Source: Sulfobacillus thermotolerans
GTDB taxonomy: Bacteria > Bacillota > Sulfobacillia > Sulfobacillales > Sulfobacillaceae
DNA: 64,000 nt
Direction: 5' to 3'
Assembly (NCBI GenBank): GCA_002951815.1
Contig: CP019454.1
Span: forward strand, 2,976,001-3,040,000
Shown here: one piece after another, positions 1-64,000 of the stretch
How the letters are laid out: each line of letters begins with the position of its first letter
Position numbering within the stretch: the stretch's first letter is position 1
Program-made: the position numbers and the translations under genes
The notes under the pieces: model-generated
The model's database searches: none
What the model was told of the DNA's origin: nothing
Seen by the model: only the letters and a program-made list of their open reading frames with translations

Positions 1-1197
1 GCCAGGAGGCGACTGAGCCATCTGTTGGAAAAATGACTGCACTCCCGCCAAGTTATTTTGCAAAGCGGATGTCAAGGTTGTCATATTTACCGAAAACGTA
101 GCCGTTTGGGCATTATAGGTGATGCCTAATGACCCCAACGACAAACCTTGACTATCTTGGAATGACGCTAATTGCTGAGTCACCTGATTTAGTTCATTCA
201 TGGGTACAGGGGAATGAATAACCTGGTTAGGATTTGTTTGATAAGAGCTCGCGGTACTCGACGACACGGATGCGGCGGGTCCCTGCTCCGTAGCATAGGC
301 CAAATTCCACGTATCTTTAGACCATGTATTAAAATCGTTAAACACGGCTTGAATGCTTTGCGCATCTTGCGAGTAATTCGCTGACACCGTGACGTCAGTC
401 GTCCCCGTCGACGCTAACTGTACTGTCACATCAGGAATCAAATTGGTAAAAAGATTGGTCGTGTTTTGCACCGTCGCCCCTTGGAATTGAACGACGGCAG
501 GCTCTGCCACTTGCACCGAGTTCACCGTGTATCCTGACGATGTGCTAGTCAGAATGCCCACGCTTGCCAAGGCGGCGCTTCCCCCCGTATAACTAATCGC
601 TTGGTCGGTGACCGTCCCATAGAGTTTCAAATAATAATCGCTTCCCGACTGTGCGGCCTGCGCTTGAACTGGCGCCCCACTTTGATTGATATCCGTCACT
701 AACTGGTCCAACGTCGTCGTCGACGTGACGGCAATCGACACCGAAACGCCGCCAATCGAAAACGCCACCGTCGTCGCCGCAAGTCCTAACGCCGCCGTAG
801 GGTCGGTGATGGTCATGGCTGTCGACGCATAGCCATCAATTTCTGACGTAGCCAATTGGCTCACATCAATCGCATAAGTCCCGGGCGGTGCATTGCCATC
901 CGCCGCGGCCGTGGCCACCGCCGTATTCGAAGACACCGCCTCCATGGCTTGCAAGGCGGTACTCGAGCCCAGGGAATTCAGCCCCGATTGAAACGCCGCC
1001 GCATCCCCTTGTAACGTAGTCCACGCCGCACTATTGTTTTGCAGGGCTGTTAATTGCTGTTCCAGCGTATTGAGTTGTTGCGTCAACGGCTCAATGGCCA
1101 TACTTTCCATCTCGTTTAAGGAGAGATCCGATAACATTTGAGCCGCCACATTATTCGTGCCATAAACGGCCGTCCAGTTCACCGCTATCCCTGACAT
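1..1197 (-). CDS. fliD: Flagellar hook-associated protein 2, filament cap FliD (3' end outside the window)
   Basis: This is the cap protein at the filament tip, under which exported flagellin folds. I translated the reverse strand by hand: it is open from the ATG at 1197 to the window edge (399 codons, C-terminus missing). The N-terminus has the FliD_N pattern: a helix ending in IEPLTQQLNTLEQQL, then an SAW-type segment, then GTYAIDVSQLA. This is followed by a Thr/Ser/Ala-rich beta region and a YNAQTATFSVN stretch typical of FliD_C. It is divergent from flagellin, as expected for filament genes. The start is uncertain: the ATG at 1197 has only a weak G-rich ribosome site, while a strong AAGGAGG lies further upstream in front of a short out-of-frame ORF (see 1185-1253). 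Family call is firm; exact start is not. Confidence 0.85.
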   Translation of the reverse strand, partial: MSGIAVNWTAVYGTNNVAAQMLSDLSLNEMESMAIEPLTQQLNTLEQQLTALQNNSAAWTTLQGDAAAFQSGLNSLGSSTALQAMEAVSSNTAVATAAADGNAPPGTYAIDVSQLATSEIDGYASTAMTITDPTAALGLAATTVAFSIGGVSVSIAVTSTTTLDQLVTDINQSGAPVQAQAAQSGSDYYLKLYGTVTDQAISYTGGSAALASVGILTSTSSGYTVNSVQVAEPAVVQFQGATVQNTTNLFTNLIPDVTVQLASTGTTDVTVSANYSQDAQSIQAVFNDFNTWSKDTWNLAYATEQGPAASVSSSTASSYQTNPNQVIHSPVPMNELNQVTQQLASFQDSQGLSLGSLGITYNAQTATFSVNMTTLTSALQNNLAGVQSFFQQMAQSPPG

Positions 1198-1253
1198 GGC
1201 CACACCCCCATGCCAAAGCTCGCATCACACGCCTTTGAAATCGTGACATTCAT
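1185..1253 (-). CDS. Possible 22-codon leader ORF translationally coupled to fliD
   Basis: An ATG at 1253 is preceded at 9 nt by AAGGAGG (about 1263-1269), the best ribosome site in this region. The frame encodes 22 residues (begins MNVTISKACD) and stops at TAG 1187-1185, just inside fliD, so its stop overlaps the fliD start at 1197 out of frame. Ribosomes ending here could re-initiate on fliD. Alternatives are a sequencing frameshift that hides a longer fliD N-terminus, or a fortuitous ORF. No homology is recognisable at this length. Confidence 0.35.
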   Translation of the reverse strand: MNVTISKACDASFGMGVWPCQG

Positions 1254-1501
1254 GGACAACTTCCTCCTTGAAGTGAAATACCCGGTCCATCGGGCATAGA
1301 ATGACAGATTCGCTACTGCAATCAGTGTACATGGACCTCCATATGGAAACAAAATTTATATCAACAATTCCTCTCAAGAATTTGGTTTCCGCAAGAAAAG
1401 TGCGTATGATAAACATGGGAATTGCACCGAAAGGATTCCTAAGTCTACCAACAACGGTTTCGAAGGAACGAAACCTGACCATTCTCAAGGAGGAAAAATC
1501 C

Positions 1502-2671
1502 ATGATTATCAACACAAACGTTTCGGCTCTCTTTGCTGAGAACGCGGTGAATAACACCACCAACGCCCTATCGAATTTAGAACAGGAAATGTCTACCGGA
1601 TATCAAATCAACTCGCCGGGCAACAACCCTGCAGGACTCGCTATCTCCACGTTGATGAGCGGCGAGCTTGGCGGGATTAACGCCAGTGTCAACAACGCGA
1701 ACCAAGCGCTAAACTTACTTGACACGGCTAACGGCGGAATACAAAACGATGTACAGATTGTGACGCAGATTCAACAATTAGCCACGCAAGCTTCAAACAG
1801 CACCGAAACGTCTCAGGACCAACAAGATTTGCAAAACCAGATTAATAAACTGCTGACGCAGCTCGACAACAACTCGAACTCTGTCAACTACAACAACCAA
1901 GTCTTATTAAATGGACAAAATGGCTTTGGGGCCACCCTCAATGCATCGTCCGCAATCGCAGGAACCGCTACCGTCACGCTGGGCGCTGACAGCGGTGGTG
2001 CGTCGGGTTCCTACTCAGTGTCCATCGACTACAGCAGCACCGGCACCTTAGCCACGATTAGCTTATATGCCAACGGTTCGCTCGCGGGAACAGACGTTGT
2101 GAGCAACGTCAGCTCAACGGCCACGACGCCCGAAACGGCCCAGTTTGTATTAGGCACCTCGAATGACTCTAATGCGGTAAGCAATGCATCGTTTGTGGTC
2201 AACTTTGACCCATCTGCGGTGGCTGCCTCGACGTCACCCACGGTTCTGAGTTTCTCGGTCGTGGCGGCCACCAATCCGTTGACCTTCCAGGTCGGTCCCA
2301 ATGACCAGCCTGCTGACCAAGTCAGCACCAATTTGGGCACCTTCAACAGTGTGACGTTAGGACTCTCCAACATCAACGTGGTGGGTACTCAAAATGCTCA
2401 ATACGGTATTACCTTGGCGAACAACGCCTTGTCGATGTTGACCAACGCCCAAGGCCAAATTGGAGCTCAGCAAGACCAGTTGAACTACACCATTGAGAAC
2501 CTCAACACCGAAAATACTAACCTGCAAGCCGCCCAGTCGACCATTATGGACGCCAATATGGCGGAGGTCACGAGCAGCTTTGCGAAAGAGCAAATTCTGC
2601 AGCAAACAGGACTGCAAGCCCTGGCTTCCGCAAATTCGCTGCCTGGCATGGTGCTAAAGATTTTGGGTTAA
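1502..2671 (+). CDS. hag: Flagellin, filament subunit
   Basis: Flagellin is exported by the flagellar type III system and polymerises under the FliD cap. The 389-residue protein opens with MIINTNVSALFAENAV and carries the D0/D1 coiled-coil segments at both ends: about 1-140, including NPAGLAIS and the LLDTANGGI region, and about 290-389, ending with LQQTGLQALASANSLPGMVLKIL. The middle (about 145-285) is a Ser/Thr/Ala-rich beta region, the usual variable surface domain. The ATG at 1502 is chosen because AAGGAGG lies at 1487-1493 and the family N-terminus begins there; the frame is open 67 codons further upstream but has no such site. A strong terminator follows. The variable domain is short, so the filament surface should be simple. 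Confidence 0.95.
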   Translation: MIINTNVSALFAENAVNNTTNALSNLEQEMSTGYQINSPGNNPAGLAISTLMSGELGGINASVNNANQALNLLDTANGGIQNDVQIVTQIQQLATQASNSTETSQDQQDLQNQINKLLTQLDNNSNSVNYNNQVLLNGQNGFGATLNASSAIAGTATVTLGADSGGASGSYSVSIDYSSTGTLATISLYANGSLAGTDVVSNVSSTATTPETAQFVLGTSNDSNAVSNASFVVNFDPSAVAASTSPTVLSFSVVAATNPLTFQVGPNDQPADQVSTNLGTFNSVTLGLSNINVVGTQNAQYGITLANNALSMLTNAQGQIGAQQDQLNYTIENLNTENTNLQAAQSTIMDANMAEVTSSFAKEQILQQTGLQALASANSLPGMVLKILG

Positions 2672-2692
2672 TTCATCCCCATCTCAGCACGC

Positions 2693-2733
2693 ACACAATA
2701 AAGCCCGCTGTTATCATGCGGGCTTTATTGTGT
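2693..2733. terminator. Bidirectional intrinsic terminator after flagellin
   Basis: A 16-bp perfect inverted repeat (2693-2708 and 2718-2733) encloses a 9-nt loop. Its arms contain AATAAAGCCCGC and GCGGGCTTTATT, giving a U-rich tail on either strand. It can end the flagellin transcript and the opposing one from 2778-3620. Confidence 0.85.
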
Positions 2734-2777
2734 TGTCAAGACAGCAGATCCGCCACCTTAAAAGTCGCCTCTCGCCA

Positions 2778-3620
2778 TCAAAAGACGGGAGAAAAATCTC
2801 TCCCCGGTTCCATACGGTAGTCTCTGTAGGCCGTAATCAGTCCGCCATTCAAAGGCCTTTGCGCCTCTAAGTGAAACGCCTCGGTTGTCACGGGTTCCAC
2901 CTGCTCAGCAGAAAATCCAAACTTACGAGCGATACGAACGGTCAACTCATACCGTGATAAGCGTTCGGGCCCGACCACATGCAAAATCCCTACAAAATCG
3001 TCGACGACGGCCTGCCATGCCATTTTCCCTAATCCGTCACTGGGCGTCGGCGTATTCCACTGATCCGTGACCGCTTTCACGACAGCGCCTTGTTTCAGCT
3101 GTTGCACCACTCGGTATACAAAGTTGCGCGGATTGGCATCTTGGCTATAAATCCAAGCTGGGCGGATAATCACACTACGCGGAACACTTGACAGTAAAAA
3201 GTTTTCGATTTCGGCCTTATGGCGTCCGTAGACTTGCAGGGGATGGACCTCATCGCCTTCGGAATAGGGACCATTTTCCCCATCAAAAACATAGTCTGTC
3301 GAGAAGAAGACCACCTTAGCGCCCCTCTGCGCTGCAAGCTCAGCCACCCGCCCAGGCGCTTGAACGTTCAAACGGTAGCTGACATCAGGTTCCCGCTCAC
3401 AACGATCGACATCCGGCAATGCCGCGGGAATCCACACCACATGGGGGTGCTCCCCATCTAGAAGCTGGATGACTGCCTTCTCATCTTCCATATTTAAGGA
3501 CCGCAAGCCCGGTGCCGTATGAGTCCAACTCGTTCCCACGACCGATTCGTGACGCGTGGCCAACTCCTTGAACAAATACCCACCGACTTGGCCTGAGGCG
3601 CCGATAATCACATGCTTCAT
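2778..3620 (-). CDS. RmlD-like dTDP-4-dehydrorhamnose reductase / sugar-nucleotide reductase (SDR)
   Basis: An extended short-chain dehydrogenase of the RmlD substrate-binding family, which reduces the C4 keto group of a nucleotide-linked 4-keto-6-deoxy sugar with NAD(P)H. The N-terminus has the Rossmann motif IGASGQVG. STDYVFDG and YGRHK (catalytic Tyr-x-x-x-Lys) follow, then a C-terminal substrate region. Length (280 residues) fits RmlD. RmlA, B and C are not in the window, so the rhamnose pathway cannot be confirmed; family members can also act on S-adenosylmethionine-synthetase regulation (MAT2B-like) or other sugars. The start MKHVIIG at 3620 puts the glycine motif near the N-terminus; an ATG 12 nt upstream (3632) is the alternative, and GGGGGA lies just before it. 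Confidence 0.75.
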   Translation of the reverse strand: MKHVIIGASGQVGGYLFKELATRHESVVGTSWTHTAPGLRSLNMEDEKAVIQLLDGEHPHVVWIPAALPDVDRCEREPDVSYRLNVQAPGRVAELAAQRGAKVVFFSTDYVFDGENGPYSEGDEVHPLQVYGRHKAEIENFLLSSVPRSVIIRPAWIYSQDANPRNFVYRVVQQLKQGAVVKAVTDQWNTPTPSDGLGKMAWQAVVDDFVGILHVVGPERLSRYELTVRIARKFGFSAEQVEPVTTEAFHLEAQRPLNGGLITAYRDYRMEPGRDFSPVF

Positions 3621-3652
3621 CCTGTGTGTCATTCCCCCGTCTCAGAAAACAG

Positions 3653-3674
3653 AAGGGCGATGAGGGTCGCCCTT
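3653..3674 (-). terminator. Intrinsic terminator after the NifX-type gene
   Basis: A perfect 8-bp inverted repeat, AAGGGCGA / TCGCCCTT, has a 6-nt loop and is followed on the minus strand by a CTGTTTTC tract. It lies 5 nt past the stop of 3679-4020. The U tract is short, so termination may be partial. Confidence 0.55.
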
Positions 3675-3678
3675 GTGT

Positions 3679-4020
3679 TCACGCCTCTTTGGCTAAGCGC
3701 TCCACGACGGCGCGGGCATTTCCCTCAACACCCAGATACACCTTAAGCCGCATAGAACCCAACATGCGCTCCATTCCTGGCCCCATGTGATTAGCCGCCA
3801 CGTCGGTCACATGGTGGTCCATGAGAAAGCGGGCAATACGCGCATGGTGTTTGCCCTCGCCTCCTTCATCATGGAGCGTATCCCAATGCACGTCTTCTTC
3901 AGTCCAATCCGCAATCTGGTGACCCTCGACAGTAGCCAATGCCACCCGAGGAGCTTTTCCCCACCTGGGCTCCACTTCACCCGATACGGTCACCGGAATA
4001 CACATGATACGCGCCATCAT
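3679..4020 (-). CDS. NifX/NafY-type (dinitrogenase iron-molybdenum cofactor biosynthesis) family protein
   Basis: A 113-residue protein with the features of the Fe-Mo-co biosynthesis family: N-terminal ICIPV-like strand, FG.A-like RWGKAPRVAL, a mid-chain His-rich segment (GEGKHHARIARFLMDHHV), and the closing MGPGMERMLGSMRLKVYLG, where the family binds a metal-cluster precursor. Many members occur in organisms with no nitrogenase and have unknown roles in iron-sulfur or metal handling; no nif gene is visible here. The start at 4020 has AAGGGGTG about 8 nt upstream. It lies 12 nt after the MBL-fold gene and probably shares its transcript. Confidence 0.75.
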   Translation of the reverse strand: MMARIMCIPVTVSGEVEPRWGKAPRVALATVEGHQIADWTEEDVHWDTLHDEGGEGKHHARIARFLMDHHVTDVAANHMGPGMERMLGSMRLKVYLGVEGNARAVVERLAKEA

Positions 4021-4032
4021 ACATCACCCCTT

Positions 4033-4971
4033 CTATAATTTTCCAGCAGCTTTCTTCTGTATGTACACCAAAATCCCTTGGGCATCTAACATCATGTCCA
4101 AAGCGAGCGGATTCACGTTTTGGACATGATGCCCTTGCCGTCTGATGTCTTGCAGAACAATCTGCTGCAAAGCTTCATGAATCATAGAATACTCCACGTT
4201 ATCTGGCAATTGTTCGATTAATGCGCGAATATACTCCACACCCCGCCGCGTGAAATGAAATGCCTCCGCGGCCGGCGTGGTCTCCCCAAAATGCGTGTGA
4301 AATATCCGTTGAGGCTTTAACTTTTCCATTCGAACGAGCGACTCAAGCATCACCTCCGGATCAAAGTCAACCGGAGACGTCGTGGGAAATCCATAGACAA
4401 AGTCCCATCCCGTATATTCGGGACGGTAGCGAATCCCCACCATATCCCCACTAAATAAGCCTTGGCTTTCGCTGTCCCAAACACACAAATGATGCTTAGC
4501 ATGGCCTGGCGTATCATAAAAGGTCAGGGTATGCCGTCCAAGCTTTAAATGCGCGCCATCCCCTTCAACCACAACCCGCCGCGCCTCGATCGGCACCAAT
4601 GTACCAAATAACTCATCGGTCCTTTCGCCATAAACAGCGCGCACTCCTTGAGCCAGCCGAGAGGGGTCAATCAAATGCGTTGCTGCCCGAGCATGGGCAT
4701 GAACCACAGCACGGGGACTTGCTTGCATCATTTGTCCGGTCCCTCCCGCATGATCTAAATGCACATGGGTTACTATGATGTGATCAATGTCTTGAGGGCT
4801 GACGCCCACTTCCTGCAAGCCCGCTAAAAGCGTCTCGTGACTTCGTGCAGACCCCGTGTCCACCAAAGCCAGTTGCTTGTCTTTAATCAGGTAGGCACTC
4901 GAGCGAAATGGCTTCCCTTCTTCCAACAGATCAATCGCGTAGATACCTGATCCATAGTCAATGACCGCCAT
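4033..4971 (-). CDS. MBL-fold metallo-hydrolase
   Basis: A 312-residue metallo-beta-lactamase-fold hydrolase. The dinuclear metal motif THVHLDHAGG lies at 68-77 (H69, H71, D73, H74), with a further ligand in TPGHAKHH near 155, an SGDMVG Asp near 175 and a late His in FHTHFGE near 220. The long C-terminal helical part resembles glyoxalase II-like and lactonase-like members. The substrate cannot be told from sequence; hydroxyacylglutathione-type hydrolase, persulfide dioxygenase or lactonase are all possible. The start ATG at 4971 is preceded by GGGGGAGGG at good spacing. It precedes the NifX-type gene by 12 nt. Confidence 0.8.
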   Translation of the reverse strand: MAVIDYGSGIYAIDLLEEGKPFRSSAYLIKDKQLALVDTGSARSHETLLAGLQEVGVSPQDIDHIIVTHVHLDHAGGTGQMMQASPRAVVHAHARAATHLIDPSRLAQGVRAVYGERTDELFGTLVPIEARRVVVEGDGAHLKLGRHTLTFYDTPGHAKHHLCVWDSESQGLFSGDMVGIRYRPEYTGWDFVYGFPTTSPVDFDPEVMLESLVRMEKLKPQRIFHTHFGETTPAAEAFHFTRRGVEYIRALIEQLPDNVEYSMIHEALQQIVLQDIRRQGHHVQNVNPLALDMMLDAQGILVYIQKKAAGKL

Positions 4972-4989
4972 AACTATCCCTCCCCCTCT

Positions 4990-5018
4990 ATTTTCTCCTG
5001 CTGCAGCCTATCTGGCAA
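4990..5018 (-). promoter_or_regulatory. Candidate sigma-A promoter for the MBL-fold / NifX operon
   Basis: On the minus strand TTGCCA (5018-5013) is separated by 17 nt from GAAAAT (4995-4990), giving 5/6 and 4/6 matches to consensus. A start site near 4983 would leave a short leader holding the ribosome site. Confidence 0.4.
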
Positions 5019-5208
5019 TTCTTCGTCGCGTCAGGACATTTCACTGCCCTATTCTGTAAGAGTTCCGCGGTTTCGTGGCATAAGGCTCAGACATTGCACC
5101 AATAAGAGGGAACGGTGATGAGGGAGGTAACAAGCCTGTCGTCTCTCACAGGGGATTGAAATCTGCCCCTCCTGCCTTGTGAGAACGATCGATTAAGAAT
5201 GCTATTCC

Positions 5209-6444
5209 TTATTCGCCAAAAGCCGCACACGGTCGTTGCAATTTTTGCCACAACTCCAAGGTCCTTCGCGCATCAAAGGCGTGATGGGCTTGCAAGAATC
5301 CGTCCATCGCTTGCAGGAAATATTTCTCGGCGTCATCGTGTTTACCCATGCGCGCACTCTTCTGCATTTGCCGACGATGCGCCAAGGCACGCACCCGGAC
5401 GGCATGAATCTCATCGGCAATCTTCATCATGCGCGCAATCGTTTCATCCGCCTTGCGCCAAAAACCCCGCAGAATATAGACATGGGCAAGGTCATCTAAA
5501 ATGTACGCCGCCGATGCACTCTCCTCGCCGAGATACTCGACCGCATTTTCAATCAAGCGCTGAGCCAAGCCAAGCTTTCCTGCATAGAGATAGTACGCGC
5601 CACGGTCATGCACTGCCGCTGCATAGACGGCCACATTGTCCATTTCGATCGCTAACTGCTCGGCACGGTCTAAGTAGGGTAAAATAGCCGGCACCGCCTG
5701 GTACTGTTCAAGCTCAACCGCTGCTAAATTAATATAGGTCCATGCCAACCAAAAGGGCTCTTGCAGTTCGTCAGCAATTTCCAAAGCCTGCCCATAAAGG
5801 TGGCGGGCTTGCTCAAACTCTCCCATATTCATATAGCACGTTCCGCTGTTGAGCAGCATTTTGATGGCCGTCACGGAATCTGTCGTCGGTTCATTAAGGA
5901 CTTCATCAAACAAATCAATGGCCCTGGCAAAATCATTAATGCCCATCATGGCCGCTCCCGTACGAATCAACACATCACGGCGCGCTTGACAGAAGCCCTG
6001 GGGCATGCAGGTCACCGCGTGCATGCCGACACGCACAGCATCTTCTCCCCGACCTGATAACGACAAGACCTGTAATAACGTGGGGACACTTTGGGGAAGC
6101 AAGTCATAAAATTGATAGGCCATGATCATGTCATATGCCTTCATGAGCATATCCGCCGCGTTGGGCTGATCACCGCGTTCATTGCACTTTAGTCCTTCAT
6201 CGCACAACAACTGGGCCGCATGGTACATCGACTGGTTAGACGTCTGACTAGAGAAGACCGGTAAGCCAAAAACTTGGGCAAAATGATTCAGCCACTCTTG
6301 AGGAGGCCAGCATAGATTCTTCTCAATGAGATCAATCACCTGAACCGGAATGCCATCGGTGGCCAAATCTTTCTGCTCTAGCCCCTGACCGAGGCGTATA
6401 GCGCGAATCGCGTCACCAACCGTCTGCATTGTCGCAATATCCAC
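5209..6444 (-). CDS. XRE-type HTH regulator with tetratricopeptide repeats (Rap/Rgg/PlcR-like architecture)
   Basis: A protein of about 411 residues. The N-terminal 60 residues fit a Xre-like helix-turn-helix (VGDAIRAIRLGQGLEQKDLA, then a recognition-helix-like segment). The rest is a helical solenoid with recognisable TPR units, for example LLNSGTCYMNMGEFEQARHL followed by a YGQALEIADEL half. This architecture is used by peptide-sensing regulators in Firmicutes, but no cognate signal peptide gene was found beside it. The GTG at 6444 is chosen because GAGGTG lies 5 nt upstream; ATG 6429 is the alternative. A perfect 7-bp dyad lies just upstream (6468-6486), suggesting autoregulation. The gene is transcribed in the same direction as the glycan operon but has its own upstream region. 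Confidence 0.7.
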   Translation of the reverse strand: MDIATMQTVGDAIRAIRLGQGLEQKDLATDGIPVQVIDLIEKNLCWPPQEWLNHFAQVFGLPVFSSQTSNQSMYHAAQLLCDEGLKCNERGDQPNAADMLMKAYDMIMAYQFYDLLPQSVPTLLQVLSLSGRGEDAVRVGMHAVTCMPQGFCQARRDVLIRTGAAMMGINDFARAIDLFDEVLNEPTTDSVTAIKMLLNSGTCYMNMGEFEQARHLYGQALEIADELQEPFWLAWTYINLAAVELEQYQAVPAILPYLDRAEQLAIEMDNVAVYAAAVHDRGAYYLYAGKLGLAQRLIENAVEYLGEESASAAYILDDLAHVYILRGFWRKADETIARMMKIADEIHAVRVRALAHRRQMQKSARMGKHDDAEKYFLQAMDGFLQAHHAFDARRTLELWQKLQRPCAAFGE

Positions 6445-6467
6445 TTCTACACCTCGTGAGACTCGAT

Positions 6468-6486
6468 TTGACACGTTGTGTGTCAA
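6468..6486. promoter_or_regulatory. Candidate operator upstream of the TPR regulator
   Basis: The perfect inverted repeat TTGACAC-N5-GTGTCAA starts 24 bp before the GTG start at 6444. Position and symmetry fit a dimeric HTH repressor site. The minus-strand arm also reads TTGACA, a possible -35 box, but I see no good -10 at the right distance. Confidence 0.45.
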
Positions 6487-6530
6487 TGATAGCAGATGCT
6501 TGCCTGAGGATAAAGATTTTACAGTCTTTT

Positions 6531-7445
6531 TCAAGACACTATTTTCCATTTTCGGCGTACATGTCTAATTTTCCCTGCATTTTGCCAGAAATGCACCGCT
6601 ATGGTCTGCAAATCGCGCCAATTTTGAAAGCGTTGGCGCGATCCGATCACCGCAAATAGCGCATAATACGCGCTTTGCCACAGCGCGACCTTGATCGGGT
6701 AATACTTCCACAACAACCGCAAACGCGCTAGTTCGGCGAGTCGCTGGCGCTCGCCTTGGTCTTTGGGATCTGAGTGCCCGGGATGATGGAGCACGGTAGC
6801 ATCGGGATTGAACAGCACCTGATATCCCAAGCGCCTAATGCGCAACCCAATTTCGGTATCGTCATGCCATTTGGGAAGCGCATCATCGAGTGGCCAAACC
6901 GGTTCTAAGCCATCACGGCGAACGACCATGCCGCATCCCATGGGATAGTCGACAGGTTGTCCTCGCCACTGTTCCAGCACCTGCCGGAACGGTTCTAAAG
7001 GTTCTCCCCAGAGGCGATCTCGCCCGTGCCCAGAAGAATCTAACACCGATCCTGCCCCATTAATCGTCGTCCCGTTATTCATTAAGACTAAAGGCGCAAT
7101 GGCCCCAGCCCTCGGCGCGTTTTGCAGCATGGCTAACGATCCAGGCAACCACGTGGCTGTAGCTTCCCCATCACTGTCTAAAAACGCTAAAATTTTCCCC
7201 GACGCTAGTGCCACTCCCGCGTTGCGTCCCCCTGCCACCCCATGGTTGGTGGGCAAAAGCACCCGTTTAATGAGAGGCTCATGCAGGCCCTTTACAAACT
7301 CCCGGCTATCATCGGTCGAGCCGTTGTCTACGATAATTAATTCCCCGGGCTGATGCTCCAGCCGTAAGATAGAGGCCACCGCTCTCGGCAGAACATTCGC
7401 CCCGTTATAGTTCACGATAATGACCGACACGTCTGATAGGTTCAT
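6531..7445 (-). CDS. Glycosyltransferase family 2
   Basis: A GT-A fold transferase of about 304 residues. It shows the nucleotide-binding strand VSVIIVNYNG, DNGSTDDS, and the metal-binding DSDGEA, followed by the acceptor region with a WHDDTEIGLRIRRLGY segment that corresponds to the family's catalytic ED-like motif. It resembles rhamnosyl- and WsaF/RfbF-type GT2 proteins, but donor and acceptor are unknown. The start ATG at 7445 overlaps the stop of the preceding GT4 (ATGA) and has GGGAGGT about 9 nt upstream. It is the last gene of the Wzm/Wzt operon. Confidence 0.88.
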   Translation of the reverse strand: MNLSDVSVIIVNYNGANVLPRAVASILRLEHQPGELIIVDNGSTDDSREFVKGLHEPLIKRVLLPTNHGVAGGRNAGVALASGKILAFLDSDGEATATWLPGSLAMLQNAPRAGAIAPLVLMNNGTTINGAGSVLDSSGHGRDRLWGEPLEPFRQVLEQWRGQPVDYPMGCGMVVRRDGLEPVWPLDDALPKWHDDTEIGLRIRRLGYQVLFNPDATVLHHPGHSDPKDQGERQRLAELARLRLLWKYYPIKVALWQSAYYALFAVIGSRQRFQNWRDLQTIAVHFWQNAGKIRHVRRKWKIVS

Positions 7446-8503
7446 GTCTGGGCGACCTCCCGGTATAACGCATAATGCAGACGCCTGGTCTCCCTCCATG
7501 TCGGCAGTGCGTCACGAACCCCAGCACGCGAGAGGGACGTCGCCAGCTGCATGGCATGCGCCCATACCGCCACGTCACGGGTCTCAACGACCTGTAAGCC
7601 TGCCACATGCACATCACGCACGGCTCCTGTAGGCGACGCCACGGTAGGCACCCCAAACCACAAGGCTTCTAAGGCCCCTAGACCAAATCCTTCATAATGG
7701 GAGGGCTGAACATAAACGGCCGCATCCTGATAGAGTTGTACGCTCTGCGAGTCATCTACATATCCCAAGACATGAACCCGGTTCGCCACAGGAGATTGGC
7801 GCAAGGCCTCCCAAAAATCTTCGTTGTTCCAGCCCCGCGCCCCTGCCAAGACCAAATGATGAGGAAGATGGCCGTCTTTTACCGCATAGGCGAAGGCTTC
7901 TAACAAAAACGTCAAGTTTTTTCGCGGTTCAATCGTGCCGATATGCAAAAAATAGGGCGCATCCAGCCGGTAGCCAGAGGTAGGGGAAACGTGTGCCAAC
8001 CGGTCCGCTCCTAAGGGAATAACTCGAATGCGAGAAGCCGTCTTCGGCCACAACTTGACTAAATCTGTCTCCACTTCGTGGGAGGGTACAATAATCGCCG
8101 CCGCATGATGCACAGCATATTTGACCACCCGCTGTAAATAATGAACGGTGTCCGCCCGCACCGTGTGTGGCATGCGCATAAATGCAACGTCGTGCACCGT
8201 CACGACTCTTTTGACCCAAAAAGACGGCGGAATGCTAAATGCGGGTCCATGAACGACATCGAATCGCTTCCGCACCAAATGACTGGGCAACAACACACTT
8301 TGCCAGGGCACACCGGGCACCAGACGAATCACGTCAATGGGCACTTTCCCCACCCGGCACTGTTCTTGTTCATACGACAACGCGGTAACGGCAACATCAG
8401 AAACGTCTTCGCCATCCCTTAGAATTTCTGCAATATATTGAGCGACTCCAGCCCTTTGTACTTGTGCGGAGAGCACACGCGCATCCACGCCTACCCGAAT
8501 CAC
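7442..8503 (-). CDS. Glycosyltransferase family 4
   Basis: A GT-B transferase of 353 residues. The N-terminal domain begins VIRVGVDARVL and includes VVTVHDVAF; the C-terminal domain has GTIEPRKN and the EX7E-type motif in HYEGFGLGALEALWFG. This is the RfaB/mannosyltransferase-like clade common in polysaccharide clusters; the sugar is unknown. The GTG at 8503 overlaps the previous stop as GTGA and has AAGAAGG about 9 nt upstream; the frame upstream is a spurious extension inside the neighbouring gene. It is translationally coupled on both sides. Confidence 0.9.
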   Translation of the reverse strand: MIRVGVDARVLSAQVQRAGVAQYIAEILRDGEDVSDVAVTALSYEQEQCRVGKVPIDVIRLVPGVPWQSVLLPSHLVRKRFDVVHGPAFSIPPSFWVKRVVTVHDVAFMRMPHTVRADTVHYLQRVVKYAVHHAAAIIVPSHEVETDLVKLWPKTASRIRVIPLGADRLAHVSPTSGYRLDAPYFLHIGTIEPRKNLTFLLEAFAYAVKDGHLPHHLVLAGARGWNNEDFWEALRQSPVANRVHVLGYVDDSQSVQLYQDAAVYVQPSHYEGFGLGALEALWFGVPTVASPTGAVRDVHVAGLQVVETRDVAVWAHAMQLATSLSRAGVRDALPTWRETRRLHYALYREVAQT

Positions 8504-10410
8504 CCTCGCCCGCCTTCTTCCTTCCGCCATTGTTTGACCCACCGTACAAGTCTCGGCGGCGCAAGGCGCGCCATACCTCTTAACCATGCGGGGCGCAAAA
8601 GACCATACGGCTGCGATGGATCCTTTACGGCAATGAGGGTTGCCAAGCCACTTTGACCCAGCAACTCGGCATGCTGCTCCCACATGAGCCCAATCTTGTC
8701 ATCGTCCACCCTCAGGCCGCGGACACTCGTTGTCGGCAGCAGCTCGGCCTTTAAGCCCTGCATCGCCAAAGAAATCAGCATATCCCACTGTGGCAGTACG
8801 CCAGCTGGTGCATCCTCTGCAGGAGCCGCCAATACTTTTTTACGCACAACCCCCCGAGCCCAAGCTTGGCTTGGCACCAGCACGCGCGTGAGGTCAAGAT
8901 CCTCTGGCACCTCCAATATGCCTGCATCGGTTTCAACCCAACCGTACACCGCACTCAGCTCTGGGACACACGCCAAGGTCTTCACCGCCTGCTCTAGAAA
9001 ATCCCATGCCCACTGCTCGCCATTGCCTATGACCACCACAAAATCTCCTAGCGCATTTTCTGCTGCACTCCACGGATCACGTGCCTCCTCACGCCACACG
9101 ACATGATCGGGAAGAGAAAGCGCCTTAGGCCACTGCGCGACCATAATTTCTTCCACAAAGGCCTTAGCTGCGAGCGACTTCACCATCTCGGGTTCACCAT
9201 GGTCGCTTTGGGGTTCAATAATCACGCTCAAACGCTGGGGGTAAGCGGGTATGCCACCTTTTCGGGTTGGCGGAAGCTCCTTCACAATCTTGGCTAACAC
9301 CGCATCCGGATCCGCTTGTAAGGCGACCACCCGAGCTTGAGCTGCTTCCGCCAATGTGTTCGCCAACTCGGAATCGGTCAATACCTGCGCAATGGCGACA
9401 GAAAAAGAGGGCTGGTGCTCGGGATTAATCAAAATGCCAGCGCCCTCCTCCAACATTTCTCGCATTCCCCCCCATTTCGACCCAATGATAGGCACGCCCA
9501 TGCGCATCGCTTCCAAACAGACATTCGGCCAATTTTCAAAACGGCTGGGAAACACCACAGCATGGGCCTGAGCATAATAATCACGCAGAGCCTCGCGGTT
9601 CACCGTCCCGACAAACTCCACCCGGTCCCAAAACTCTGAAGGCAGGCTGGACAGCAAATACCGTTGAAAAGACTGACCTCGGTAGTGGGTATCTTGACCG
9701 ATGAGTTGGAGCCGAAAATCCATTTGGCTCTCCCACAAAGGAAGGCATGCCCTGAGCAGTAAATCAATCCCTTTTCGGTATTCCAAGCGCCCCACATAGA
9801 CCAACGTCGCCGGCCCTTTTCGCTCGCGTTTTCCCGCCAAGGGCTGCCAGTTGGGTAATGGGTGACGCGTGACCAAAACGTTCCGTTTAAATTGGTCTTC
9901 ATAGATTTCAGCCAAACCAACGGAAGGCGCCGTCAGCACATCACAATACTGCATCGCGTAGCGCTCTAACGCATAAATCCGCTGTCTTTCGCTACGGGGG
10001 ATTTCTTGGTTAATGCGATCACACAGCTCCAAGGACATGTGTCCATGGACCCTTAATGTGGTGCGAGCAAACTGACCCAAGAGACGTTTGGCCTTAATGG
10101 TAAAATATCCCTCGGCCAGGTAGTCGGGAAACTCAATAAGATCCCACGGTTGAGAAGAGGTCAACGCTAAAATTTTTTCATATAAGGCAAAAGCGTAGCC
10201 CATAGCCTCATCGCGAAACCTGGGATCGGCTTGAACGAAGTCGACCGCGACTGAATCAATCATCGTGCCTTGGGACGCAAGTCCTTTACTCAAAATCCGC
10301 ACCTCATGGCCCGCCTGCGCCAGGCCCTGCGCCCACTGACGCACATAGACGCCAATGCCGCCCGATGCCGTAACGCCTTGCAATTCTCGACTGGCGATCA
10401 GGATATTCAC
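8500..10410 (-). CDS. GT4 glycosyltransferase fused to a degenerate GT2-like domain
   Basis: A 636-residue protein, about 250 residues longer than a normal GT4. Residues 1-390 are a complete GT-B unit: SGGIGVYVRQWAQGLAQAGHEV, the LVYVGRLEYRKGIDLLL phosphate loop, and the EX7E-type SRFENWPNVCLEAMRMG. From about 395 a second region starts LSVIIEPQSD and continues with DFVVVIGNGEQWAWDFLEQAV and LSAVYGWVE. It reads like the nucleotide-binding half of a GT2 whose DxD is lost. Its role may be structural or donor/acceptor binding. The GTG at 10410 overlaps the upstream stop (GTGA). The GT4 part should be active; the second domain may not be. Confidence 0.85.
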   Translation of the reverse strand: MNILIASRELQGVTASGGIGVYVRQWAQGLAQAGHEVRILSKGLASQGTMIDSVAVDFVQADPRFRDEAMGYAFALYEKILALTSSQPWDLIEFPDYLAEGYFTIKAKRLLGQFARTTLRVHGHMSLELCDRINQEIPRSERQRIYALERYAMQYCDVLTAPSVGLAEIYEDQFKRNVLVTRHPLPNWQPLAGKRERKGPATLVYVGRLEYRKGIDLLLRACLPLWESQMDFRLQLIGQDTHYRGQSFQRYLLSSLPSEFWDRVEFVGTVNREALRDYYAQAHAVVFPSRFENWPNVCLEAMRMGVPIIGSKWGGMREMLEEGAGILINPEHQPSFSVAIAQVLTDSELANTLAEAAQARVVALQADPDAVLAKIVKELPPTRKGGIPAYPQRLSVIIEPQSDHGEPEMVKSLAAKAFVEEIMVAQWPKALSLPDHVVWREEARDPWSAAENALGDFVVVIGNGEQWAWDFLEQAVKTLACVPELSAVYGWVETDAGILEVPEDLDLTRVLVPSQAWARGVVRKKVLAAPAEDAPAGVLPQWDMLISLAMQGLKAELLPTTSVRGLRVDDDKIGLMWEQHAELLGQSGLATLIAVKDPSQPYGLLRPAWLRGMARLAPPRLVRWVKQWRKEEGGRG

Positions 10411-11507
10411 CGATTCGCCACCTCATGCAGCACTCGTTCATAGCCTTGATGGGTCAATTCCGCCGTCTTTTTCCATGAAAACGCACGAACCCAGGCTTGT
10501 CCTGCTTCAATCAGTTGCCGTTGCTTTACCGGATCTTGCACAATGCTTAAGGCCGCTTCAGCCAGAACCTGGGGATCGGAGGTATCTACTAATAAAGCGG
10601 CAGGCCCCGCAATTTCGGGAAGAGAACTGTTCTTGCCCGTCACAACTGGACATCCCAATGCCATAGCCTCGAGCACGGGCAGTCCAAAGCCTTCATAAAG
10701 ACTGGGATATAAAAAACATCCTGCCTGTTGATATAAATGCGCCAATGTGGCATCGTCCACCATTCCCAATACTTCCAAGCGCGCATTGCCAGAAGCCGCA
10801 TCCTGCAAGGGTGCCAACGCTTGACGCTCGACCCCCACGATCTTGACCGCTATCCCTTGGGCCGTGATGTATCTTGCCGCTTTCACAACAGCCGCTGTGT
10901 TTTTGCGCGGGTCGGCGGCGCCTAATGCCAGCACATAGGGCTCTTTAGGCCATGAGGCCGGGCGTATCGGATATTTCGGTGCCAAAGGGGTCACCACAAT
11001 GCGGTCGGCCTTCACCCCCAATACTTGATGAATATCGCTGGCCGCATGGTGAGAGACCGTAAAGATGAGAGGAGCCCGCCGCGCAAGCCACTGAAGGGCA
11101 TTCATCCGGTACAATCGGCTGATATGATGGCGCAAGGGAATTCGCCCGCCAAAGACCTGGCCGCGTTTGAACTCAATCACGTCATGCACCGTCATGATGA
11201 CCGGGACCCGTGACACCAACGGCGCCATATTGGCTGTGCCATGTGCCAGCGCATAGGCACGAATGGCTGCCGGAAATGCCTGCTGTTCCCAGAGAAAAAA
11301 ATTGGGTGCCCGCAAAATGTCGACACGGTAGTAGCTTCGCAAGGCTTGAACCACTTGCATATCGGCACTCTCGTCGCCAAAGAGGTGAAGATCGTAGCGG
11401 CGAGGCATATCCCCTAAATGCTGCAAGGTTTGAAACACATATTCGCCGATACCGCGTCGTGGACTCTGCAGCCCATAGCGTGCATCCATGGCAATGGTCG
11501 TGGTCAC
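10407..11507 (-). CDS. Glycosyltransferase family 4
   Basis: A GT-B transferase of 366 residues with TIAMDARYGLQSPRRGIGEY at the N-terminus, VIMTVHDVIEF, the LALGAADPRKN loop, and the catalytic SLYEGFGLPVLEAMALG. It belongs to the large WbaZ/mannosyl-rhamnosyl GT4 clade; the specific sugar is not predictable. The GTG at 11507 is chosen because GGAGGA precedes it by 9 nt and it follows the Wzt C-terminal gene by one base. The 39 residues before it in the open frame lie in that neighbour and are not credible. Confidence 0.9.
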   Translation of the reverse strand: MTTTIAMDARYGLQSPRRGIGEYVFQTLQHLGDMPRRYDLHLFGDESADMQVVQALRSYYRVDILRAPNFFLWEQQAFPAAIRAYALAHGTANMAPLVSRVPVIMTVHDVIEFKRGQVFGGRIPLRHHISRLYRMNALQWLARRAPLIFTVSHHAASDIHQVLGVKADRIVVTPLAPKYPIRPASWPKEPYVLALGAADPRKNTAAVVKAARYITAQGIAVKIVGVERQALAPLQDAASGNARLEVLGMVDDATLAHLYQQAGCFLYPSLYEGFGLPVLEAMALGCPVVTGKNSSLPEIAGPAALLVDTSDPQVLAEAALSIVQDPVKQRQLIEAGQAWVRAFSWKKTAELTHQGYERVLHEVANR

Positions 11508-11508
11508 G

Positions 11509-11970
11509 TCAATCCATCCTCCATGTGTGCGGCAACACCAAGAGCCCGGGACTATTGCGCAAGGCCTGAATTCGCACAGGCAATACGCCCGGCCATTCGT
11601 CGAGTCGGCGGCCATTTTGGTCATAAATGGCCACCGTCACATCATAGGCCCCGCTCGTGAGAAATAACTGCGCCATATCCACGCTCACCCGGTTCATTCC
11701 TGGCTTGAGGCGAATGGGGACGCCATCGAGCACCGTAGAAAATGTTGCTAACTCTAATCCATCGGGGCGCCTGAGCACTAAGCTCACGTGTCCCACAAAT
11801 TCCTCGGCGCTGTCATTGCGCAGATCTAATGTCACCGATACCGGATCTCCAGAGACCAATGCATCCACTGCTTTGCCTTGGCTTTTCAAAAACGCCTGGG
11901 CGACTTGGATAGGCCCTGGATGCGCCACCGTAGCTTCTGGCTCTGGAGTCCCTTGCGAAGTTTGGCCCAT
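11509..11970 (-). CDS. Stand-alone Wzt C-terminal (polysaccharide-binding) domain protein
   Basis: A 153-residue all-beta protein. After a Pro/Gln-rich start it has SGDPVSVTLDLRNDSAEE, LRRPDGLELATF, and a YDVTVAIYDQNGRRL strand. These match the jelly-roll Wzt_C domain that, in O8/O9a-type ABC exporters, binds the modified end of the glycan before export. That domain is normally the C-terminal half of the ATPase polypeptide; here it is a separate gene. The ATG at 11970 overlaps the ATPase stop as TGATG, so translation is coupled and subunits would be made 1:1. A TTG at 11991 is a less likely start. Confidence 0.7.
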   Translation of the reverse strand: MGQTSQGTPEPEATVAHPGPIQVAQAFLKSQGKAVDALVSGDPVSVTLDLRNDSAEEFVGHVSLVLRRPDGLELATFSTVLDGVPIRLKPGMNRVSVDMAQLFLTSGAYDVTVAIYDQNGRRLDEWPGVLPVRIQALRNSPGLLVLPHTWRMD

Positions 11971-12704
11971 CAAGCTTTGCCGGTAAGCCAAAACGACGTC
12001 TCGTGGGGCCCCGTTTTCTGCATAACGCCTTTGTTAATCCATACCGCTTGGTCCATTAACCGTTCAATAGACGACAAGTCATGGGACACAAGAAGAATGC
12101 TCGTACCTTCGCGCTTCATATGAAAAATACGGTCCATACATTTTTGTTGAAACGCTTCATCCCCCACGGCCAGAATCTCATCCACGATGAGAATTTCGGG
12201 ATCCACGCTCGTCGCGACGGCAAAGCCTAGCCGCGCATGCATTCCAGACGAATAATATTTGACAGGCGTATCGATGAACGGACGAATTTCAGCAAAATCA
12301 ATGATCTCTTCCATTTTCGCCTCAATGGCCTTGCGCCCAATCCCTAAGATCGATGCGTTAAGATAGACATTTTCCCGGCCCGTAAAATCAGGGTGAAAAC
12401 CCGCACCCAATTCCACCAAAGCCGATACACGCCCATGAAGACGCACATGTCCTTGCGTGGGGCTCATCGTGCGGGTGAGAATTTTTAGTAGCGTGCTCTT
12501 GCCAGAGCCATTGTTGCCGACAATCCCAAAGGAGTGGCCAGGTGGCATATCAATCGAAATATCGCGTAAAGCCCAAAAGGGCTCGCTTGGCGGCTTTTGG
12601 CCCCGTCTAGGAATCATGCGCGTAATGAGTTGCCCCACACTGTCCGCGCGGTCTTTGCGCAGCAAAAAGCGTTTCCAGACATGCTCAACCTCAATATGAG
12701 CCAT
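11970..12704 (-). CDS. wzt: Polysaccharide ABC transporter ATP-binding protein (Wzt-type)
   Basis: A 244-residue ATPase that powers export of a finished, lipid-linked glycan. Walker A is GNNGSGKST (63-71), the signature YSSGMHARLGFAV starts near 151, and Walker B ILIVDEILAVGD near 171. ELGAGFHPDFTGREN is the TagH/Wzt-family Q-loop region. It ends shortly after the H-loop region (LLVSHD), so the usual C-terminal carbohydrate-binding domain is missing and is encoded by the next gene. ATG 12704 abuts the permease stop directly, with GAGGTG as ribosome site. Confidence 0.93.
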   Translation of the reverse strand: MAHIEVEHVWKRFLLRKDRADSVGQLITRMIPRRGQKPPSEPFWALRDISIDMPPGHSFGIVGNNGSGKSTLLKILTRTMSPTQGHVRLHGRVSALVELGAGFHPDFTGRENVYLNASILGIGRKAIEAKMEEIIDFAEIRPFIDTPVKYYSSGMHARLGFAVATSVDPEILIVDEILAVGDEAFQQKCMDRIFHMKREGTSILLVSHDLSSIERLMDQAVWINKGVMQKTGPHETSFWLTGKA

Positions 12705-13568
12705 TTACATCACCTCAGAAAACATCGGCTCGATATGACGAAATACCCGAATGCCCGCAATAAAAACAAAGGCGGTCCACGCGAGCGCACTGTAGGCGAA
12801 CTGAGGGTATTGCAAGTGGCCCGTAAAAATCACGTCGCGTTCCATTTGCAAAATGCTCCCAATCGGATTCATCAACAAAATACTGCGCAAACTAGGCTTC
12901 AAATTCGTTACCGGATACATCACCGGAGAAAAATACATCCATACCAATAGCAAGAGCCCCATCAATTGGTTAATATCCCGGTATAAAACATTCAACGCTG
13001 CCACCAAGTAGCCAATGCCTAGGGTAAACAACACCTGCAAAATCAACAGCGCAGGAATCCATAAGGTGCTCCAATGAATCGGCGTATCATAGAGAATAAT
13101 GAACACAATCAGCACGCCGAGTGAGAACAAAAAGTCAATAAATCGGGCTAGAACCGCCGCCGTCGGCAATACAATCCGGGGAAAATAAATTTTCGCTAAT
13201 AGTGAGGCGTTCCCCGAGACACTCCCCACCGCTGACATGATGCCATTCGCAAAAAAGTTCCAAAACGTAATCCCCGTCAGCATAAACACGACATAGGGAA
13301 TTGGTTTGCTCGATTCGTGAAAAATGACTCCAAAAACAAAGCCAAAAATGCCGGCCGTGACCAGCGGATTGATAATGGCCCAGTACAACCCCAAAATGGA
13401 ATGCTTGTAGCGTGTTTCAACATCACGCACCGCCAAGTTGCGCGTCAATTCCATGCCCAATAGCAATTGGTGCCAACCAGTCTTCCACCTCGATAACAGG
13501 CTTTGAATGGGAGATAGGCGGGGTGCCCTAGCCTCCTGATCCTCAATTCGTACAGAATGTGACACCAT
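12705..13568 (-). CDS. wzm: Polysaccharide ABC transporter permease (Wzm-type, ABC-2 family)
   Basis: A 287-residue membrane protein with six predicted hydrophobic segments and the ABC-2 pattern: VRDVETRYKHSILGLYWAIINPL before the first membrane span, then YFPRIVLPTAAV and YFSPVMYPV in the last third. It forms the export channel with the Wzt ATPase encoded immediately downstream. Families sharing this fold export O-antigen, teichoic acid (TagG) or S-layer glycans. The ATG at 13568 is used because AAGGGG lies about 6 nt upstream. It is the first gene of a seven-gene operon running to 6531. Confidence 0.92.
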   Translation of the reverse strand: MVSHSVRIEDQEARAPRLSPIQSLLSRWKTGWHQLLLGMELTRNLAVRDVETRYKHSILGLYWAIINPLVTAGIFGFVFGVIFHESSKPIPYVVFMLTGITFWNFFANGIMSAVGSVSGNASLLAKIYFPRIVLPTAAVLARFIDFLFSLGVLIVFIILYDTPIHWSTLWIPALLILQVLFTLGIGYLVAALNVLYRDINQLMGLLLLVWMYFSPVMYPVTNLKPSLRSILLMNPIGSILQMERDVIFTGHLQYPQFAYSALAWTAFVFIAGIRVFRHIEPMFSEVM

Positions 13569-13602
13569 GTTCGCCCCTTCGCGTTGTCGCATCTTCGCTC
13601 AG

Positions 13603-13631
13603 ATGATACATTATTGGACAATCGTAACCAA
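13603..13631 (-). promoter_or_regulatory. Candidate promoter of the Wzm/Wzt glycan operon
   Basis: On the minus strand TTGGTT (13631-13626) is followed after 17 nt by TATCAT (13608-13603), which matches the -10 consensus at 5 of 6 positions. It lies 35 nt before the wzm start. Confidence 0.4.
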
Positions 13632-13674
13632 CAGTAAAAAACCGGTTCAAGCCCTACTTTGATGCCAACACGCC

Positions 13675-15060
13675 TTATCTTGACGCTACGACGTCAAACA
13701 CGACCACGCCGCCTTTGTCAAAAACAACCCGTGCGCGTCGCTTGTTGGCCATCAATGCTGATAACGTGCGGTAGACCGAAGGGGGCGTCGTATCATCGTG
13801 AAATTGTGTATCCCAGATGACCGCTGACCCGATTGGTACATGGGCAAGATTGAAGCGTTGCAAAGGTACTTGGTTGATAATAAACCCCAAATGAGGCAAC
13901 ACATTATTCTGCGCATAAATGGGGTGGTTCTTCGTTACAGCGACTAAAGCTTGTTCGATGGCCATTGTGTTGTTCGGCCGCACTTTCCACGCAGAATGAT
14001 AGAAATCAAAACCCATGAGAACCAACAAGCCCATTGTCGCAAAAATGCCAGCCGCTCGAATTTGAAATGGCCAAGGTCGACGGTCACGTGCCGCGACATC
14101 TAAAAGCATCAGTAATAAAAAGGGGGCGATGAGAGCCGACTTTTGATCAAAGGGAGAGGTGGACGCGGGCAGGGCCGACAGCATATTGCCCCCTAAATAG
14201 AGCAAGGCCAAAACTCCGTAAAAGCTCCACGGAAACGCTTTTCTTTGAACACTCAAGGCTCCGAGCACGACCAGAAACGGCGCAAGCACCCAGAGGGCGT
14301 AAAGGACGGCGCGAATCGTTAGCGTGTGCGAGACCGGTACGGTTATCCAGCCCAGAGCACTCAAACGGTCTAAGCGGATGTTAAGTTCCCAGAACATCCA
14401 TGCCAAGACGCCGCCTATCGCCGCCAAGCCCACCCACCATGTTTGACGCCGCACGGCAGCGATGAGCGCAACCATCAGAACCGCGATCGCCGCTTTACTG
14501 CCACAACCCGTTAAGAGCACCAAAAAGGCAACGAACTGCCCCCAATGGCGTTCCATCAATGCCTGCACCGCATACAGTACCAGCGGCACGGCCAAAACAC
14601 TCATATGAAAGTCATACAGATTACCGGCAATCACCAACGGGCTCAAAAGATAAAGCGCTCCCACAAACGCCGCCACCTCACGGGGGACCGTCCACGCCCG
14701 TGCAATGCGCATCAAAGGAAAATAACCTGACGCTAACGCCAGCGTTTCGACGAGAAATAAGAAACCGGTGCCCAACCACGTCGCCGGATACGCCAAGACC
14801 ACCAACAACCACGCATGATTTTTGGCTAAAACCGCTTGCCCTGTGTATGTCGAACGCGCACCTAACCCGTCATGCACCAACGCCGCCATGCCTTGTTGAT
14901 AGTAGCCCAAGTCAAAACCATGCGCGACAAAGAGGCCCCACCGCAAAATTTGCGCAGAAACGACGAGAGCGGCATACGCCAATATCCGCGTCCAGGCGCT
15001 AAGCCCCATTTCTTCTCCACGTTTCTCCTGCTCCGGCCTTATCCAGACATCTTCAACCAT
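13675..15060 (-). CDS. DUF2079-family polytopic membrane protein
   Basis: A 461-residue protein with about ten hydrophobic segments. Early in the chain it has FDLGYYQQGMAAL, then HAWLLVVLAYPATW and SPLVIAGNLYDFHMSVLAVPLVLYA, all features of DUF2079 (predicted membrane proteins with a GT-C-like arrangement). The soluble C-terminal tail begins after the last span near residue 355. The family has no established function; a lipid-linked-sugar glycosyltransferase role has been suggested by fold resemblance, and the adjacent glycan operon is compatible. The start is ambiguous: ATG 15060 has AGAGGCGG, and ATG 15009 (just before the first span) has GGAGAAG. Confidence 0.75.
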   Translation of the reverse strand: MVEDVWIRPEQEKRGEEMGLSAWTRILAYAALVVSAQILRWGLFVAHGFDLGYYQQGMAALVHDGLGARSTYTGQAVLAKNHAWLLVVLAYPATWLGTGFLFLVETLALASGYFPLMRIARAWTVPREVAAFVGALYLLSPLVIAGNLYDFHMSVLAVPLVLYAVQALMERHWGQFVAFLVLLTGCGSKAAIAVLMVALIAAVRRQTWWVGLAAIGGVLAWMFWELNIRLDRLSALGWITVPVSHTLTIRAVLYALWVLAPFLVVLGALSVQRKAFPWSFYGVLALLYLGGNMLSALPASTSPFDQKSALIAPFLLLMLLDVAARDRRPWPFQIRAAGIFATMGLLVLMGFDFYHSAWKVRPNNTMAIEQALVAVTKNHPIYAQNNVLPHLGFIINQVPLQRFNLAHVPIGSAVIWDTQFHDDTTPPSVYRTLSALMANKRRARVVFDKGGVVVFDVVASR

Positions 15061-15189
15061 GTTCCGCCTCTTTCAGTGCTTCAATCCATAAAAACGTAGC
15101 ATACCGCCACAAGGGCGGACGCTCTCTGCCCGTCTTGAAAAGCTACGATTCCCACGCCACCGGATCGACACCTTATTTACATCCCACTT

Positions 15190-15206
15190 CTGTGATTCTG
15201 TCACAG
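15190..15206. promoter_or_regulatory. CRP/FNR-like inverted repeat upstream of the sor promoter
   Basis: The perfect dyad CTGTGA-N5-TCACAG contains TGTGA and TCACA half-sites like those bound by CRP/FNR-family regulators, but with a 5-bp rather than the usual 6-bp spacer. Its centre is about 72 bp before the sor -35 box, a plausible activator position. Confidence 0.45.
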
Positions 15207-15269
15207 GTCAAGCGGACCAGCAAGACGCCGAAAAATCCCATTTTCGATTTCGATATTTTTTAATACGCG

Positions 15270-15299
15270 TTGATCATTTTCGTAATCAGCGGTTATAAT
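15270..15299 (+). promoter_or_regulatory. Sigma-A promoter of sor
   Basis: TTGATC (15270-15275) and a perfect TATAAT (15294-15299) are separated by 18 nt. A start near 15306 gives a leader of about 120 nt. Confidence 0.7.
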
Positions 15300-15306
15300 G
15301 TGTTTT

Positions 15307-15324
15307 ACCGAGTTTAATCTCGGT
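15307..15324 (+). promoter_or_regulatory. 5'-end stem-loop in the sor leader
   Basis: The repeat ACCGAG-TTTAAT-CTCGGT forms a 6-bp stem with a 6-nt loop directly at the predicted transcript start. Such structures can protect an mRNA from 5'-dependent decay; that role is inferred. Confidence 0.35.
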
Positions 15325-15426
15325 TGATAAGCGTTCAATACGTCAAGACGATAATCCAAAAACGAACTAGTTCTTTCGAAGTGGAGCATAGTGTCACATT
15401 TCTTACATTTAAGAGGAGGGTACCGT

Positions 15427-16347
15427 ATGCCGCGTCCAATTGTGGCCATTAATGACGCCAAAATTGTCAATCAACCTTCGAGTTTTAACATGTTTGAATC
15501 AGTAGGTCCCAAGGTCTGCATGGTGACCGCCAATCATTCCGGATTTGTTGGGTTTCAAAACCACGTGCAAATCGGTGTATTCCCAATGGGCGGACGATAC
15601 GGTGCCGCAAAGATGGACATGCACGCAGAGCTAAACCCGTTAGGCATTCGCCAGTACACGATGTGGAAAAACTGGCAGGATCATGAGGAAATGCACTACG
15701 AGCAATTCGACAGCATTTTTCGGCTCTGTGCTAACTGCTTAGGTATGATTATTGAAGGACCATGGGAAAATCTGTACGAAATCACCAGTTCTGATTTGCC
15801 CGATAACATGGCGATGACCGACGTCCCCTCCAGGCTCGGCGCGGCCTTTATGGCCGGGCAGACGCCCGATGCGGTTTCGATGCCTTACGGCCAACGCGTC
15901 ATTGCGGGGTCTGACCACCGCATTATCCCTGGTCGTGAGCAAGAATTTGAAACGGCCATCGAGGATCTCATGCAAATGTTTAAAAAAGCTCCGGGTTTCT
16001 TAGGCTACATGGTGCTGAAACAAATTGGCGCTTCCGCTATCGGCAGTTTTCAGTTAAATCCCGAAGGTCTTCATCAAGCTCTGCAAACCACCGGTGAATA
16101 CCCGCCGCGCAATAAAGAAGGCAATTTCCAGTTACTCGATGCCAAAGCCACGCCTACTGAATATATTGTCCACATGGAGTGGCAAGATCTGAATTCCGCC
16201 ATGATGGGTATTTCTCGTGTGGTCATTAATACGAAATACCGTGCGCAACACGACCGCGTGTTAGCCACCCTCGTCCAAGGACCCTATGTGACGTTATGGA
16301 ATCCCTTGATGGAGGACACCTCGTGGCGTGAGTATCTTCACGAATAG
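15427..16347 (+). CDS. sor: Sulfur oxygenase reductase (SOR)
   Basis: A cytoplasmic, cofactor-independent mononuclear-iron enzyme that disproportionates elemental sulfur with O2 to sulfite, thiosulfate and sulfide. The 306-residue sequence follows the archaeal enzymes closely. In the numbering from this start, the iron ligands are H86, H90 and E114, and the conserved cysteines are C31, C101 and C104 (motif CANC), all at the positions reported for the Acidianus enzyme. The N-terminus begins MPRPIVAIND. ATG 15427 is chosen over an in-frame GTG at 15391 because AGAGGAGGG lies just upstream and the family N-terminus starts there. It is a single-gene unit with its own promoter and terminator. It supports an acidophilic sulfur-oxidising lifestyle; members are known from Sulfobacillus. 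Confidence 0.97.
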   Translation: MPRPIVAINDAKIVNQPSSFNMFESVGPKVCMVTANHSGFVGFQNHVQIGVFPMGGRYGAAKMDMHAELNPLGIRQYTMWKNWQDHEEMHYEQFDSIFRLCANCLGMIIEGPWENLYEITSSDLPDNMAMTDVPSRLGAAFMAGQTPDAVSMPYGQRVIAGSDHRIIPGREQEFETAIEDLMQMFKKAPGFLGYMVLKQIGASAIGSFQLNPEGLHQALQTTGEYPPRNKEGNFQLLDAKATPTEYIVHMEWQDLNSAMMGISRVVINTKYRAQHDRVLATLVQGPYVTLWNPLMEDTSWREYLHE

Positions 16348-16364
16348 GAGTTAACCCTGTCATC

Positions 16365-16398
16365 AAAAGCTCCCCAGAAATTCTGGGGAGCTTTTTTT
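16365..16398 (+). terminator. Intrinsic terminator of sor
   Basis: A 13-bp perfect stem (AAAAGCTCCCCAG / CTGGGGAGCTTTT) with a 5-nt loop is followed by a T7 run at 16392-16398, 18 nt after the sor stop. Confidence 0.92.
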
Positions 16399-16475
16399 CG
16401 TGTGTCCAATGGATGAGCGCCACACATTTCAAGGAATTTCGCTTCTGCCGTGACGAAGAAACTGCAAGAATTTCG

Positions 16476-16503
16476 TATAATGGACAGCGTAAATATCCAT
16501 TAC
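16476..16503 (+). promoter_or_regulatory. -10 box and dyad upstream of the aminotransferase
   Basis: A perfect TATAAT (16476-16481) overlaps an inverted repeat TAATGGA-N11-TCCATTA (16479-16503). No good -35 box is visible. The dyad would cover the transcription start and could be an operator or a 5' hairpin. Confidence 0.4.
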
Positions 16504-16545
16504 CAGCGCGTGATCTAATACAGATGTCAGAGAGGTCTGATTTTG

Positions 16546-17697
16546 ATGAAACCCGCCGACCGGATTACCCGTCTGCCCCAGCAATTTTTTGCCGGATTGG
16601 TCAATCTTGCCGTCGAACTGAAAGCCCAAGGCCGTCCGGTCATTAATCTGGGCCAAGGCAATCCCGATCAACCCACGCCGGAACCCATTGTCGCTGCCCT
16701 AAAGCGAGCAGCTGACAATCCCCGGTACCAACGCTACATTCCCTTTACAGGCTTGCCAGAACTCAAGCAGGCAGTGGCCCGTTGGTATGCGAGACGTCAC
16801 GGCGTAACCTTAGACTGGAAACGGGAAGTCGCCATCTTAATCGGCAGTAAAATTGGCCTGCAAGAAATCTCCCTGGCCGTTTTGAATCCCGGTGATATGG
16901 CCTTAGTGCCTGACCCAGGGTATCCAGACTATTGGTCCGGAATTCGCTTGGCTGGCGGTCAAATGATTCCGTGGCCTTTGTCGCCGGACTCTTGGCTACC
17001 TGACGTGGACTTCCTCACGGATCAAGTGCGCCTCGCCTTTTTAAACTATCCCAACAACCCGACTGGTCAACTCGCCTCGGCTTCGTTCTTGGATCGCGTC
17101 ATTGCCCGTGCGGAAGCGACCCATACGGTCATTGCCCATGACTTAGCTTACGGCGACATCGTCTATGATGGCCAACAAGCGATTAGCCTATTAGCGCGGC
17201 TAGGCGGCAAAAATGTCGGAATAGAGTTCACCACGGTATCGAAATCCTACAATATGGCAGGATTCCGGTTGGGTTTCGCTGCCGGTCATCCCGACCTCAT
17301 TGCCTATTTGGAAACGCTACAAGATCACTTGAACTGCAGTCAGTACGGCGCCATTCAAGAAGCGGCCATCACCGCGCTCGACTCACCCCCTGAATCGGTT
17401 GCTGCGCTGCGCGACCTCTATCAAAGGCGCCGTGACCGCTTTCTTACCGCCCTAAGCGCTGCTCACTGGAATCAAACCCCAAGTCAAGGGTCCATTTTCC
17501 AATGGTTAACGCTTCCTGCTGGCACCTCGTCCGTTGCGTTTGCAGAACAGCTTGCCAGGCACACCGCCGTTATCGTCGCACCTGGACGTGGCTTTGGGGA
17601 ACGGGGCGAAGGCTATATTCGTGTATCCCTGACGGAAAATGAAGACACCCTAGCCCACGCTGCAGCCCTCCTAGGTCAGTTTGTCCAACGCTTATGA
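16546..17697 (+). CDS. Class I/II PLP-dependent aminotransferase (LL-diaminopimelate/alanine-type)
   Basis: A fold-type I aminotransferase of 383 residues. It has INLGQGNPDQPTP at the N-terminus, YPNNPTG near 170, a D-x-A-Y segment (AHDLAYGDIVYD) that binds the pyridine ring, and SKSYNMAGFRLGF with the Schiff-base lysine at about 233. The sequence is closest in feel to the DapL/PatA-like group, which transaminates aromatic amino acids, alanine or LL-diaminopimelate; the exact substrate is not resolvable. ATG 16546 is used with AGAGG 10 nt upstream (a TTG directly before it is also in frame). It is the first gene of a plus-strand run. Confidence 0.88.
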   Translation: MKPADRITRLPQQFFAGLVNLAVELKAQGRPVINLGQGNPDQPTPEPIVAALKRAADNPRYQRYIPFTGLPELKQAVARWYARRHGVTLDWKREVAILIGSKIGLQEISLAVLNPGDMALVPDPGYPDYWSGIRLAGGQMIPWPLSPDSWLPDVDFLTDQVRLAFLNYPNNPTGQLASASFLDRVIARAEATHTVIAHDLAYGDIVYDGQQAISLLARLGGKNVGIEFTTVSKSYNMAGFRLGFAAGHPDLIAYLETLQDHLNCSQYGAIQEAAITALDSPPESVAALRDLYQRRRDRFLTALSAAHWNQTPSQGSIFQWLTLPAGTSSVAFAEQLARHTAVIVAPGRGFGERGEGYIRVSLTENEDTLAHAAALLGQFVQRL

Positions 17698-17759
17698 CAA
17701 AATGGATATGCTAACATAACAACCAGATGTACGCAGGGGACATCAAAGGAGGATATTTT

Positions 17760-19571
17760 GTGATTCCGACATTTTCATTTACCGTCAGTTTTCTGGAACC
17801 GGGACTCCACGTCTATCATCTCACTCTTAAAATTGACCAATTGCCCAAAGGACGCCACACACTCTCGTTACCCGTATGGACTCCGGGATCCTATGAAGTA
17901 GAAGATTATGCCCGTCATCTCTTCGATCTCACCGTAAAAGCCAACCAGCAAGACGTTGGCGTTCACCACGCCTCCAAAAATACTTGGGAATTCGAACTGT
18001 TTGAAGACCAAGCGGTGGAGGTACGTTACAAAGTCTACGCCTTTGAACTAGGGGTTGCGACCAGCCATCTAGACCAAAGTCACGCCTACTGGAACGGCGC
18101 CCAACTCTTCTTATTGGTCGATGATTATAAATCCGCGCCGTACTATGTCAGCCTCGAGGCGCCGCCCAGCTGGCAGGCTTCGACAGGTCTGGACCGGGCA
18201 GATGATGTCTGGGGACAATACCGCGCCGCTGATTACGACGTCTTAATTGATAGCCCCTTTGAAGTAGGAACCCACACCGTATGCACATTCGAAGTGGATG
18301 ACAAGCCGCACACCATTGCGGTATGGGGTCACGGTAATGAAGATCTGGACAAACTCACGCAAGATGTTAAGCGCATTGTTATTGCCCAGCGTGATCTTTT
18401 TGGTTCGTTGCCCTACGAGCATTACACGTTCATTTTACATTTAATGGACAAGTCTACCGGCGGATTAGAACATCTCAACTCGACAACCTGCGGTGTGGAG
18501 CGGTTTGCCTTTCGTCCGTGGAAAAATTACCGGCGGGTTTTAGGTCTCATTTCCCATGAGTTTTTCCACCTTTGGAACGTCAAACGCATTCATCCCGACA
18601 TGCTAGGGCCCTTTGATTACAATAAAGAAGTCTACACGCACCTTTTGTGGGCCATGGAAGGCTTCACCGACTACTACGCGTATTTGACTTTGCGTCGCTC
18701 AGGTCTTTACTCTGTCAAAGACTATCTTGACGGGCTAGGAAGAAAAATCGCAGCGTATGAAAAACAGCCCGGTCGATTCGTACAATCGCTGACCGAATCA
18801 AGTTTTGATACCTGGATTAAACTGTACAAGCCCGATGAGGATTCGGTCAATCGCACCCTGTCCTACTATCTCGGGGGAGACCTTCTCGGCACCTGCTTGG
18901 ATTTAGAGATTCGCCAACGCACGGACAATCAAGCATCGTTGGACGATGTCTTACGTAGACTGTATGATCGTTATGGCGCCCATGGCATTGGTTTTCCAGA
19001 ATCCGTCTATCAAGAAACCGTGGAAGAAGTCGCGCAGAGTTCCTTTGAAGACTTCTTTGCGCGCCATATCCATAAGCCTAATCCATTGCCTTTGGAAGGC
19101 GCGTTACTCACCGCTGGTCTAAAGATTGAACGCTCTTACACACCCGGCGACGATGCGGAAGAAAGCCATGAATCCAATAATACGCAAAGCCCTCGGCCGT
19201 GGCTGGGCATTGAAACAAAAATTGTCGATGGGCATCAGCTTGTCGTCAAATCCGTTTATGCCCCAGGACCGTCTCAGACCCTGCTCAATGCAGGAGACCA
19301 CATTATTGGTTTAAATGGATACCGTATCGCCTCAGCAGATGATCTCAAACACCGTATCCAATACGACCATCACGTTGGGGATACCGTGGTCGTGAACTTC
19401 TTCCGCCGGGGCCAATTGCAGTCCGTATCACTGGTCTTAGGGACGCAGCCGTTTGACAAGGTGCAACTCGTGCCGGTTAAAGAACCCAGTCCCCGCCAAA
19501 CAGCCATTTTTGAGAGCTGGATGGTCGCCACATGGGATTCCGGTCTATCCTCAAGCGACCGTCCTTTATAA
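17760..19571 (+). CDS. M61-family (glycyl aminopeptidase-like) metallopeptidase with PDZ domain
   Basis: A zinc peptidase of about 603 residues. The N-terminal beta domain (1-160) is followed by the catalytic part: GGLEHLNST near 235, zinc site HEFFH at about 266-270, and the third ligand Glu in WAMEGFTDYYA near 300. A C-terminal PDZ domain (about 465-550) has the WLGIETK ligand loop and an AGDHIIGLNG strand. No signal peptide is visible, so it is probably cytosolic. M61 enzymes cleave N-terminal glycine, alanine or acidic residues. The GTG at 17760 is fixed by AAAGGAGG 7-8 nt upstream. It lies 62 nt after the aminotransferase, so co-transcription is likely. Confidence 0.9.
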   Translation: MIPTFSFTVSFLEPGLHVYHLTLKIDQLPKGRHTLSLPVWTPGSYEVEDYARHLFDLTVKANQQDVGVHHASKNTWEFELFEDQAVEVRYKVYAFELGVATSHLDQSHAYWNGAQLFLLVDDYKSAPYYVSLEAPPSWQASTGLDRADDVWGQYRAADYDVLIDSPFEVGTHTVCTFEVDDKPHTIAVWGHGNEDLDKLTQDVKRIVIAQRDLFGSLPYEHYTFILHLMDKSTGGLEHLNSTTCGVERFAFRPWKNYRRVLGLISHEFFHLWNVKRIHPDMLGPFDYNKEVYTHLLWAMEGFTDYYAYLTLRRSGLYSVKDYLDGLGRKIAAYEKQPGRFVQSLTESSFDTWIKLYKPDEDSVNRTLSYYLGGDLLGTCLDLEIRQRTDNQASLDDVLRRLYDRYGAHGIGFPESVYQETVEEVAQSSFEDFFARHIHKPNPLPLEGALLTAGLKIERSYTPGDDAEESHESNNTQSPRPWLGIETKIVDGHQLVVKSVYAPGPSQTLLNAGDHIIGLNGYRIASADDLKHRIQYDHHVGDTVVVNFFRRGQLQSVSLVLGTQPFDKVQLVPVKEPSPRQTAIFESWMVATWDSGLSSSDRPL

Positions 19572-19587
19572 GCCAGGAGGCCTTTTT

Positions 19588-20709
19588 GTGCGTGTACTCA
19601 TGATTTCCAAAGCCTGCGTTAGTGCAAGCTACCGAACCAAGCTCGAATACCTCAATCAACTAGACAATCAGGTTGAAGTGGGGCTTGTCGTACCACCGGC
19701 GTGGGGTTCACTCACTTTCGAACCCCGGCCTCAAGATCATAGCTATCCGCTGTTCATTGCGCCTATCAGACTTAATGGACGCAATCATTTCCATTACTAT
19801 CCCGAGCTCTTGTCGATTATCCGCCGCTTTCAGCCCGATCTTTTACACATCGATGAGGAACCCTATAGCAGCGTCACCTATCAAGCGGTTCGTATTGCCA
19901 AGAGGCTTGACATTCCTTCGGTCTTCTTTGCCTGGCAGAATATCTACAAGAACTATCCGTGGCCTTTTTCGTTGATGGAACGAACGGTGTTTCAAACCGC
20001 CCGCGGCGCGATAGTCGGCAACCAAGAAGCACAAGACGTCATCCGCCGCAAAGGATTTGACAAACCCGTGTGGATTATTCCCCAATTTGGATGTGATGTG
20101 GGTTTGTACCAGCCGCATGATCCAGAGACAGCCAAACGGATCTGGAACCTTGATGGGCAATTCGTTATCAGTTACATGGGTCGGCTCATCGAAGAAAAGG
20201 GACTGGATGATCTGTGGATGGCAGCAGCTCCGCTGTTAGCTCAACATCCCCACATGACCCTGTTATTCGTAGGATCTGGACCGTGGCAAGCAACCGGGCA
20301 GAAACTGGCACACGAGGCGCATTTAGACAATCAAGTGCGCTTTGTGCCCTGGGTCTCAACTGGTGACATGCCCCAAATCTTGAATGGGGTCGACGTGTTG
20401 GTTCTGCCCTCGCGAACCACGGCTCGTTGGAAAGAGCAATTCGGACGCATCTTGACCGAAGCCATGGCAACCGAGGTGCCGGTGATCGGGTCGTCTAGTG
20501 GAGAAATCCCGCAAGTGATTGGAGACGCTGGGCTGGTTGTGCCGGAGCAGTCTCCCACAGCCTTGGCGGAAGCTCTTCAGACGATTTTTGTTGATGAGGA
20601 TTTGAGACGAAGCCTAGGAAAGAAAGGCCGCCTGCGTGTTCTGAACCATTTTTCGCAAGAAGTCATTGCGACCAACACCATGGCCGCTTATCATCAGCTA
20701 TTGTCGTAA
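19588..20709 (+). CDS. Glycosyltransferase family 4
   Basis: A GT-B transferase of 373 residues. It starts RVLMISKACV, has DLLHIDEEPYSSVT in the N-terminal domain, the SYMGRLIEEKGLDDL loop, and a variant catalytic motif KEQFGRILTEAMA in place of EGFG. This form occurs in WsbE/colanic-type GT4 enzymes. The GTG at 19588 has AGGAGG 9 nt upstream and follows the M61 stop by 16 nt. It is linked by 14 nt to UDP-glucose dehydrogenase, so its donor may be UDP-GlcA or UDP-Xyl made by the next two gene products (inference). Confidence 0.88.
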   Translation: MRVLMISKACVSASYRTKLEYLNQLDNQVEVGLVVPPAWGSLTFEPRPQDHSYPLFIAPIRLNGRNHFHYYPELLSIIRRFQPDLLHIDEEPYSSVTYQAVRIAKRLDIPSVFFAWQNIYKNYPWPFSLMERTVFQTARGAIVGNQEAQDVIRRKGFDKPVWIIPQFGCDVGLYQPHDPETAKRIWNLDGQFVISYMGRLIEEKGLDDLWMAAAPLLAQHPHMTLLFVGSGPWQATGQKLAHEAHLDNQVRFVPWVSTGDMPQILNGVDVLVLPSRTTARWKEQFGRILTEAMATEVPVIGSSSGEIPQVIGDAGLVVPEQSPTALAEALQTIFVDEDLRRSLGKKGRLRVLNHFSQEVIATNTMAAYHQLLS

Positions 20710-20723
20710 AAGGAGGAACCTGT

Positions 20724-22100
20724 ATGAACGTCGCGGTTTTCGGCGCGGGCTACGTCGGTCTCGTCACGGGGGCGGTACTCGCCGAGCTTGGCCACCGCGT
20801 GGTCTTGGTGGATGTCAATGAACAAAAAGTCGAGCACATTATGGCGGGCATTCCCCCCATTTTCGAACAGGGGTTATCAGAATTGCTCACGCGGGTGCGT
20901 GGTACCGACCGCCTGCAAGCCACCACCCAAGCCAGCCAAGCTGTCGCATCATCTGAAATCATCTTCATTGCTGTAGGGACACCCCCTCTTGCCGATGGAT
21001 CTCCGAATCTGGAATACGTGCACCAAGCGGCGTTAGCCATCGGTCAAGGCATGGTATCTGGTGCCTCCTACGTCATTGTCAACAAAGCTACTGTACCCAT
21101 CGGATCGGCCAACTTGGTTGAATTATGGATTGAAGACGGATGGTCAGCTCGCTACGGAACAAAACCGCCTGCCGACCTCTTTACCGTCGCCTCGAATCCT
21201 GAATTCTTGCGTGAAGGCAGCGCCATACACGATACCTTGTATCCTGACCGCATCGTATTAGGGGCGGATGAAACTTGGGCTATGGACCGCTTGACGACCT
21301 TATATCAACCCATCATTGCGCAAAGTTTCGTGGCGCCGCCCGAAACGCCACGCCCCCAAGACCGTGGTCCGGTACCTGTCATCAAAACAGACCGCCTCTC
21401 GGCCGAAATGATTAAATACGCGGCCAATGCCTTTTTGTCAACGAAGATATCCTTTGCTAATGAGATGGCTAATATCTGTGAGCGTGTCGGAGCGGATATT
21501 CAAACGGTCATGCATGGCATAGGACTCGATACGCGCATTGGCCCAAAGTTTCTGCAAGCAGGCGTCGGCTGGGGTGGCAGCTGCTTTGGCAAGGATCTCT
21601 CGGCCTTAATTTATACCGCTAAAGAATACGGATATCAGCCGAGACTTTTGGAATCCACGCAAGAGGTGAACAAAGACCAGCGTCTTTTGGTCGTCAAACG
21701 CCTTCAAGACGAATTGAAGACACTGAAAGGGCGTCGCATCGCCCTGTGGGGATTGTCTTTCAAACCGGGTACCGACGACTTGCGTGATGCGCCGGCGTTA
21801 AGCGTCATTGGCGAGCTGCTGCGACTAAATGCCCGCGTAACCGTCTACGACCCGGTGGCGATGACCAACATTCAGCAGCAATATCCCGATTTGGACATAC
21901 GCTACAGTGAATCCGCATTAGAAGCTCTCGATGGAGCGGACGCGTTAGTGGTGCTCACCGAGTGGGACGAGTTCCAGCGCATACCGCTTGCGACCATAGC
22001 CCAGGCTTTGACCCAGCCCATTCTTATCGATGGCCGCAATTTATACGACCCCAAGGAAGCGCGACACTTGGGCATTCGCTACCGCGGTATTGGCCGTTAA
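20724..22100 (+). CDS. ugd: UDP-glucose 6-dehydrogenase
   Basis: It oxidises UDP-glucose to UDP-glucuronate with two NAD+. The 458-residue protein has the N-terminal NAD motif VFGAGYVGLVTG, the middle signature SNPEFLREGSA, and the catalytic cysteine C287 in GVGWGGSCFGKD. The C-terminal Rossmann half includes LWGLSFKPGTDDLRDAPA. All family landmarks are present and the length is normal. AAAGGAGG precedes the ATG. It is followed 35 nt later by a UDP-glucuronate decarboxylase, giving a two-step route to UDP-xylose. Confidence 0.95.
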   Translation: MNVAVFGAGYVGLVTGAVLAELGHRVVLVDVNEQKVEHIMAGIPPIFEQGLSELLTRVRGTDRLQATTQASQAVASSEIIFIAVGTPPLADGSPNLEYVHQAALAIGQGMVSGASYVIVNKATVPIGSANLVELWIEDGWSARYGTKPPADLFTVASNPEFLREGSAIHDTLYPDRIVLGADETWAMDRLTTLYQPIIAQSFVAPPETPRPQDRGPVPVIKTDRLSAEMIKYAANAFLSTKISFANEMANICERVGADIQTVMHGIGLDTRIGPKFLQAGVGWGGSCFGKDLSALIYTAKEYGYQPRLLESTQEVNKDQRLLVVKRLQDELKTLKGRRIALWGLSFKPGTDDLRDAPALSVIGELLRLNARVTVYDPVAMTNIQQQYPDLDIRYSESALEALDGADALVVLTEWDEFQRIPLATIAQALTQPILIDGRNLYDPKEARHLGIRYRGIGR

Positions 22101-22135
22101 CGAACCAAAATCATGCATTTGAGGAGATACTGACG

Positions 22136-23083
22136 ATGAAAACTGCAATTGTCACCGGCGCAGCCGGCTTTATGGGAAGTCATCTGGTGGACAAGTTGGT
22201 CGCTGAAGGGTATTTTGTCGCCGCCATCGATAACTTGTCGACGGGAACTTGGGACAACCTTGAGCAACATGGACCAGAGCGGGTGCTTAAACTGACATGG
22301 GATATTACCGAATATCCCGATGAGACCATATTGCCTTTATCCGAGGTCGACGTAGTCATTCATCTGGCCTCCGCGGCGTCCCCCGTCCATTATCGGCGCT
22401 TGGCCCTGGAAACTTTGCGCGTCAATTCGATTGGGACCGAAAATGCTTTAAAATTGGCCAAACGATATCATGCACGATTCGTCTTAGGCTCTACCTCAGA
22501 GGTCTACGGCGACCCACAAATCTCACCGCAGGTGGAATCCTATTGGGGCCATGTCAACCCCAATGGCGTTCGCGCCTGCTATGATGAAGGAAAACGCTAT
22601 GGAGAAGCCATTGCGATGGAATATCACCGCCAATTTGGCATTGATCTGCGGATTTTGCGCTTCTTTAATTGCTATGGTCCCCGCATGCAATCTGAAGATG
22701 GCCGAGTTGTTCCCAATTTCGTGCGTCAAGCTTTGGAAGGCCAAGCGTTGACGGTCTACGGAGACGGAATGCAAACGCGCAGCTTTTGCTATGTCTCAGA
22801 CGAAGTGGCCGGAATTTATGCCGCAGCAACCCGCGAGGGCCTAGCCGGAGAAGTCTTTAACATCGGCAATCCTGAAGAGCGCACCATTATGAATTTTGCA
22901 CAGGCCGTGGCTAAGGCCGGCGGTGTGCCCTTGCACACAGAATTTCGGCCGCTCCCGCCCGATGATCCCACCAATCGTTGTCCCGATATTACCAAAGCGC
23001 AGACGTTACTGGGCTGGTCACCTAAGGTGTCCTTGGAAGAAGGCCTCGAAAAAACGTTCGCCTACTTCCGGTCAAAAATCTAA
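22136..23083 (+). CDS. UDP-glucuronate decarboxylase (UDP-xylose synthase), extended SDR
   Basis: A 315-residue SDR that fits UXS: NAD motif TGAAGFMGSHL, the UXS-characteristic HLASAASPVHY and STSEVYGDP, and the catalytic Tyr and Lys in ACYDEGKRYGEA. RFFNCYGPRM, TVYGDGMQTRSFCYV and the closing LGWSPKVSLEEGL follow. The reaction converts UDP-GlcA to UDP-Xyl via a 4-keto intermediate with bound NAD+. The upstream neighbour ugd supplies its substrate, which strongly supports this over the related epimerases. ATG 22136 has GAGGAG 9 nt upstream. Confidence 0.9.
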   Translation: MKTAIVTGAAGFMGSHLVDKLVAEGYFVAAIDNLSTGTWDNLEQHGPERVLKLTWDITEYPDETILPLSEVDVVIHLASAASPVHYRRLALETLRVNSIGTENALKLAKRYHARFVLGSTSEVYGDPQISPQVESYWGHVNPNGVRACYDEGKRYGEAIAMEYHRQFGIDLRILRFFNCYGPRMQSEDGRVVPNFVRQALEGQALTVYGDGMQTRSFCYVSDEVAGIYAAATREGLAGEVFNIGNPEERTIMNFAQAVAKAGGVPLHTEFRPLPPDDPTNRCPDITKAQTLLGWSPKVSLEEGLEKTFAYFRSKI

Positions 23084-23107
23084 CAAGCATCGACCATGAC
23101 GCGCGCC

Positions 23108-23180
23108 GCGCCAAGCCGAAAAGCCCCCTTAAGAAAGTTCGGGAACCGAACAAGTGGGGGGGTGTAACAAGGCTTGGCGC
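23108..23180. repeat. Nested inverted-repeat structure between the UDP-xylose synthase gene and the arsR-type gene
   Basis: Three nested dyads share one centre: GCGCCAAGCC (23108-23117) with GGCTTGGCGC (23171-23180); CCCCCTT (23124-23130) with AAGTGGGGG (23152-23160, one bulged base); and GTTCGG-GAA-CCGAAC (23137-23151). It spans the gap between the convergent genes and the 3' end of the ArsR-type coding sequence. It may act as a bidirectional transcript barrier. There is no clear U tract. Confidence 0.45.
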
Positions 23181-23473
23181 ACCAGCGAGTCGGTCTCACA
23201 CAGAGTTTTAAGCAGGTCCTCTAATGCTTGGCCCAAAGCAAACATGGCCGCATTCAGCCGGTAATAAATCCATTGACCCCGGCGGGTTTCAAAAATCAGG
23301 CGCGCCTCTTTAAGACGCGCCATATGCCGCGAAATGGCCGGTTGGGAAATTCCAAAAATATCCACCAATTCACAGTTGCAGTACTCTCTTTGGCTCAGTA
23401 AGGCCAAAATACGCAGCCGTGTCACGTCGCCTAACGCCTTAAATTGTGCTCCGATTTCTTCCGCTGTCATCAT
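23129..23473 (-). CDS. ArsR/SmtB-family transcriptional regulator
   Basis: A 114-residue winged-helix repressor. It has FKALGDVTRLRILALLSQ (helices 1-2), ELVDIFGISQPAISRHMARLKEARLI (the HTH), and the wing RRGQWIYYRLN. In ArsR-type metal sensors helix 3 carries ELCVCDL; here the sequence is CNCELVDIF, so a cysteine pair sits just before the helix and the canonical ligand pair is missing. A C-terminal Cys (ETD region and PTCS) could complete a site. The ligand is therefore uncertain. ATG 23473 has AAAGGAC 11 nt upstream; a TATAAT (23515-23510) lies in the 73-nt gap after the S53 peptidase gene. Confidence 0.85.
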   Translation of the reverse strand: MMTAEEIGAQFKALGDVTRLRILALLSQREYCNCELVDIFGISQPAISRHMARLKEARLIFETRRGQWIYYRLNAAMFALGQALEDLLKTLCETDSLVRQALLHPPTCSVPELS

Positions 23474-23546
23474 ACGCTGCCCGTCCTTTAGTCGTGTTAT
23501 AACCATACTATTATATAGCACGCCCTTCTGGACAGTCATCATTCTC

Positions 23547-25121
23547 CTAGCAGAGCAGCCCCTGTGCCAGTTGTTCACCGACTGGGCTGCCCCATCCCGT
23601 TACGGCGTTCCAGCCAGGGGTACACTCATAGCCCACCACCCCTGCATAAGAATTGTTGCCCTGCGTAATTGGACGAAACGCAGGCGTAGGGCCTAACACG
23701 TAAAGACGGGGATTGACATACCCTAACACCGTCCGATTCGCAACGAGGCCTTCTTGCGCAATACGGGCGAACAACGCTGCCCAAATGGGTGACGCGACAG
23801 ACGTCCCCCCGACGATGGTCCATGCGCCCTGAAAAAGGACCGCATAGCCCGTGTCGGGATCGGCATTAAGAGCCACATCAGGCACCCCGCGCCCTCTCTT
23901 GTAACCGGGTTTGACAGGCAATCGAATTCCTTCTTGGTAGCTGGGTACAGGAAAAATTTGGCTAATCCCTCCACCCGAGGCGCCATTGTTATTCGTATCG
24001 GTCCAGCCCGTCTCCTGCGCGATTTGCCCCGCTGCATTGACCACAAGGTGTGTTCCGCCTACGGCAACCACATGTGGGCAATTAGCTGGCGCATCCACAT
24101 GGCAAATAGGGCGTCCGGGTCCTCGAAGGCCATAGGCCCCTTCATCACCAGAGGCAACAAAGACTGTCATGCCGATGGCCGCGCTATTACGAACCACGCT
24201 GTCCCAAGCGTGCATGGTGGCGATAGGAAAGCGGGTTTCACCATCGCCATAACTGATGGATAAAATGTTGGGATGGTTAACCGTGTCATTACGGGCATAT
24301 TCCAAGGCCTTCAGCACCGACAGCGCAAACGCAGCATCCTGGTTGCCCGCGCTCGCCTCGTAAACCACCAGAGAAGCCCCCGGTGCCATGGCCCCACTCC
24401 ATTCAATATCCAAGGTCGCTTCCAGATCCCATGGATTGACGCCTCCATCATTGGGTGTGCCATCCACTGAGACAAACGTCAAGGAGGGCGCAGGGATCCC
24501 AAATTGACTCCAAAACCCGCCAACATCTTCAACATTGTAGCCATTTGAAAATTCCAGCAACCCTATGGTGAGCCCTGTACCGTCACTGGGAGGAAATTGA
24601 TACGCCGTCTGAATATCCATGGGAAAAAATCCTTGCCCATTATTCGCCAGAGCATCGACGCGTGATGGAGACCGGAAGCCGGGATAGAGTTGGGAGACAT
24701 TTTCGAGTCCAACAAATCCAATAATCGCAGGAGATAGCCATTGCGGTACACGGGGTTCTTGGGCAATCATAAATTTCCCCCCCGATTCCACAAAGCGAAC
24801 TTGCAAAGTGGTTTCAATGGCCGCCATCGACCCCTCAAGCCATGTAATAAAGGCACTGTCGTGCGTCACGTGAACACCCTCTGTGGTGAGCCACCGCACC
24901 GCCGCCTCTTTCACGAAGGCATCCCAACCGTAATCCTGCACCAATTCCTCACGCGTTAAGGGTCTTCCCGACAGCAGCCGAGCCTCAAGGCCTGCTTCAT
25001 CAGCGGACCGCCATACCATCGCAAACTCGACGGTCCTCTGCGGGTCAAGCCGATCATGATATGAGGCCAATGATTCTCCAGGTACGATATGGCCGGGCAC
25101 CTCGCGCAAGATCTGTGGCAT
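23547..25121 (-). CDS. S53-family serine-carboxyl peptidase (sedolisin/kumamolisin type)
   Basis: An acid-active endopeptidase of 524 residues. Residues 1 to about 150 form the Pro-kumamolisin activation domain. The catalytic part (about 160-520) has the Glu/Asp pair in DLEATLDIEW (E234 and D238), the oxyanion Asp in SGDEGAYG (D326), the nucleophile in GGTSVASP (S441), and a C-terminal calcium-type region ending near TGWGSP. The enzyme should self-activate at low pH, in line with an acidophile. No ordinary signal peptide is visible at the N-terminus (MPQILREVPGH). ATG 25121 is chosen because AGGAGG is 9 nt upstream; a GTG at 25127 is too close to it. Confidence 0.93.
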   Translation of the reverse strand: MPQILREVPGHIVPGESLASYHDRLDPQRTVEFAMVWRSADEAGLEARLLSGRPLTREELVQDYGWDAFVKEAAVRWLTTEGVHVTHDSAFITWLEGSMAAIETTLQVRFVESGGKFMIAQEPRVPQWLSPAIIGFVGLENVSQLYPGFRSPSRVDALANNGQGFFPMDIQTAYQFPPSDGTGLTIGLLEFSNGYNVEDVGGFWSQFGIPAPSLTFVSVDGTPNDGGVNPWDLEATLDIEWSGAMAPGASLVVYEASAGNQDAAFALSVLKALEYARNDTVNHPNILSISYGDGETRFPIATMHAWDSVVRNSAAIGMTVFVASGDEGAYGLRGPGRPICHVDAPANCPHVVAVGGTHLVVNAAGQIAQETGWTDTNNNGASGGGISQIFPVPSYQEGIRLPVKPGYKRGRGVPDVALNADPDTGYAVLFQGAWTIVGGTSVASPIWAALFARIAQEGLVANRTVLGYVNPRLYVLGPTPAFRPITQGNNSYAGVVGYECTPGWNAVTGWGSPVGEQLAQGLLC

Positions 25122-25157
25122 TTCCACACCCCTCCTCTCTAACCATATTATGCCATG

Positions 25158-25631
25158 TTAAAGAGGGATGCCCCACGGGGCCAGCCGGAAAATATTTGAC
25201 GTCATGCATTGAGGGCACAGTACACGCACTTCGATTTCCCCTCGTGAATCGGGAGGCAGGGCATTGGCTAATCCTTCGAGCAATTCGCCTGCTGGCACCA
25301 GCTGCTGGCACGTTGGACAGCGTCTTAACGTCACGTCCCACGGTTCTTCTGCTGCGGGCCACACACCAGGAATGTCTTCGGGGGTAATGATGATACTTTG
25401 TCCGGTTTGTCCTTGTGCCAAACGCTTAGTAATAGCTACCTGCCCAATTTTCTCCATCAGTGTAATCTCAGAAGAAAAGGGATCGTGACGCGTCATTTGC
25501 ATCCACAAAGACCGTGGAATAATCATGGACATCAGCACCGTGTCCTCGCCCCGTGATACGGAAAAGACACTCCATGGCCCTTCTGGGGCGTCTCCAATCA
25601 CATGTAATAGATCAATTTGTATGCTTTCCAC
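25158..25631 (-). CDS. Unrecognised 157-residue protein with C-terminal zinc ribbon
   Basis: I do not recognise a family. The N-terminal 100 residues are a mixed alpha/beta region with no membrane segment (SVFSVSRGEDTVLMSMIIPRS in the middle). The C-terminus has two CxxC knuckles, CPTC (105-108) and CPQC (139-142), 30 residues apart, which should bind one zinc ion. The GTG at 25631 has GGAGGA 7 nt upstream. It lies 36 nt before the S53 peptidase start and is probably co-transcribed with it. Confidence 0.65.
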   Translation of the reverse strand: MESIQIDLLHVIGDAPEGPWSVFSVSRGEDTVLMSMIIPRSLWMQMTRHDPFSSEITLMEKIGQVAITKRLAQGQTGQSIIITPEDIPGVWPAAEEPWDVTLRRCPTCQQLVPAGELLEGLANALPPDSRGEIEVRVLCPQCMTSNIFRLAPWGIPL

Positions 25632-25702
25632 GGCCTATCCTCCATCTTGCGCGATGCATTGCTGGTTCATTTTTGAAGAACTGTTTAAACCCCTTAGCCT
25701 TC

Positions 25703-25741
25703 AAAAAAGCGCAGGACAGATCCGGCTGGATCTGTCCGCTG
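25703..25741 (-). terminator. Intrinsic terminator of the sugar transferase gene
   Basis: A 10-bp perfect stem, GGACAGATCC / GGATCTGTCC, with a GGCT loop is followed on the minus strand by T6 (25708-25703). It begins 8 nt after the stop of 25749-27152. Confidence 0.85.
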
Positions 25742-25748
25742 CAAGAAA

Positions 25749-27152
25749 TTAATGTGCGCCTTTTTGTTGCAACACAGCTGGTATGGTCTTAACCAAAATC
25801 TTAAAGTCTAGTCCCAAAGACCATGAGTCAATATATTCCATATCAAGCTGCATCCACTGATCAAAGTCAATGTCATTGCGCCCCGAAATCTGCCACAAGC
25901 AGGTGATACCGGGACGAACCGATAACCTTTTTCGGTAGTCATCTCCATAGCGTTCCACTTCTGTCGGCAAAGCCGGCCGCGGTCCCACAAGGCTCATATG
26001 CCCTAACAGCACGTTGACAAGTTGTGGAAGCTCGTCCAAACTTGTCTTTCGCAAAAACTTGCCCATGCGTGTAACCCGTGGATCATTGGGTACTTTAAAG
26101 ACAGGCCCACTCATGACGTTGAGATGCTCAATTTGCGAACGCAACGCTTCAGCATTCGGCACCATGGTTCGAAACTTGAAGCAGGGAAATTCCCGTCCGT
26201 TGAGGCCTACGCGAGATTGAACAAAGAATACGGGACCGGCCGGATCATCGAGCTTAATCAAAAGCGCGATGACCGCCATCACCGGGGACACGAGGACCAA
26301 GCTAACGGCCGACAATACCACATCCACCAAGCGCTTGGATAGTCTGCGCGCCGTTTGCGGGGACTTAACCCCATTGACGACTAAAACGGAGTTCCCATAG
26401 AAATCATATAAGGCCGACTTCGTTGCGTAGGCGCCCACCTCATCCAAAATCATGCGCACTTCCTTACCCTGCTGACGGGCCATCCCAATGGCCGCCATCA
26501 TGACGTCATCGGCTACAGGCAAGGCTAAGACCACCGTATCGATAACCGTAGAATGCAGTAACTGCCGTAAGGTGTTCAAGGCTTTTTGACCCGCCTCGGC
26601 AGACCCCAAAGGAATGAGCAAACGATCTACCACTACCATGCCCGCCTGCGGAACCGTGTCCACGGTTCGTGAAAAAATGCGCACCCGCTTGGGATACCCC
26701 ATCACCACAAGCCGACGTAAGTCTTTCTTGCCTACCCGCAACCGGTTAATGCCGATCTTGGTCACAACGTGGATACCAAATTGCAGGGTAAAAGCGGTCA
26801 GGGGCATCAACACAAAAATCAGACGGGAGAACCACGTCGCTTTCATAAAGAAAATAAGCAGGGCCATCGCCAACGTGCTCTCGAGGTTGGACACCATAAG
26901 CATTTTCAATTCAGCTGGCAATTGATTCCATCGCCGTGAATAACCATTGAAGTTGAACTTCAGAACGAGCCAATTGAGTGCTAAGAGCACAGGTGAAAAG
27001 GAAAAATACAACGTCACGAGCTGCACGGTCGTCACATCAGGGTTGATCCACGTCAGATACACATGTACCGCCAGCAAGTAAGCCAAAAAGGCTGCCCCAG
27101 TATCAACCAGAACCGCCAGCTCATCCCATCTATTGGTCCAGTGTTTGAACAC
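25749..27152 (-). CDS. Polyprenyl-phosphate sugar-1-phosphate transferase (WbaP/WcaJ type)
   Basis: An initiating phosphoglycosyltransferase that loads the first sugar-1-phosphate onto undecaprenyl phosphate. The 467-residue protein has an N-terminal region with four hydrophobic segments (about 15-145), a CoA-binding-like Rossmann part, then the conserved bacterial sugar transferase core from about 275. The core contains a membrane re-entrant helix, FFVQSRVGLNGREFPCFKFRTM, TSLDELPQLVNVL, and GPRPALP with ITCLWQISGRN. Length and layout match long WbaP-type enzymes, often glucose- or galactose-1-P specific. The GTG at 27152 fits GGGGT 7 nt upstream (27158 is an alternative). It has its own promoter and terminator. 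Confidence 0.9.
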   Translation of the reverse strand: MFKHWTNRWDELAVLVDTGAAFLAYLLAVHVYLTWINPDVTTVQLVTLYFSFSPVLLALNWLVLKFNFNGYSRRWNQLPAELKMLMVSNLESTLAMALLIFFMKATWFSRLIFVLMPLTAFTLQFGIHVVTKIGINRLRVGKKDLRRLVVMGYPKRVRIFSRTVDTVPQAGMVVVDRLLIPLGSAEAGQKALNTLRQLLHSTVIDTVVLALPVADDVMMAAIGMARQQGKEVRMILDEVGAYATKSALYDFYGNSVLVVNGVKSPQTARRLSKRLVDVVLSAVSLVLVSPVMAVIALLIKLDDPAGPVFFVQSRVGLNGREFPCFKFRTMVPNAEALRSQIEHLNVMSGPVFKVPNDPRVTRMGKFLRKTSLDELPQLVNVLLGHMSLVGPRPALPTEVERYGDDYRKRLSVRPGITCLWQISGRNDIDFDQWMQLDMEYIDSWSLGLDFKILVKTIPAVLQQKGAH

Positions 27153-27178
27153 ATTCACACCCCATTTTGAATACCAAT

Positions 27179-27187
27179 ATTATAGCA
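27179..27187 (-). promoter_or_regulatory. Extended -10 promoter for the sugar transferase
   Basis: On the minus strand TG-C-TATAAT (27187-27179) is a perfect extended -10 element. The -35 region is weak (TTTTCA). The predicted start near 27172 gives a leader of about 20 nt. Confidence 0.6.
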
Positions 27188-27231
27188 GGTATCATGGCGA
27201 TGAAAACCACCGAATTTTGGGAGCGAATGCT

Positions 27232-28302
27232 CTACTGGATCTGTAACTGAAAAGGATTGGGTGCGGAGTGGGCATTGGGCACCACCTCAATCCATGTTTG
27301 CCCCGGAACAAACCGAGCCAGCTGGCCGTTCGCATCATAATACTGCGTAGGCTGGCCCGAGCCGGCATTTTTCCATGTTCCTCGCTCGATTTTGTCTCCT
27401 AAAATTAATAATGCCGGGCCTGATCCGTGCGTTTGAATTTGAATCCATCCGGTCCCTGCCGGATCCGGGAGATATTCTTCCTTCGTATATTGAATGACAA
27501 TGTTGGAGGCCACGACCGGTTGATGGCTATTCAGTCCCATGACTTGGGTATATTGATTGTCAGGACATTCCGGACACTTCACCCACCTAGTCCACCCCCG
27601 CCGTGATCCATCCCAGCGCCACTGCTCGATCGTGTTATGCGTATTCCATGTCAGGGTAATGGTTTGATCCTTCGGTGCAGCCGATCCTGGTGGCCCGCCG
27701 AACAGCCAATGCGGTGTGACAGGAGGATTGCCCCAATTTTGTTGGGCCATGGCCGCTGCTTGCGGAATCGAGACAAATAAGTTATGAGGCGCTGGCCGAT
27801 TCGGCGAGCGGTATCCTAAACCGTAAGCATTGGCATCAACATCTAAGTTATGTATTTGATCTTTCTGAATGGAGACGTAGCCGGGATCGGACGCCCCAGC
27901 ATGAACATAGGCAGCTTGCGGCCACCCGTGGACCCAACTCACGAAATAGGGCCGCGCTGACCTTACCGGCCCGACTTTATTGGGCTCATGGCCATAAAAT
28001 AGTAGCAAGTAACGCGAGTAATAGAAAAACTCGGTATAAGCTTCATAGACCACGTCCGCTGATTCTAGTCCGTACTGAGGCCTACCATACTCGGTGTTTT
28101 CGACCATAATCGCCACCAAAGGCCCATGATCCGGTTCAGGAAGACCGGTAAGTGGGTCATCCCCTTTGGTAAATGTCGTGCGCGATGCCGCCTGCGCCTG
28201 CGGCGAAACGTGTGTGACGGGTGCCGTCGTTTTCACCGCGCCACACCCCGTCAACACGGCTGCGCCGATTGCGACAGATGCTATGTGTCTTGTTTTGACC
28301 AT
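27232..28302 (-). CDS. YerB-like lipoprotein, DUF3048 family
   Basis: A lipoprotein of 356 residues. The signal peptide ends in a lipobox (VLTGC, lipidated Cys at 20). DUF3048 landmarks follow: DPLTGLPEP, LVAIMVENTEYGRPQYGLESADVVYE and a PVRSARPYFV segment, then the second conserved domain with NIVIQYTKEEY. It should sit on the outer face of the membrane; in Bacillus the homologue YerB has no firmly assigned biochemical function. The second of two tandem ATGs (28302) has GGGAGG 6 nt upstream and is preferred. The next gene (28459) is divergent. Confidence 0.85.
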   Translation of the reverse strand: MVKTRHIASVAIGAAVLTGCGAVKTTAPVTHVSPQAQAASRTTFTKGDDPLTGLPEPDHGPLVAIMVENTEYGRPQYGLESADVVYEAYTEFFYYSRYLLLFYGHEPNKVGPVRSARPYFVSWVHGWPQAAYVHAGASDPGYVSIQKDQIHNLDVDANAYGLGYRSPNRPAPHNLFVSIPQAAAMAQQNWGNPPVTPHWLFGGPPGSAAPKDQTITLTWNTHNTIEQWRWDGSRRGWTRWVKCPECPDNQYTQVMGLNSHQPVVASNIVIQYTKEEYLPDPAGTGWIQIQTHGSGPALLILGDKIERGTWKNAGSGQPTQYYDANGQLARFVPGQTWIEVVPNAHSAPNPFQLQIQ

Positions 28303-28458
28303 CATTAACCTCCCTATACCGCGCGTCTAGTTTATGCCCGGTTCACATACAGTGTGGATAGGGAATGTGCACCGTCCCCGCCTGTCTTTCTCTCATGATA
28401 CACTAAGGTGACACGCACTAGGTGCCAAATAACCCCTTTTTCAAGGAGGCTCTTTTTC

Positions 28459-29601
28459 ATGGACGACGTCGTGATCATCGGCGCAGGGCCAGCTGGCTCT
28501 ACCGCTGCTAGACTTTTAGCCCAGCAAGGATTTCATGTACAGGTCCTCGAACAATCCGCTTTTCCCCGTGTCAAACCGTGTGGAGGAGCCATTACATCTC
28601 GCGCTGTCGATTTGTTGCCTCAAGGTTTTTTCCAGCAAGTCCGCTCAGCCCCTACCCAATGGACGTTTCGCGGACGCACGGGGGCTCGCACCATTACGAC
28701 CAAGACGCCTTATTGCTATACTGTCGAACGCCGTTCGTTCGATTCATGGCTCGCTGAAAAGGCTCAAGATGCTGGTGCCCGCTTTGCCTTCGAGGAAAAG
28801 GTCACGAGCATCCACGAGGAGGACGGCTATTACACGGTCACAACCGCCCAAGGGCACAAATTTCAAGCGCCTTGGCTGATTGGAGCCGATGGCGCAAAAG
28901 GGGTCAGCGCCCGCTTTTTGGGCATTCCCCGTCCTCATCATGGAGCGGCTATTGAAGCAGAGGTACCTGTCACTTCAGAACAATTTGCCACGTGGCAACA
29001 CCGGGTGGAAATTGATGTGACCCGCTACCCATGGGGCTATGCCTGGGTCATCCCTAAAGACGGAATCTTGAACATTGGAGTCGGGTCATTTAAAGCCAGT
29101 AAACTGCCCCCTTTAAAATCGTTAATGGGCCAGTACCTCCATCAGATTGTGCCGAATCCCCCAAAGGACGTCCCCATGCTCGCGCACCCTTTACCGTACC
29201 GAACCCGATATACGCCCTTAGCCACCACCCATGCCCTTCTCATTGGCGATGCCGCTGGCCTTATGGACAGCTTTTCCGCCGAAGGGATTTATTCGGCGTT
29301 GGCCAGCGCCCACATCGCCGCCAACACCGTTAGCCAAGCCCTTCGCCACAATATTCCCGACACATTGCCTTATGCGCACGCCATCCGGGAACAATTTTGG
29401 ACGCAATTGCGGCCCGCGGTTAAAATGTCGCACTTGTTTTATCCCCTTGCCGGATTTTGGGCCGATTGGTTTGTCGGTCACACCCAGTTGTTAGAGGAAT
29501 ATCTACGCGTCACACAAGGGCAATCCACCTATGATGCGCTTCTACGCCAAACCGAAGCCACATTGTTGCACCAATTGCATCTGCGCCCTTTAAGCCGTTA
29601 A
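28459..29601 (+). CDS. Geranylgeranyl-reductase-family FAD-dependent oxidoreductase
   Basis: A flavoprotein of 380 residues in the GGR / PHBH superfamily. It starts with the FAD dinucleotide motif VVIIGAGPAGSTAA, has KPCGGAITSRA (the GGR-family CGG substrate loop) and ADGAKGVSARFLG. The second FAD motif is LIGDAAGLMDSFSAEGIYSAL. Members saturate isoprenoid chains (menaquinone tails, archaeal-type lipids, chlorophyll precursors); the substrate here cannot be told. ATG 28459 has AAGGAGG 9 nt upstream. It stands alone, divergent from the YerB-like gene and convergent with the next operon. Confidence 0.85.
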   Translation: MDDVVIIGAGPAGSTAARLLAQQGFHVQVLEQSAFPRVKPCGGAITSRAVDLLPQGFFQQVRSAPTQWTFRGRTGARTITTKTPYCYTVERRSFDSWLAEKAQDAGARFAFEEKVTSIHEEDGYYTVTTAQGHKFQAPWLIGADGAKGVSARFLGIPRPHHGAAIEAEVPVTSEQFATWQHRVEIDVTRYPWGYAWVIPKDGILNIGVGSFKASKLPPLKSLMGQYLHQIVPNPPKDVPMLAHPLPYRTRYTPLATTHALLIGDAAGLMDSFSAEGIYSALASAHIAANTVSQALRHNIPDTLPYAHAIREQFWTQLRPAVKMSHLFYPLAGFWADWFVGHTQLLEEYLRVTQGQSTYDALLRQTEATLLHQLHLRPLSR

Positions 29602-29687
29602 GGGCCATGCTCCCGCATGAAATCACAGGCCTTTAAAGGGAGAGCCTCTTGCGGGAATCGATGTCAAGCAATCGTTTCGGTCACCCT

Positions 29688-30614
29688 TTAGCGTTGGGCT
29701 TCTTTTTCACGAAAATAATGCCATGTGGCTTCTAATCCGTCCGTCAGGGGGGTAATGGGCTCAAAACCCCATAGTTTGGCCTTGTGTTGGGATAGCAAGC
29801 TATCTGTAATGTCGCCCGGACGTTTAGCCCCCACCCGGTAACTCTGTGACGAAACCCCTGCGGCTCTTGCCAGCATCTCAAACAACGCACGCACCGAAGT
29901 ACGCGTTTGGGTGCTGACGTTGTAGACCGACACAGGCCCTGGGTCGGCGAGACGATGCAAAAACGCACGGGCCACGTCCCCTACATACACGAAATCGCGC
30001 GTTTGCTCGCCATCCCCATGGATTTCAACGGTTTCGTTACGGGCTAAAGCTTCACAAAAAACAGCGACGACGCCGCCTTCGCCTTGGGTGCGTTGCCGTG
30101 GGCCGTACACGTTGGCCAAACGAAAAATAATGGCTTGCATGTGATTGAGATCCGCAAAATGCTTGACATACTGCTCAGCCGTATATTTGGACCATCCATA
30201 AAAACTGATGGGCCAAGCAGGGCCGTCTTCTCTAAGCGGCAGTTGGTCAACGTTCCCATAGACCGCAGCCGACGATGCCGTGCGAAATTGCGACGCGCCC
30301 AATGTCTTTGCTACCGCTAGCATACGCAAGGTCCCTTCCAAATTAAGGCGCAAATCGGTTAGCGGATCGCTTTCCGACGCCGCCACGCTAATTTGCGCAG
30401 CTAAATGGATGACCGCGTCCACTGGCCCCACTTGATCCACCCAAGACTCCGGCGACAAAATGTCCCCATAGACAAAGCGTGCGCCCGCAGGAACATTTTC
30501 ACGCGTGCCATGACTAAGATTATCGATCACCACAACCTCATGCCCCATCTCAAGCGCCTGAACATTAATATGCGAGCCAATAAAGCCCGCACCTCCCGTT
30601 ACAAGAATTCGCAT
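29688..30614 (-). CDS. NAD-dependent epimerase, UDP-glucose 4-epimerase-like
   Basis: An extended SDR of 308 residues. It has the NAD motif TGGAGFIGSH, HLAAQISVAASESDP, the Ser/Thr-rich SSAAVYGN, catalytic YGWSKYTAEQY, FRLANVYGPRQ, and GDGEQTRDFVYV. This pattern fits the GalE-like or WbpP-like group that interconverts C4 of UDP-hexoses; C4 epimerisation of UDP-Glc/UDP-GlcNAc is likely but the exact sugar is not resolved. ATG 30614 has TAGGAG about 8 nt upstream; an in-frame GTG at 30623 overlaps that site. It is the last gene of the 35.5-29.7 kb glycan operon. Confidence 0.88.
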   Translation of the reverse strand: MRILVTGGAGFIGSHINVQALEMGHEVVVIDNLSHGTRENVPAGARFVYGDILSPESWVDQVGPVDAVIHLAAQISVAASESDPLTDLRLNLEGTLRMLAVAKTLGASQFRTASSAAVYGNVDQLPLREDGPAWPISFYGWSKYTAEQYVKHFADLNHMQAIIFRLANVYGPRQRTQGEGGVVAVFCEALARNETVEIHGDGEQTRDFVYVGDVARAFLHRLADPGPVSVYNVSTQTRTSVRALFEMLARAAGVSSQSYRVGAKRPGDITDSLLSQHKAKLWGFEPITPLTDGLEATWHYFREKEAQR

Positions 30615-30647
30615 CGTCTTCACTCCTATTTTGAAAACATCACCCGT

Positions 30648-31748
30648 TTAGGGGACAAGGCGTTGGTATAAGCGATCATATTGCCGGGCGACTGTTTCCC
30701 AATTGAAGTCTTCGGCTCGAGCGCGGCCCCGTGCGGCCATTTTCTGCGCAAGGGCTGGAGTATCCAACACTTTATTAACGGTCTGCACCCACGCATCGAC
30801 GTCTTGCGGAGGCACAAGCAGGCCAGAATCTCCTACCACCTCAGACACGGCCGGCGTAGACCCTGCCACCACAGGAACTCCCATAGCCAATGCTTGCGCT
30901 GGAGGCATGCCAAACCCTTCATAGGTGGAAGGAAATACGAAGAGATCAGCCGTCTGGTAAAGGGCCACGACTTCCTGCCGAGTGAGGTAGGGCGTTGTCA
31001 CGACCCTTTCTTGCAAATGCAAATCGGCTATCTGATGCTGAATGGTCAGGTCCGTTTCCGCTCCAATCAATACCAATTCTCCTCCCGTATGGCGGGCAAA
31101 AACCTGTTGGCAAGCCTTAAGAAGCGTGGAGACATTTTTTCTGGGATCGTAGCCGCCTATATAAAGCAACCGTGGATGGCGCACAGGACGGTACCGGGAT
31201 GACAACCGTTCCATTTGCTCAACGGGCACGGGTCGAAAAAAATCCGGGTGCACCCCATTGGGAATGACAGTAACTCGGGCGGTCAGTTCGGGGAAGAGTT
31301 CAGCAATGTCTTGGGCAGTCGCTCGCGAAATGGCCACAATCTGACTGGCATGCGGCAAGTATTTTCGAATTTGCCCAAAGTACAAGCGTTCTTTCCACCT
31401 GGCATGATAGGCGGAAAGACGGTACGGAATCACATCATGCACCGTCACGACGGTCGGTATCGACAAGGCTACTGGTGGATACATCATGTAGGGAATGTGA
31501 AGGAGATCGACATCCTGTGGCGTTTTGATAATACTCACATTTTCCCACCACAATTTTTCCCATAAAGGCCTTTTAGGACGAGACGCCAACCCAAGACATG
31601 GTTGGTCCGGCAATAACGCCTGGCCCCGGCGTCCGACTCCCACCACACCCGTTCCCAGGCGGCTTAGCCCCCATATCAGGCCTTCGACATACTCTTCCGT
31701 CCCCGTCCGGCATTGTTCAATAATGGACACGTCCATGGCAATCTTCAT
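30648..31748 (-). CDS. Glycosyltransferase family 4 (EX7Q variant)
   Basis: A GT-B transferase of 366 residues with MKIAMDVSIIEQCRTGTEEYV at the N-terminus, TVVTVHDVIPYRL, the YIGGYDPRKNVSTLL loop, and STYEGFGMPPAQALAMG. In that motif the second glutamate of EX7E is replaced by glutamine, although the rest of the active site is intact; a few active GT4 enzymes tolerate this. The donor is unknown. ATG 31748 has only a weak ribosome site, 72 nt after the upstream GT4 stop; a GAGGGG lies 17 nt upstream. Confidence 0.87.
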   Translation of the reverse strand: MKIAMDVSIIEQCRTGTEEYVEGLIWGLSRLGTGVVGVGRRGQALLPDQPCLGLASRPKRPLWEKLWWENVSIIKTPQDVDLLHIPYMMYPPVALSIPTVVTVHDVIPYRLSAYHARWKERLYFGQIRKYLPHASQIVAISRATAQDIAELFPELTARVTVIPNGVHPDFFRPVPVEQMERLSSRYRPVRHPRLLYIGGYDPRKNVSTLLKACQQVFARHTGGELVLIGAETDLTIQHQIADLHLQERVVTTPYLTRQEVVALYQTADLFVFPSTYEGFGMPPAQALAMGVPVVAGSTPAVSEVVGDSGLLVPPQDVDAWVQTVNKVLDTPALAQKMAARGRARAEDFNWETVARQYDRLYQRLVP

Positions 31749-31820
31749 ACCAATCGGTCAAAATCCCCTCTACGCATCGTTTCGGCTATCATACCGCATC
31801 ATGAGCGCCATGGGTACTAT

Positions 31821-32909
31821 CTACCGTCCGTCCAGCGCAGTTTGGATGATCTGCGCCATGCGCGTTTCGAAAACAGCCGGACGAAACTGCTCGGTATGCT
31901 GTCTAATGGCTTGGCTGTCCCATGTAATAGTTTCGGCCCGCCGAATGGCCGCAATGACCGCATCTATCTCCTGGCGGTCAAAAAAGACGCCTGTTTTCCC
32001 GTCAATCACGGTATCTTTAACTCCGCCTTGCCCATAGGCGATCACCGGACGACCCGCGGCTTGCATTTCCACCGGGACAATGCCAAAATCCTCTTCACCC
32101 GGAAAAATTAAGCCCTTGGCCCCCGTCATCAGAGCGGACGCCTTCTCATCATCGACCGCCCCCACAAACTCCACATGACGACTGGCCAAACGCGCTAATC
32201 GCTCTCGTTCCGGACCGTCTCCGGCCACAACCAGTTTGATTCCTAACGCATTCGCGGCTTCTATCGCGAGGTCCACCCGCTTATACGCGACAAGGCGTGA
32301 GAGAACCAAATAGTAGTCCCCCGGATGGGGGGCAGGCTGAAATCGGTCAATATTGACCGGCGGAAACACAACCTCTGCGGAGCGGCGATAATGTTTGCGG
32401 ATGCGCTGCTGCACGGTATGGGAATTGGCCACCAAAACATCGGCCCTGTCGGCCGACAGGCGATCCCAAAGGCGTACATAATGAAAAACGGGGCCCATCA
32501 GCCTTCGCGTCAGGCCTTTGGCTTCACGATTATGGTAATCGTGATACAAATCCCAGGCATAGCGCATCGGCGTGTGAATATAAGACACATGCACAGTCTC
32601 CGCCCGCGTCAACACGCCTTTTGCAATCGCGGCACTCGATGAAATGACCAAATCATAGCGCGATAGGTCGAATTGCTCAAACCCATACATAAGCAACGGC
32701 AAGTAGCGATTATACCAGCGCTTGGCCCGGGGCAACCGTTGAACAAACGTTGAATAAATGGTCCGTTGTTGCAAATATGGGGAGAGGCGAGAACGATCTA
32801 ACACTCCCGTGTAAATGGGAGCATCCGGATACATATGAGCCAAGGTCTCTAAAACACGTTCGGCTCCTCCCATCGTTACCAGCCAATCGTGAACAAGAGC
32901 CACTTTCAT
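31821..32909 (-). CDS. Glycosyltransferase family 4
   Basis: A GT-B transferase of 362 residues. It begins MKVALVHDWLVTMGGAERVL, has SYIHTPMRYAWDLYHDY, LSRLVAYKRVDLAIEA, and catalytic EEDFGIVPVEMQAAG (EX7E). This is the WbaZ/WcaI-like mannosyltransferase clade (a common call is 'mannosyltransferase' by similarity), but donor specificity is inferred only from the clade. The ATG at 32909 overlaps the ligase stop (ATGA), so translation is coupled. Confidence 0.9.
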   Translation of the reverse strand: MKVALVHDWLVTMGGAERVLETLAHMYPDAPIYTGVLDRSRLSPYLQQRTIYSTFVQRLPRAKRWYNRYLPLLMYGFEQFDLSRYDLVISSSAAIAKGVLTRAETVHVSYIHTPMRYAWDLYHDYHNREAKGLTRRLMGPVFHYVRLWDRLSADRADVLVANSHTVQQRIRKHYRRSAEVVFPPVNIDRFQPAPHPGDYYLVLSRLVAYKRVDLAIEAANALGIKLVVAGDGPERERLARLASRHVEFVGAVDDEKASALMTGAKGLIFPGEEDFGIVPVEMQAAGRPVIAYGQGGVKDTVIDGKTGVFFDRQEIDAVIAAIRRAETITWDSQAIRQHTEQFRPAVFETRMAQIIQTALDGR

Positions 32910-34366
32910 GATCGATGCCTTCCGTACCGTTCCCACGCCACACTCACCGCTGCCAACGCCAAAAGCAAAGGTAGAATTACTCCTTGGTCAATAAGAAAAT
33001 CAACCCAGTTGTGAATCACGAAAGCCGTCATCGTTCCAAAGGCTCCGACCAAAAGCGCATACCAATAAGGAGACAAGGCAGCGGTTTTCTCCCGTACAAG
33101 GCGCACTGAAGACGCTAGCCACGACCATTCTAGCCACAGCGCAGCCACGATGCCGCCAATTCCCATATCCGCCCCCCACTCTAAATACAAATCATGGGCC
33201 ATAGGCGGGATGCCCGCCAATCCCTTGGGCGGATGCTGCTGAATGAAGAGATGAAAGTTACCCAATCCTACCCCTAACAGCGGATGTTGACGAATGGCAC
33301 TCAAAGCCGATTTCCAAATCAGAAGCCGTTGATCGGTATCAAAATGTCCCGCAGGATTAATCACAGCCGTAACCGTAGTTGTCAAACGTTCAAGGGTGTT
33401 TTTATGAGCCCCGACATACAAAGCCGTATGACTTAAATCGGTTTTGCCCAACAAAAAGACCACGACAAACATCACAATCGGGACGAGAATACCGAACGAT
33501 GCAAATCGCTTAAGAGCCTGACGTCCGCGTGTTAGGGCAATCAATACCCCCATAAAGAATACGCTGCCCGCATCCGCGACCCAAGAACCTCGCGAATAAG
33601 AGATAACGACGCCTAAAGCCGTCAAACCTAAAGCGACTTTCAGCCAGCCTTGACGCAGCGAGGGCGGACCTAATGCCACCAAAGCCGCTAATAACGGAAA
33701 GGTCTGGTCACTAAAGCCACCAAAAACATTGGGTTGCCCAAAAAATCCTGTCGCTCGAACATGGTGGCCGTCCACAATGTTATAAACGGGACCTAATTGC
33801 AGCATAAATTGATAGAGTCCGTAGAGAACCATGACGCTCACCACCACAAATAAGGCGGCTAAATACCAATTCCATATCGCGTTGTTGTCCCCATATTCCC
33901 GAAACACCGCCACCATGACAACAAAAAACTCGAGATATTCCAAGATTTTGATGACCGTTCCGAAATGGCTGAGACTACTGGCCAACGAAAGAATGGCCAT
34001 AATAAAGAGAAATACCAACGGCCACCGGTACGGTTGTGGAAAGAAGCGGCGCGCCAATCCCGTTATGCCTTCAACCCAGTGGTCGCGAATTAATTTCAAG
34101 GCCATGACGATCGCCATAAAATCAGCCGCATAAAATTTGTGATGATGGAAAACAATCCCTAACGGAAACGGTGCGGCCACAATGTATAAAATGGCCGCAG
34201 CAGGCAATGAGACCCATGTCATCCAAATATAGCCCACAAAAAAAATAGCAGCTCCGATGCCCCCCCAGCGCACGGCAATCAGAGCCCCCAGTAAAGCGAT
34301 TGCCAAAGACGGGAGCAGTTTCTTTGAAAAAAGCGGTTGATCACTCGACACTGCTTCGGCCTGCAT
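32906..34366 (-). CDS. O-antigen ligase/polymerase family membrane protein (WaaL/Wzy-like)
   Basis: A 486-residue protein with about twelve hydrophobic segments and one large extracellular loop between about 300 and 395, the layout of the Wzy_C/O-antigen-ligase family. The loop has the family's conserved stretch: WKSALSAIRQHPLLGVGLGNF and then MAHDLYLEWGADMG, with the catalytic-type His in HDLYLEW. Such proteins either polymerise lipid-linked repeats or transfer finished glycan to an acceptor; in Gram-positive S-layer glycan clusters they serve as ligases. Which applies here is open. ATG 34366 has GGGGAGG 7 nt upstream. Confidence 0.88.
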   Translation of the reverse strand: MQAEAVSSDQPLFSKKLLPSLAIALLGALIAVRWGGIGAAIFFVGYIWMTWVSLPAAAILYIVAAPFPLGIVFHHHKFYAADFMAIVMALKLIRDHWVEGITGLARRFFPQPYRWPLVFLFIMAILSLASSLSHFGTVIKILEYLEFFVVMVAVFREYGDNNAIWNWYLAALFVVVSVMVLYGLYQFMLQLGPVYNIVDGHHVRATGFFGQPNVFGGFSDQTFPLLAALVALGPPSLRQGWLKVALGLTALGVVISYSRGSWVADAGSVFFMGVLIALTRGRQALKRFASFGILVPIVMFVVVFLLGKTDLSHTALYVGAHKNTLERLTTTVTAVINPAGHFDTDQRLLIWKSALSAIRQHPLLGVGLGNFHLFIQQHPPKGLAGIPPMAHDLYLEWGADMGIGGIVAALWLEWSWLASSVRLVREKTAALSPYWYALLVGAFGTMTAFVIHNWVDFLIDQGVILPLLLALAAVSVAWERYGRHRS

Positions 34367-34399
34367 GATTGGTTCCTCCCCGGTATCGTCGCCCCATTA

Positions 34400-35494
34400 T
34401 TATCGTGCCACTTGTAAATAAACCGCACGTGTTTGCAAAGCCGTTTGGCTCCACGTATAAGACTTGATGTGCTCGAGCCCCTTCTGCGCCCAGATGTCGT
34501 GGTGCTCGGGATGCGTCCACAGTTGTTCCATGTGCGCTGCGATGTCTTCAACGCTTAAAGGATCGACAATCATCGCCGCGTTACCCGCAACTTCCGCCAA
34601 CGCTCCCCGATTAGAGCATATCACGGGAGCTCCCCAGCCCATCGCTTCGAGCACTGGCAATCCAAAGCCTTCATACAAGCTCGGATACACCAAGGCAATG
34701 GCATGACGATATAAGGACGCTAAGTCGTCTTCGGAAACATAATCCAAGAATCGGACCTGTTCGGCAATCCCTAACCGACTTGGCGCTTCGAGGACAGGCT
34801 CGTAAAGCCATCCTTTTTTACCCGCAATTAACAGATCCACTTGTCCCCTTAACTTCTGCTTGTCCACTAATTGGGCAAAAGCTTCAATGACGCGTTGAAA
34901 ATTTTTTCGGGGCTCAATCGTCCCCACGGCCACAAAATAGGGACGGGAATTCAAGGACATCGCAGACGGAATGCCGCGACGAATGACGCCATGCGGCACG
35001 ACCGTCACCCGCTCTCTTGGCACCTTAAGAATCTCATGAAGATCATCTGCAGTCGCTTGACTCGGTACAATAATATGATCCGCAGCACGAACCGACCATG
35101 CCAGCATTCGCCTTTTCACTTGCGACTTAGCCCACGGAAACATTTGGGGATACTTATATGCCACTAAGTCATGCACCGTTGCCACACTGTGCCGAACGCG
35201 CCTGAGCACTGGCACTTGATAATCGGGAAAATGGACCACATCATAGGACGTCTGACGCAACCACTTATGCAACTGCCACTGTTCAAACATCATCCGTTCC
35301 CGACTGTGGTGAAGATTGCCTGGCGGCACCACCATCGTCCCGCCAGGAAGCACTTGGCCCGGCAAGCCAATGGCCATCACCTGATCGACCATGGCGAATT
35401 GCGCCACATAGGCCTCCACCAGCGACGCAATATACCGTCCAATACCCGCAGACTGTGGATGATACAGTAAGGCGTCGACCACGACTTGCAGCAA
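34400..35494 (-). CDS. Glycosyltransferase family 4
   Basis: A GT-B transferase of 364 residues (373 if started at ATG 35521). It has VVVDALLYHPQSAGIGRYIASL, VHFPDYQVPVLRR, VATVHDLVAYKYP, the VGTIEPRKNFQRVIEAF loop and SLYEGFGLPVLEAMGWG (EX7E). It is first in the second glycan operon. The start is ambiguous: TTG 35494 has GGGAGG 4 nt upstream and gives a typical GT4 N-terminus, whereas ATG 35521 has no ribosome site and would sit at the predicted transcription start as a leaderless message. Confidence 0.88.
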   Translation of the reverse strand: MLQVVVDALLYHPQSAGIGRYIASLVEAYVAQFAMVDQVMAIGLPGQVLPGGTMVVPPGNLHHSRERMMFEQWQLHKWLRQTSYDVVHFPDYQVPVLRRVRHSVATVHDLVAYKYPQMFPWAKSQVKRRMLAWSVRAADHIIVPSQATADDLHEILKVPRERVTVVPHGVIRRGIPSAMSLNSRPYFVAVGTIEPRKNFQRVIEAFAQLVDKQKLRGQVDLLIAGKKGWLYEPVLEAPSRLGIAEQVRFLDYVSEDDLASLYRHAIALVYPSLYEGFGLPVLEAMGWGAPVICSNRGALAEVAGNAAMIVDPLSVEDIAAHMEQLWTHPEHHDIWAQKGLEHIKSYTWSQTALQTRAVYLQVAR

Positions 35495-35529
35495 TATCCC
35501 TCCCGTCGTCACATCCCACATTGGATTTT

Positions 35530-35558
35530 ATCATACGTCAAGTCTGTGCATTTGTCTT
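35530..35558 (-). promoter_or_regulatory. Candidate promoter of the 35.5-29.7 kb glycan operon
   Basis: On the minus strand AAGACA (35558-35553; 4/6) is followed after 17 nt by TATGAT (35535-35530; 5/6). The predicted start is at about 35523. Confidence 0.5.
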
Positions 35559-35705
35559 ACCGTATGACCGAAACGCGGCCATCATCTGGCCTCTCGTATT
35601 ATTCGACATGCATTCCCCACAGATTGCAAAGTCTTGGCGCAAATAGAGGAGTTTGGCAGGAGCACGCCGTATAGATATTGCAGAGAACCTTTGACGTGTC
35701 GGCTT

Positions 35706-35738
35706 ATGTTGTTTTGATGTTGTTTTGATGTTGTTTTG
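35706..35738 (+). repeat. Three tandem 11-bp repeats upstream of the GH18 gene
   Basis: ATGTTGTTTTG occurs three times without spacing (35706-35716, 35717-35727, 35728-35738). An 11-bp period places each copy on nearly the same face of the helix. The array ends 14 bp before the AGGAGG of the GH18 gene and overlaps where its promoter must be. It could be a regulator-binding array or a slippage-prone (phase-variable) tract. Confidence 0.75.
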
Positions 35739-35769
35739 ATATGGATCTTTTTAGGAGGCCTTTATAACC

Positions 35770-38700
35770 ATGAGACAAACCCGGGCCCGGCGCCATCGCC
35801 ATTCCCAGTTTTTACATCGTCGACCCCGTAACCGAACCGCTAATCCTGCTTTAGCCTTAATTTCCTCAGCATTGCTATTCGCGAGCTTGCCCGCGGCGGC
35901 TTATGCGCAAAGTGCTGTCGTGCTCTCCAGCTATACCCTAAATGCTGGAGATACCACGATGACCTTAACAGGTCAAGACTTTGGCTCAACCGCTGCCACG
36001 GTCACCATTGACAACCAACCTGCGCCCGTTACGAGCTGGACCCCCTCGTCCATTACTGTCAGCATTCCTGCCGATGCGGGCCCTGGCCCAATTCAAGTCA
36101 CAACCGCTCAAGGGATTGTCTCCAACGATTTGACATTTGCCGGCGTCAGCCGAGGATCGTATGCCCTCTCCAGCAATGGTACAGTTACTCCCTCTGGCAA
36201 CGTGCCCTTTTACGGAGATCTGCCGTCCATCGGCGTATCGTCTGCCTCACCGGCCGTGCAACTCATTCCGACAGCCAATTACCAGGGATACTGGATTTTG
36301 ACTCAAAACGGCCAAGTCTATGCGTTTGGCAACGCCACGCCCTTCACCTCGAACATTCCTGCTACATCCCCCGCAATTAGCATGGCGGCAACCCCTTCAG
36401 GTCAAGGCGCGTTTGTCTTAACGCAAAATGGAACGGTCTACGCCTTAGGAAATGCGCAGACGTATGGCAATGCCACAGGATCATCCCCGGTTAGCATTGC
36501 CAGTACGCCTAATGGTCTGGGTTATTGGGTTGTCAGTGCATCAGGCGTTGTCCAAAGTTTTGGTGATGCACAAAACTTTGGCAGCTTGCCGCAAACTGCA
36601 CAGCCACAAAGCACTTCCGTATCGTACCCCAATGGCACGTTACTGCGTCAAAACGGAACAAGTCCCGTTTGGGTGGTTGAAAACGGCACACTTCATCATA
36701 TTCCCAATCCGACCATCCTTTTAGGCATGGGCCTGTCTTGGAGCCAAGTGCAAGTGGTTTCCTCGTTATCCGGTCTTTCGGTAGGAGCTCCATTAGTGAC
36801 CCCCTACACGTCTGGGACATTGCTTCAACAAAATGGTCAAAGCGCCATTTATCTTGTGATGAACGGCATATTGCGCCACATTGCCAGCGCGTCGGTATTT
36901 ACGCAAATGGGCCTTTCGTGGTCCTCTGTGGTCCATGTCAATGAAATCAGCCCCAATTGGCCAATCGGCCCCGCCTTAACGGTCCCCGTCGCGTATTACC
37001 CCTCGGGCACGTTATTAAAAGCTCAGAACAATCCTGCCGTCTACATGGTCAATAATGGGACCCTGGAACACATCATGTCAGGCTCCGTGCTTTCAGCCAT
37101 GGGCTACCAATGGAGCGATATCACCGTTTTACCCACTTTACCGAATTTGCCTATCGGGCAGGATCTAACGACCCCGATGCGCGCCTTTCCCACCGGCACT
37201 TTGGTGAGACAAGCAAACGAAGCGGCCGTGTATTTGGTCCAAAACGGCACATTGCGCCATATTGTCAATCCCCAGGCGCTTTATGCCCTAGGATTTACCT
37301 TTGCTCAAGTTGTGGTCGTACCGACCCTAGAAGGGTTGCCCACCGGATCTCCCCTGGACAGCACCTCAGATCCCACGCAGGCGCCGTCTACAGCCCCTGC
37401 GGCTTCAACCAATGATCCCCCCACAGTGGTCGGCTTTACCCCGACGTCTAATGGTCAAGGGTATTGGATTTTGCAATCCAATGGCGTTGTGACAACCTTT
37501 GGCAATGCCCAAAATTTTGGCGAGCCCCCGGCGGGCACACAAGCCACACAGCTTGTCGTCAGTGTGGACCAACAAGGGTACGACGTTATCACCGCCGATG
37601 GCCAAGTTTTGACATTTGGCGATGGCCCCGCGTTAAGCGTGCCTTCGTCACCCGTTTCCGTGATTGATTCACCCATGCCAGCCAATGTCCCCGCTGCCCC
37701 CTCGGTTGCGCCCTCTGGCTTTTTATCCATGGGCTACGGGTTTTTTGTCGATAACTTCCCCAACGGCGTGAATAACTCATCGTACGAAGACTTGCTACAA
37801 CACGGCAATTCATTGTCCGCCATTAATCCCGCCTGGTTCAACTTGGCCCAAAATGCGGATGGATCGTGGCAAATTACTAGTTGGTCAACCACGGGCCCCT
37901 ATGCTGCGCCCGACATCAATGGCCTCAACAATATTCAAGTCGTCACCGCTCAGGCCCAACAAGAAGGCGTCATGGTTTTACCCTCTATTGGCAGCTATTA
38001 TAATCCCGCCAATGGGCCCATTACCACGGCGGCCGACGACGCCAACCTGGTCCAACAAATCGTCTCCCTTGTGACCCAAGATGGATTTAATGGCATCACG
38101 ATTGACTTCGAAAACAATGGATACGGAGGCTTAGGCGTCTCAGGGGCTTCAACCCAATACACGACCTTTATCCAACAGCTGGGTACAGCATTGCACGCCG
38201 TCAACAAACTGTTGATGGTCGCTGTCTATCCTTCGTCATATCCCAACACATTGTACAACTATCAAGCCATTGCTCCTTATGTCAATTACATCAATATGAT
38301 GACCTACCCTGAAGACAACTCTAGTACGTTTCCTGGTCCCACAGCTGGATTCCCTTGGGTTGAGTCCTTAGTCCAATCCGCCATAGCAGACGGCGTGAAT
38401 CCCCAGCAAATTATCTTGGGCCTAGCGCCTTATGGCCATGAATGGACGGCCACCAATCAAGGCGTGACCGGCGTCGGCGCTGTAAGCAACCGAGCCGTTC
38501 AAAGTCTTTTGCAGCAGCAAGGAATTTCCCCGTTATGGGATCCGACCCAAGATGAAATCGTCTTCACGGCGGGGCCATTAGCCCAATTGCCTCCTGCAGG
38601 GTACTCGATCGCCGATGACAATCAATCCCTGCCGCAAGTGGCCAATTTGCAAAACCTATTAAATTTCGTTCTGCTCAAATATGCGATTGACAACAATCAA

Positions 38701-39030
38701 ACGCCTCGGGCTCTCTTGCCAACTGACGGCTATTATGGGCCGCTTACCACGGCTGCAGTCACCGCTTTCCAGCAGGACTTCAATGTCCAAGGCGCCACGG
38801 CGGGCGTCTATGACACCGCCACAGCTCAAGCTTTGCAGCAGCTGATTACCCAGTGGAATATTGGCCAAGACATTTATTGGGATGAAACATCCCAGTCCAT
38901 CGCTGACCGTGTGCAACTGGCCTTGCAAAACAATTTAGGAGGCGTCGCCGCGTGGCGCTTACCCTTTGAAACCCCCGGCTACTGGACCGCTATCGGCCAG
39001 CTGACCCCTGTCGCCCACCTTCAGCCATAA
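35770..39030 (+). CDS. Secreted multidomain GH18 glycosidase with TIG, repeat and inserted peptidoglycan-binding domains
   Basis: A 1086-residue exported protein. Residues 1-47 are an Arg-rich signal peptide ending AAAYAQ; 48-125 an IPT/TIG-like beta domain; 130-275 and 550-625 contain beta-propeller-like motifs of the form GYWILTQNGQVYAFGNA; 285-530 four tandem ~60-residue repeats with GTL(L/V)..NG(T/I)LRHI cores. The GH18 catalytic domain starts near 650 (FLSMGYGFFVDNF); DGFNGITIDFE contains the likely catalytic E781, followed by NYINMMTYPED and the barrel-closing GGVAAWRLPFE near 1058. A peptidoglycan-binding_1-type unit (about 985-1028, YYGPLTTAAVTAFQQDF) interrupts this domain. It resembles YaaH/SleL-type N-acetylglucosaminidases and probably acts on its own cell wall or spore cortex. 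AGGAGG lies 11 nt before the ATG. Confidence 0.85.
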   Translation: MRQTRARRHRHSQFLHRRPRNRTANPALALISSALLFASLPAAAYAQSAVVLSSYTLNAGDTTMTLTGQDFGSTAATVTIDNQPAPVTSWTPSSITVSIPADAGPGPIQVTTAQGIVSNDLTFAGVSRGSYALSSNGTVTPSGNVPFYGDLPSIGVSSASPAVQLIPTANYQGYWILTQNGQVYAFGNATPFTSNIPATSPAISMAATPSGQGAFVLTQNGTVYALGNAQTYGNATGSSPVSIASTPNGLGYWVVSASGVVQSFGDAQNFGSLPQTAQPQSTSVSYPNGTLLRQNGTSPVWVVENGTLHHIPNPTILLGMGLSWSQVQVVSSLSGLSVGAPLVTPYTSGTLLQQNGQSAIYLVMNGILRHIASASVFTQMGLSWSSVVHVNEISPNWPIGPALTVPVAYYPSGTLLKAQNNPAVYMVNNGTLEHIMSGSVLSAMGYQWSDITVLPTLPNLPIGQDLTTPMRAFPTGTLVRQANEAAVYLVQNGTLRHIVNPQALYALGFTFAQVVVVPTLEGLPTGSPLDSTSDPTQAPSTAPAASTNDPPTVVGFTPTSNGQGYWILQSNGVVTTFGNAQNFGEPPAGTQATQLVVSVDQQGYDVITADGQVLTFGDGPALSVPSSPVSVIDSPMPANVPAAPSVAPSGFLSMGYGFFVDNFPNGVNNSSYEDLLQHGNSLSAINPAWFNLAQNADGSWQITSWSTTGPYAAPDINGLNNIQVVTAQAQQEGVMVLPSIGSYYNPANGPITTAADDANLVQQIVSLVTQDGFNGITIDFENNGYGGLGVSGASTQYTTFIQQLGTALHAVNKLLMVAVYPSSYPNTLYNYQAIAPYVNYINMMTYPEDNSSTFPGPTAGFPWVESLVQSAIADGVNPQQIILGLAPYGHEWTATNQGVTGVGAVSNRAVQSLLQQQGISPLWDPTQDEIVFTAGPLAQLPPAGYSIADDNQSLPQVANLQNLLNFVLLKYAIDNNQTPRALLPTDGYYGPLTTAAVTAFQQDFNVQGATAGVYDTATAQALQQLITQWNIGQDIYWDETSQSIADRVQLALQNNLGGVAAWRLPFETPGYWTAIGQLTPVAHLQP

Positions 39031-39090
39031 ATGGGCCAGTCATGGTATGATCGGGAAAGAACTCAATCGGTGGAAGGAATGGTGCCGTTT

Positions 39091-39732
39091 ATGAATCCTC
39101 GAAAATCTGTCAAGTGGTCTATTCTTTTGTCATTGCCCTTGGCGCTCGCAGGGTGTGGGTTTCACCACGCCGCCAGCGCCCCCAATACGTCTCGTCCTAA
39201 GACGTTGCGCCAAACGTCACCCAGTCCGTCTCCATCCCCGTCTGCGTCGCCTAGCCCATCTCAGACGCCGTCATCACCTTCGACGTCATCATCATCACCC
39301 GCAACGCAGTCTGTCCAGGCCCCGCCTCCGCCAGGCGCGGGGCCCTACACGGGGTTAAAAGTCGCGGTGGTTGCGGCCGTACCAGAAGGCACGTCAACCG
39401 TATCGGGCCAGCGGCTCAATGTCTATCGCCTCACCGTAACGGTCGATAACCCGACATCAGGGATCATTGGCTTGGCGCTCGATGACTTAGCAGTTGATGC
39501 CAATGGTGCCTCTTACGCTTGGAACGATTACGTGCAGCAAGGCCTCACGGCGTCCAATTCGCTGTTTGCCTTTCCTCTCACTCCAAAGAGCCCCGCGTCA
39601 GACGTGACTCAGATTCTACCAGGTCGCCCTTTAACGGCAGAATTGACGATCCAAGCCCCTTCTGCTTCGCAATATGTTCTCGTGTGGAATGGTACGTCCA
39701 CACCCACCGGGCCCCAGGCTACATTTCATTAA
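39091..39732 (+). CDS. Lipoprotein with Ser/Pro-rich linker, function unknown
   Basis: A 213-residue lipoprotein. From ATG 39091 the signal peptide (MNPRKSVKWSILL) ends with lipobox LAGC. A low-complexity Ser/Pro/Thr linker (about 40-85, SPSPSPSASPSPSQTP type) follows, as found in proteins that span a thick wall. The C-terminal 125 residues form a beta domain with YRLTVTVDNPTSGIIGLAL, like a small Ig-type or DUF4352-like fold; I do not assign a family. It starts 60 nt after the GH18 stop and is likely co-transcribed. ATG 39079 is an alternative but sits on the AAGGA site. Confidence 0.7.
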   Translation: MNPRKSVKWSILLSLPLALAGCGFHHAASAPNTSRPKTLRQTSPSPSPSPSASPSPSQTPSSPSTSSSSPATQSVQAPPPPGAGPYTGLKVAVVAAVPEGTSTVSGQRLNVYRLTVTVDNPTSGIIGLALDDLAVDANGASYAWNDYVQQGLTASNSLFAFPLTPKSPASDVTQILPGRPLTAELTIQAPSASQYVLVWNGTSTPTGPQATFH

Positions 39733-39762
39733 CGCCATTCTTGGGGATGAGGAGCATTGACA

Positions 39763-40662
39763 ATGGAAGAAAGGCTTTTAGGAAAAACCAAACAACCTGT
39801 CTCCCTGATTGGATTTGGCGCTCTAGAAGTAGGCCGCACGTGGGGATTAGGTTCGCCTCAGGACACCGAGCGACCCAACGAACAAGACGCAACGACACTG
39901 CTTCATCATGTGCTCGATTGCGGCATTACCTTAATCGACACCGCCGCCGCGTATCATGCCAGCGAGGCACGCATTGGCCAAGCGCTAACTCACCGGCGTG
40001 CGGAGTATTTTTTGGCCAGCAAATGCGGAGAGCATAACAGAGAACCCGGTACCTATTATGATTTCAGCGAAGAGGCGATTCGTACCTCGATTGACGAGTC
40101 CTTAATCCGCTTGCAAACGTCCCAAATCGATTTAATGCAAATTCATTTCGGCCCCGATCCCACCCGCGTATTACGCGAAGGATTTACGGTCAAAGCCATG
40201 CGAGATGCTCGCGAGAAAGGGCTCGTACGCTTCTTGGGCGCCTCGTGCGAACCAGATATTGTCCCTGCCATTATCTCGCTCCAAGATTTCGATGCCATCC
40301 AGTTAACCTACAACCTCTTGGACCGCCAAGCCGAAGACGCCATCAAACGCGCTGCGGATAACGAGTTGGGCGTCATGATTCGCTTTCCCTTAGCTATGGG
40401 CTTTTTAACCCCCAAACGCCACGCAATATCCCAAGACTCTCCTAAAGCGCAATGGGCGGCCCAATATTTGCAAATCGCCCATAATGACGATGCCCTCTTG
40501 ATTGCGCTGGCATTGCAATTTATCGCCCGCATGCCAGAAGTCTCATCGATTCTTGTGGGAACCAAAAATCCTGTGCACTTGGATACAGCCATTCAAGCCC
40601 TGACGGTGCCGCTTCCTTCAGGCATGCTAGATGAGGCCATACGCCTTAAAGCGACGGTCTAG
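39763..40662 (+). CDS. Aldo/keto reductase family oxidoreductase
   Basis: A 299-residue (beta/alpha)8 NADP(H) oxidoreductase. The sequence has LIGFGALEVGRTWG, the catalytic Asp in TLIDTAAAYHASEARIG (Asp...Tyr), the lysine in FLASKCGEH, and the strand DLMQIHFG where the His sits. The SILVGTKNPVHLDTAI segment binds the NADP phosphate side. It belongs to the broad AKR11/13-like group; the substrate is unknown. ATG 39763 has GAGGAG 8 nt upstream. Its stop shares the tetranucleotide CTAG with that of the convergent gene 40659-41720. Confidence 0.87.
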   Translation: MEERLLGKTKQPVSLIGFGALEVGRTWGLGSPQDTERPNEQDATTLLHHVLDCGITLIDTAAAYHASEARIGQALTHRRAEYFLASKCGEHNREPGTYYDFSEEAIRTSIDESLIRLQTSQIDLMQIHFGPDPTRVLREGFTVKAMRDAREKGLVRFLGASCEPDIVPAIISLQDFDAIQLTYNLLDRQAEDAIKRAADNELGVMIRFPLAMGFLTPKRHAISQDSPKAQWAAQYLQIAHNDDALLIALALQFIARMPEVSSILVGTKNPVHLDTAIQALTVPLPSGMLDEAIRLKATV

Positions 40663-41720
40663 GCCTTCTCGCATAGGCGGTCTAGGTCAGCTAAGACGCT
40701 TTGGGCGCGGTGATCCCAGCTGTGGGCTTGATGTACTGCGTCGTAGGCATGCATGCTCAGCTCCTGCCGATATTGAGGAGACGATATGACAGCTATGAGC
40801 GCTGCGGCCAGCGCGCGAGCATTGGCTGCTGCATGAATTCCGACGCGGTAGCGCTCCACAAATCGCGCAGCTTCCGAACGATCCGTCACGACAACCGGAA
40901 TACCATAAGAGAGATAGTCCATCAACTTCACGGGCCACGCTAACCGGGTATACGCCGTATCAGGTCGCGGGATCACGGCTACGGCAGCCTTTTCATACCA
41001 TGGCAAAAGCGAGGGCCCTGCCGCTTCTGTCACGGTGATATACTCAGGAATCCTAGCTTGTGGCCATTCTGCACGCCGCATTATCAATGCCAACCGTGCT
41101 TCAGGGCATTGCCGATGAACGTGCCCCATCGCCTCGATTAATAACTCTACCCCATCGTACGGGCCCCCAGCGCCGACATAGAGAATCCACGGGGCTGAGG
41201 CAGTCTCATGGTGCCGTAAGGAAACAGGTGTCACGGCCCCTGGTGGCAATAGACGGACTTGAGCAGATCCTTTAGGCAGCAAATCGCCCAAGCCCTGGGT
41301 GGGGACATAAAGAATGTCGGCCCAAGCCCCATACGCCCGTAAAGTCAGCCCATAGAGTAGTGCCATTATGTAGGATTTCGCACCGTGCAAGGGATAGAGA
41401 TCAGGAAATTTTTGGTAATAGTCGCGCACAAATACCGCTACCGGCAGGTTTTTTTGCGCAGCATGGCGTAAAAACAGAAGGTCGCGGACCGTCGCCGTAG
41501 AACTCGCACTTTCCACGTACACGGCGTCTACCGCTTTCAAGAGGTTGTGACGCCATGCTTCCGTTAACCATGGCCCACGTTGACGGCGTGTCCCTGTAAT
41601 TAGCGTGACCTGAACATGCCGCGCAAAGGCCTCTGCCATTCGGTAAATGCGCACTTTGGGGGCGCGGTCCAAGGCATCAAGGGGATAATGGCCCACCATC
41701 AGCAAATGCTTTATCGTCAT
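40659..41720 (-). CDS. Divergent glycosyltransferase family 4 protein
   Basis: A 353-residue GT-B protein. The fold pattern is clear (HLLMVGHYPLDALDRAPKVRIYRMAEAF, PWILYVGAGGPYDGVELLIEAM, AAVAVIPRPDTAYTRLAWPVKLMDYLSYG), but the usual EX7E is replaced by a WPVKLMDYLSYGIP pattern seen in GT4 enzymes with a Lys-x-x-(E/D) site. The donor is unknown. The ATG at 41720 overlaps the stop of the next gene upstream (ATGA), so the two GT genes form a coupled pair. Confidence 0.8.
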   Translation of the reverse strand: MTIKHLLMVGHYPLDALDRAPKVRIYRMAEAFARHVQVTLITGTRRQRGPWLTEAWRHNLLKAVDAVYVESASSTATVRDLLFLRHAAQKNLPVAVFVRDYYQKFPDLYPLHGAKSYIMALLYGLTLRAYGAWADILYVPTQGLGDLLPKGSAQVRLLPPGAVTPVSLRHHETASAPWILYVGAGGPYDGVELLIEAMGHVHRQCPEARLALIMRRAEWPQARIPEYITVTEAAGPSLLPWYEKAAVAVIPRPDTAYTRLAWPVKLMDYLSYGIPVVVTDRSEAARFVERYRVGIHAAANARALAAALIAVISSPQYRQELSMHAYDAVHQAHSWDHRAQSVLADLDRLCEKA

Positions 41721-42958
41721 ACGTCGCTACCAGGCTCAAAACTTTTCAGCCACTTCTCCGCGATCCGTTGCCATGTATAGTGGTCTCGTACAAAGCTCCA
41801 CCCGGCTTGTCCCATTGCGGTCCAAGCATCCTCAGGCATATCCGCCAGCTGCAAGACGGCTTTCGCTAACGCGTCCCCATTTTCGGGCTCGGCGACGACG
41901 CCCCCCTTAGCCCGGTGAATAAGATCAGCCATTTCCCCCTCGCCCACATAAATGACGGGCACCTGGGCCGACCATGCCGGAAAGACTTTAGAAGGCCTTG
42001 CCCCCTTAAACAACGAGTGGCGGCGAAGCGGCACCACAACAGCCCGTGCTAAACTGAAATAAGCGGGCATGTTCTCGACCGGCTGCAATGCCTCAAACCA
42101 CACATTGGTCAACTGGGCTGCCTTGACCTGTTCCATTAAATGAGCTTTTACAGGGCCGTCCCCAACCAGCAAAAAGGCGATATCCGTGCGGTCCCGAAGC
42201 CGCTTGGCTGCTTCAATAATGACGTCCAAGCCTTGGGCATAGCCCATGGTCCCCGGGTAGAGAAACACCTTTTCAGTCCCCTTACCCCACCTTGCACGCA
42301 ACGCGGTGGGCATCTCGACGCGTGGAAACTGGGCTAAATCCACCCCATTTGGAAAAAAGAGCACGCGCTCTGGAGGAATTTGCCCTGTTTCGCGAATGGT
42401 TTGTTGAATGCCCTCCGTGACCGCAGAGACATAGGCGGCATGAGCATACAACGACAACTCCAATCGCCTTGTTAGGCCGACAAGCCAAGGATTGCGCACC
42501 AATCCCAAGGCGACTGCCGATTCTGGCCACAAATCCGATACTGACAAGATATAAGGAACCTTAAACCAGCGTGAATACAGCCGCGCAGTCATCCCTAAAA
42601 ACAACGGGGGCGATTCCACTAAAAGATAGTCGGGACGCGGCAGTTTACGCAAGCCCCCAAAACTTGTCACCACAAAGGAAAAATAATTCAGCAATCGCCA
42701 CCAAAACCGTCTATTGGGGGGCACGCGCCAGATCCATGTCCGAATCACAGGAATTCCTTGCACGATTTCTTGCACGTGAAACACAAAACGTCTGGAACCA
42801 GACGCCCCTAAATGGTGGGGCATTGCTGTCACCACCGAGACATGATGACCTTGACGCATCAATTCATGCGCCATGGCCTGCAACCGTATGGATGCCGCTC
42901 CGGGCTCAGGCGGGTAATATTGCGTTAAAAAAATAAAATGCCGTCCGCGCTGCGCCAA
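41717..42958 (-). CDS. Glycosyltransferase family 4, WbuB-like
   Basis: A 413-residue GT-B transferase of the WbuB/WcaI type: FIFLTQYYPPEPGAASIRLQAMAHELMRQG at the N-terminus, YLLVESPPLFLGMTA, VSDLWPESAVALGL, FLYPGTMGYAQGLDVIIEA, and GARPSKVFPAWSAQVPVIY where this clade keeps PSK in place of EGFG. WbuB transfers fucosamine-type sugars in E. coli O26; donor here is unknown. TTG 42958 is preferred because GGAGGAG lies 7 nt upstream; the frame is open to 42976. Confidence 0.85.
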   Translation of the reverse strand: MAQRGRHFIFLTQYYPPEPGAASIRLQAMAHELMRQGHHVSVVTAMPHHLGASGSRRFVFHVQEIVQGIPVIRTWIWRVPPNRRFWWRLLNYFSFVVTSFGGLRKLPRPDYLLVESPPLFLGMTARLYSRWFKVPYILSVSDLWPESAVALGLVRNPWLVGLTRRLELSLYAHAAYVSAVTEGIQQTIRETGQIPPERVLFFPNGVDLAQFPRVEMPTALRARWGKGTEKVFLYPGTMGYAQGLDVIIEAAKRLRDRTDIAFLLVGDGPVKAHLMEQVKAAQLTNVWFEALQPVENMPAYFSLARAVVVPLRRHSLFKGARPSKVFPAWSAQVPVIYVGEGEMADLIHRAKGGVVAEPENGDALAKAVLQLADMPEDAWTAMGQAGWSFVRDHYTWQRIAEKWLKSFEPGSDV

Positions 42959-43047
42959 TGTGTCTCCTCCGCACAATAATATTTGGTCTATTCATCATAC
43001 CTGAATTAACGTCATTCTCCCATGGCTCATCCCTAAAATGGGCACGC

Positions 43048-43075
43048 AAAAAAGCGAGGGAGGCTCCTCCCTCGC
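43048..43075 (-). terminator. Intrinsic terminator after prkA
   Basis: A 10-bp GC-rich stem GCGAGGGAGG / CCTCCCTCGC is followed on the minus strand by T6 (43053-43048). It lies 43 nt past the prkA stop. The 2-nt loop means the top pair(s) will open. Confidence 0.8.
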
Positions 43076-43118
43076 TCGCCGAAAGCCCTGTACAAGGCTC
43101 TTCGCACCACCCTTGCGG

Positions 43119-45020
43119 TTACTTCGTCAGCAAATAACCAACATAATCTAAGAGTTCTTGCGCACAGTGATCACAATAGCCCATGTCTTCAATGAGACGG
43201 CGCTTGACTTCCATCACACGATTCTTCTGTTGGTCATTCAACACTTTCGTCGACGTCGTCACTTTGACTAAATTCGCCACATCGGCAAATAGCTTCTTTT
43301 CGATCGCTTCTTTCATCTTGGGGTGTGAATCCCAACTCAGCGATTGGCCCCTGCGAGCCATGGCTCCCGATTTATTCACCATTTCCTGGCGAAAGGCGGT
43401 CGCTGCTGCGTCGCTGATCCCCAATGCCTTTTCCAAGTCTTGCAAGATCTTTTCGTTCGGCTCGACTTCTTCCCCGGTTACCGGATCTTTCACCGTCGTG
43501 TGCATAATCCGTGCCTCGGCATGCTCGAGATAGTTATCATAAAGCAATTGCGCCGCATCTTGAAATGAATCGACAAAAGCCCGCTGAATTTCATTTTTAG
43601 CAGCTTCGTCATATAACTCATGGGTCGCCTTCAACGCTTCAAGCAGATCCTGGTTCTTGACTTGAGTGATATGCTGTTCAAAGCTTTCGCGAATTGCGCG
43701 CAACATAGCTGTCGGTGTCACACACACATCTTTGTCACTCGCCATGGCGTACGACAAGGCGTCCAAAATGTGCCGCGGCGAGATGCCTTGAAATCCCTCT
43801 CCTTGCTTACGCGCAAGTTCCCGCACCCGATTGATTTCCCGCTGCTGCACATCAGGCAGTTCTTTGCCATCGTACAGCGTGAGCTTTTCTTTGACGGAGA
43901 ATTTGGCATCGCGGCTTAGGCGGGTACCAACGCCAAACATCGCTGCCACTTTCAACGTATTAGGCGCAATATGCTTGCCTAAATCAGCCCCTGTCAAGTT
44001 CATCATTTTCTGGTATGTCCGCATTTCCTGACTCACGGTCAGATTATACGGCACCTTGATCAACAAGACCCGGTTATGCAAGGCCTCATACGCTTTGTTA
44101 CTAACAAACCGCTCAAACTCGTTTTCGTTAGTATGCGCAATAATGGCTTCATCGGCATCAAACAGACCAAACCGTCCTACCTTGATCTTCCGCTCTTGCG
44201 CCAAAGTCAACAGCCCATGCAGGAAATCAGGCTGGGCTTTTAACATTTCAATGAACTCCATAATGCCCCGGTTCGCCGCATTAAAGGCTCCATCAAAACG
44301 GTACGCCCGAGGATCTGATTCCGAACCATAGCGAGAAATGGTCGACAGATCCATGGATCCCACCAGTTCACTGATATCTTGCACCTTGCTGTCGGAGGGG
44401 GCAAACGTGCCAATGCCAATCCGGCGGGATTCCGAAATTAACACTCTTTTAACCGGCACTTCTTGCAAACGCCCTTGATATTCGTGATCCACCATCCACT
44501 GGCAATAGGGACAGAGGTCGCCTTCGATGCTCACCCCCGTCGCCTGCATAAATTCCCGGCGCGCCGCCTCAGGCAGCAAATGTAACGGTTCTTCCTGCTG
44601 GGGACAGAAGGAGATAGCAAATAAGGCGCCCGCATCCGTCCGCGAATATTCTTCCATGCCTTTTTTAAGAATGGCGGTAATGGTAGACTTCCCTGTGCCA
44701 GGACTTCCCATCATCAACAAGATTCGGCGGCGAATGTCCATGCCGCGGGCCGCTGCGGCAAAGTACTCGACGATTTCATTTATCGTGTCATCAATCCCAA
44801 AAAGCTCTTGACTGAAAAATAGATACCGGGGTGTCTCCTGATTTTCCGGCTTTTCGACTCCATGAGACATAATCATGCGATAGATGCGGGCATGGGCGAG
44901 ATCAGCGATGGAAGGAGTCTCTTGCACCTTTTGAAGGTAGTCGGCAAATGTTCCTTCCCATGTCCATGCCCCCGCCGGGGGTTGGTGCAGGCTAAGCCAT
45001 CCCGTATCAAACTGTGCCAT
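43119..45020 (-). CDS. prkA: PrkA-type AAA+ protein (serine protein kinase family)
   Basis: A 633-residue cytoplasmic protein with the PrkA AAA+ domain at the N-terminus (Walker A GSPGTGKST at 105-113) and the PrkA C-terminal domain. Typical segments are LCPYCQWMVDHEYQGRL, ESRRIGIGTFAPSDSKVQDISELVGS, NRGIMEFIEMLKAQPDFLHGLL and NENEFERF. In Bacillus PrkA is linked to sporulation, with kinase and, more recently, protease activity reported. ATG 45020 follows the spoVR stop by one base. It is the last gene of the yhbH-spoVR-prkA operon. Confidence 0.95.
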   Translation of the reverse strand: MAQFDTGWLSLHQPPAGAWTWEGTFADYLQKVQETPSIADLAHARIYRMIMSHGVEKPENQETPRYLFFSQELFGIDDTINEIVEYFAAAARGMDIRRRILLMMGSPGTGKSTITAILKKGMEEYSRTDAGALFAISFCPQQEEPLHLLPEAARREFMQATGVSIEGDLCPYCQWMVDHEYQGRLQEVPVKRVLISESRRIGIGTFAPSDSKVQDISELVGSMDLSTISRYGSESDPRAYRFDGAFNAANRGIMEFIEMLKAQPDFLHGLLTLAQERKIKVGRFGLFDADEAIIAHTNENEFERFVSNKAYEALHNRVLLIKVPYNLTVSQEMRTYQKMMNLTGADLGKHIAPNTLKVAAMFGVGTRLSRDAKFSVKEKLTLYDGKELPDVQQREINRVRELARKQGEGFQGISPRHILDALSYAMASDKDVCVTPTAMLRAIRESFEQHITQVKNQDLLEALKATHELYDEAAKNEIQRAFVDSFQDAAQLLYDNYLEHAEARIMHTTVKDPVTGEEVEPNEKILQDLEKALGISDAAATAFRQEMVNKSGAMARRGQSLSWDSHPKMKEAIEKKLFADVANLVKVTTSTKVLNDQQKNRVMEVKRRLIEDMGYCDHCAQELLDYVGYLLTK

Positions 45021-45021
45021 A

Positions 45022-46365
45022 TCAATCCCTCCTTCTCCAATCTGCTTCGTTGCCGTACCAGATTTTGTGTAGGCTCGTAAGCATCACGTCGCCGCCCCAC
45101 AAATAGGCAATGGCATTGAGGACGTCCTGGGTATATTCCTTGTGCAACGGCTTCTCGCCATGATACACAAGATCGAGGCGATGGTTTTGTGCATCAATCT
45201 GCTCGACAAAAATTTCTGGTGTGTCCGGCATAAAAGCCTTTTGCACGTCGCGAGCGAGATCTTGGGCCGGATAATATTCCATGCCCTTGGACGGGTCATT
45301 GGGATCGCGCGGCCGTTCTAGCGGCCAAACATTGCGGTCTTGGGCCAACTTCACGAGGTCTGGAGTAATCCATTGATTGACCCATTGCTGGTCCGTTTGG
45401 TCCTCCACAATTTGAAAACATGTCGCTAAGCCGTGCATCTCCGCAATGAGTTCCCACAAGGTCCATCCGAAATAATAGGGATTAAAGAAATGATGGCTTT
45501 GGGTCACCAACGCATGCATCCGCATAGCCTCAATATGGTCTTGTTCGTCCCAAAGGGAGAACTCTCGCGTCAGCCGCACGTGCCAAAATGTCGCCCAGCC
45601 TTCGTTCATATACTTCGTTTGCGCTTGAGGCTGAAAGTAAAGCATTTCTTCGCGCAACATGCGTAATGCCATCCGTTCCTCTTCGCCTAAGTGGCCTAAA
45701 TCCGCGACAATAGCCAAGACGTCCTGCGTTGCAGGCCACATCTTATATCGCGGAATATAGCTGCTGTCATCTTCCGTATCCGGTGGTTCCTCGTCGTAGA
45801 GCTGCTTGACCCAGTCAAATGAGGGAGAACGCACAGGCGAAGCTGGCGGCATGGTCTGCAATTCGGGCGCTCGGTAATAAGGGTCTACGAGTTGACTTAG
45901 GGTATGCGCCGCATCAATCAGTTTCTCCACCCGGGAAAAACTGCGTTGACGATGCAAATTTTCCAGCCACTCGGCATGTTCGCGAAACCACATGCCCACA
46001 TTGGTCCTCCGAACACGGCTAAGATGCCGATTTCGTGCAAAGAAGTCCGTGTGTCCTAAGACATGACCGATCACTAAGACGTTATAGGCATCCGCGTTTT
46101 TGTCCAATAGATAGGCTAACGCCGGGTCTCCGTTAACAACCAGCTCATAAATGCGTCCCATGCCTTGCTCATCGCGCTGCTTGGCGATCCAGTACCGTTC
46201 CCCATGCGTCCAATGCCGATAACGTCCCGGCACAAAATACGAGGACAACGTATAAATGTCTTCATCGGACACCATGTGAAATTCAGTCGGCAAAGGTTGC
46301 AGCTGGTGCGTATGCACGAGCTGATCCATCTCTGCGACCCAGTCTTCAAGGGTTCCGTGGACCAT
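45022..46365 (-). CDS. spoVR: SpoVR family protein
   Basis: A 447-residue cytoplasmic protein of the SpoVR/YcgB family. Characteristic features are YFVPGRYRHWTHGERYW, VLVIGHVLGHTDFFARN, EEMLYFQPQAQTKYMNEGWATFWH and a FNPYYFGWTLWE segment. SpoVR is needed for normal spore cortex formation in Bacillus; molecular activity is not established. ATG 46365 has GGAGGTG 6 nt upstream; the in-frame GTG at 46374 is part of that site. It sits between yhbH and prkA, a linkage conserved in many bacteria. Confidence 0.95.
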   Translation of the reverse strand: MVHGTLEDWVAEMDQLVHTHQLQPLPTEFHMVSDEDIYTLSSYFVPGRYRHWTHGERYWIAKQRDEQGMGRIYELVVNGDPALAYLLDKNADAYNVLVIGHVLGHTDFFARNRHLSRVRRTNVGMWFREHAEWLENLHRQRSFSRVEKLIDAAHTLSQLVDPYYRAPELQTMPPASPVRSPSFDWVKQLYDEEPPDTEDDSSYIPRYKMWPATQDVLAIVADLGHLGEEERMALRMLREEMLYFQPQAQTKYMNEGWATFWHVRLTREFSLWDEQDHIEAMRMHALVTQSHHFFNPYYFGWTLWELIAEMHGLATCFQIVEDQTDQQWVNQWITPDLVKLAQDRNVWPLERPRDPNDPSKGMEYYPAQDLARDVQKAFMPDTPEIFVEQIDAQNHRLDLVYHGEKPLHKEYTQDVLNAIAYLWGGDVMLTSLHKIWYGNEADWRRRD

Positions 46366-46403
46366 TGCACTCACCTCCAGGTCCTGCAGACGGTCATCGC
46401 GCG

Positions 46404-47450
46404 CTATTGTAGACGGTTTTTCTCATCAATGACCATACGAATGGCGGGAAGAATGTGATCTTTGTGGTCAATTTTGGCCATTCTCATGGCCGGGTGAAAA
46501 TGCCCTTGGTACTCGGCACTTTTGCGAAAGAGAGACCAAAGAGGGGAAACCCCTTTATGGCCTTCGACTTCAAAGTACCCCAAAATAGACGACGTCGCCA
46601 AAATCGCCTGAATCGTCTCGATTAATTCCCGGCCATAATCGGACCAGATATCGCCATCCGAAAAGTGCAACAAATACCGGTTCCAATCATCATGGGGAAA
46701 CTCATCGTCCCATAACTGCAAGATTGTCTGATACGTGGAGAGGATTGCTGTACCGCCCGTAATTTCACGGTTGAAAAAATCCTTTTCGTCAACCGCTACA
46801 GGCGTTGTGGTATGCAAAAAATACCGTATTTCGGCGTGCTGATATTGTCTGCGAATCCATTGCACGAGCCACCACGCCGCCGACTTGGACAAATAGCGCT
46901 TCGACTCATCCATAGACCCCGAGGCATCACGCACTAACGTAATCACGGCAGACGTAATCGGTTTGGGATAGGTTTTCCAACTTCGGTAACGCAAGTCATC
47001 TTCTTGAAGGTAGTCTCGGCCCGCCTTAGCCGCCTCGTACAAGCTGCGGCGCTTGTCAATATTCGCCCACGGTCCATGGGTCGTGACATCGTCATAACGG
47101 TCTTCTTCGCCATGTAATACGCCCCGAGGTTTATCTTCCAACCGCGGCAATTTTAGGTCATCCAGCAATAAGTCCATAATTTCTTCTGTGGTCAGCTCAA
47201 TCCATACCACGTCTTCGCCACCATCATTGCCAGGCCCCGTTCCCTTCCCCTGGCCCTGTCCTGTCGGAGGTTGGTAGCGGAAATCCGGTTCTTCTAGCTT
47301 CCTAACCGCGATACGGATACGCTGATCGGGAGCGCTGCCCATGACTGCCTCTTGTGTGATCAATTCCGGCAGTTTTGCCTTGATAGCTTGGTTGAGTTTA
47401 CGCAAATACCACTGACGATCGAGCTCGCCTTTCTGATCATAAAGATTCAT
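46404..47450 (-). CDS. yhbH: YhbH/YeaH family protein (DUF444, von Willebrand A-like)
   Basis: A 348-residue protein of DUF444. A Gly/Gln/Pro-rich stretch (about 63-80) precedes VVWIELTTEEIMDLLLDDLKLPRL; a VWA-like core follows with the metal-site pattern VRDASGSMDESKR (D-x-S-x-S), and ends VIDEKN. YhbH is a sporulation/stress protein of unknown activity that travels with PrkA and SpoVR. ATG 47450 has GGAGGG 6-7 nt upstream; ATG 47456 and longer forms are less likely. It is the first gene of its operon. Confidence 0.94.
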   Translation of the reverse strand: MNLYDQKGELDRQWYLRKLNQAIKAKLPELITQEAVMGSAPDQRIRIAVRKLEEPDFRYQPPTGQGQGKGTGPGNDGGEDVVWIELTTEEIMDLLLDDLKLPRLEDKPRGVLHGEEDRYDDVTTHGPWANIDKRRSLYEAAKAGRDYLQEDDLRYRSWKTYPKPITSAVITLVRDASGSMDESKRYLSKSAAWWLVQWIRRQYQHAEIRYFLHTTTPVAVDEKDFFNREITGGTAILSTYQTILQLWDDEFPHDDWNRYLLHFSDGDIWSDYGRELIETIQAILATSSILGYFEVEGHKGVSPLWSLFRKSAEYQGHFHPAMRMAKIDHKDHILPAIRMVIDEKNRLQ

Positions 47451-47800
47451 GGTCATCCCTCCGTTCACGGGAACAGAAACAGAGACCGGCAAAGTAAAGG
47501 AAAGAGGAATTTCACGAGGGAAGGTGCTACAGGTTGCTTACAGTATACCATACTATTAATAATTCCGACAGTTCGAAATCGGAATTCAGCCTCCCGCCCA
47601 AAGGTTGATTACCTGCGCTTTGGCCCCATCCTTCTAGCTGCGAGCTTCCTCCCTTTAATATATCGGAAGCGTGGCTTGTATTAGAATGCCTGTGCAAAGA
47701 TAAATGTCACAACAGTGCCTGAGCCCATGCACATCGGGGCCAACACAACCATAGCGTGCAAAAAGATCTTGTTGACCGTTTTCGAAAGAAGGTGCTTGTC
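47451..47800. other. Intergenic region upstream of yhbH
   Basis: This 350-base gap separates yhbH (minus) from the small membrane protein gene (plus). It contains a minus-strand TATACT -10-like box (47547-47542) and a perfect 8-bp dyad (47561-47586) immediately upstream of it. The rest shows nothing I can name. Confidence 0.5.
47561..47586. promoter_or_regulatory. Inverted repeat at the yhbH-spoVR-prkA promoter
   Basis: AATTCCGA (47561-47568) and TCGGAATT (47579-47586) form a perfect dyad with a 10-bp spacer that contains the palindrome TTCGAA. It overlaps the region expected for the -35 box of the TATACT promoter, so it looks like an operator. Confidence 0.5.
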
Positions 47801-48064
47801 ATGCTGACATGGTCGATGCTAGGAACAACCGCGGGACTGGTTATTCTTGTCCATGCTATCCTCTTCTTGGTTCGCCGTCTTTGGCCCCACGCCTCCTCCA
47901 CCCTGACCGCCATTTTGGCTTCAGAGGCCTTGGTCTGGATCTACGGCTTAACCACCCGTCTTTTGACCGCTCCCAACGCGCTGCTCTGGACCTGTGACGG
48001 GCTAGTCATTGCCGCCATTGCTCTAGGTGGCTTGTCTGCCATCAAAATTGAAAATCCCTCATAA
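47801..48064 (+). CDS. Small membrane protein, unknown function
   Basis: An 87-residue protein with three hydrophobic segments (about 5-25, 33-50 and 62-80) and a short basic loop RRLWPHAS. No family is recognised. The ATG at 47801 has AAGAAGGTG 8 nt upstream; an ORF extension to 47756 has no ribosome site. It ends 27 bp before the terminator of the convergent MFS gene. Confidence 0.55.
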   Translation: MLTWSMLGTTAGLVILVHAILFLVRRLWPHASSTLTAILASEALVWIYGLTTRLLTAPNALLWTCDGLVIAAIALGGLSAIKIENPS

Positions 48065-48084
48065 TGATGGATGAACCCCGCCAT

Positions 48085-48110
48085 AAAAAAGTGAGAGCAG
48101 GCGCTCTCAC
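48085..48110 (-). terminator. Intrinsic terminator of the MerR-MFS operon
   Basis: Stem GTGAGAGC / GCTCTCAC with a 4-nt loop is followed on the minus strand by T6 (48090-48085). It starts 16 nt after the MFS stop. Confidence 0.85.
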
Positions 48111-48125
48111 CAGACTTCGCATGGG

Positions 48126-49805
48126 CTATTTCGCTTGGCGACGTAATGAGCGGACAGCGTCTTTTTTGTCGGCTCCTTTATCCTCGGGCGAAGACACCCG
48201 CGTCACCGACGAAGGTCCTAAAACGGCTTGCAGTTCGTGTTGGGCCAACTGCACCAAGGCGCGCTCTCCCGCGCTCAACGCGTTCCACGATTTGGTCGAC
48301 AACAACCGCTTGGCTTCTTGTCCTAACAAGATCGCTTCCACCAACCTTGGGTCCACCGCCTTCGTCTTGGACCCTGAACCGCGCAGAATGGATAAAATTG
48401 TCGCCAACAAGGCAATGCCCGCCATCACCCAAAACGCCAAGTGCAGTCCTTGAATAAAGCCTGTAACCGAAGCAGCGCGTGCCCCTTGAGGAATGCCCCG
48501 GACAGTGCCAGCAAAAATCGCCAACATCGCGGAACGAGGAATACTGCGCGTCACCAAGACTAACGAAAAGGCTATCGAAATCAACATACCGGTGTTGGTA
48601 GTTAACGACCGAATCCCAGAGGCCTCTCCACGGTGTTTGATGCCCGCGGCATTCATAATGTTGCTGGAGTTAGGGGAATTAAAGAGTCCCGACCCAAAAC
48701 CTGAAATCAGCATCCACAGCGCCAAGTGCCAATAAGGCGTGTCAAGACGGATGTCGAGGGCCAAACCGCCTAAGCCCACGACCGTTAATACCGTTCCTAA
48801 GGTTGTTGGTAATAACGGACCAAAACGGTCCGACATCCAGCCTGAAATGGGCGACAAGACCAACATGCCCAAAGCCAAAGGGATGGCCAAGATTCCCGCT
48901 TTTAACGCGGTATCGCCCTTTGGTCCCTGGAAATAGAAAATTAACAAAAACAAGATGGCCATGCGGGCAATGGATAGCAAGGAAGCCGAGAGATTGCCAA
49001 ATCCAAACGTCCGATTGCGAAACAGTCCTAAATGCAAAATAGGAGCAGAGGCCCTCGCTTCATTCCATAAAAACCATGGCATGAACACAATAAAAGCCCC
49101 AAATCCTACATAGACAGCGGGATCCTGCCAGCTTTTTACGGCGCCCCACGTCAAGGCAATAAGAAGGCCCGTGACCCCAATGAGGTATGTTATAACCCCC
49201 ATGGTATCAAAGGTCTTGGGCTTTCCTTCTCCGCGCGCGTTGGCCCATCCCAGCACCAATAGCGCCAGAATGACCGCAATGATTCCAAATGGCACATTAA
49301 ACCAAAACGTCCATTGCCACCCATAATCGGTGGTCAGCCAGCCGCCTAACACAGGACCAATAATCTGGCCCACAGCCACAACCATTACATTGATGCCCAA
49401 CGCGCGGCCCAATTCTTCTTTCGGAAACGCATCCGCAACAATGGCGGCACTGTTTGCCATAAGCATGGCTCCACCAATGCCTTGAAACACACGCAACACG
49501 ATTAACCATGGCGCCTGATCCACAAACCCTGCGGCCAAGGACACCACCGTAAAAATCATCATCCCCACAATGTACAAACGCCGCCGCCCAAAGCGGTCAG
49601 CCAGGCTGCCCGCCATTAAAACCATCACTGTTTGGGCTACCATGTACGACATCATAATCCACATCGCGGATAATAAGGATATGGACAAACTACGAATAAG
49701 ATCCGGCAAGGCAATAATCAAAGTGCTGAAATTCAATGCCGAAAGCAAGGCGCCCAAACTTGTGACCGCCAGTACATTGTATTTGCTTCCTCTGTTACCG
49801 GTCAT
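48126..49805 (-). CDS. MFS drug efflux permease, DHA2 (EmrB/QacA, 14-TM) family
   Basis: A proton-driven exporter of 559 residues with about 14 hydrophobic segments. Motif A reads GSLADRFGRRRLY, motif C is in the GQIIGPVLGGWLTTDYGWQWTFWFNVPFG segment that marks DHA2 members. A cytoplasmic tail of about 80 residues follows the last span, with basic and acidic clusters. It starts inside the stop of the MerR gene (ATGA), so regulator and pump are coupled. Its substrate is unknown; the MerR partner suggests induction by a hydrophobic or reactive compound. Confidence 0.92.
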   Translation of the reverse strand: MTGNRGSKYNVLAVTSLGALLSALNFSTLIIALPDLIRSLSISLLSAMWIMMSYMVAQTVMVLMAGSLADRFGRRRLYIVGMMIFTVVSLAAGFVDQAPWLIVLRVFQGIGGAMLMANSAAIVADAFPKEELGRALGINVMVVAVGQIIGPVLGGWLTTDYGWQWTFWFNVPFGIIAVILALLVLGWANARGEGKPKTFDTMGVITYLIGVTGLLIALTWGAVKSWQDPAVYVGFGAFIVFMPWFLWNEARASAPILHLGLFRNRTFGFGNLSASLLSIARMAILFLLIFYFQGPKGDTALKAGILAIPLALGMLVLSPISGWMSDRFGPLLPTTLGTVLTVVGLGGLALDIRLDTPYWHLALWMLISGFGSGLFNSPNSSNIMNAAGIKHRGEASGIRSLTTNTGMLISIAFSLVLVTRSIPRSAMLAIFAGTVRGIPQGARAASVTGFIQGLHLAFWVMAGIALLATILSILRGSGSKTKAVDPRLVEAILLGQEAKRLLSTKSWNALSAGERALVQLAQHELQAVLGPSSVTRVSSPEDKGADKKDAVRSLRRQAK

Positions 49806-50263
49806 ACCGATCCCTCCTGGCTGCGGATATGTGCCGCCAATTCCTCCTCTAACTCCGCATACCGCGTTAGTTTCGCTTGAAGCCGCTGGCGCATTTGGGC
49901 AAGCCGGTCTATGCGTTCTTCGACTCTCGCCAATTGTCCTTCAATGATGCCCGTGGCTTGTTTGACAACCGCCAACCGCTCCTGATCCGTACGAGACTGA
50001 CGATACTGGCTTCTCAAGCTTTCTACCGCATCTTCTGCTTGCACGACTCCGCGCACTTCTTCTAAGGACCAGCCTAATAATTCCTTGAGCTCTTGAATAT
50101 GACGGATACGCGTCACCGTTTCCGGTCCATAGACACGAAATCCGCCGTCGAGTCGCCGCAGTGGCTCGATAAGCCCTATGTCTTCGTAATATCGGAGGGT
50201 GCGTGTCGTAGTTTGACAAATCTGGGCCAGTTCCCCGATCTGCATTTCATGAGTGGGTTCCAA
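49802..50263 (-). CDS. MerR-family transcriptional regulator
   Basis: A 153-residue activator/repressor. The MerR HTH is at the N-terminus (MQIGELAQICQTTTRTLRYYEDIGL, then the wing RRLDGGFRVYGPETVTRI), followed by a long coiled-coil dimerisation helix. There is no cysteine-rich metal site, so it belongs to the drug- or stress-sensing type. The TTG at 50263 fits AGGAGG 8 nt upstream; an ATG at 50245 lies 26 nt from that site. It is coupled to the MFS pump, which it presumably controls. Confidence 0.88.
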   Translation of the reverse strand: MEPTHEMQIGELAQICQTTTRTLRYYEDIGLIEPLRRLDGGFRVYGPETVTRIRHIQELKELLGWSLEEVRGVVQAEDAVESLRSQYRQSRTDQERLAVVKQATGIIEGQLARVEERIDRLAQMRQRLQAKLTRYAELEEELAAHIRSQEGSV

Positions 50264-50306
50264 CCCCAACACCTCCTGTTCGGCGCACTATCTTATCTAT
50301 ATCATA

Positions 50307-50320
50307 CTCTAACGTTAAGG
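50307..50320. promoter_or_regulatory. Candidate MerR-type operator
   Basis: A dyad centred on AACGTT (CTCTAACGTTAAGG, 10 of 14 symmetric positions) lies 44 bp before the MerR gene, next to a minus-strand TATGAT at 50306-50301. MerR regulators bind dyads between -35 and -10; the -35 here is unclear. Confidence 0.35.
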
Positions 50321-50340
50321 TTAATGAACACGCAAAAACA

Positions 50341-50874
50341 CTACCGCAAGAACAATGCACCAGAGATCATAGAGGCCACAATGACCAATACTGGTGACAA
50401 TTTCAGCCCCCGAATCGCAATAAACCCTACAATAAAAAACACGAGTGGCAGAATATAACGATGTTTCGGGAAGGTTCCAGGAATAAAATCCAAAATAATA
50501 CTAAGCAACAAGACAATGACAATGGGCTTGACCCCGCGAATGATACCCACGACATAGGGATTAGACTTATTCGCCAGCATAAATTGATATAAGCCCAGCA
50601 TCAGCAACAATGAAGGCAATATCACTCCGGCCAAGGCACTTATCACGCCCACAACCCCGCCAACCTGCCATCCAATGGATGCCGCTAACTTAGTCGCAAT
50701 GGGGCCTGGCAAGGCATTGCCGATAGCCAGCATCTCTGCAAATTGGGTATTGTCCATCCAGTGATAACCATTCACGGAAATGGCTTGAATGAGTGAAATT
50801 GAACCGGGCCCGCCACCATAGCCCAATATGCCCACTTTAAAAAATCCCCAAAACAATTGCAGCCATTTATCCAT
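50341..50874 (-). CDS. Chromate transporter family protein, single half-domain
   Basis: A 177-residue membrane protein of the CHR family: FWGFFKVGILGYGGGPGSISLIQ (signature), QFAEMLAIGNALPGPIATKLAASIG, then hydrophobic segments to the C-terminus. Short CHR proteins usually occur as tandem pairs that combine into one transporter; only one is present here, so it may work as a homodimer, or pair with a gene outside this window. Chromate efflux is the typified role, but many members have no tested substrate. ATG 50874 has AAGGGA 11 nt upstream. Confidence 0.85.
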   Translation of the reverse strand: MDKWLQLFWGFFKVGILGYGGGPGSISLIQAISVNGYHWMDNTQFAEMLAIGNALPGPIATKLAASIGWQVGGVVGVISALAGVILPSLLLMLGLYQFMLANKSNPYVVGIIRGVKPIVIVLLLSIILDFIPGTFPKHRYILPLVFFIVGFIAIRGLKLSPVLVIVASMISGALFLR

Positions 50875-50977
50875 TGCCTGATATCCCTTCACTGTCTCAT
50901 TTCGGCCAAAAAATGTTCACCGACCAAGATACCGTATAATGCGGTCGCTGGCTATAGTGGATTCCCACGCCGCCTGG

Positions 50978-51577
50978 TTAATACGCCCCTTGTCTTTTAA
51001 AGACCGAGGCAATGGTGCCGAATAAAATCCTCACGTCCAACCACAGCGTCCAGTGCTCGCAATACCAGAGGTCCCACTGAAGCGTTTCCTCTAAGGTCAG
51101 ATCGCCTCGTCCCATAATTTGAGCCAGCCCCGTAATCCCTGGCTGAACGTTATGACGAGCATGCGCATACGCCGGATACAGCGCCACCATTTCAGGAATT
51201 TCTGGCCTTGGTCCCACCAGGGACATGGAACCGGTCAAGACATTCCACAGCTGCGGCAATTCATCCAACGATGTGCGCCGCAACCACTTGCCAAGGCGGG
51301 TAATGCGCCAGTCCTGATGATCTTGAAATCGGTAGGTCAGCGCCTCATCAGGGCTGGGCGCCGTCCAATGGATATCCGCGCCAACTTGCATGGTACGAAA
51401 TTTCCACATCTTAAATGGCTGCCCGTGGCGCCCAATACGCGTTTGGACGTAAAAAGCTGGCCCCTTTGAATCCCACCGAATCCATAACGCCAATATCACC
51501 ATAAGCCACGACAGCAAGGTCAAGGCGACCAAGGACAAGATAATATCGAGACCTCTTTTAATCTTGCGCTGAATCAT
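50978..51577 (-). CDS. Short phosphoglycosyltransferase (bacterial sugar transferase, PglC-like)
   Basis: A 199-residue monotopic initiating transferase. The membrane re-entrant helix (8-32) is followed by the core: YVQTRIGRHGQPFKMWKFRTM, TSLDELPQLWNVLTGSMSLVGPRP and ITGLAQIMGRGDL. It attaches a sugar-1-phosphate to undecaprenyl phosphate. The short form is like PglC, which uses UDP-diacetylated bacillosamine-type sugars, and matches the amino sugars made by this operon. The ATG at 51577 overlaps the DegT stop (ATGA). It is the last gene of the operon that starts at 60038; a weak hairpin follows. Confidence 0.9.
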   Translation of the reverse strand: MIQRKIKRGLDIILSLVALTLLSWLMVILALWIRWDSKGPAFYVQTRIGRHGQPFKMWKFRTMQVGADIHWTAPSPDEALTYRFQDHQDWRITRLGKWLRRTSLDELPQLWNVLTGSMSLVGPRPEIPEMVALYPAYAHARHNVQPGITGLAQIMGRGDLTLEETLQWDLWYCEHWTLWLDVRILFGTIASVFKRQGAY

Positions 51578-52731
51578 TTGAGATGCGATAAGAGAATCTC
51601 GCGGACGGCAGCAATCACGTCATCCACATCTTGCTCAGACATGGACGGATATAAAGGCAAGGAAACCTCTCCATTAAAGTACCGCTCGGCTACAGGAAAC
51701 TGGCCCGGTTGCCAGTGAAAACGCTCCTGATAGTAAGGGTGCCAATGAATGGGAATGAAGTGAACAGAGGCCCCAATATTGCGCGCCTTCAAGGCCTCCA
51801 CAAACTCTGCACGGCTGATGCGCAAGGCACTTAATTGCAGCCGCAAAGGATAGAGGTGCCAGGCGTGTTCCACCCCTGTCCTTTGGGCCGGCAATATCAC
51901 GGGCAAATCACGAAACGCCTGATGGAATTGCTCTGCGATCCAGCGCCGCTTTGCTTGCATGCGTGTGAGTTTTGCCAATTGTACACGTCCCAAGCTGGCT
52001 TGGATGTCAGTCATGTTATATTTAAATCCGGCGGCCTCCACGCTATACACCCATGATCCTGATTCGCCATACCGGTTCCACGCATGATGCGACATCCCGT
52101 GCAAGGACAAGACGCGGATTTTCTGGGCCAGATCTTCATCTGGCACCACGAGTGCCCCCCCTTCGCCAGTGGTGAGGTTTTTCGTGGCATAAAAAGAAAA
52201 TGAAGTCAGATTGCCAAATGTCCCCACCTTTTTCCCGTCATAGGTGCTGGCTAAAGCATGGGCTGCATCCTCAATAATGGGAAGATGATAAGTGTCGCGC
52301 AAGCGGTTCAATGCCGATAGATCAACCGGATGTCCACTATAATGTACTGGCAAAATCGCTTTGGTTCGTTCGGTCAGCGCATCTTCGACCTGCGCCATAT
52401 TAATGTTAGCGGTGTCCTCTTCGACGTCTACTAACACCGGCGTTGCGCCTGCATGAATAATCACATTGACAGATGCCGCAAAGGTATAAGGCGTGGTAAT
52501 CACTTCGTCTCCAGGGCCAATCCCTAGTGCCAATAACGCCAAGTGCATACCAGCGGTACACGATGACAGGGCAACCACCGTAGCCCCTTGAAGATACGCC
52601 GATAAGTCCTGCTCAAATAAGTCGGTTTGCGGTCCCCGTGAAATCCAATGACTGCGCAAGGTCTCGAGTACCGCGGCTTCTTCGTCTTCTCCCAGGTCCG
52701 GCAAATTGTACGGCAAAAATTGTGCGCGCAT
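51574..52731 (-). CDS. DegT/DnrJ/EryC1-type sugar aminotransferase (PglE/PseC-like)
   Basis: A PLP aminotransferase of 385 residues, fold type I. The internal-aldimine lysine is K184 in SFSFYATKNLTTGEGG; SSCTAGMHLAL, EVITTPYTFAAS and EDAAHAL complete the PLP site. Members put an amino group on a 3- or 4-keto nucleotide sugar; the TTGEGG context after the lysine is typical of 4-aminotransferases such as PglE, PseC and ArnB. With the WbpM/PglF-like dehydratase at the start of the operon it would make a UDP-4-amino-4,6-dideoxy sugar (inference). It is coupled to the next gene by an ATGA overlap. Confidence 0.88.
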   Translation of the reverse strand: MRAQFLPYNLPDLGEDEEAAVLETLRSHWISRGPQTDLFEQDLSAYLQGATVVALSSCTAGMHLALLALGIGPGDEVITTPYTFAASVNVIIHAGATPVLVDVEEDTANINMAQVEDALTERTKAILPVHYSGHPVDLSALNRLRDTYHLPIIEDAAHALASTYDGKKVGTFGNLTSFSFYATKNLTTGEGGALVVPDEDLAQKIRVLSLHGMSHHAWNRYGESGSWVYSVEAAGFKYNMTDIQASLGRVQLAKLTRMQAKRRWIAEQFHQAFRDLPVILPAQRTGVEHAWHLYPLRLQLSALRISRAEFVEALKARNIGASVHFIPIHWHPYYQERFHWQPGQFPVAERYFNGEVSLPLYPSMSEQDVDDVIAAVREILLSHLK

Positions 52732-52732
52732 G

Positions 52733-53785
52733 CTATTCCTCCTTGCGTAGTAAATCCTCGAGAATCATCGCCACGGGATCATAGGCGTGGATCGCAGGTT
52801 TTGGACGCGCCCGCTGTTCCCGAACGGCCGTAACAATGTCATGGGTCCGCCACCCGGTTAAGACCGCTTGCCCTGTTGCCACGAGCTCTCCCCACTCTGT
52901 TTCTTCACGCAAAATGTAAGTGGGGGTTCCCACGCGGCAAGCTTCGCGCTGCACGCCGCCGGAATCTGTCACAACCGCATAGGCATGCCGTTCGAGTGTA
53001 ATCATCTCCTGATAGCCTACGGGGTCAACAACCATCATTGGCGGGGTTAATAAGGCGTCGAGCTGAAATTCGTGTATTTTTTGCCGTGTCCTTGGATGCA
53101 TCGGCCAGAACACCGGCTTGGGTAAGGCCATAAAGGCTTGTAACAGGCTATGCAAGTGTCCGCTGTCATCCGTGTTCTGGGCGCGGTGCACGGTGGCTAA
53201 AATGTATTGCCCCGAATCTATTCCATACCGGTTAAGAACCGCAAGATTATCTGGGGTTTGGTCAACCAGTGTATCCATGACGTCTCCGGTGAGCTTGACC
53301 CCCGTGCGAATCCCTTCTTGCGCGAGATTGTGCACCGCCTGCTGCGTTGGACAATATAACCGTGTCGCGATATGGTCAGTCATGACGCGGTTGATTTCTT
53401 CTGGCATCGAGCGGTTGAAACTTCTCAGCCCTGCCTCGACATGCGCAACCGGTATCCCCATTTTAACCGCTGCCAACGCGCCCGCCACGGTACTATTGGT
53501 ATCCCCATAGACAATCACCCAATCAGGCGCTTCCCGTTGTAAAATCGGATCGAGATCCACCAGCATCCGCCCCGTCTGAACACCGTGCGTCCCGGAGCCG
53601 GCTGTCAACGTATAATCCGGGTGAGGAATCGGAAGGTGCTCAAAGAAAACGGTGGAGAGAGTTTGATCATAATGCTGACCCGTATGAATCAACACTTCGT
53701 GGGCGACTTGCCGAAGCCTCGGTGAAACAACCGCCGCCTTAATAAACTGGGGCCTGGCGCCTACGATGGTGACCACTTTCATCAT
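52733..53785 (-). CDS. UDP-N-acetylglucosamine 2-epimerase family (WecB/WbpI type)
   Basis: A non-hydrolysing C2 epimerase of 350 residues. It has VVTIVGARPQFIKA, the YGDTNSTVAGALAA loop, VAHVEAGLRSFNRSMPEEINRVM, and the UDP-binding VTDSGGVQREA. General homologues convert UDP-GlcNAc to UDP-ManNAc, while WbpI-type homologues epimerise UDP-2,3-diacetamido glucuronic acid. The neighbours (WbpA-, B-, D-, E-like) point to the second. Two tandem ATGs (53785 and 53782) follow the stop of the preceding gene; either may be used. Confidence 0.93.
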   Translation of the reverse strand: MMKVVTIVGARPQFIKAAVVSPRLRQVAHEVLIHTGQHYDQTLSTVFFEHLPIPHPDYTLTAGSGTHGVQTGRMLVDLDPILQREAPDWVIVYGDTNSTVAGALAAVKMGIPVAHVEAGLRSFNRSMPEEINRVMTDHIATRLYCPTQQAVHNLAQEGIRTGVKLTGDVMDTLVDQTPDNLAVLNRYGIDSGQYILATVHRAQNTDDSGHLHSLLQAFMALPKPVFWPMHPRTRQKIHEFQLDALLTPPMMVVDPVGYQEMITLERHAYAVVTDSGGVQREACRVGTPTYILREETEWGELVATGQAVLTGWRTHDIVTAVREQRARPKPAIHAYDPVAMILEDLLRKEE

Positions 53786-53787
53786 GC

Positions 53788-54918
53788 CTAACCACCCTGA
53801 TAAAATGCCGCAATTTGTTGGACCACGTAATCGACCTCTTGATCGGTCAATTCCGGAAACATGGGCAAGGAGAGTACTTCATCTTGCGCTTGTTCGCTGC
53901 GCGGGAAGTCTCCTAGCCGGTAGCCAAGGTCTCGCAGAGCTGGCTGCAGGTGTAGCGACAAGGGATAATAGACCGTCGTGCCAATACCTCGATCCTTTAG
54001 ATAGGCGCTCAATCGGTCTCTGGCTTCGGCCCGTATCGTATATTGATGAAATACATGGCTAAATCCTTGAGGAACACTGGGAAGGTGAATATCGCTGACG
54101 CGCCGTTCCACAAATCCTTGACGATAGCGCTCGGCGATTTGCTGTCGCCGGGTCGTCCAGTGCGCCAAGTAATTCAGCTTCACGTTTAATACGGCGGCTT
54201 GCACCGCGTCCAAACGCGAGTTGATGCCTAACCATTCATGGTGATATTTTTGGCGTGACCCATGCACGCGTAACGACCGTAACATGGTTGCCCATTGGTC
54301 ATTCGTTGTCGTCACCATTCCCGCATCTCCAAAAGCGCCTAAATTCTTCGTCGGGAAAAAGCTGAAGGCCGCCAGATCGCCCACGCTCCCAGCAGGCTTA
54401 TTGCGGAGTGTTGCGCCAATCGCTTGGGCCGCATCTTCAATAATCACCCCCGCATAGTGCTGGCGCAAGGCGTCAATGTCGGCCATCAGCCCAAATAAGT
54501 GGACCGGGAGCATCGCTCGGGTCCGGGGGGAAATCCGAGCCGACGCTTGATCCGGGTCCATATTAAAGGTATCCAGATTAATGTCGGTAAAGACCGGTTT
54601 CGCGCCTGTTCGCAAAATACTTCCTGCCGTTGCAAAGAATGTGAACGGAGTCGTGATGACCTCATCACCCGGTCCAACGCCCGCAGCCCGTAACGCTAAA
54701 TATAAGGCATCGGATCCATTCGCTACCCCCACAGCATACCCTGTGCCCGTCATTTGCGCGATGCGCTCTTCAAACGCTTGCACCTGCGGACCTAAAATAA
54801 ACTGTCCGGAGTTGACCACCTCATGCATAGCCTCTTCCACGGCCGGTCCAATTTCCTGAATTTGTCTAGACAAGGTAAAAGCCGGGATATTCATAACGTA
54901 TTTACGGCCGCGAACCAT
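53788..54918 (-). CDS. DegT-family 3-aminotransferase (WbpE/WlbC-like)
   Basis: A sugar aminotransferase of up to 376 residues. It has NGSDALYLALRAAGVGPGDEV, PFTFFATAGSIL, EDAAQAIGA, and K191 in SFFPTKNLGAFGDAG. The FFPTKNLGAFGDAG context is that of the WbpE/WlbC/FdtB group that acts on 3-keto sugars. In this operon it would add the amino group at C3 of UDP-3-keto-GlcNAcA, made by the Gfo/Idh enzyme two genes upstream (inference). The start is uncertain: ATG 54918 lies 16 nt from AGGAGGAG, and ATG 54894 (MNIPAFTL) has no ribosome site but gives the commonest family N-terminus. Confidence 0.9.
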   Translation of the reverse strand: MVRGRKYVMNIPAFTLSRQIQEIGPAVEEAMHEVVNSGQFILGPQVQAFEERIAQMTGTGYAVGVANGSDALYLALRAAGVGPGDEVITTPFTFFATAGSILRTGAKPVFTDINLDTFNMDPDQASARISPRTRAMLPVHLFGLMADIDALRQHYAGVIIEDAAQAIGATLRNKPAGSVGDLAAFSFFPTKNLGAFGDAGMVTTTNDQWATMLRSLRVHGSRQKYHHEWLGINSRLDAVQAAVLNVKLNYLAHWTTRRQQIAERYRQGFVERRVSDIHLPSVPQGFSHVFHQYTIRAEARDRLSAYLKDRGIGTTVYYPLSLHLQPALRDLGYRLGDFPRSEQAQDEVLSLPMFPELTDQEVDYVVQQIAAFYQGG

Positions 54919-54971
54919 GCGAAAAGCCGCGCCGTCTCCTCCTTCTTCTGCTCAAATTTGCCGACACAGGG

Positions 54972-55745
54972 CTAGGCTTTGCCGCCCGCTTCATCCTTAG
55001 CCCGACCAGGAGGCACCAATGTCTCCTTATGACTGCCATCGGGCCAAAAAATCCACTGTTCTTCTGGCACTTGGCGCACAACTCGTGCAGGAACGCCCAT
55101 AACCAGCCGATACGCTGCGACGTCTCGCGTGACCACGGCTCCAGCTGCGATGAGGGCTTCTTGCCCCACGTGAATACCCGGCAAAATCACGGCGCCACCG
55201 CCAATGCGTGCAGCCCTGTGAATCGTCGGGCCCAATATGGCATCATGGCGCGCTTCCGTACGCGCCACATAGGGGTCATTCGTGGTGGTCACCATCGGCG
55301 CAATAAAGACGTGATCTTCCACGGTTGTGTGAGCCGTTAAATACACGGCCGTCTGCAATTTCGTATAATCTCCGATGGTGCAGTCATTTTCAACCGTCGA
55401 CCGCTGTCCGACGACCACATACGCGCCCAATATACAGCGCTCGCGAATAACGGCTTGGTCCGCAATAAAACAGTCCCGTCCCAGCTTGGCTCCTCGATAT
55501 AAAATCGCCTGTGCCCCAATAACCGTGCCCTCCCCAATGATTAGGGGTTCTAAGTTTCCGGTATGCAAATTGCTGGTTTTACTGCGGGCTGGGGCTTTCC
55601 CTAAAATTGCCCCATCGCCTATCACCACGTTGTCTCCAATCACCACGTCTTTATGCACGATGACATGATGACCTAATGTCACATTCTGGCCAATGCGTGC
55701 CCCTTCTTCAATGACACAATGCAGGCCTTGTTGATGGTTTGTCAT
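54972..55745 (-). CDS. Hexapeptide-repeat N-acetyltransferase (WbpD-like)
   Basis: A left-handed beta-helix acetyltransferase of 257 residues. Hexapeptide repeats run from about residue 8 to 205, with an insertion GKAPARSKTSN near 50 and a loop near the repeat where a His (TTTNDPY...) acts. It ends with the LVMGVPARVV closing strand seen in the family. It should acetylate the 3-amino group of UDP-2-acetamido-3-amino glucuronic acid with acetyl-CoA. It is longer than WbpD/WlbB (about 190 residues); an extra C-terminal tail of about 35 residues has no recognised motif. It lies 3 nt from its upstream neighbour. Confidence 0.85.
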   Translation of the reverse strand: MTNHQQGLHCVIEEGARIGQNVTLGHHVIVHKDVVIGDNVVIGDGAILGKAPARSKTSNLHTGNLEPLIIGEGTVIGAQAILYRGAKLGRDCFIADQAVIRERCILGAYVVVGQRSTVENDCTIGDYTKLQTAVYLTAHTTVEDHVFIAPMVTTTNDPYVARTEARHDAILGPTIHRAARIGGGAVILPGIHVGQEALIAAGAVVTRDVAAYRLVMGVPARVVRQVPEEQWIFWPDGSHKETLVPPGRAKDEAGGKA

Positions 55746-55748
55746 GAG

Positions 55749-56777
55749 TCAACTCCTTGCGATTTCATCCATCTTGACTACTCGCCCCTCGCGTCCGGAG
55801 CGCATGAGTCCTTCAATGACCTGGATGCTAGGCAGCGCCGTGGCGGCATCCAACCGAGCCGGCGTCTGACGGACAATCGCTTCGGCAAAATCCTGCAATG
55901 CGTCATGATGACTTTGCCAGCTAGGTCGGGAAGGCAGGTCCAAGATGGCTTGACGCACAGCCGCTTCGTCATCCGTCCCGACCCGCCATGTTGCGATTTG
56001 CTGAACAGTTGGGCCAATCATCACGACGCCTTGGTCACCGACCACCGTAATGCGCTCTTCTAAATTGGTTTGCGGTACACACGTCGTGGCAACAACCGAC
56101 GCCAAGGCCCCCGACACAAACCGCAAGCTGCCAGCTACCGTATCTTCCGCTTCGATAGCATGTGTCAACGTCGCGGTATGGGCAAAAACCTCATCAACGG
56201 GCCCCATCACTTGTAACAGCACATCCAAGGCATGAATCGCTTGATTAAACAAAACGCCTCCATCCATTGCGAAGGTGCCCCGCCAAGGTGCCTCGTCATA
56301 ATACGACTGGGGACGGGCCCACCGAACGGCCACGCCGCCGTTCACCACTCGTCCCAGCCGTCCTTCTTGATGAGCGGCCAATAATTTGCTGACCGTGGGT
56401 AACATGCGATTAAACTGGGTCACGACAACGACCACACCGCGCTGACGTCCATAGTCAACAATAGCTTGTGCATCGTGGTACGACAATGCAAGTGGCTTTT
56501 CAATCATGACGTGAAGACCCCGGTCTAGAGCTTGGAAGGCCAAGGCTCGGTGCAATCCTGAAGGGGCGGCAATAATGGCGGCATCAAGATCCATTGCGTC
56601 AAATGCCGCCAAGGCGTCATCAAAAGCCTCCGCATCAAAAGCCACGGCCGCTGCGTCGGCTTTCGCCCGGTCCGGATCCACCGTTGCGACTAACTCTAGG
56701 GCTTGTTGGTGGACAAGCGCTTGCAAGTGCTTTTGCCCGATTTTACCGCATCCAATCAGCGCCGTTCGAATTGTCAT
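55749..56777 (-). CDS. Gfo/Idh/MocA-family oxidoreductase (WbpB/WlbA-like)
   Basis: A two-domain NAD(H)-dependent dehydrogenase of 342 residues. The Rossmann motif is ALIGCGKIGQKHLQAL, the family's EKP motif is in HVMIEKPLALSY, and MDGGVLFNQAIHALDVLLQVMGPVDEVF is in the substrate domain. In the 2,3-diacetamido uronic acid pathway it oxidises C3 of UDP-GlcNAcA. The ATG at 56777 has AAGGGTGG at good distance; the in-frame GTG at 56789 falls inside that site. It is placed directly between the dehydrogenase and acetyltransferase genes. Confidence 0.88.
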   Translation of the reverse strand: MTIRTALIGCGKIGQKHLQALVHQQALELVATVDPDRAKADAAAVAFDAEAFDDALAAFDAMDLDAAIIAAPSGLHRALAFQALDRGLHVMIEKPLALSYHDAQAIVDYGRQRGVVVVVTQFNRMLPTVSKLLAAHQEGRLGRVVNGGVAVRWARPQSYYDEAPWRGTFAMDGGVLFNQAIHALDVLLQVMGPVDEVFAHTATLTHAIEAEDTVAGSLRFVSGALASVVATTCVPQTNLEERITVVGDQGVVMIGPTVQQIATWRVGTDDEAAVRQAILDLPSRPSWQSHHDALQDFAEAIVRQTPARLDAATALPSIQVIEGLMRSGREGRVVKMDEIARS

Positions 56778-56806
56778 GAATCGTGCCACCCTTCTGGTTT
56801 AGCTTC

Positions 56807-58147
56807 TTACAAGCGCACAATATTGTCGCGATTCCCAAGGTCTTTGCAGGCGTTACGGGAATCAACAATTAGCGCACTGTGTTGCGCAACCCAAGCATAG
56901 TCTACGGTCGAGTGATCCGTCGTAATAACGACGCAATCTTGGGATTCTAGCAAATCCTGCGTCAAGGGCACCGACCGAATTTGACGAGAAAAGAAGGTAT
57001 GGGGTTTGACCACAGGAACATAAGGATCGTGATATTGCACGACCGCCCCTTGCTGCTCAAGCAGTTCGAAAATCTTAAGAGCTGGCGATTCGCGTTCATC
57101 ATTGATGTCCTTTTTATACGCCACGCCTAACAAAAGAATACGGGAGCCGTTCACCGCCTTTTTTTGTCCATTCATCGCGCGCACCACTTTGTCGACCACA
57201 AAGTAGGGCATGCGTAAATTGATCTCGCCTGCCAACTCAATAAAGCGCGTCGGGAAATCGTATTCGCGGGCTTTCCAGCTAAGGTAGAAGGGATCTAAGG
57301 GAATGCAGTGTCCACCCACACCAGGACCCGGTTGAAAGATTTGAATACCAAAGGGTTTGGTCCCCGCCGCTTGCAACACTTCCCATACGTCAAGATTCAT
57401 CCGGTCACATAGAAGGGCCAACTCGTTAACCAAAGCTATATTGACCGCGCGGTAGGTGTTCTCGAATACCTTAGACATTTCTGCCACGCGTGGGGAGGAC
57501 ACCGGAATCACGTGCGATATCGACTGTTGATATAACAGTGTCGCCGCTTGCCGACACTTTTCCGTGACCCCGCCCACAAGTTTAGGCGTATTGCCCGTCT
57601 TATACACCGCGTCCCCAGGATTGACACGTTCTGGAGAAAAAGCCAGAAAAAATTCATCCCCTACGCGTAAGCCGCTGGTTTCTAAAATAGGCTCAAGAAC
57701 CTCTTCTGTTGTCCCCGGGTAGGTCGTGCTTTCCAGTGCAATCAATTGGCCTGGTCTCATAATACGGCGAACTTTTTCAGCTACCGCTAGAATATAGGAA
57801 AGGTCGGGCTCCTTATTCGTCGTCAAGGGTGTCGGAACACAAATAATGACGACATCGGCTTCTGTCAGGCGCTCATAATCCCCAGTCGCCTGCAGCTTGC
57901 CCGACGCAGTGAGGCTTCGCAAGAGATCCGAATCCACATCAGGAATATAATTGTCCCCCTTGTTGACTCGGTCGACCTTGCTTAAATTGTCATCGAGTCC
58001 GATGACAAAAAAGCCTGCCGCCGCGTGCTCCACGGCCAAGGGAAGACCCACGTAGCCGAGGCCCACAACTCCCACCACCGCGGTGCGCGTGGCCAAGCGC
58101 TCCATTAACTGCTCAAAATAGGTTGTCTGCGCGTTTTCAGTGAGCAC
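56807..58147 (-). CDS. wbpA: UDP-N-acetylglucosamine 6-dehydrogenase (WbpA/WlbA-pathway type)
   Basis: A nucleotide-sugar dehydrogenase of 446 residues. It has GVVGLGYVGLPLAVEHAAAG, AFSPERVNPGD (the GlcNAc-specific variant of the UGDH middle motif), the catalytic Cys in GPGVGGHCIPLDP, and LLGVAYKKDINDERESPA. The ERVNPG and GGHCIP forms separate UDP-GlcNAc/ManNAc dehydrogenases from the UDP-glucose enzyme at 20724. It supplies UDP-GlcNAcA to the operon. The GTG at 58147 has GGAGGAG 7 nt upstream and overlaps the stop of the preceding gene by 11 nt. Confidence 0.92.
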   Translation of the reverse strand: MLTENAQTTYFEQLMERLATRTAVVGVVGLGYVGLPLAVEHAAAGFFVIGLDDNLSKVDRVNKGDNYIPDVDSDLLRSLTASGKLQATGDYERLTEADVVIICVPTPLTTNKEPDLSYILAVAEKVRRIMRPGQLIALESTTYPGTTEEVLEPILETSGLRVGDEFFLAFSPERVNPGDAVYKTGNTPKLVGGVTEKCRQAATLLYQQSISHVIPVSSPRVAEMSKVFENTYRAVNIALVNELALLCDRMNLDVWEVLQAAGTKPFGIQIFQPGPGVGGHCIPLDPFYLSWKAREYDFPTRFIELAGEINLRMPYFVVDKVVRAMNGQKKAVNGSRILLLGVAYKKDINDERESPALKIFELLEQQGAVVQYHDPYVPVVKPHTFFSRQIRSVPLTQDLLESQDCVVITTDHSTVDYAWVAQHSALIVDSRNACKDLGNRDNIVRL

Positions 58148-60038
58148 GGGCTTCTCCTCCTGTCGTCGACAATCCCATCCCCGGCAGCGCTGCCACATTG
58201 CTGTTTTGGGGCTGGTATTCGGGGACAATTTCTTTCAACAGCCGTCGAATTCGCGGTTCATCCGCTCTGCGCCCCGCCTCGACCAATTCTTCTAGCAGTG
58301 GCAGGAGGCGGCGTGCATTGGGGACGTCCCCTGTATGGATAAAAATCCGAGAATTTTTGGTCGCTTTGGTTTGATCTTCTGGCGTTAAGGGCTCTTCATA
58401 TAGTTTTTCGCCCGGACGCAAACCCGTGAAGACAATATCCACATCCACCCCGGGCGTGAGGCCTGATAGCCGAATTAGATTTGTGGCCAAGTCCATAATT
58501 TTTATCGGTTCACCCATATCGAGCACAAACGTTTCGCCGCCCTTGCCCATAGCACCTGCCTGCACAACCAATTGGCAGGCTTCGGCAACAGTCATAAAGT
58601 ACCGCACCATGTCGGGGTGAGTCACCGTCAGCGGTCCCCCTTGTGCAATTTGTCGTTGGAAGGTGGGCAAGACACTACCGCGCGAGCCCAAAACATTGCC
58701 AAAGCGCACCGTAACAAATCGCATATGGGTATTTTGAGCGTAAATAGCCCCGAGGATTTCCCCGATACGTTTGGTGGTCCCATAGACACTAGTAGGATTC
58801 ACGGCCTTGTCCGTGGATATAAACACAAAGCGCTCGACATGCATCTTTTGAGCCATATCAAGGAAACCCCACAACCCTTCAACATTGTTGCGAATCGCCT
58901 CGGGAGGTTGGATTTCCATTAATGGCACATGTTTGTGAGCCGCGGCATGAAAGATAACTTCTGGACGATTCTGTTCCATAACGTGTTGTATACGGCCTAA
59001 ATCGCGCAAGTCAGCCACCACTGGCGCTACCCGCATCTCCGGATAGCTGGCTCGCATTTCCTGTTCAATATCAAAAATTGACGTTTCATCAAGACCCAAC
59101 AGCACAAGACAACGGGGATTAAAACGCGCCACTTGCCGGCAGAGTTCGGAGCCAATCGTGCCCCCAGCCCCCGTTACCATCACCGTGCGATTCGTAATAT
59201 ATCCCGCGATCTCAGCCAAATCAACCACCGCCGGCTCGCGCTGCAGTAAGTCTTCGATTTGAATGTCACGAATTTGGTTTACCAGAACCTGACCACCAAT
59301 CATCTGATTTATGGCAGGCAATAACCGCGTTTTCACATTCAGGTCTCGGCATTGGTCCACTAATGGACGCAAAACTTTACCGGATGCCGAAGGAATTGCA
59401 AAGAGGACTTGATCGACATGGTGATCACGCAGAAGGCTCCGAAGTTGCGCTGTCGTTCCCAAGACCTTGAGGTTTCCAATCTGCATCCCGTGTTTGGCCG
59501 TATCATCATCTAAGAACCCCACCGCTTGTCCCACTTCGGGGTGACGCGCTAATTCTTGGGCAACTAATTGGCCTGCTTTACCAGCCCCCACAATGAGCAC
59601 ACGCGGAGCCGCCTTGCTTTTCGGCATCCATGTAATGTCATAGTACGAGCGAATGAGAAACCGCCAGCCTCCCACCAAAGCCATGGCAAACAGCACATAA
59701 AGAACATAGACGCCACGGGGATAGTGCGCCGCCTTGTCTAGAAGCAAGTAACCGTCTAAAAACACAACACTCCCAAGCAACGAGCCAATGAGCACCTGAG
59801 CATCGCGCGAACCCGCATATTGCCACATCCGATGATAAATGCGTGTGACCCACAACAAAAGAATTGTCGTAAGGGTAAAATAAATGGCAATATGTTGGTA
59901 AGGTTGGAGATACTGGCGTGGAATATAGGGAACATCAAACCGCAAATACAAGGCTAGGTACACCGAAGCGTTAATCATAATCGCATCAATAACCATGGCC
60001 AAGACAATCTTGAAATACATACGGAATCGCGGAGCCAT
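58137..60038 (-). CDS. Membrane UDP-sugar 4,6-dehydratase, WbpM/PglF/CapD family
   Basis: A 633-residue membrane enzyme. The first 130 residues have four hydrophobic spans, then a CoA-binding-like domain (VLIVGAGKAGQLVAQEL), then the catalytic extended SDR from about 285 (TGAGGTIGSELCRQ). It dehydrates UDP-GlcNAc at C4/C6 to the 4-keto-6-deoxy sugar. Active-site ISTDKAVNPTSVYGTTKR carries Tyr419 and Lys423 in a normal YxxxK, whereas long WbpM/PglF enzymes usually have Met in place of Tyr. The rest of the family signature (FGNVLGSRGSVLPTFQRQI, TGLRPGEKLYEE) is intact. ATG 60038 has GAGGGG upstream. It is the first gene of the operon. Confidence 0.92.
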   Translation of the reverse strand: MAPRFRMYFKIVLAMVIDAIMINASVYLALYLRFDVPYIPRQYLQPYQHIAIYFTLTTILLLWVTRIYHRMWQYAGSRDAQVLIGSLLGSVVFLDGYLLLDKAAHYPRGVYVLYVLFAMALVGGWRFLIRSYYDITWMPKSKAAPRVLIVGAGKAGQLVAQELARHPEVGQAVGFLDDDTAKHGMQIGNLKVLGTTAQLRSLLRDHHVDQVLFAIPSASGKVLRPLVDQCRDLNVKTRLLPAINQMIGGQVLVNQIRDIQIEDLLQREPAVVDLAEIAGYITNRTVMVTGAGGTIGSELCRQVARFNPRCLVLLGLDETSIFDIEQEMRASYPEMRVAPVVADLRDLGRIQHVMEQNRPEVIFHAAAHKHVPLMEIQPPEAIRNNVEGLWGFLDMAQKMHVERFVFISTDKAVNPTSVYGTTKRIGEILGAIYAQNTHMRFVTVRFGNVLGSRGSVLPTFQRQIAQGGPLTVTHPDMVRYFMTVAEACQLVVQAGAMGKGGETFVLDMGEPIKIMDLATNLIRLSGLTPGVDVDIVFTGLRPGEKLYEEPLTPEDQTKATKNSRIFIHTGDVPNARRLLPLLEELVEAGRRADEPRIRRLLKEIVPEYQPQNSNVAALPGMGLSTTGGEARAH

Positions 60039-60100
60039 AGATTCCCCTCTTTCATAAATGGCACCTGGCGATAGGCCAGCAAGACATTGTACGCGCCAAA

Positions 60101-60109
60101 ATTATAACA
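60101..60109 (-). promoter_or_regulatory. Extended -10 promoter of the 60-51 kb glycan operon
   Basis: On the minus strand TG-T-TATAAT (60109-60101) is a perfect extended -10. No -35 box at 17 nt; a TTGAAT is too close. The predicted start near 60094 leaves a leader of about 56 nt. Confidence 0.6.
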
Positions 60110-60314
60110 CGTTTATTCAAGGCACAGGGGCGAGAACCACATCCGATATTCAGTCATTCGACGGAATTCACTAGACAAAAGCCTTTTCATTCATTTATAG
60201 TAACGCCCGCACGGTCACAAACGTTTATTATACAGGTGATCAATTGATGGCCAATAAGGTGTTTCCTTTAACGCGAACAGGGCGGCGTGAGGAGATGGCG
60301 GATGGGGGATTTAC

Positions 60315-60572
60315 GTGGCGATACGAGTAAATGTTTCTGCCGATACACAATGGCTGCGAGTCGCTGTTCAAGACCCTAACTCAGGTCAAGAACACTGGGT
60401 TCAAATTGACAGAGCCGCTCTTAACCTAATTATGCAGGAGGATCCCCGTCCTCCCGAAATTATCCTCGATGTGGTGGCTGAGCGTGCAATGAAGCGCATG
60501 CCCGTAGCCAACAGCGAGGACGGGGCCCGCGTTATTACCCCCCACAATCTTGAATTAGTCTGGCCCAAATAA
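60315..60572 (+). CDS. Small conserved-looking protein of unknown function
   Basis: An 85-residue protein with alternating beta strands (VNVSADTQWLRVAVQD, HWVQIDRAALNLIM) and an amphipathic C-terminal half; no Cys, no signal peptide, no membrane segment. No family is recognised. The start GTG at 60315 follows a G-rich tract (GGGGGA) at 6 nt, whereas the better GAGGAG 20 nt upstream precedes ATGs in other frames. It is followed directly by a terminator and is convergent with ftsH. Confidence 0.55.
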   Translation: MAIRVNVSADTQWLRVAVQDPNSGQEHWVQIDRAALNLIMQEDPRPPEIILDVVAERAMKRMPVANSEDGARVITPHNLELVWPK

Positions 60573-60573
60573 G

Positions 60574-60597
60574 AAAAGAGCGCTTCTGCGCTCTTTT
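60574..60597. terminator. Bidirectional terminator between the small gene and ftsH
   Basis: The perfect stem AAAAGAGCGC / GCGCTCTTTT with a TTCT loop has A- and T-runs at both ends. It starts 2 nt past the 60572 stop and ends 4 nt before the ftsH stop. Confidence 0.9.
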
Positions 60598-60600
60598 CTT

Positions 60601-62403
60601 TTAGGTTGTCGCCCGTAAGATCTCTTTTAGTTGTGCCGCATCTAACGTTTCTCGGTCGATCAATTCAATCGCAATGCGGTTTAAGGTGATGCGGTGCTGC
60701 AATAGTAACGATTTAGCGCGCTCATATTGCTGCATGACGATATGCCGAATCGCTTGGTCAATTTTTGAGGCCACTTCTTCCGAGTAGTTACGCTGGCGCA
60801 TCAAGTCACGTCCGAGGAAGACTTGATCTTGGCGCGTACCATAAGTCATCGGTCCTAGTTCCTCAGACATCCCAAACTCAGTAATCATTTGTTTGACCAT
60901 CTTGGTTGACTTCTCCAGGTCATCAGACGCCCCTGTAGAAATCTCGCCAAACACAATTTGCTCCGCAGCGCGCCCACCTAAAGACATCGCCACTTTATCC
61001 AAGATCTGCTCTTTGGTAATAAGATAACGGTCTTCTTCTGGCATAGGCATGGTATAGCCCATGGCCATGCCCCGAGGGATAATCGTCACCTTATTAATCG
61101 GATCCCCGTGCGGCACCAACATTCCCACAAGCGTGTGACCCCCCTCATGGAACGCCACTACACGCTTTTCGAATTCAGACAACACGCGAGTCTTTTTCTG
61201 CGGGCCCGCCATCACACGCTCTGAAGCTTCTTCAAAGTTTTGCATCGTAATCTTCTTCCGCCGTTCCCGAGCAGCCAAGAGTGCAGCCTCATTAGCCAAG
61301 TTGGCTAGATCGGCCCCCGTGAAACCTGGCGTTCTCCGCGCAATCACGTCTAAATCCACATCAGAATCCAAGGGCTTGTTTTCTACATGGACTTCGAGAA
61401 TCTTCCGGCGTCCTTTTTGGTCGGGCCGCGGCACCATAATTTGACGATCAAACCGGCCCGGGCGTAATAATGCCGGATCGAGAACGTCCGGACGGTTGGT
61501 GGCGGCCATTACAATAACGCCTTCGTTGACCCCAAAACCATCCATTTCCACCAGCAACTGGTTTAGAGTCTGTTCACGCTCATCATTGCCTCCGCCGTAT
61601 CCCGCTCCACGCATGCGGCCCACCGCATCCAACTCATCAATAAACAAAATACAGGGCGAATTTTTCTTGGCTTGTTCAAAGAGATCGCGAACCCGAGATG
61701 CCCCCACACCGACGAACATCTCAACAAATCCTGACCCACTTTCCGAAAAGAATGGAACCCCCGCTTCTCCTGCCACCGCACGCGCAAGAAGCGTTTTACC
61801 AGTACCAGGCGAGCCAAAGAGCAAAACGCCTTTCGGTATGCGTGCGCCCATGTCCATGTACCGCTTAGGATTTTTCAGAAAGTCAACAATCTCTTCCAAC
61901 TCTTGTTTTTCTTCATCGACACCTGCGACGTCTGCAAAGGTGACCTTGGGCAAGTTATCGGCCTGCAAATGGGCTTGAGTCTTGCCAAAGGACATCATCC
62001 GGTTGCCGCCCTGACTTTGCCGGAAAAAGAAAAACACAAATCCAATGACAATCAGCACCGGCAAAAAGTCACCGATTAAGCCGACCCACATCGCCGAACT
62101 GGACGGTTTGGTGACCGTGACGTTCGCACCATTAGCATATAATTGAGTACTCAGAGCACTGGTATCGCCAGGCGCATACACCGTTTCATAATGCTGCCCT
62201 TGCGCATTGGTCCAAGTCACCACATGCTGCGAAGAATTCACGTCGGCCGTCTTCACTTGATGCTTAAGGGTGGCGCTAATCAGTGAACTATACGCTTGTT
62301 CCTGGACAGGCGCGGTACGGGCGTTAAGTATGTCCATCAGGGTAGAAATAAACAAAACAACCAGGACAATCGTAATGACGCCTCGAAACCACCGGTTTTG
62401 CAT
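60601..62403 (-). CDS. ftsH: ATP-dependent zinc metalloprotease FtsH
   Basis: A membrane-anchored AAA+ protease of 600 residues that degrades misfolded or regulatory membrane and cytosolic proteins. There are two membrane spans (about 8-24 and 105-127) with an extracytoplasmic loop. Walker A is GSPGTGKT (197-204), Walker [12 protein letters not shown] (near 252), the second region of homology [22 protein letters not shown], and the zinc site HEGGH (419-423). The usual HEAGH reads HEGGH here, and the pore-loop context is [11 protein letters not shown] rather than SGSDFVEMFVG; both are mild changes. ATG 62403 has GGAGGGG 6-7 nt upstream. It is not next to the usual hpt/tilS, at least in this window. 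Confidence 0.97.
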
Positions 62404-62717
62404 CGGATCCCCTCCGCATTTTGCAAATTACTCGTCTTGTATATCCTCCACAGGGGAACGCCCCTTAATAACGCGGAGGTTTACCGCCTTGTACACCAAA
62501 TCGCTGCGGGCTCCACGGGAAAAAGCGGCAAACTCTGTGATTCCCAATGTTCGGCCGCCATCTTCGAAAAAAGAGTCCGTGACGGAAAAATTTTGCCCGA
62601 TATATTACAATAGCACTTTTCTCATCCCCTGTGCTATAGGTTTCGTTGCTTGGGCTATTTTTACTCCTCTGCGGGCATACTGAGGGTAATTGTTCCATTA
62701 GAGAGGAGAGCGTGAAG
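62404..62717. other. Intergenic region upstream of ftsH, with a structured leader
   Basis: This 314-base gap is divergent between ftsH and the membrane protein gene. Near ftsH it holds a nested hairpin (62445-62479): outer CCTCC (62445-62449) with GGAGG (62475-62479) and inner AGGGG-AACG-CCCCT (62452-62465). In the ftsH mRNA the outer CCUCC arm is complementary to Shine-Dalgarno sequences. I found no convincing -35/-10 pair for either gene. Confidence 0.5.
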
Positions 62718-63293
62718 GTGATGGTATGGAAAGCCCGCATTCCCTGGCTTATCTTATCGGCGTTGTGGTTGGAATCCGCTTTATTTCGGCCGTATCTAAT
62801 CGCGAAAGTTCCTTTATTTCCTTTCTTTTATAGTCTTCCCGCTTTTTGGGCCGCATGGCTTCCCCCCCTCCTTGCGGTCTGGATGATGTTGGCGTTAAGG
62901 CGAATATTTCCTAAAAAATCATGGTTGCCCATTGCTATGAGTCTACCGCCTGCGCTTTATGTGGTGGCCGACGCCATTTTGTTCCTCATGCATGCCAATG
63001 CGCAAGCGCCTCAGCTCGATCTCCGTCTTCCTGCAGCATTTGGAGTTCTTGTTGCGTTCGTCTTAGCCGTAATCCCTCCTGCAACGCAAAAGACCCGCTT
63101 TCGCGGATCATGGTTGGCCGTCGTCGCGACTGCCGGTCTTATGCTGTCATTTTGGGGTAATCCCTATTGGGGAGGCGCCATGGCTCTGATTTTAGGGGCA
63201 CTGGCTCTGATGCGCCATTATCGCCCCTTATCCCATCCCTCACCCAATTCGGGAGGGAACCCTCCCCCTAATAACCCAACGGAAGGGGTTTAA
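62718..63293 (+). CDS. Polytopic membrane protein, unknown function
   Basis: A protein of about 191 residues with five hydrophobic segments and a charged, Pro/Gly/Asn-rich tail (SHPSPNSGGNPPPNNPTEGV). No family is recognised. The GTG at 62718 has AGGAG 9 nt upstream; ATG 62721 and GTG 62712 are alternatives. It ends 7 nt before the convergent stop of the transglycosylase gene. Confidence 0.6.
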   Translation: MMVWKARIPWLILSALWLESALFRPYLIAKVPLFPFFYSLPAFWAAWLPPLLAVWMMLALRRIFPKKSWLPIAMSLPPALYVVADAILFLMHANAQAPQLDLRLPAAFGVLVAFVLAVIPPATQKTRFRGSWLAVVATAGLMLSFWGNPYWGGAMALILGALALMRHYRPLSHPSPNSGGNPPPNNPTEGV

Positions 63294-63300
63294 AAATACC

Positions 63301-64000
63301 CTACCATTGACTATACATCGCATAGAGACTCTCAATATTATCCACGTAGCCGACTGTATACGGCAACACGCGGTCCCCGCCTGCCTGCACAGCGCCAGGT
63401 CCTGCATTGTAAGCTGACAATGCCACGGAAAGATTGCCGCCAAACATATTCAGCATCTCCCTTAAATAAAGGCACCCGGCTAAAAGATTCTCTTCAGGAT
63501 TATAGAGCTCTGACGGTGAAATGCCTAAGACGGCTGCGGTGCCTGGTTCTAATTGCATGAGCCCTATTGCTCCAGCAGAACTGACCGCATTCGCGTTACC
63601 CCCTGATTCTTCCGTAATCACCGCAATGACAAGGGCTGGAGGCAAATTTTCCTGTTGGGCAATCGGTGTGACAAGAGGAAGCATCGCGTTATACAATGCG
63701 CGTTGCGACAAGTTGCCTTGATTGAACTGAGATAGTAATGATTGAATCTGGGAAGCGATTTCACTAATGCGATTGCCCAGAGCCGCCATATTTTGTGACA
63801 GTTGCTGCTGTTGATTTTGCAACTGCGTTTCGGTTTGTCGCCGTACCGCAATGGTGCTGGCAGCACTTTGAGCGTCAGATACGGCTTGATTATGTAGTGC
63901 CAAGGCTTGGCTTTCTTGACTCGCTAACAAATTGCGCTCTTGTTGGAGGAGCGACTGATGGGCGCTTAAAGATGCCTGCGCGGCCGACAACAATTGCGCC
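63301..64000 (-). CDS. Lytic transglycosylase-like protein, SLT domain (5' end outside the window)
   Basis: A partial gene; the frame is open through base 64000 with no credible start in view (a TTG near 63993 has no ribosome site). The visible N-terminal part is a Gln/Ala-rich coiled coil (about 100 residues) and the C-terminal 125 residues are a soluble-lytic-transglycosylase domain. The catalytic Glu is in VITEESGGNANAVS, followed by AGAIGLMQLEPGTA and YNPEENLLAGCLYLREML, then ALSAYNAGPGAV. It would cleave the peptidoglycan glycan strand outside the membrane. A coiled-coil plus SLT layout suggests a wall-remodelling role; the signal peptide is not visible here. Confidence 0.85.
   Translation of the reverse strand, partial: AQLLSAAQASLSAHQSLLQQERNLLASQESQALALHNQAVSDAQSAASTIAVRRQTETQLQNQQQQLSQNMAALGNRISEIASQIQSLLSQFNQGNLSQRALYNAMLPLVTPIAQQENLPPALVIAVITEESGGNANAVSSAGAIGLMQLEPGTAAVLGISPSELYNPEENLLAGCLYLREMLNMFGGNLSVALSAYNAGPGAVQAGGDRVLPYTVGYVDNIESLYAMYSQW

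Follow-up and report, generated by a model that had tools for sequence, protein, structure and literature searches.

SleL (YaaH) and YdhD are GH18 enzymes that carry LysM domains. Together with three other solved chains (4wiw, 4q6t, and 5jh8), SleL (4s3k) and YdhD (3cz8) are the nearest solved relatives of the GH18 protein described here. All five share with it the GH18 core with a small insertion domain, a TxDFE- or NxDFE-type motif, and a closing G-A-W motif. Unlike the present protein, however, they have an insertion-domain hairpin without any inserted domain, and the LysM domains of SleL and YdhD have no counterpart in it according to Pfam. Another difference concerns strand β6, where the Tyr-Asp pair is mostly kept by the insert-free GH18s that we compared but is lost in the present protein.

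In subfamily A GH18 chitinases, the chitinase insertion domain (CID) follows strand 7, precedes helix 7, and forms the wall of the cleft (PMC2805709). The insertion domain of the present protein occupies the same position, but, unlike the CID, its hairpin carries a whole extra domain. ChiW of Paenibacillus is likewise a large GH18 surface protein built of multiple modules, and insertion subdomains lie at its cleft, whereas a peptidoglycan-binding (PG_binding) domain is not mentioned in the sections of that report drawn on here (PMC5132251). A paralogue from the same genus (L075) possesses the same two domain types as the present protein; its PG_binding_1 domains are N-terminal and in tandem with an uninterrupted GH18 domain, whereas the two are nested in the protein of Sulfobacillus thermotolerans analyzed here. 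The gene is located in a 64,000-nucleotide stretch of contig CP019454.1 (hereafter, the window), to which all coordinates refer.

Results

Domain organization of the GH18 protein

The open reading frame at 35770–39030 on the forward strand encodes a GH18 protein of 1086 amino acids, whose closest named relatives in a close-relative scan of genome contigs were from Sulfobacillus genomes. A probable Sec signal peptide ending with AAAYAQS was read from the sequence at residues about 1–47 (35770–35910), followed by a TIG domain at residues 59–123 (35944–36138; PF01833, E = 1.6e-9). In the C-terminal half, a single Pfam match to Glyco_hydro_18 (PF00704) extended over residues 681–1064 with an E-value of 4e-26 and 92.8 bits, against a curated cut-off of 29.6. 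On the basis of the Pfam and PDB matches, the first part of the GH18 domain comprises residues 655–936 (37732–38577) and extends through β7 to include the first hairpin strand of the insertion domain. It includes the catalytic DFE at 779–781 (38104–38112), where Thr777 takes the place of the first Asp of the DxDxE motif, and the β6 sequence MMTYP at 843–847 (38296–38310), where the usual Asp after Tyr is replaced by Pro. An inserted segment with linkers follows at residues about 937–1034 (38578–38871), as delimited by alignment with insert-free GH18s and 5jh8, and contains a PG_binding_1 domain at residues 955–1022 (38632–38835; PF01471, E = 1.1e-8, 35.6 bits against a curated cut-off of 23). 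The second part of the GH18 domain, residues 1035–1080 (38872–39009), was assigned by Pfam and PDB profile alignment and consists of the return strand, helix 7, and the closing strand GGVAAW.

An earlier, sequence-only reading of the window had described a SleL-type GH18 with a TIG domain. The GH18 and TIG assignments were borne out by the Pfam matches, and SleL and YdhD are among the nearest solved relatives. The landmarks that it had listed, namely DFE (779–781), MMTYPED (843), PLWD (921), YWDETS (1036), and GGVAAW (1057), were found at those positions. On the other hand, its description of the enzyme as wall-anchored was not supported for this protein, since Pfam detected no CWB2, SLH, LysM, or sortase signal at an E-value of 1 or better and no hydrophobic tail was present at the C-terminus of the sequence; CWB2 occurred only in divergent sister members.

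The front half was analyzed using a unit HMM, which gave a PPPP-HHHH-PP pattern in the window protein and in most relatives of its type. Six propeller-type (P) units are therefore split 4+2 around four H units, in agreement with the propeller-like region and the four repeated units proposed previously. Propeller units 1–4 were located by the unit HMM and AlphaFold strands at residues about 127–275 (36148–36594), where pLDDT was mostly above 80, and units 5–6 were located in the same manner at residues about 562–625 (37453–37644). Between units 4 and 5, the four H units occupy residues about 286–545 (36625–37404). They are of the GTLLRQNG..VWVVENGTLHHI type and showed no named Pfam or NCBIfam match above the cut-off. 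Their nested position was also indicated by H-less relatives: the six P units are uninterrupted in L050, and L061 has six P units and no H. GH18 paralogues of 740–812 amino acids have HHHH alone, without the propeller. For the front half, AlphaFold gave a model with a mean pLDDT of 72.9 and strands in all six P units, and a Foldseek search with it listed propellers, but with low TM-scores. A four-unit H domain thus appears to interrupt a six-unit propeller between its units 4 and 5, as a second nesting. The sequence-only reading had contained neither this nesting nor the partner lipoprotein, polysaccharide locus, and active-site change described below.

Position of the PG_binding_1 domain

The PG_binding_1 domain lies inside the one continuous GH18 match, as had been proposed from the sequence. 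We compared this region with insert-free GH18s. L075 of the same genus and L076 and L078 of the same class have a hairpin of only a few residues at the insert site and then continue with return strand, helix, and closing strand as in the window protein. Solved structures aligned in the same way: in 5jh8, the family profile advances from position 259 to 356 whereas the chain advances only from residue 263 to 268, and the alignment of 4q6t likewise picks up again after the insert. Furthermore, the insert site was identical in all insert-bearing relatives compared and the PG_binding core residues were invariant among them, indicating that the nesting is more than chance. These alignments support the placement of PG_binding_1 within the GH18 domain.

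Structure prediction and a search for the same inserted arrangement had been suggested as checks. The AlphaFold run of the catalytic half, which used six sequences, gave a mean pLDDT of 59.9, with values below 50 for the last 55 residues, and did not show a closed barrel. The PG_binding part was the more confident region of this model, and Foldseek retrieved GH18 structures with the model despite its weakness. As the prediction neither supports nor refutes the nesting, the claim rests on homology. The search recovered 56 sequences with a PG_binding insert, all at the same GH18 site.

Of the 42 genomes of the order, 37 contained an essentially full-length match to a profile of the nested region; in G033 the match started at position 23 due to a contig end. 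The five genomes without the arrangement were G016, G019, G020, G030, and G036, and completeness was 87% for G020 and 63% for G030. No end-to-end match was obtained in the 112 other genomes of the class, three of which matched the GH18 tail alone. In a sample of 299 genomes from the phylum, such matches were found solely in the two members of the order, and plasmid and phage collections gave zero matches. Beyond the phylum, the search comprised these collections and the close-relative scan of genome contigs, and hence the arrangement could exist elsewhere. No publication on a GH18 with a nested PG_binding domain was found in a literature search that covered few subscription journals. Within the genomes and collections searched, the arrangement is so far seen in this order only. 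The design had previously been called unusual; this is true beyond the order, whereas the nested GH18 is the norm within it. One copy, at G012:C3:29488-30074, is divided between two short open reading frames of 142 and 154 amino acids and is possibly a broken gene.

In a tree inferred from 84 GH18 cores after removal of the insert columns, one change explained the insert, with a weak branch support of 67. A single origin is the simplest reading of these sequences, although not proven, and the insert is apparently old.

Neighboring genes

A gene encoding a putative lipoprotein with the lipobox LAGC was identified directly 3' of the GH18 gene from its sequence and from homologues of neighboring genes (forward strand, frame 39031–39732, likely start 39091). 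The lipoprotein has a Ser/Pro-rich linker followed by a conserved C-terminal domain, and the window copy showed no Pfam match above the cut-off. Homologues of it were located next to a GH18 gene at about 33 loci. Among these are the loci of most of the main lineage, of the 740–812 amino acid paralogues, and of representatives of a second family within the order. No homologue was found beside the members of 640–660 amino acids or those bearing CWB2, some of which have little downstream sequence.

The pair is flanked by a conserved polysaccharide locus on the reverse strand, with genes for an epimerase, two glycosyltransferases (GTs), Wzy_C, and another GT on the left (29688–35521) and two GT genes on the right (40659–42976). 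The order epimerase-GT-GT-Wzy-GT-[GH18-lipoprotein]-GT-GT was conserved across several genera of the family. In genera g1, g2, g3, g5, g6, and g11, the pair is located among the conserved GT and Wzy genes, and the epimerase gene is present where the stretch reaches that far. A bacterial sugar transferase (PF02397) at 25749–27158 is a likely priming enzyme of the polysaccharide locus nearby. PrkA, SpoVR, and DUF444 genes are arranged in a row at 43119–47492 and also occur near the locus in several relatives. Elsewhere in the window, a sulphur oxygenase reductase gene at 15391–16347 (PF07682, E = 2.8e-141) fits a sulphur-oxidising acidophile.

Active site

Asp779, Glu781, Tyr846, and Trp1062 were invariant in all 56 insert-bearing rows of the alignment. 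In contrast, the residue after the β6 Tyr, which is Asp in 26 and Asn in 2 of the 28 insert-free rows, was never Asp in the insert-bearing rows (Pro in 41, Gly in 10, Ser in 4, and Glu in 1); in the window GH18, Tyr846 is kept and Pro847 replaces Asp. This Asp is a usual GH18 trait, neither defining the family nor needed for a family match. Judging from the aligned residues, the insert clade has lost it. Considering that the catalytic residues are invariant and the β6 Asp is lost, the enzymes of the clade are probably active but differently tuned. Acid adaptation was considered as the cause of the loss but set aside, because the Asp is retained in insert-free GH18s encoded by the genome from which the window comes.

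Discussion

We infer from these data a secreted YdhD/SleL-like GH18 glycosidase with a wall-glycan clamp, a spacer arm, and a lipoprotein partner, a joint reading that we consider to have about an even chance of being correct. The nesting and its conservation, the intact catalytic Asp and Glu, the gene pair, and the locus are evident from the sequences, whereas secretion, catalysis, the substrate, binding by the insert, and the role of the lipoprotein are deduced from them. The enzyme would cut an N-acetylhexosamine-containing glycan, most likely peptidoglycan. Since the insertion domain forms the cleft wall in GH18 chitinases (PMC2805709), the PG_binding domain should project from this wall, with its exact placement deduced by analogy; at the tip of the hairpin, it may clamp the wall polymer next to the active site. 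The TIG domain and the propeller/H-repeat front half would serve as an exchangeable spacer or adhesion arm. The lipoprotein may cooperate with the GH18 at the membrane, and both would act while the surface polysaccharide of the surrounding locus is built or released. The CWB2 domains of sister members and the N-terminal PG_binding domains of the insert-free paralogue L075 support a role at the wall. Against this reading count the loss of the β6 Asp in the whole insert clade, by which activity may be altered, the failure to find the lipoprotein gene beside the 640–660 amino acid and CWB2 members in the available stretches, and the weak model of the catalytic half. The polysaccharide-synthesis locus also favors a substrate other than peptidoglycan.

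Indeed, the position of the pair within a Wzy/GT locus means that the substrate may be either wall glycan or the polysaccharide of the locus. It is possible, if somewhat unlikely, that the GH18 acts on the latter, by trimming it or by transglycosylating it onto peptidoglycan held by the nested domain. The gene order conserved across several genera speaks for such a substrate, as do the Wzy and GT genes in the vicinity of the pair in a single genome of the second family. However, no Wzy-locus genes were present around the GH18 genes of L131, L134, L135, L141, and L146 in the stretches examined, and GH18 catalysis requires an N-acetyl sugar where the chain is cleaved.

The clamp itself could be questioned, because the conserved residues of the insert mainly resemble fold-core residues and the PG_binding score falls below the Pfam cut-off in some members (L051, L058, and L061). 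The nested fold might then no longer bind peptidoglycan and merely raise or stiffen the cleft wall. We consider this unlikely, as the order as a whole retains the PG_binding fold signature and PG_binding or CWB2 domains are also present in other surface proteins of these bacteria.

That the whole insert clade is catalytically impaired and plays a lectin or scaffold role would agree with the complete absence of the β6 Asp from its members, but seems distinctly improbable, because invariance of Asp779, Glu781, Tyr846, and Trp1062 is unexpected for a dead enzyme. An even bolder combination, in which peptidoglycan held by the nested domain serves as acceptor and not as substrate, and the GH18 with altered β6, together with the lipoprotein, transglycosylates the locus polysaccharide onto the wall, is in our view very improbable; if true, surface polysaccharide would be attached by a route that has so far gone unrecognised. 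Finally, a PG_binding domain outside a barrel that closes before it is hardly tenable: the AlphaFold model lacks a closed barrel, but both the solved chains and the insert-free GH18s align with the return strand, helix 7, and the closing strand on the C-terminal side of the insert, and Trp1062, also C-terminal of the insert, is invariant.

The nested GH18 offers a clear natural case in which a binding domain forms part of the catalytic cleft wall itself instead of being appended next to it, and the insert-free paralogues of the same genomes are ready controls. Together, the loss of the β6 Asp, the lipoprotein partner, and the polysaccharide locus pose a question on cell-surface construction in acid-living Sulfobacillales that can be put to the test.
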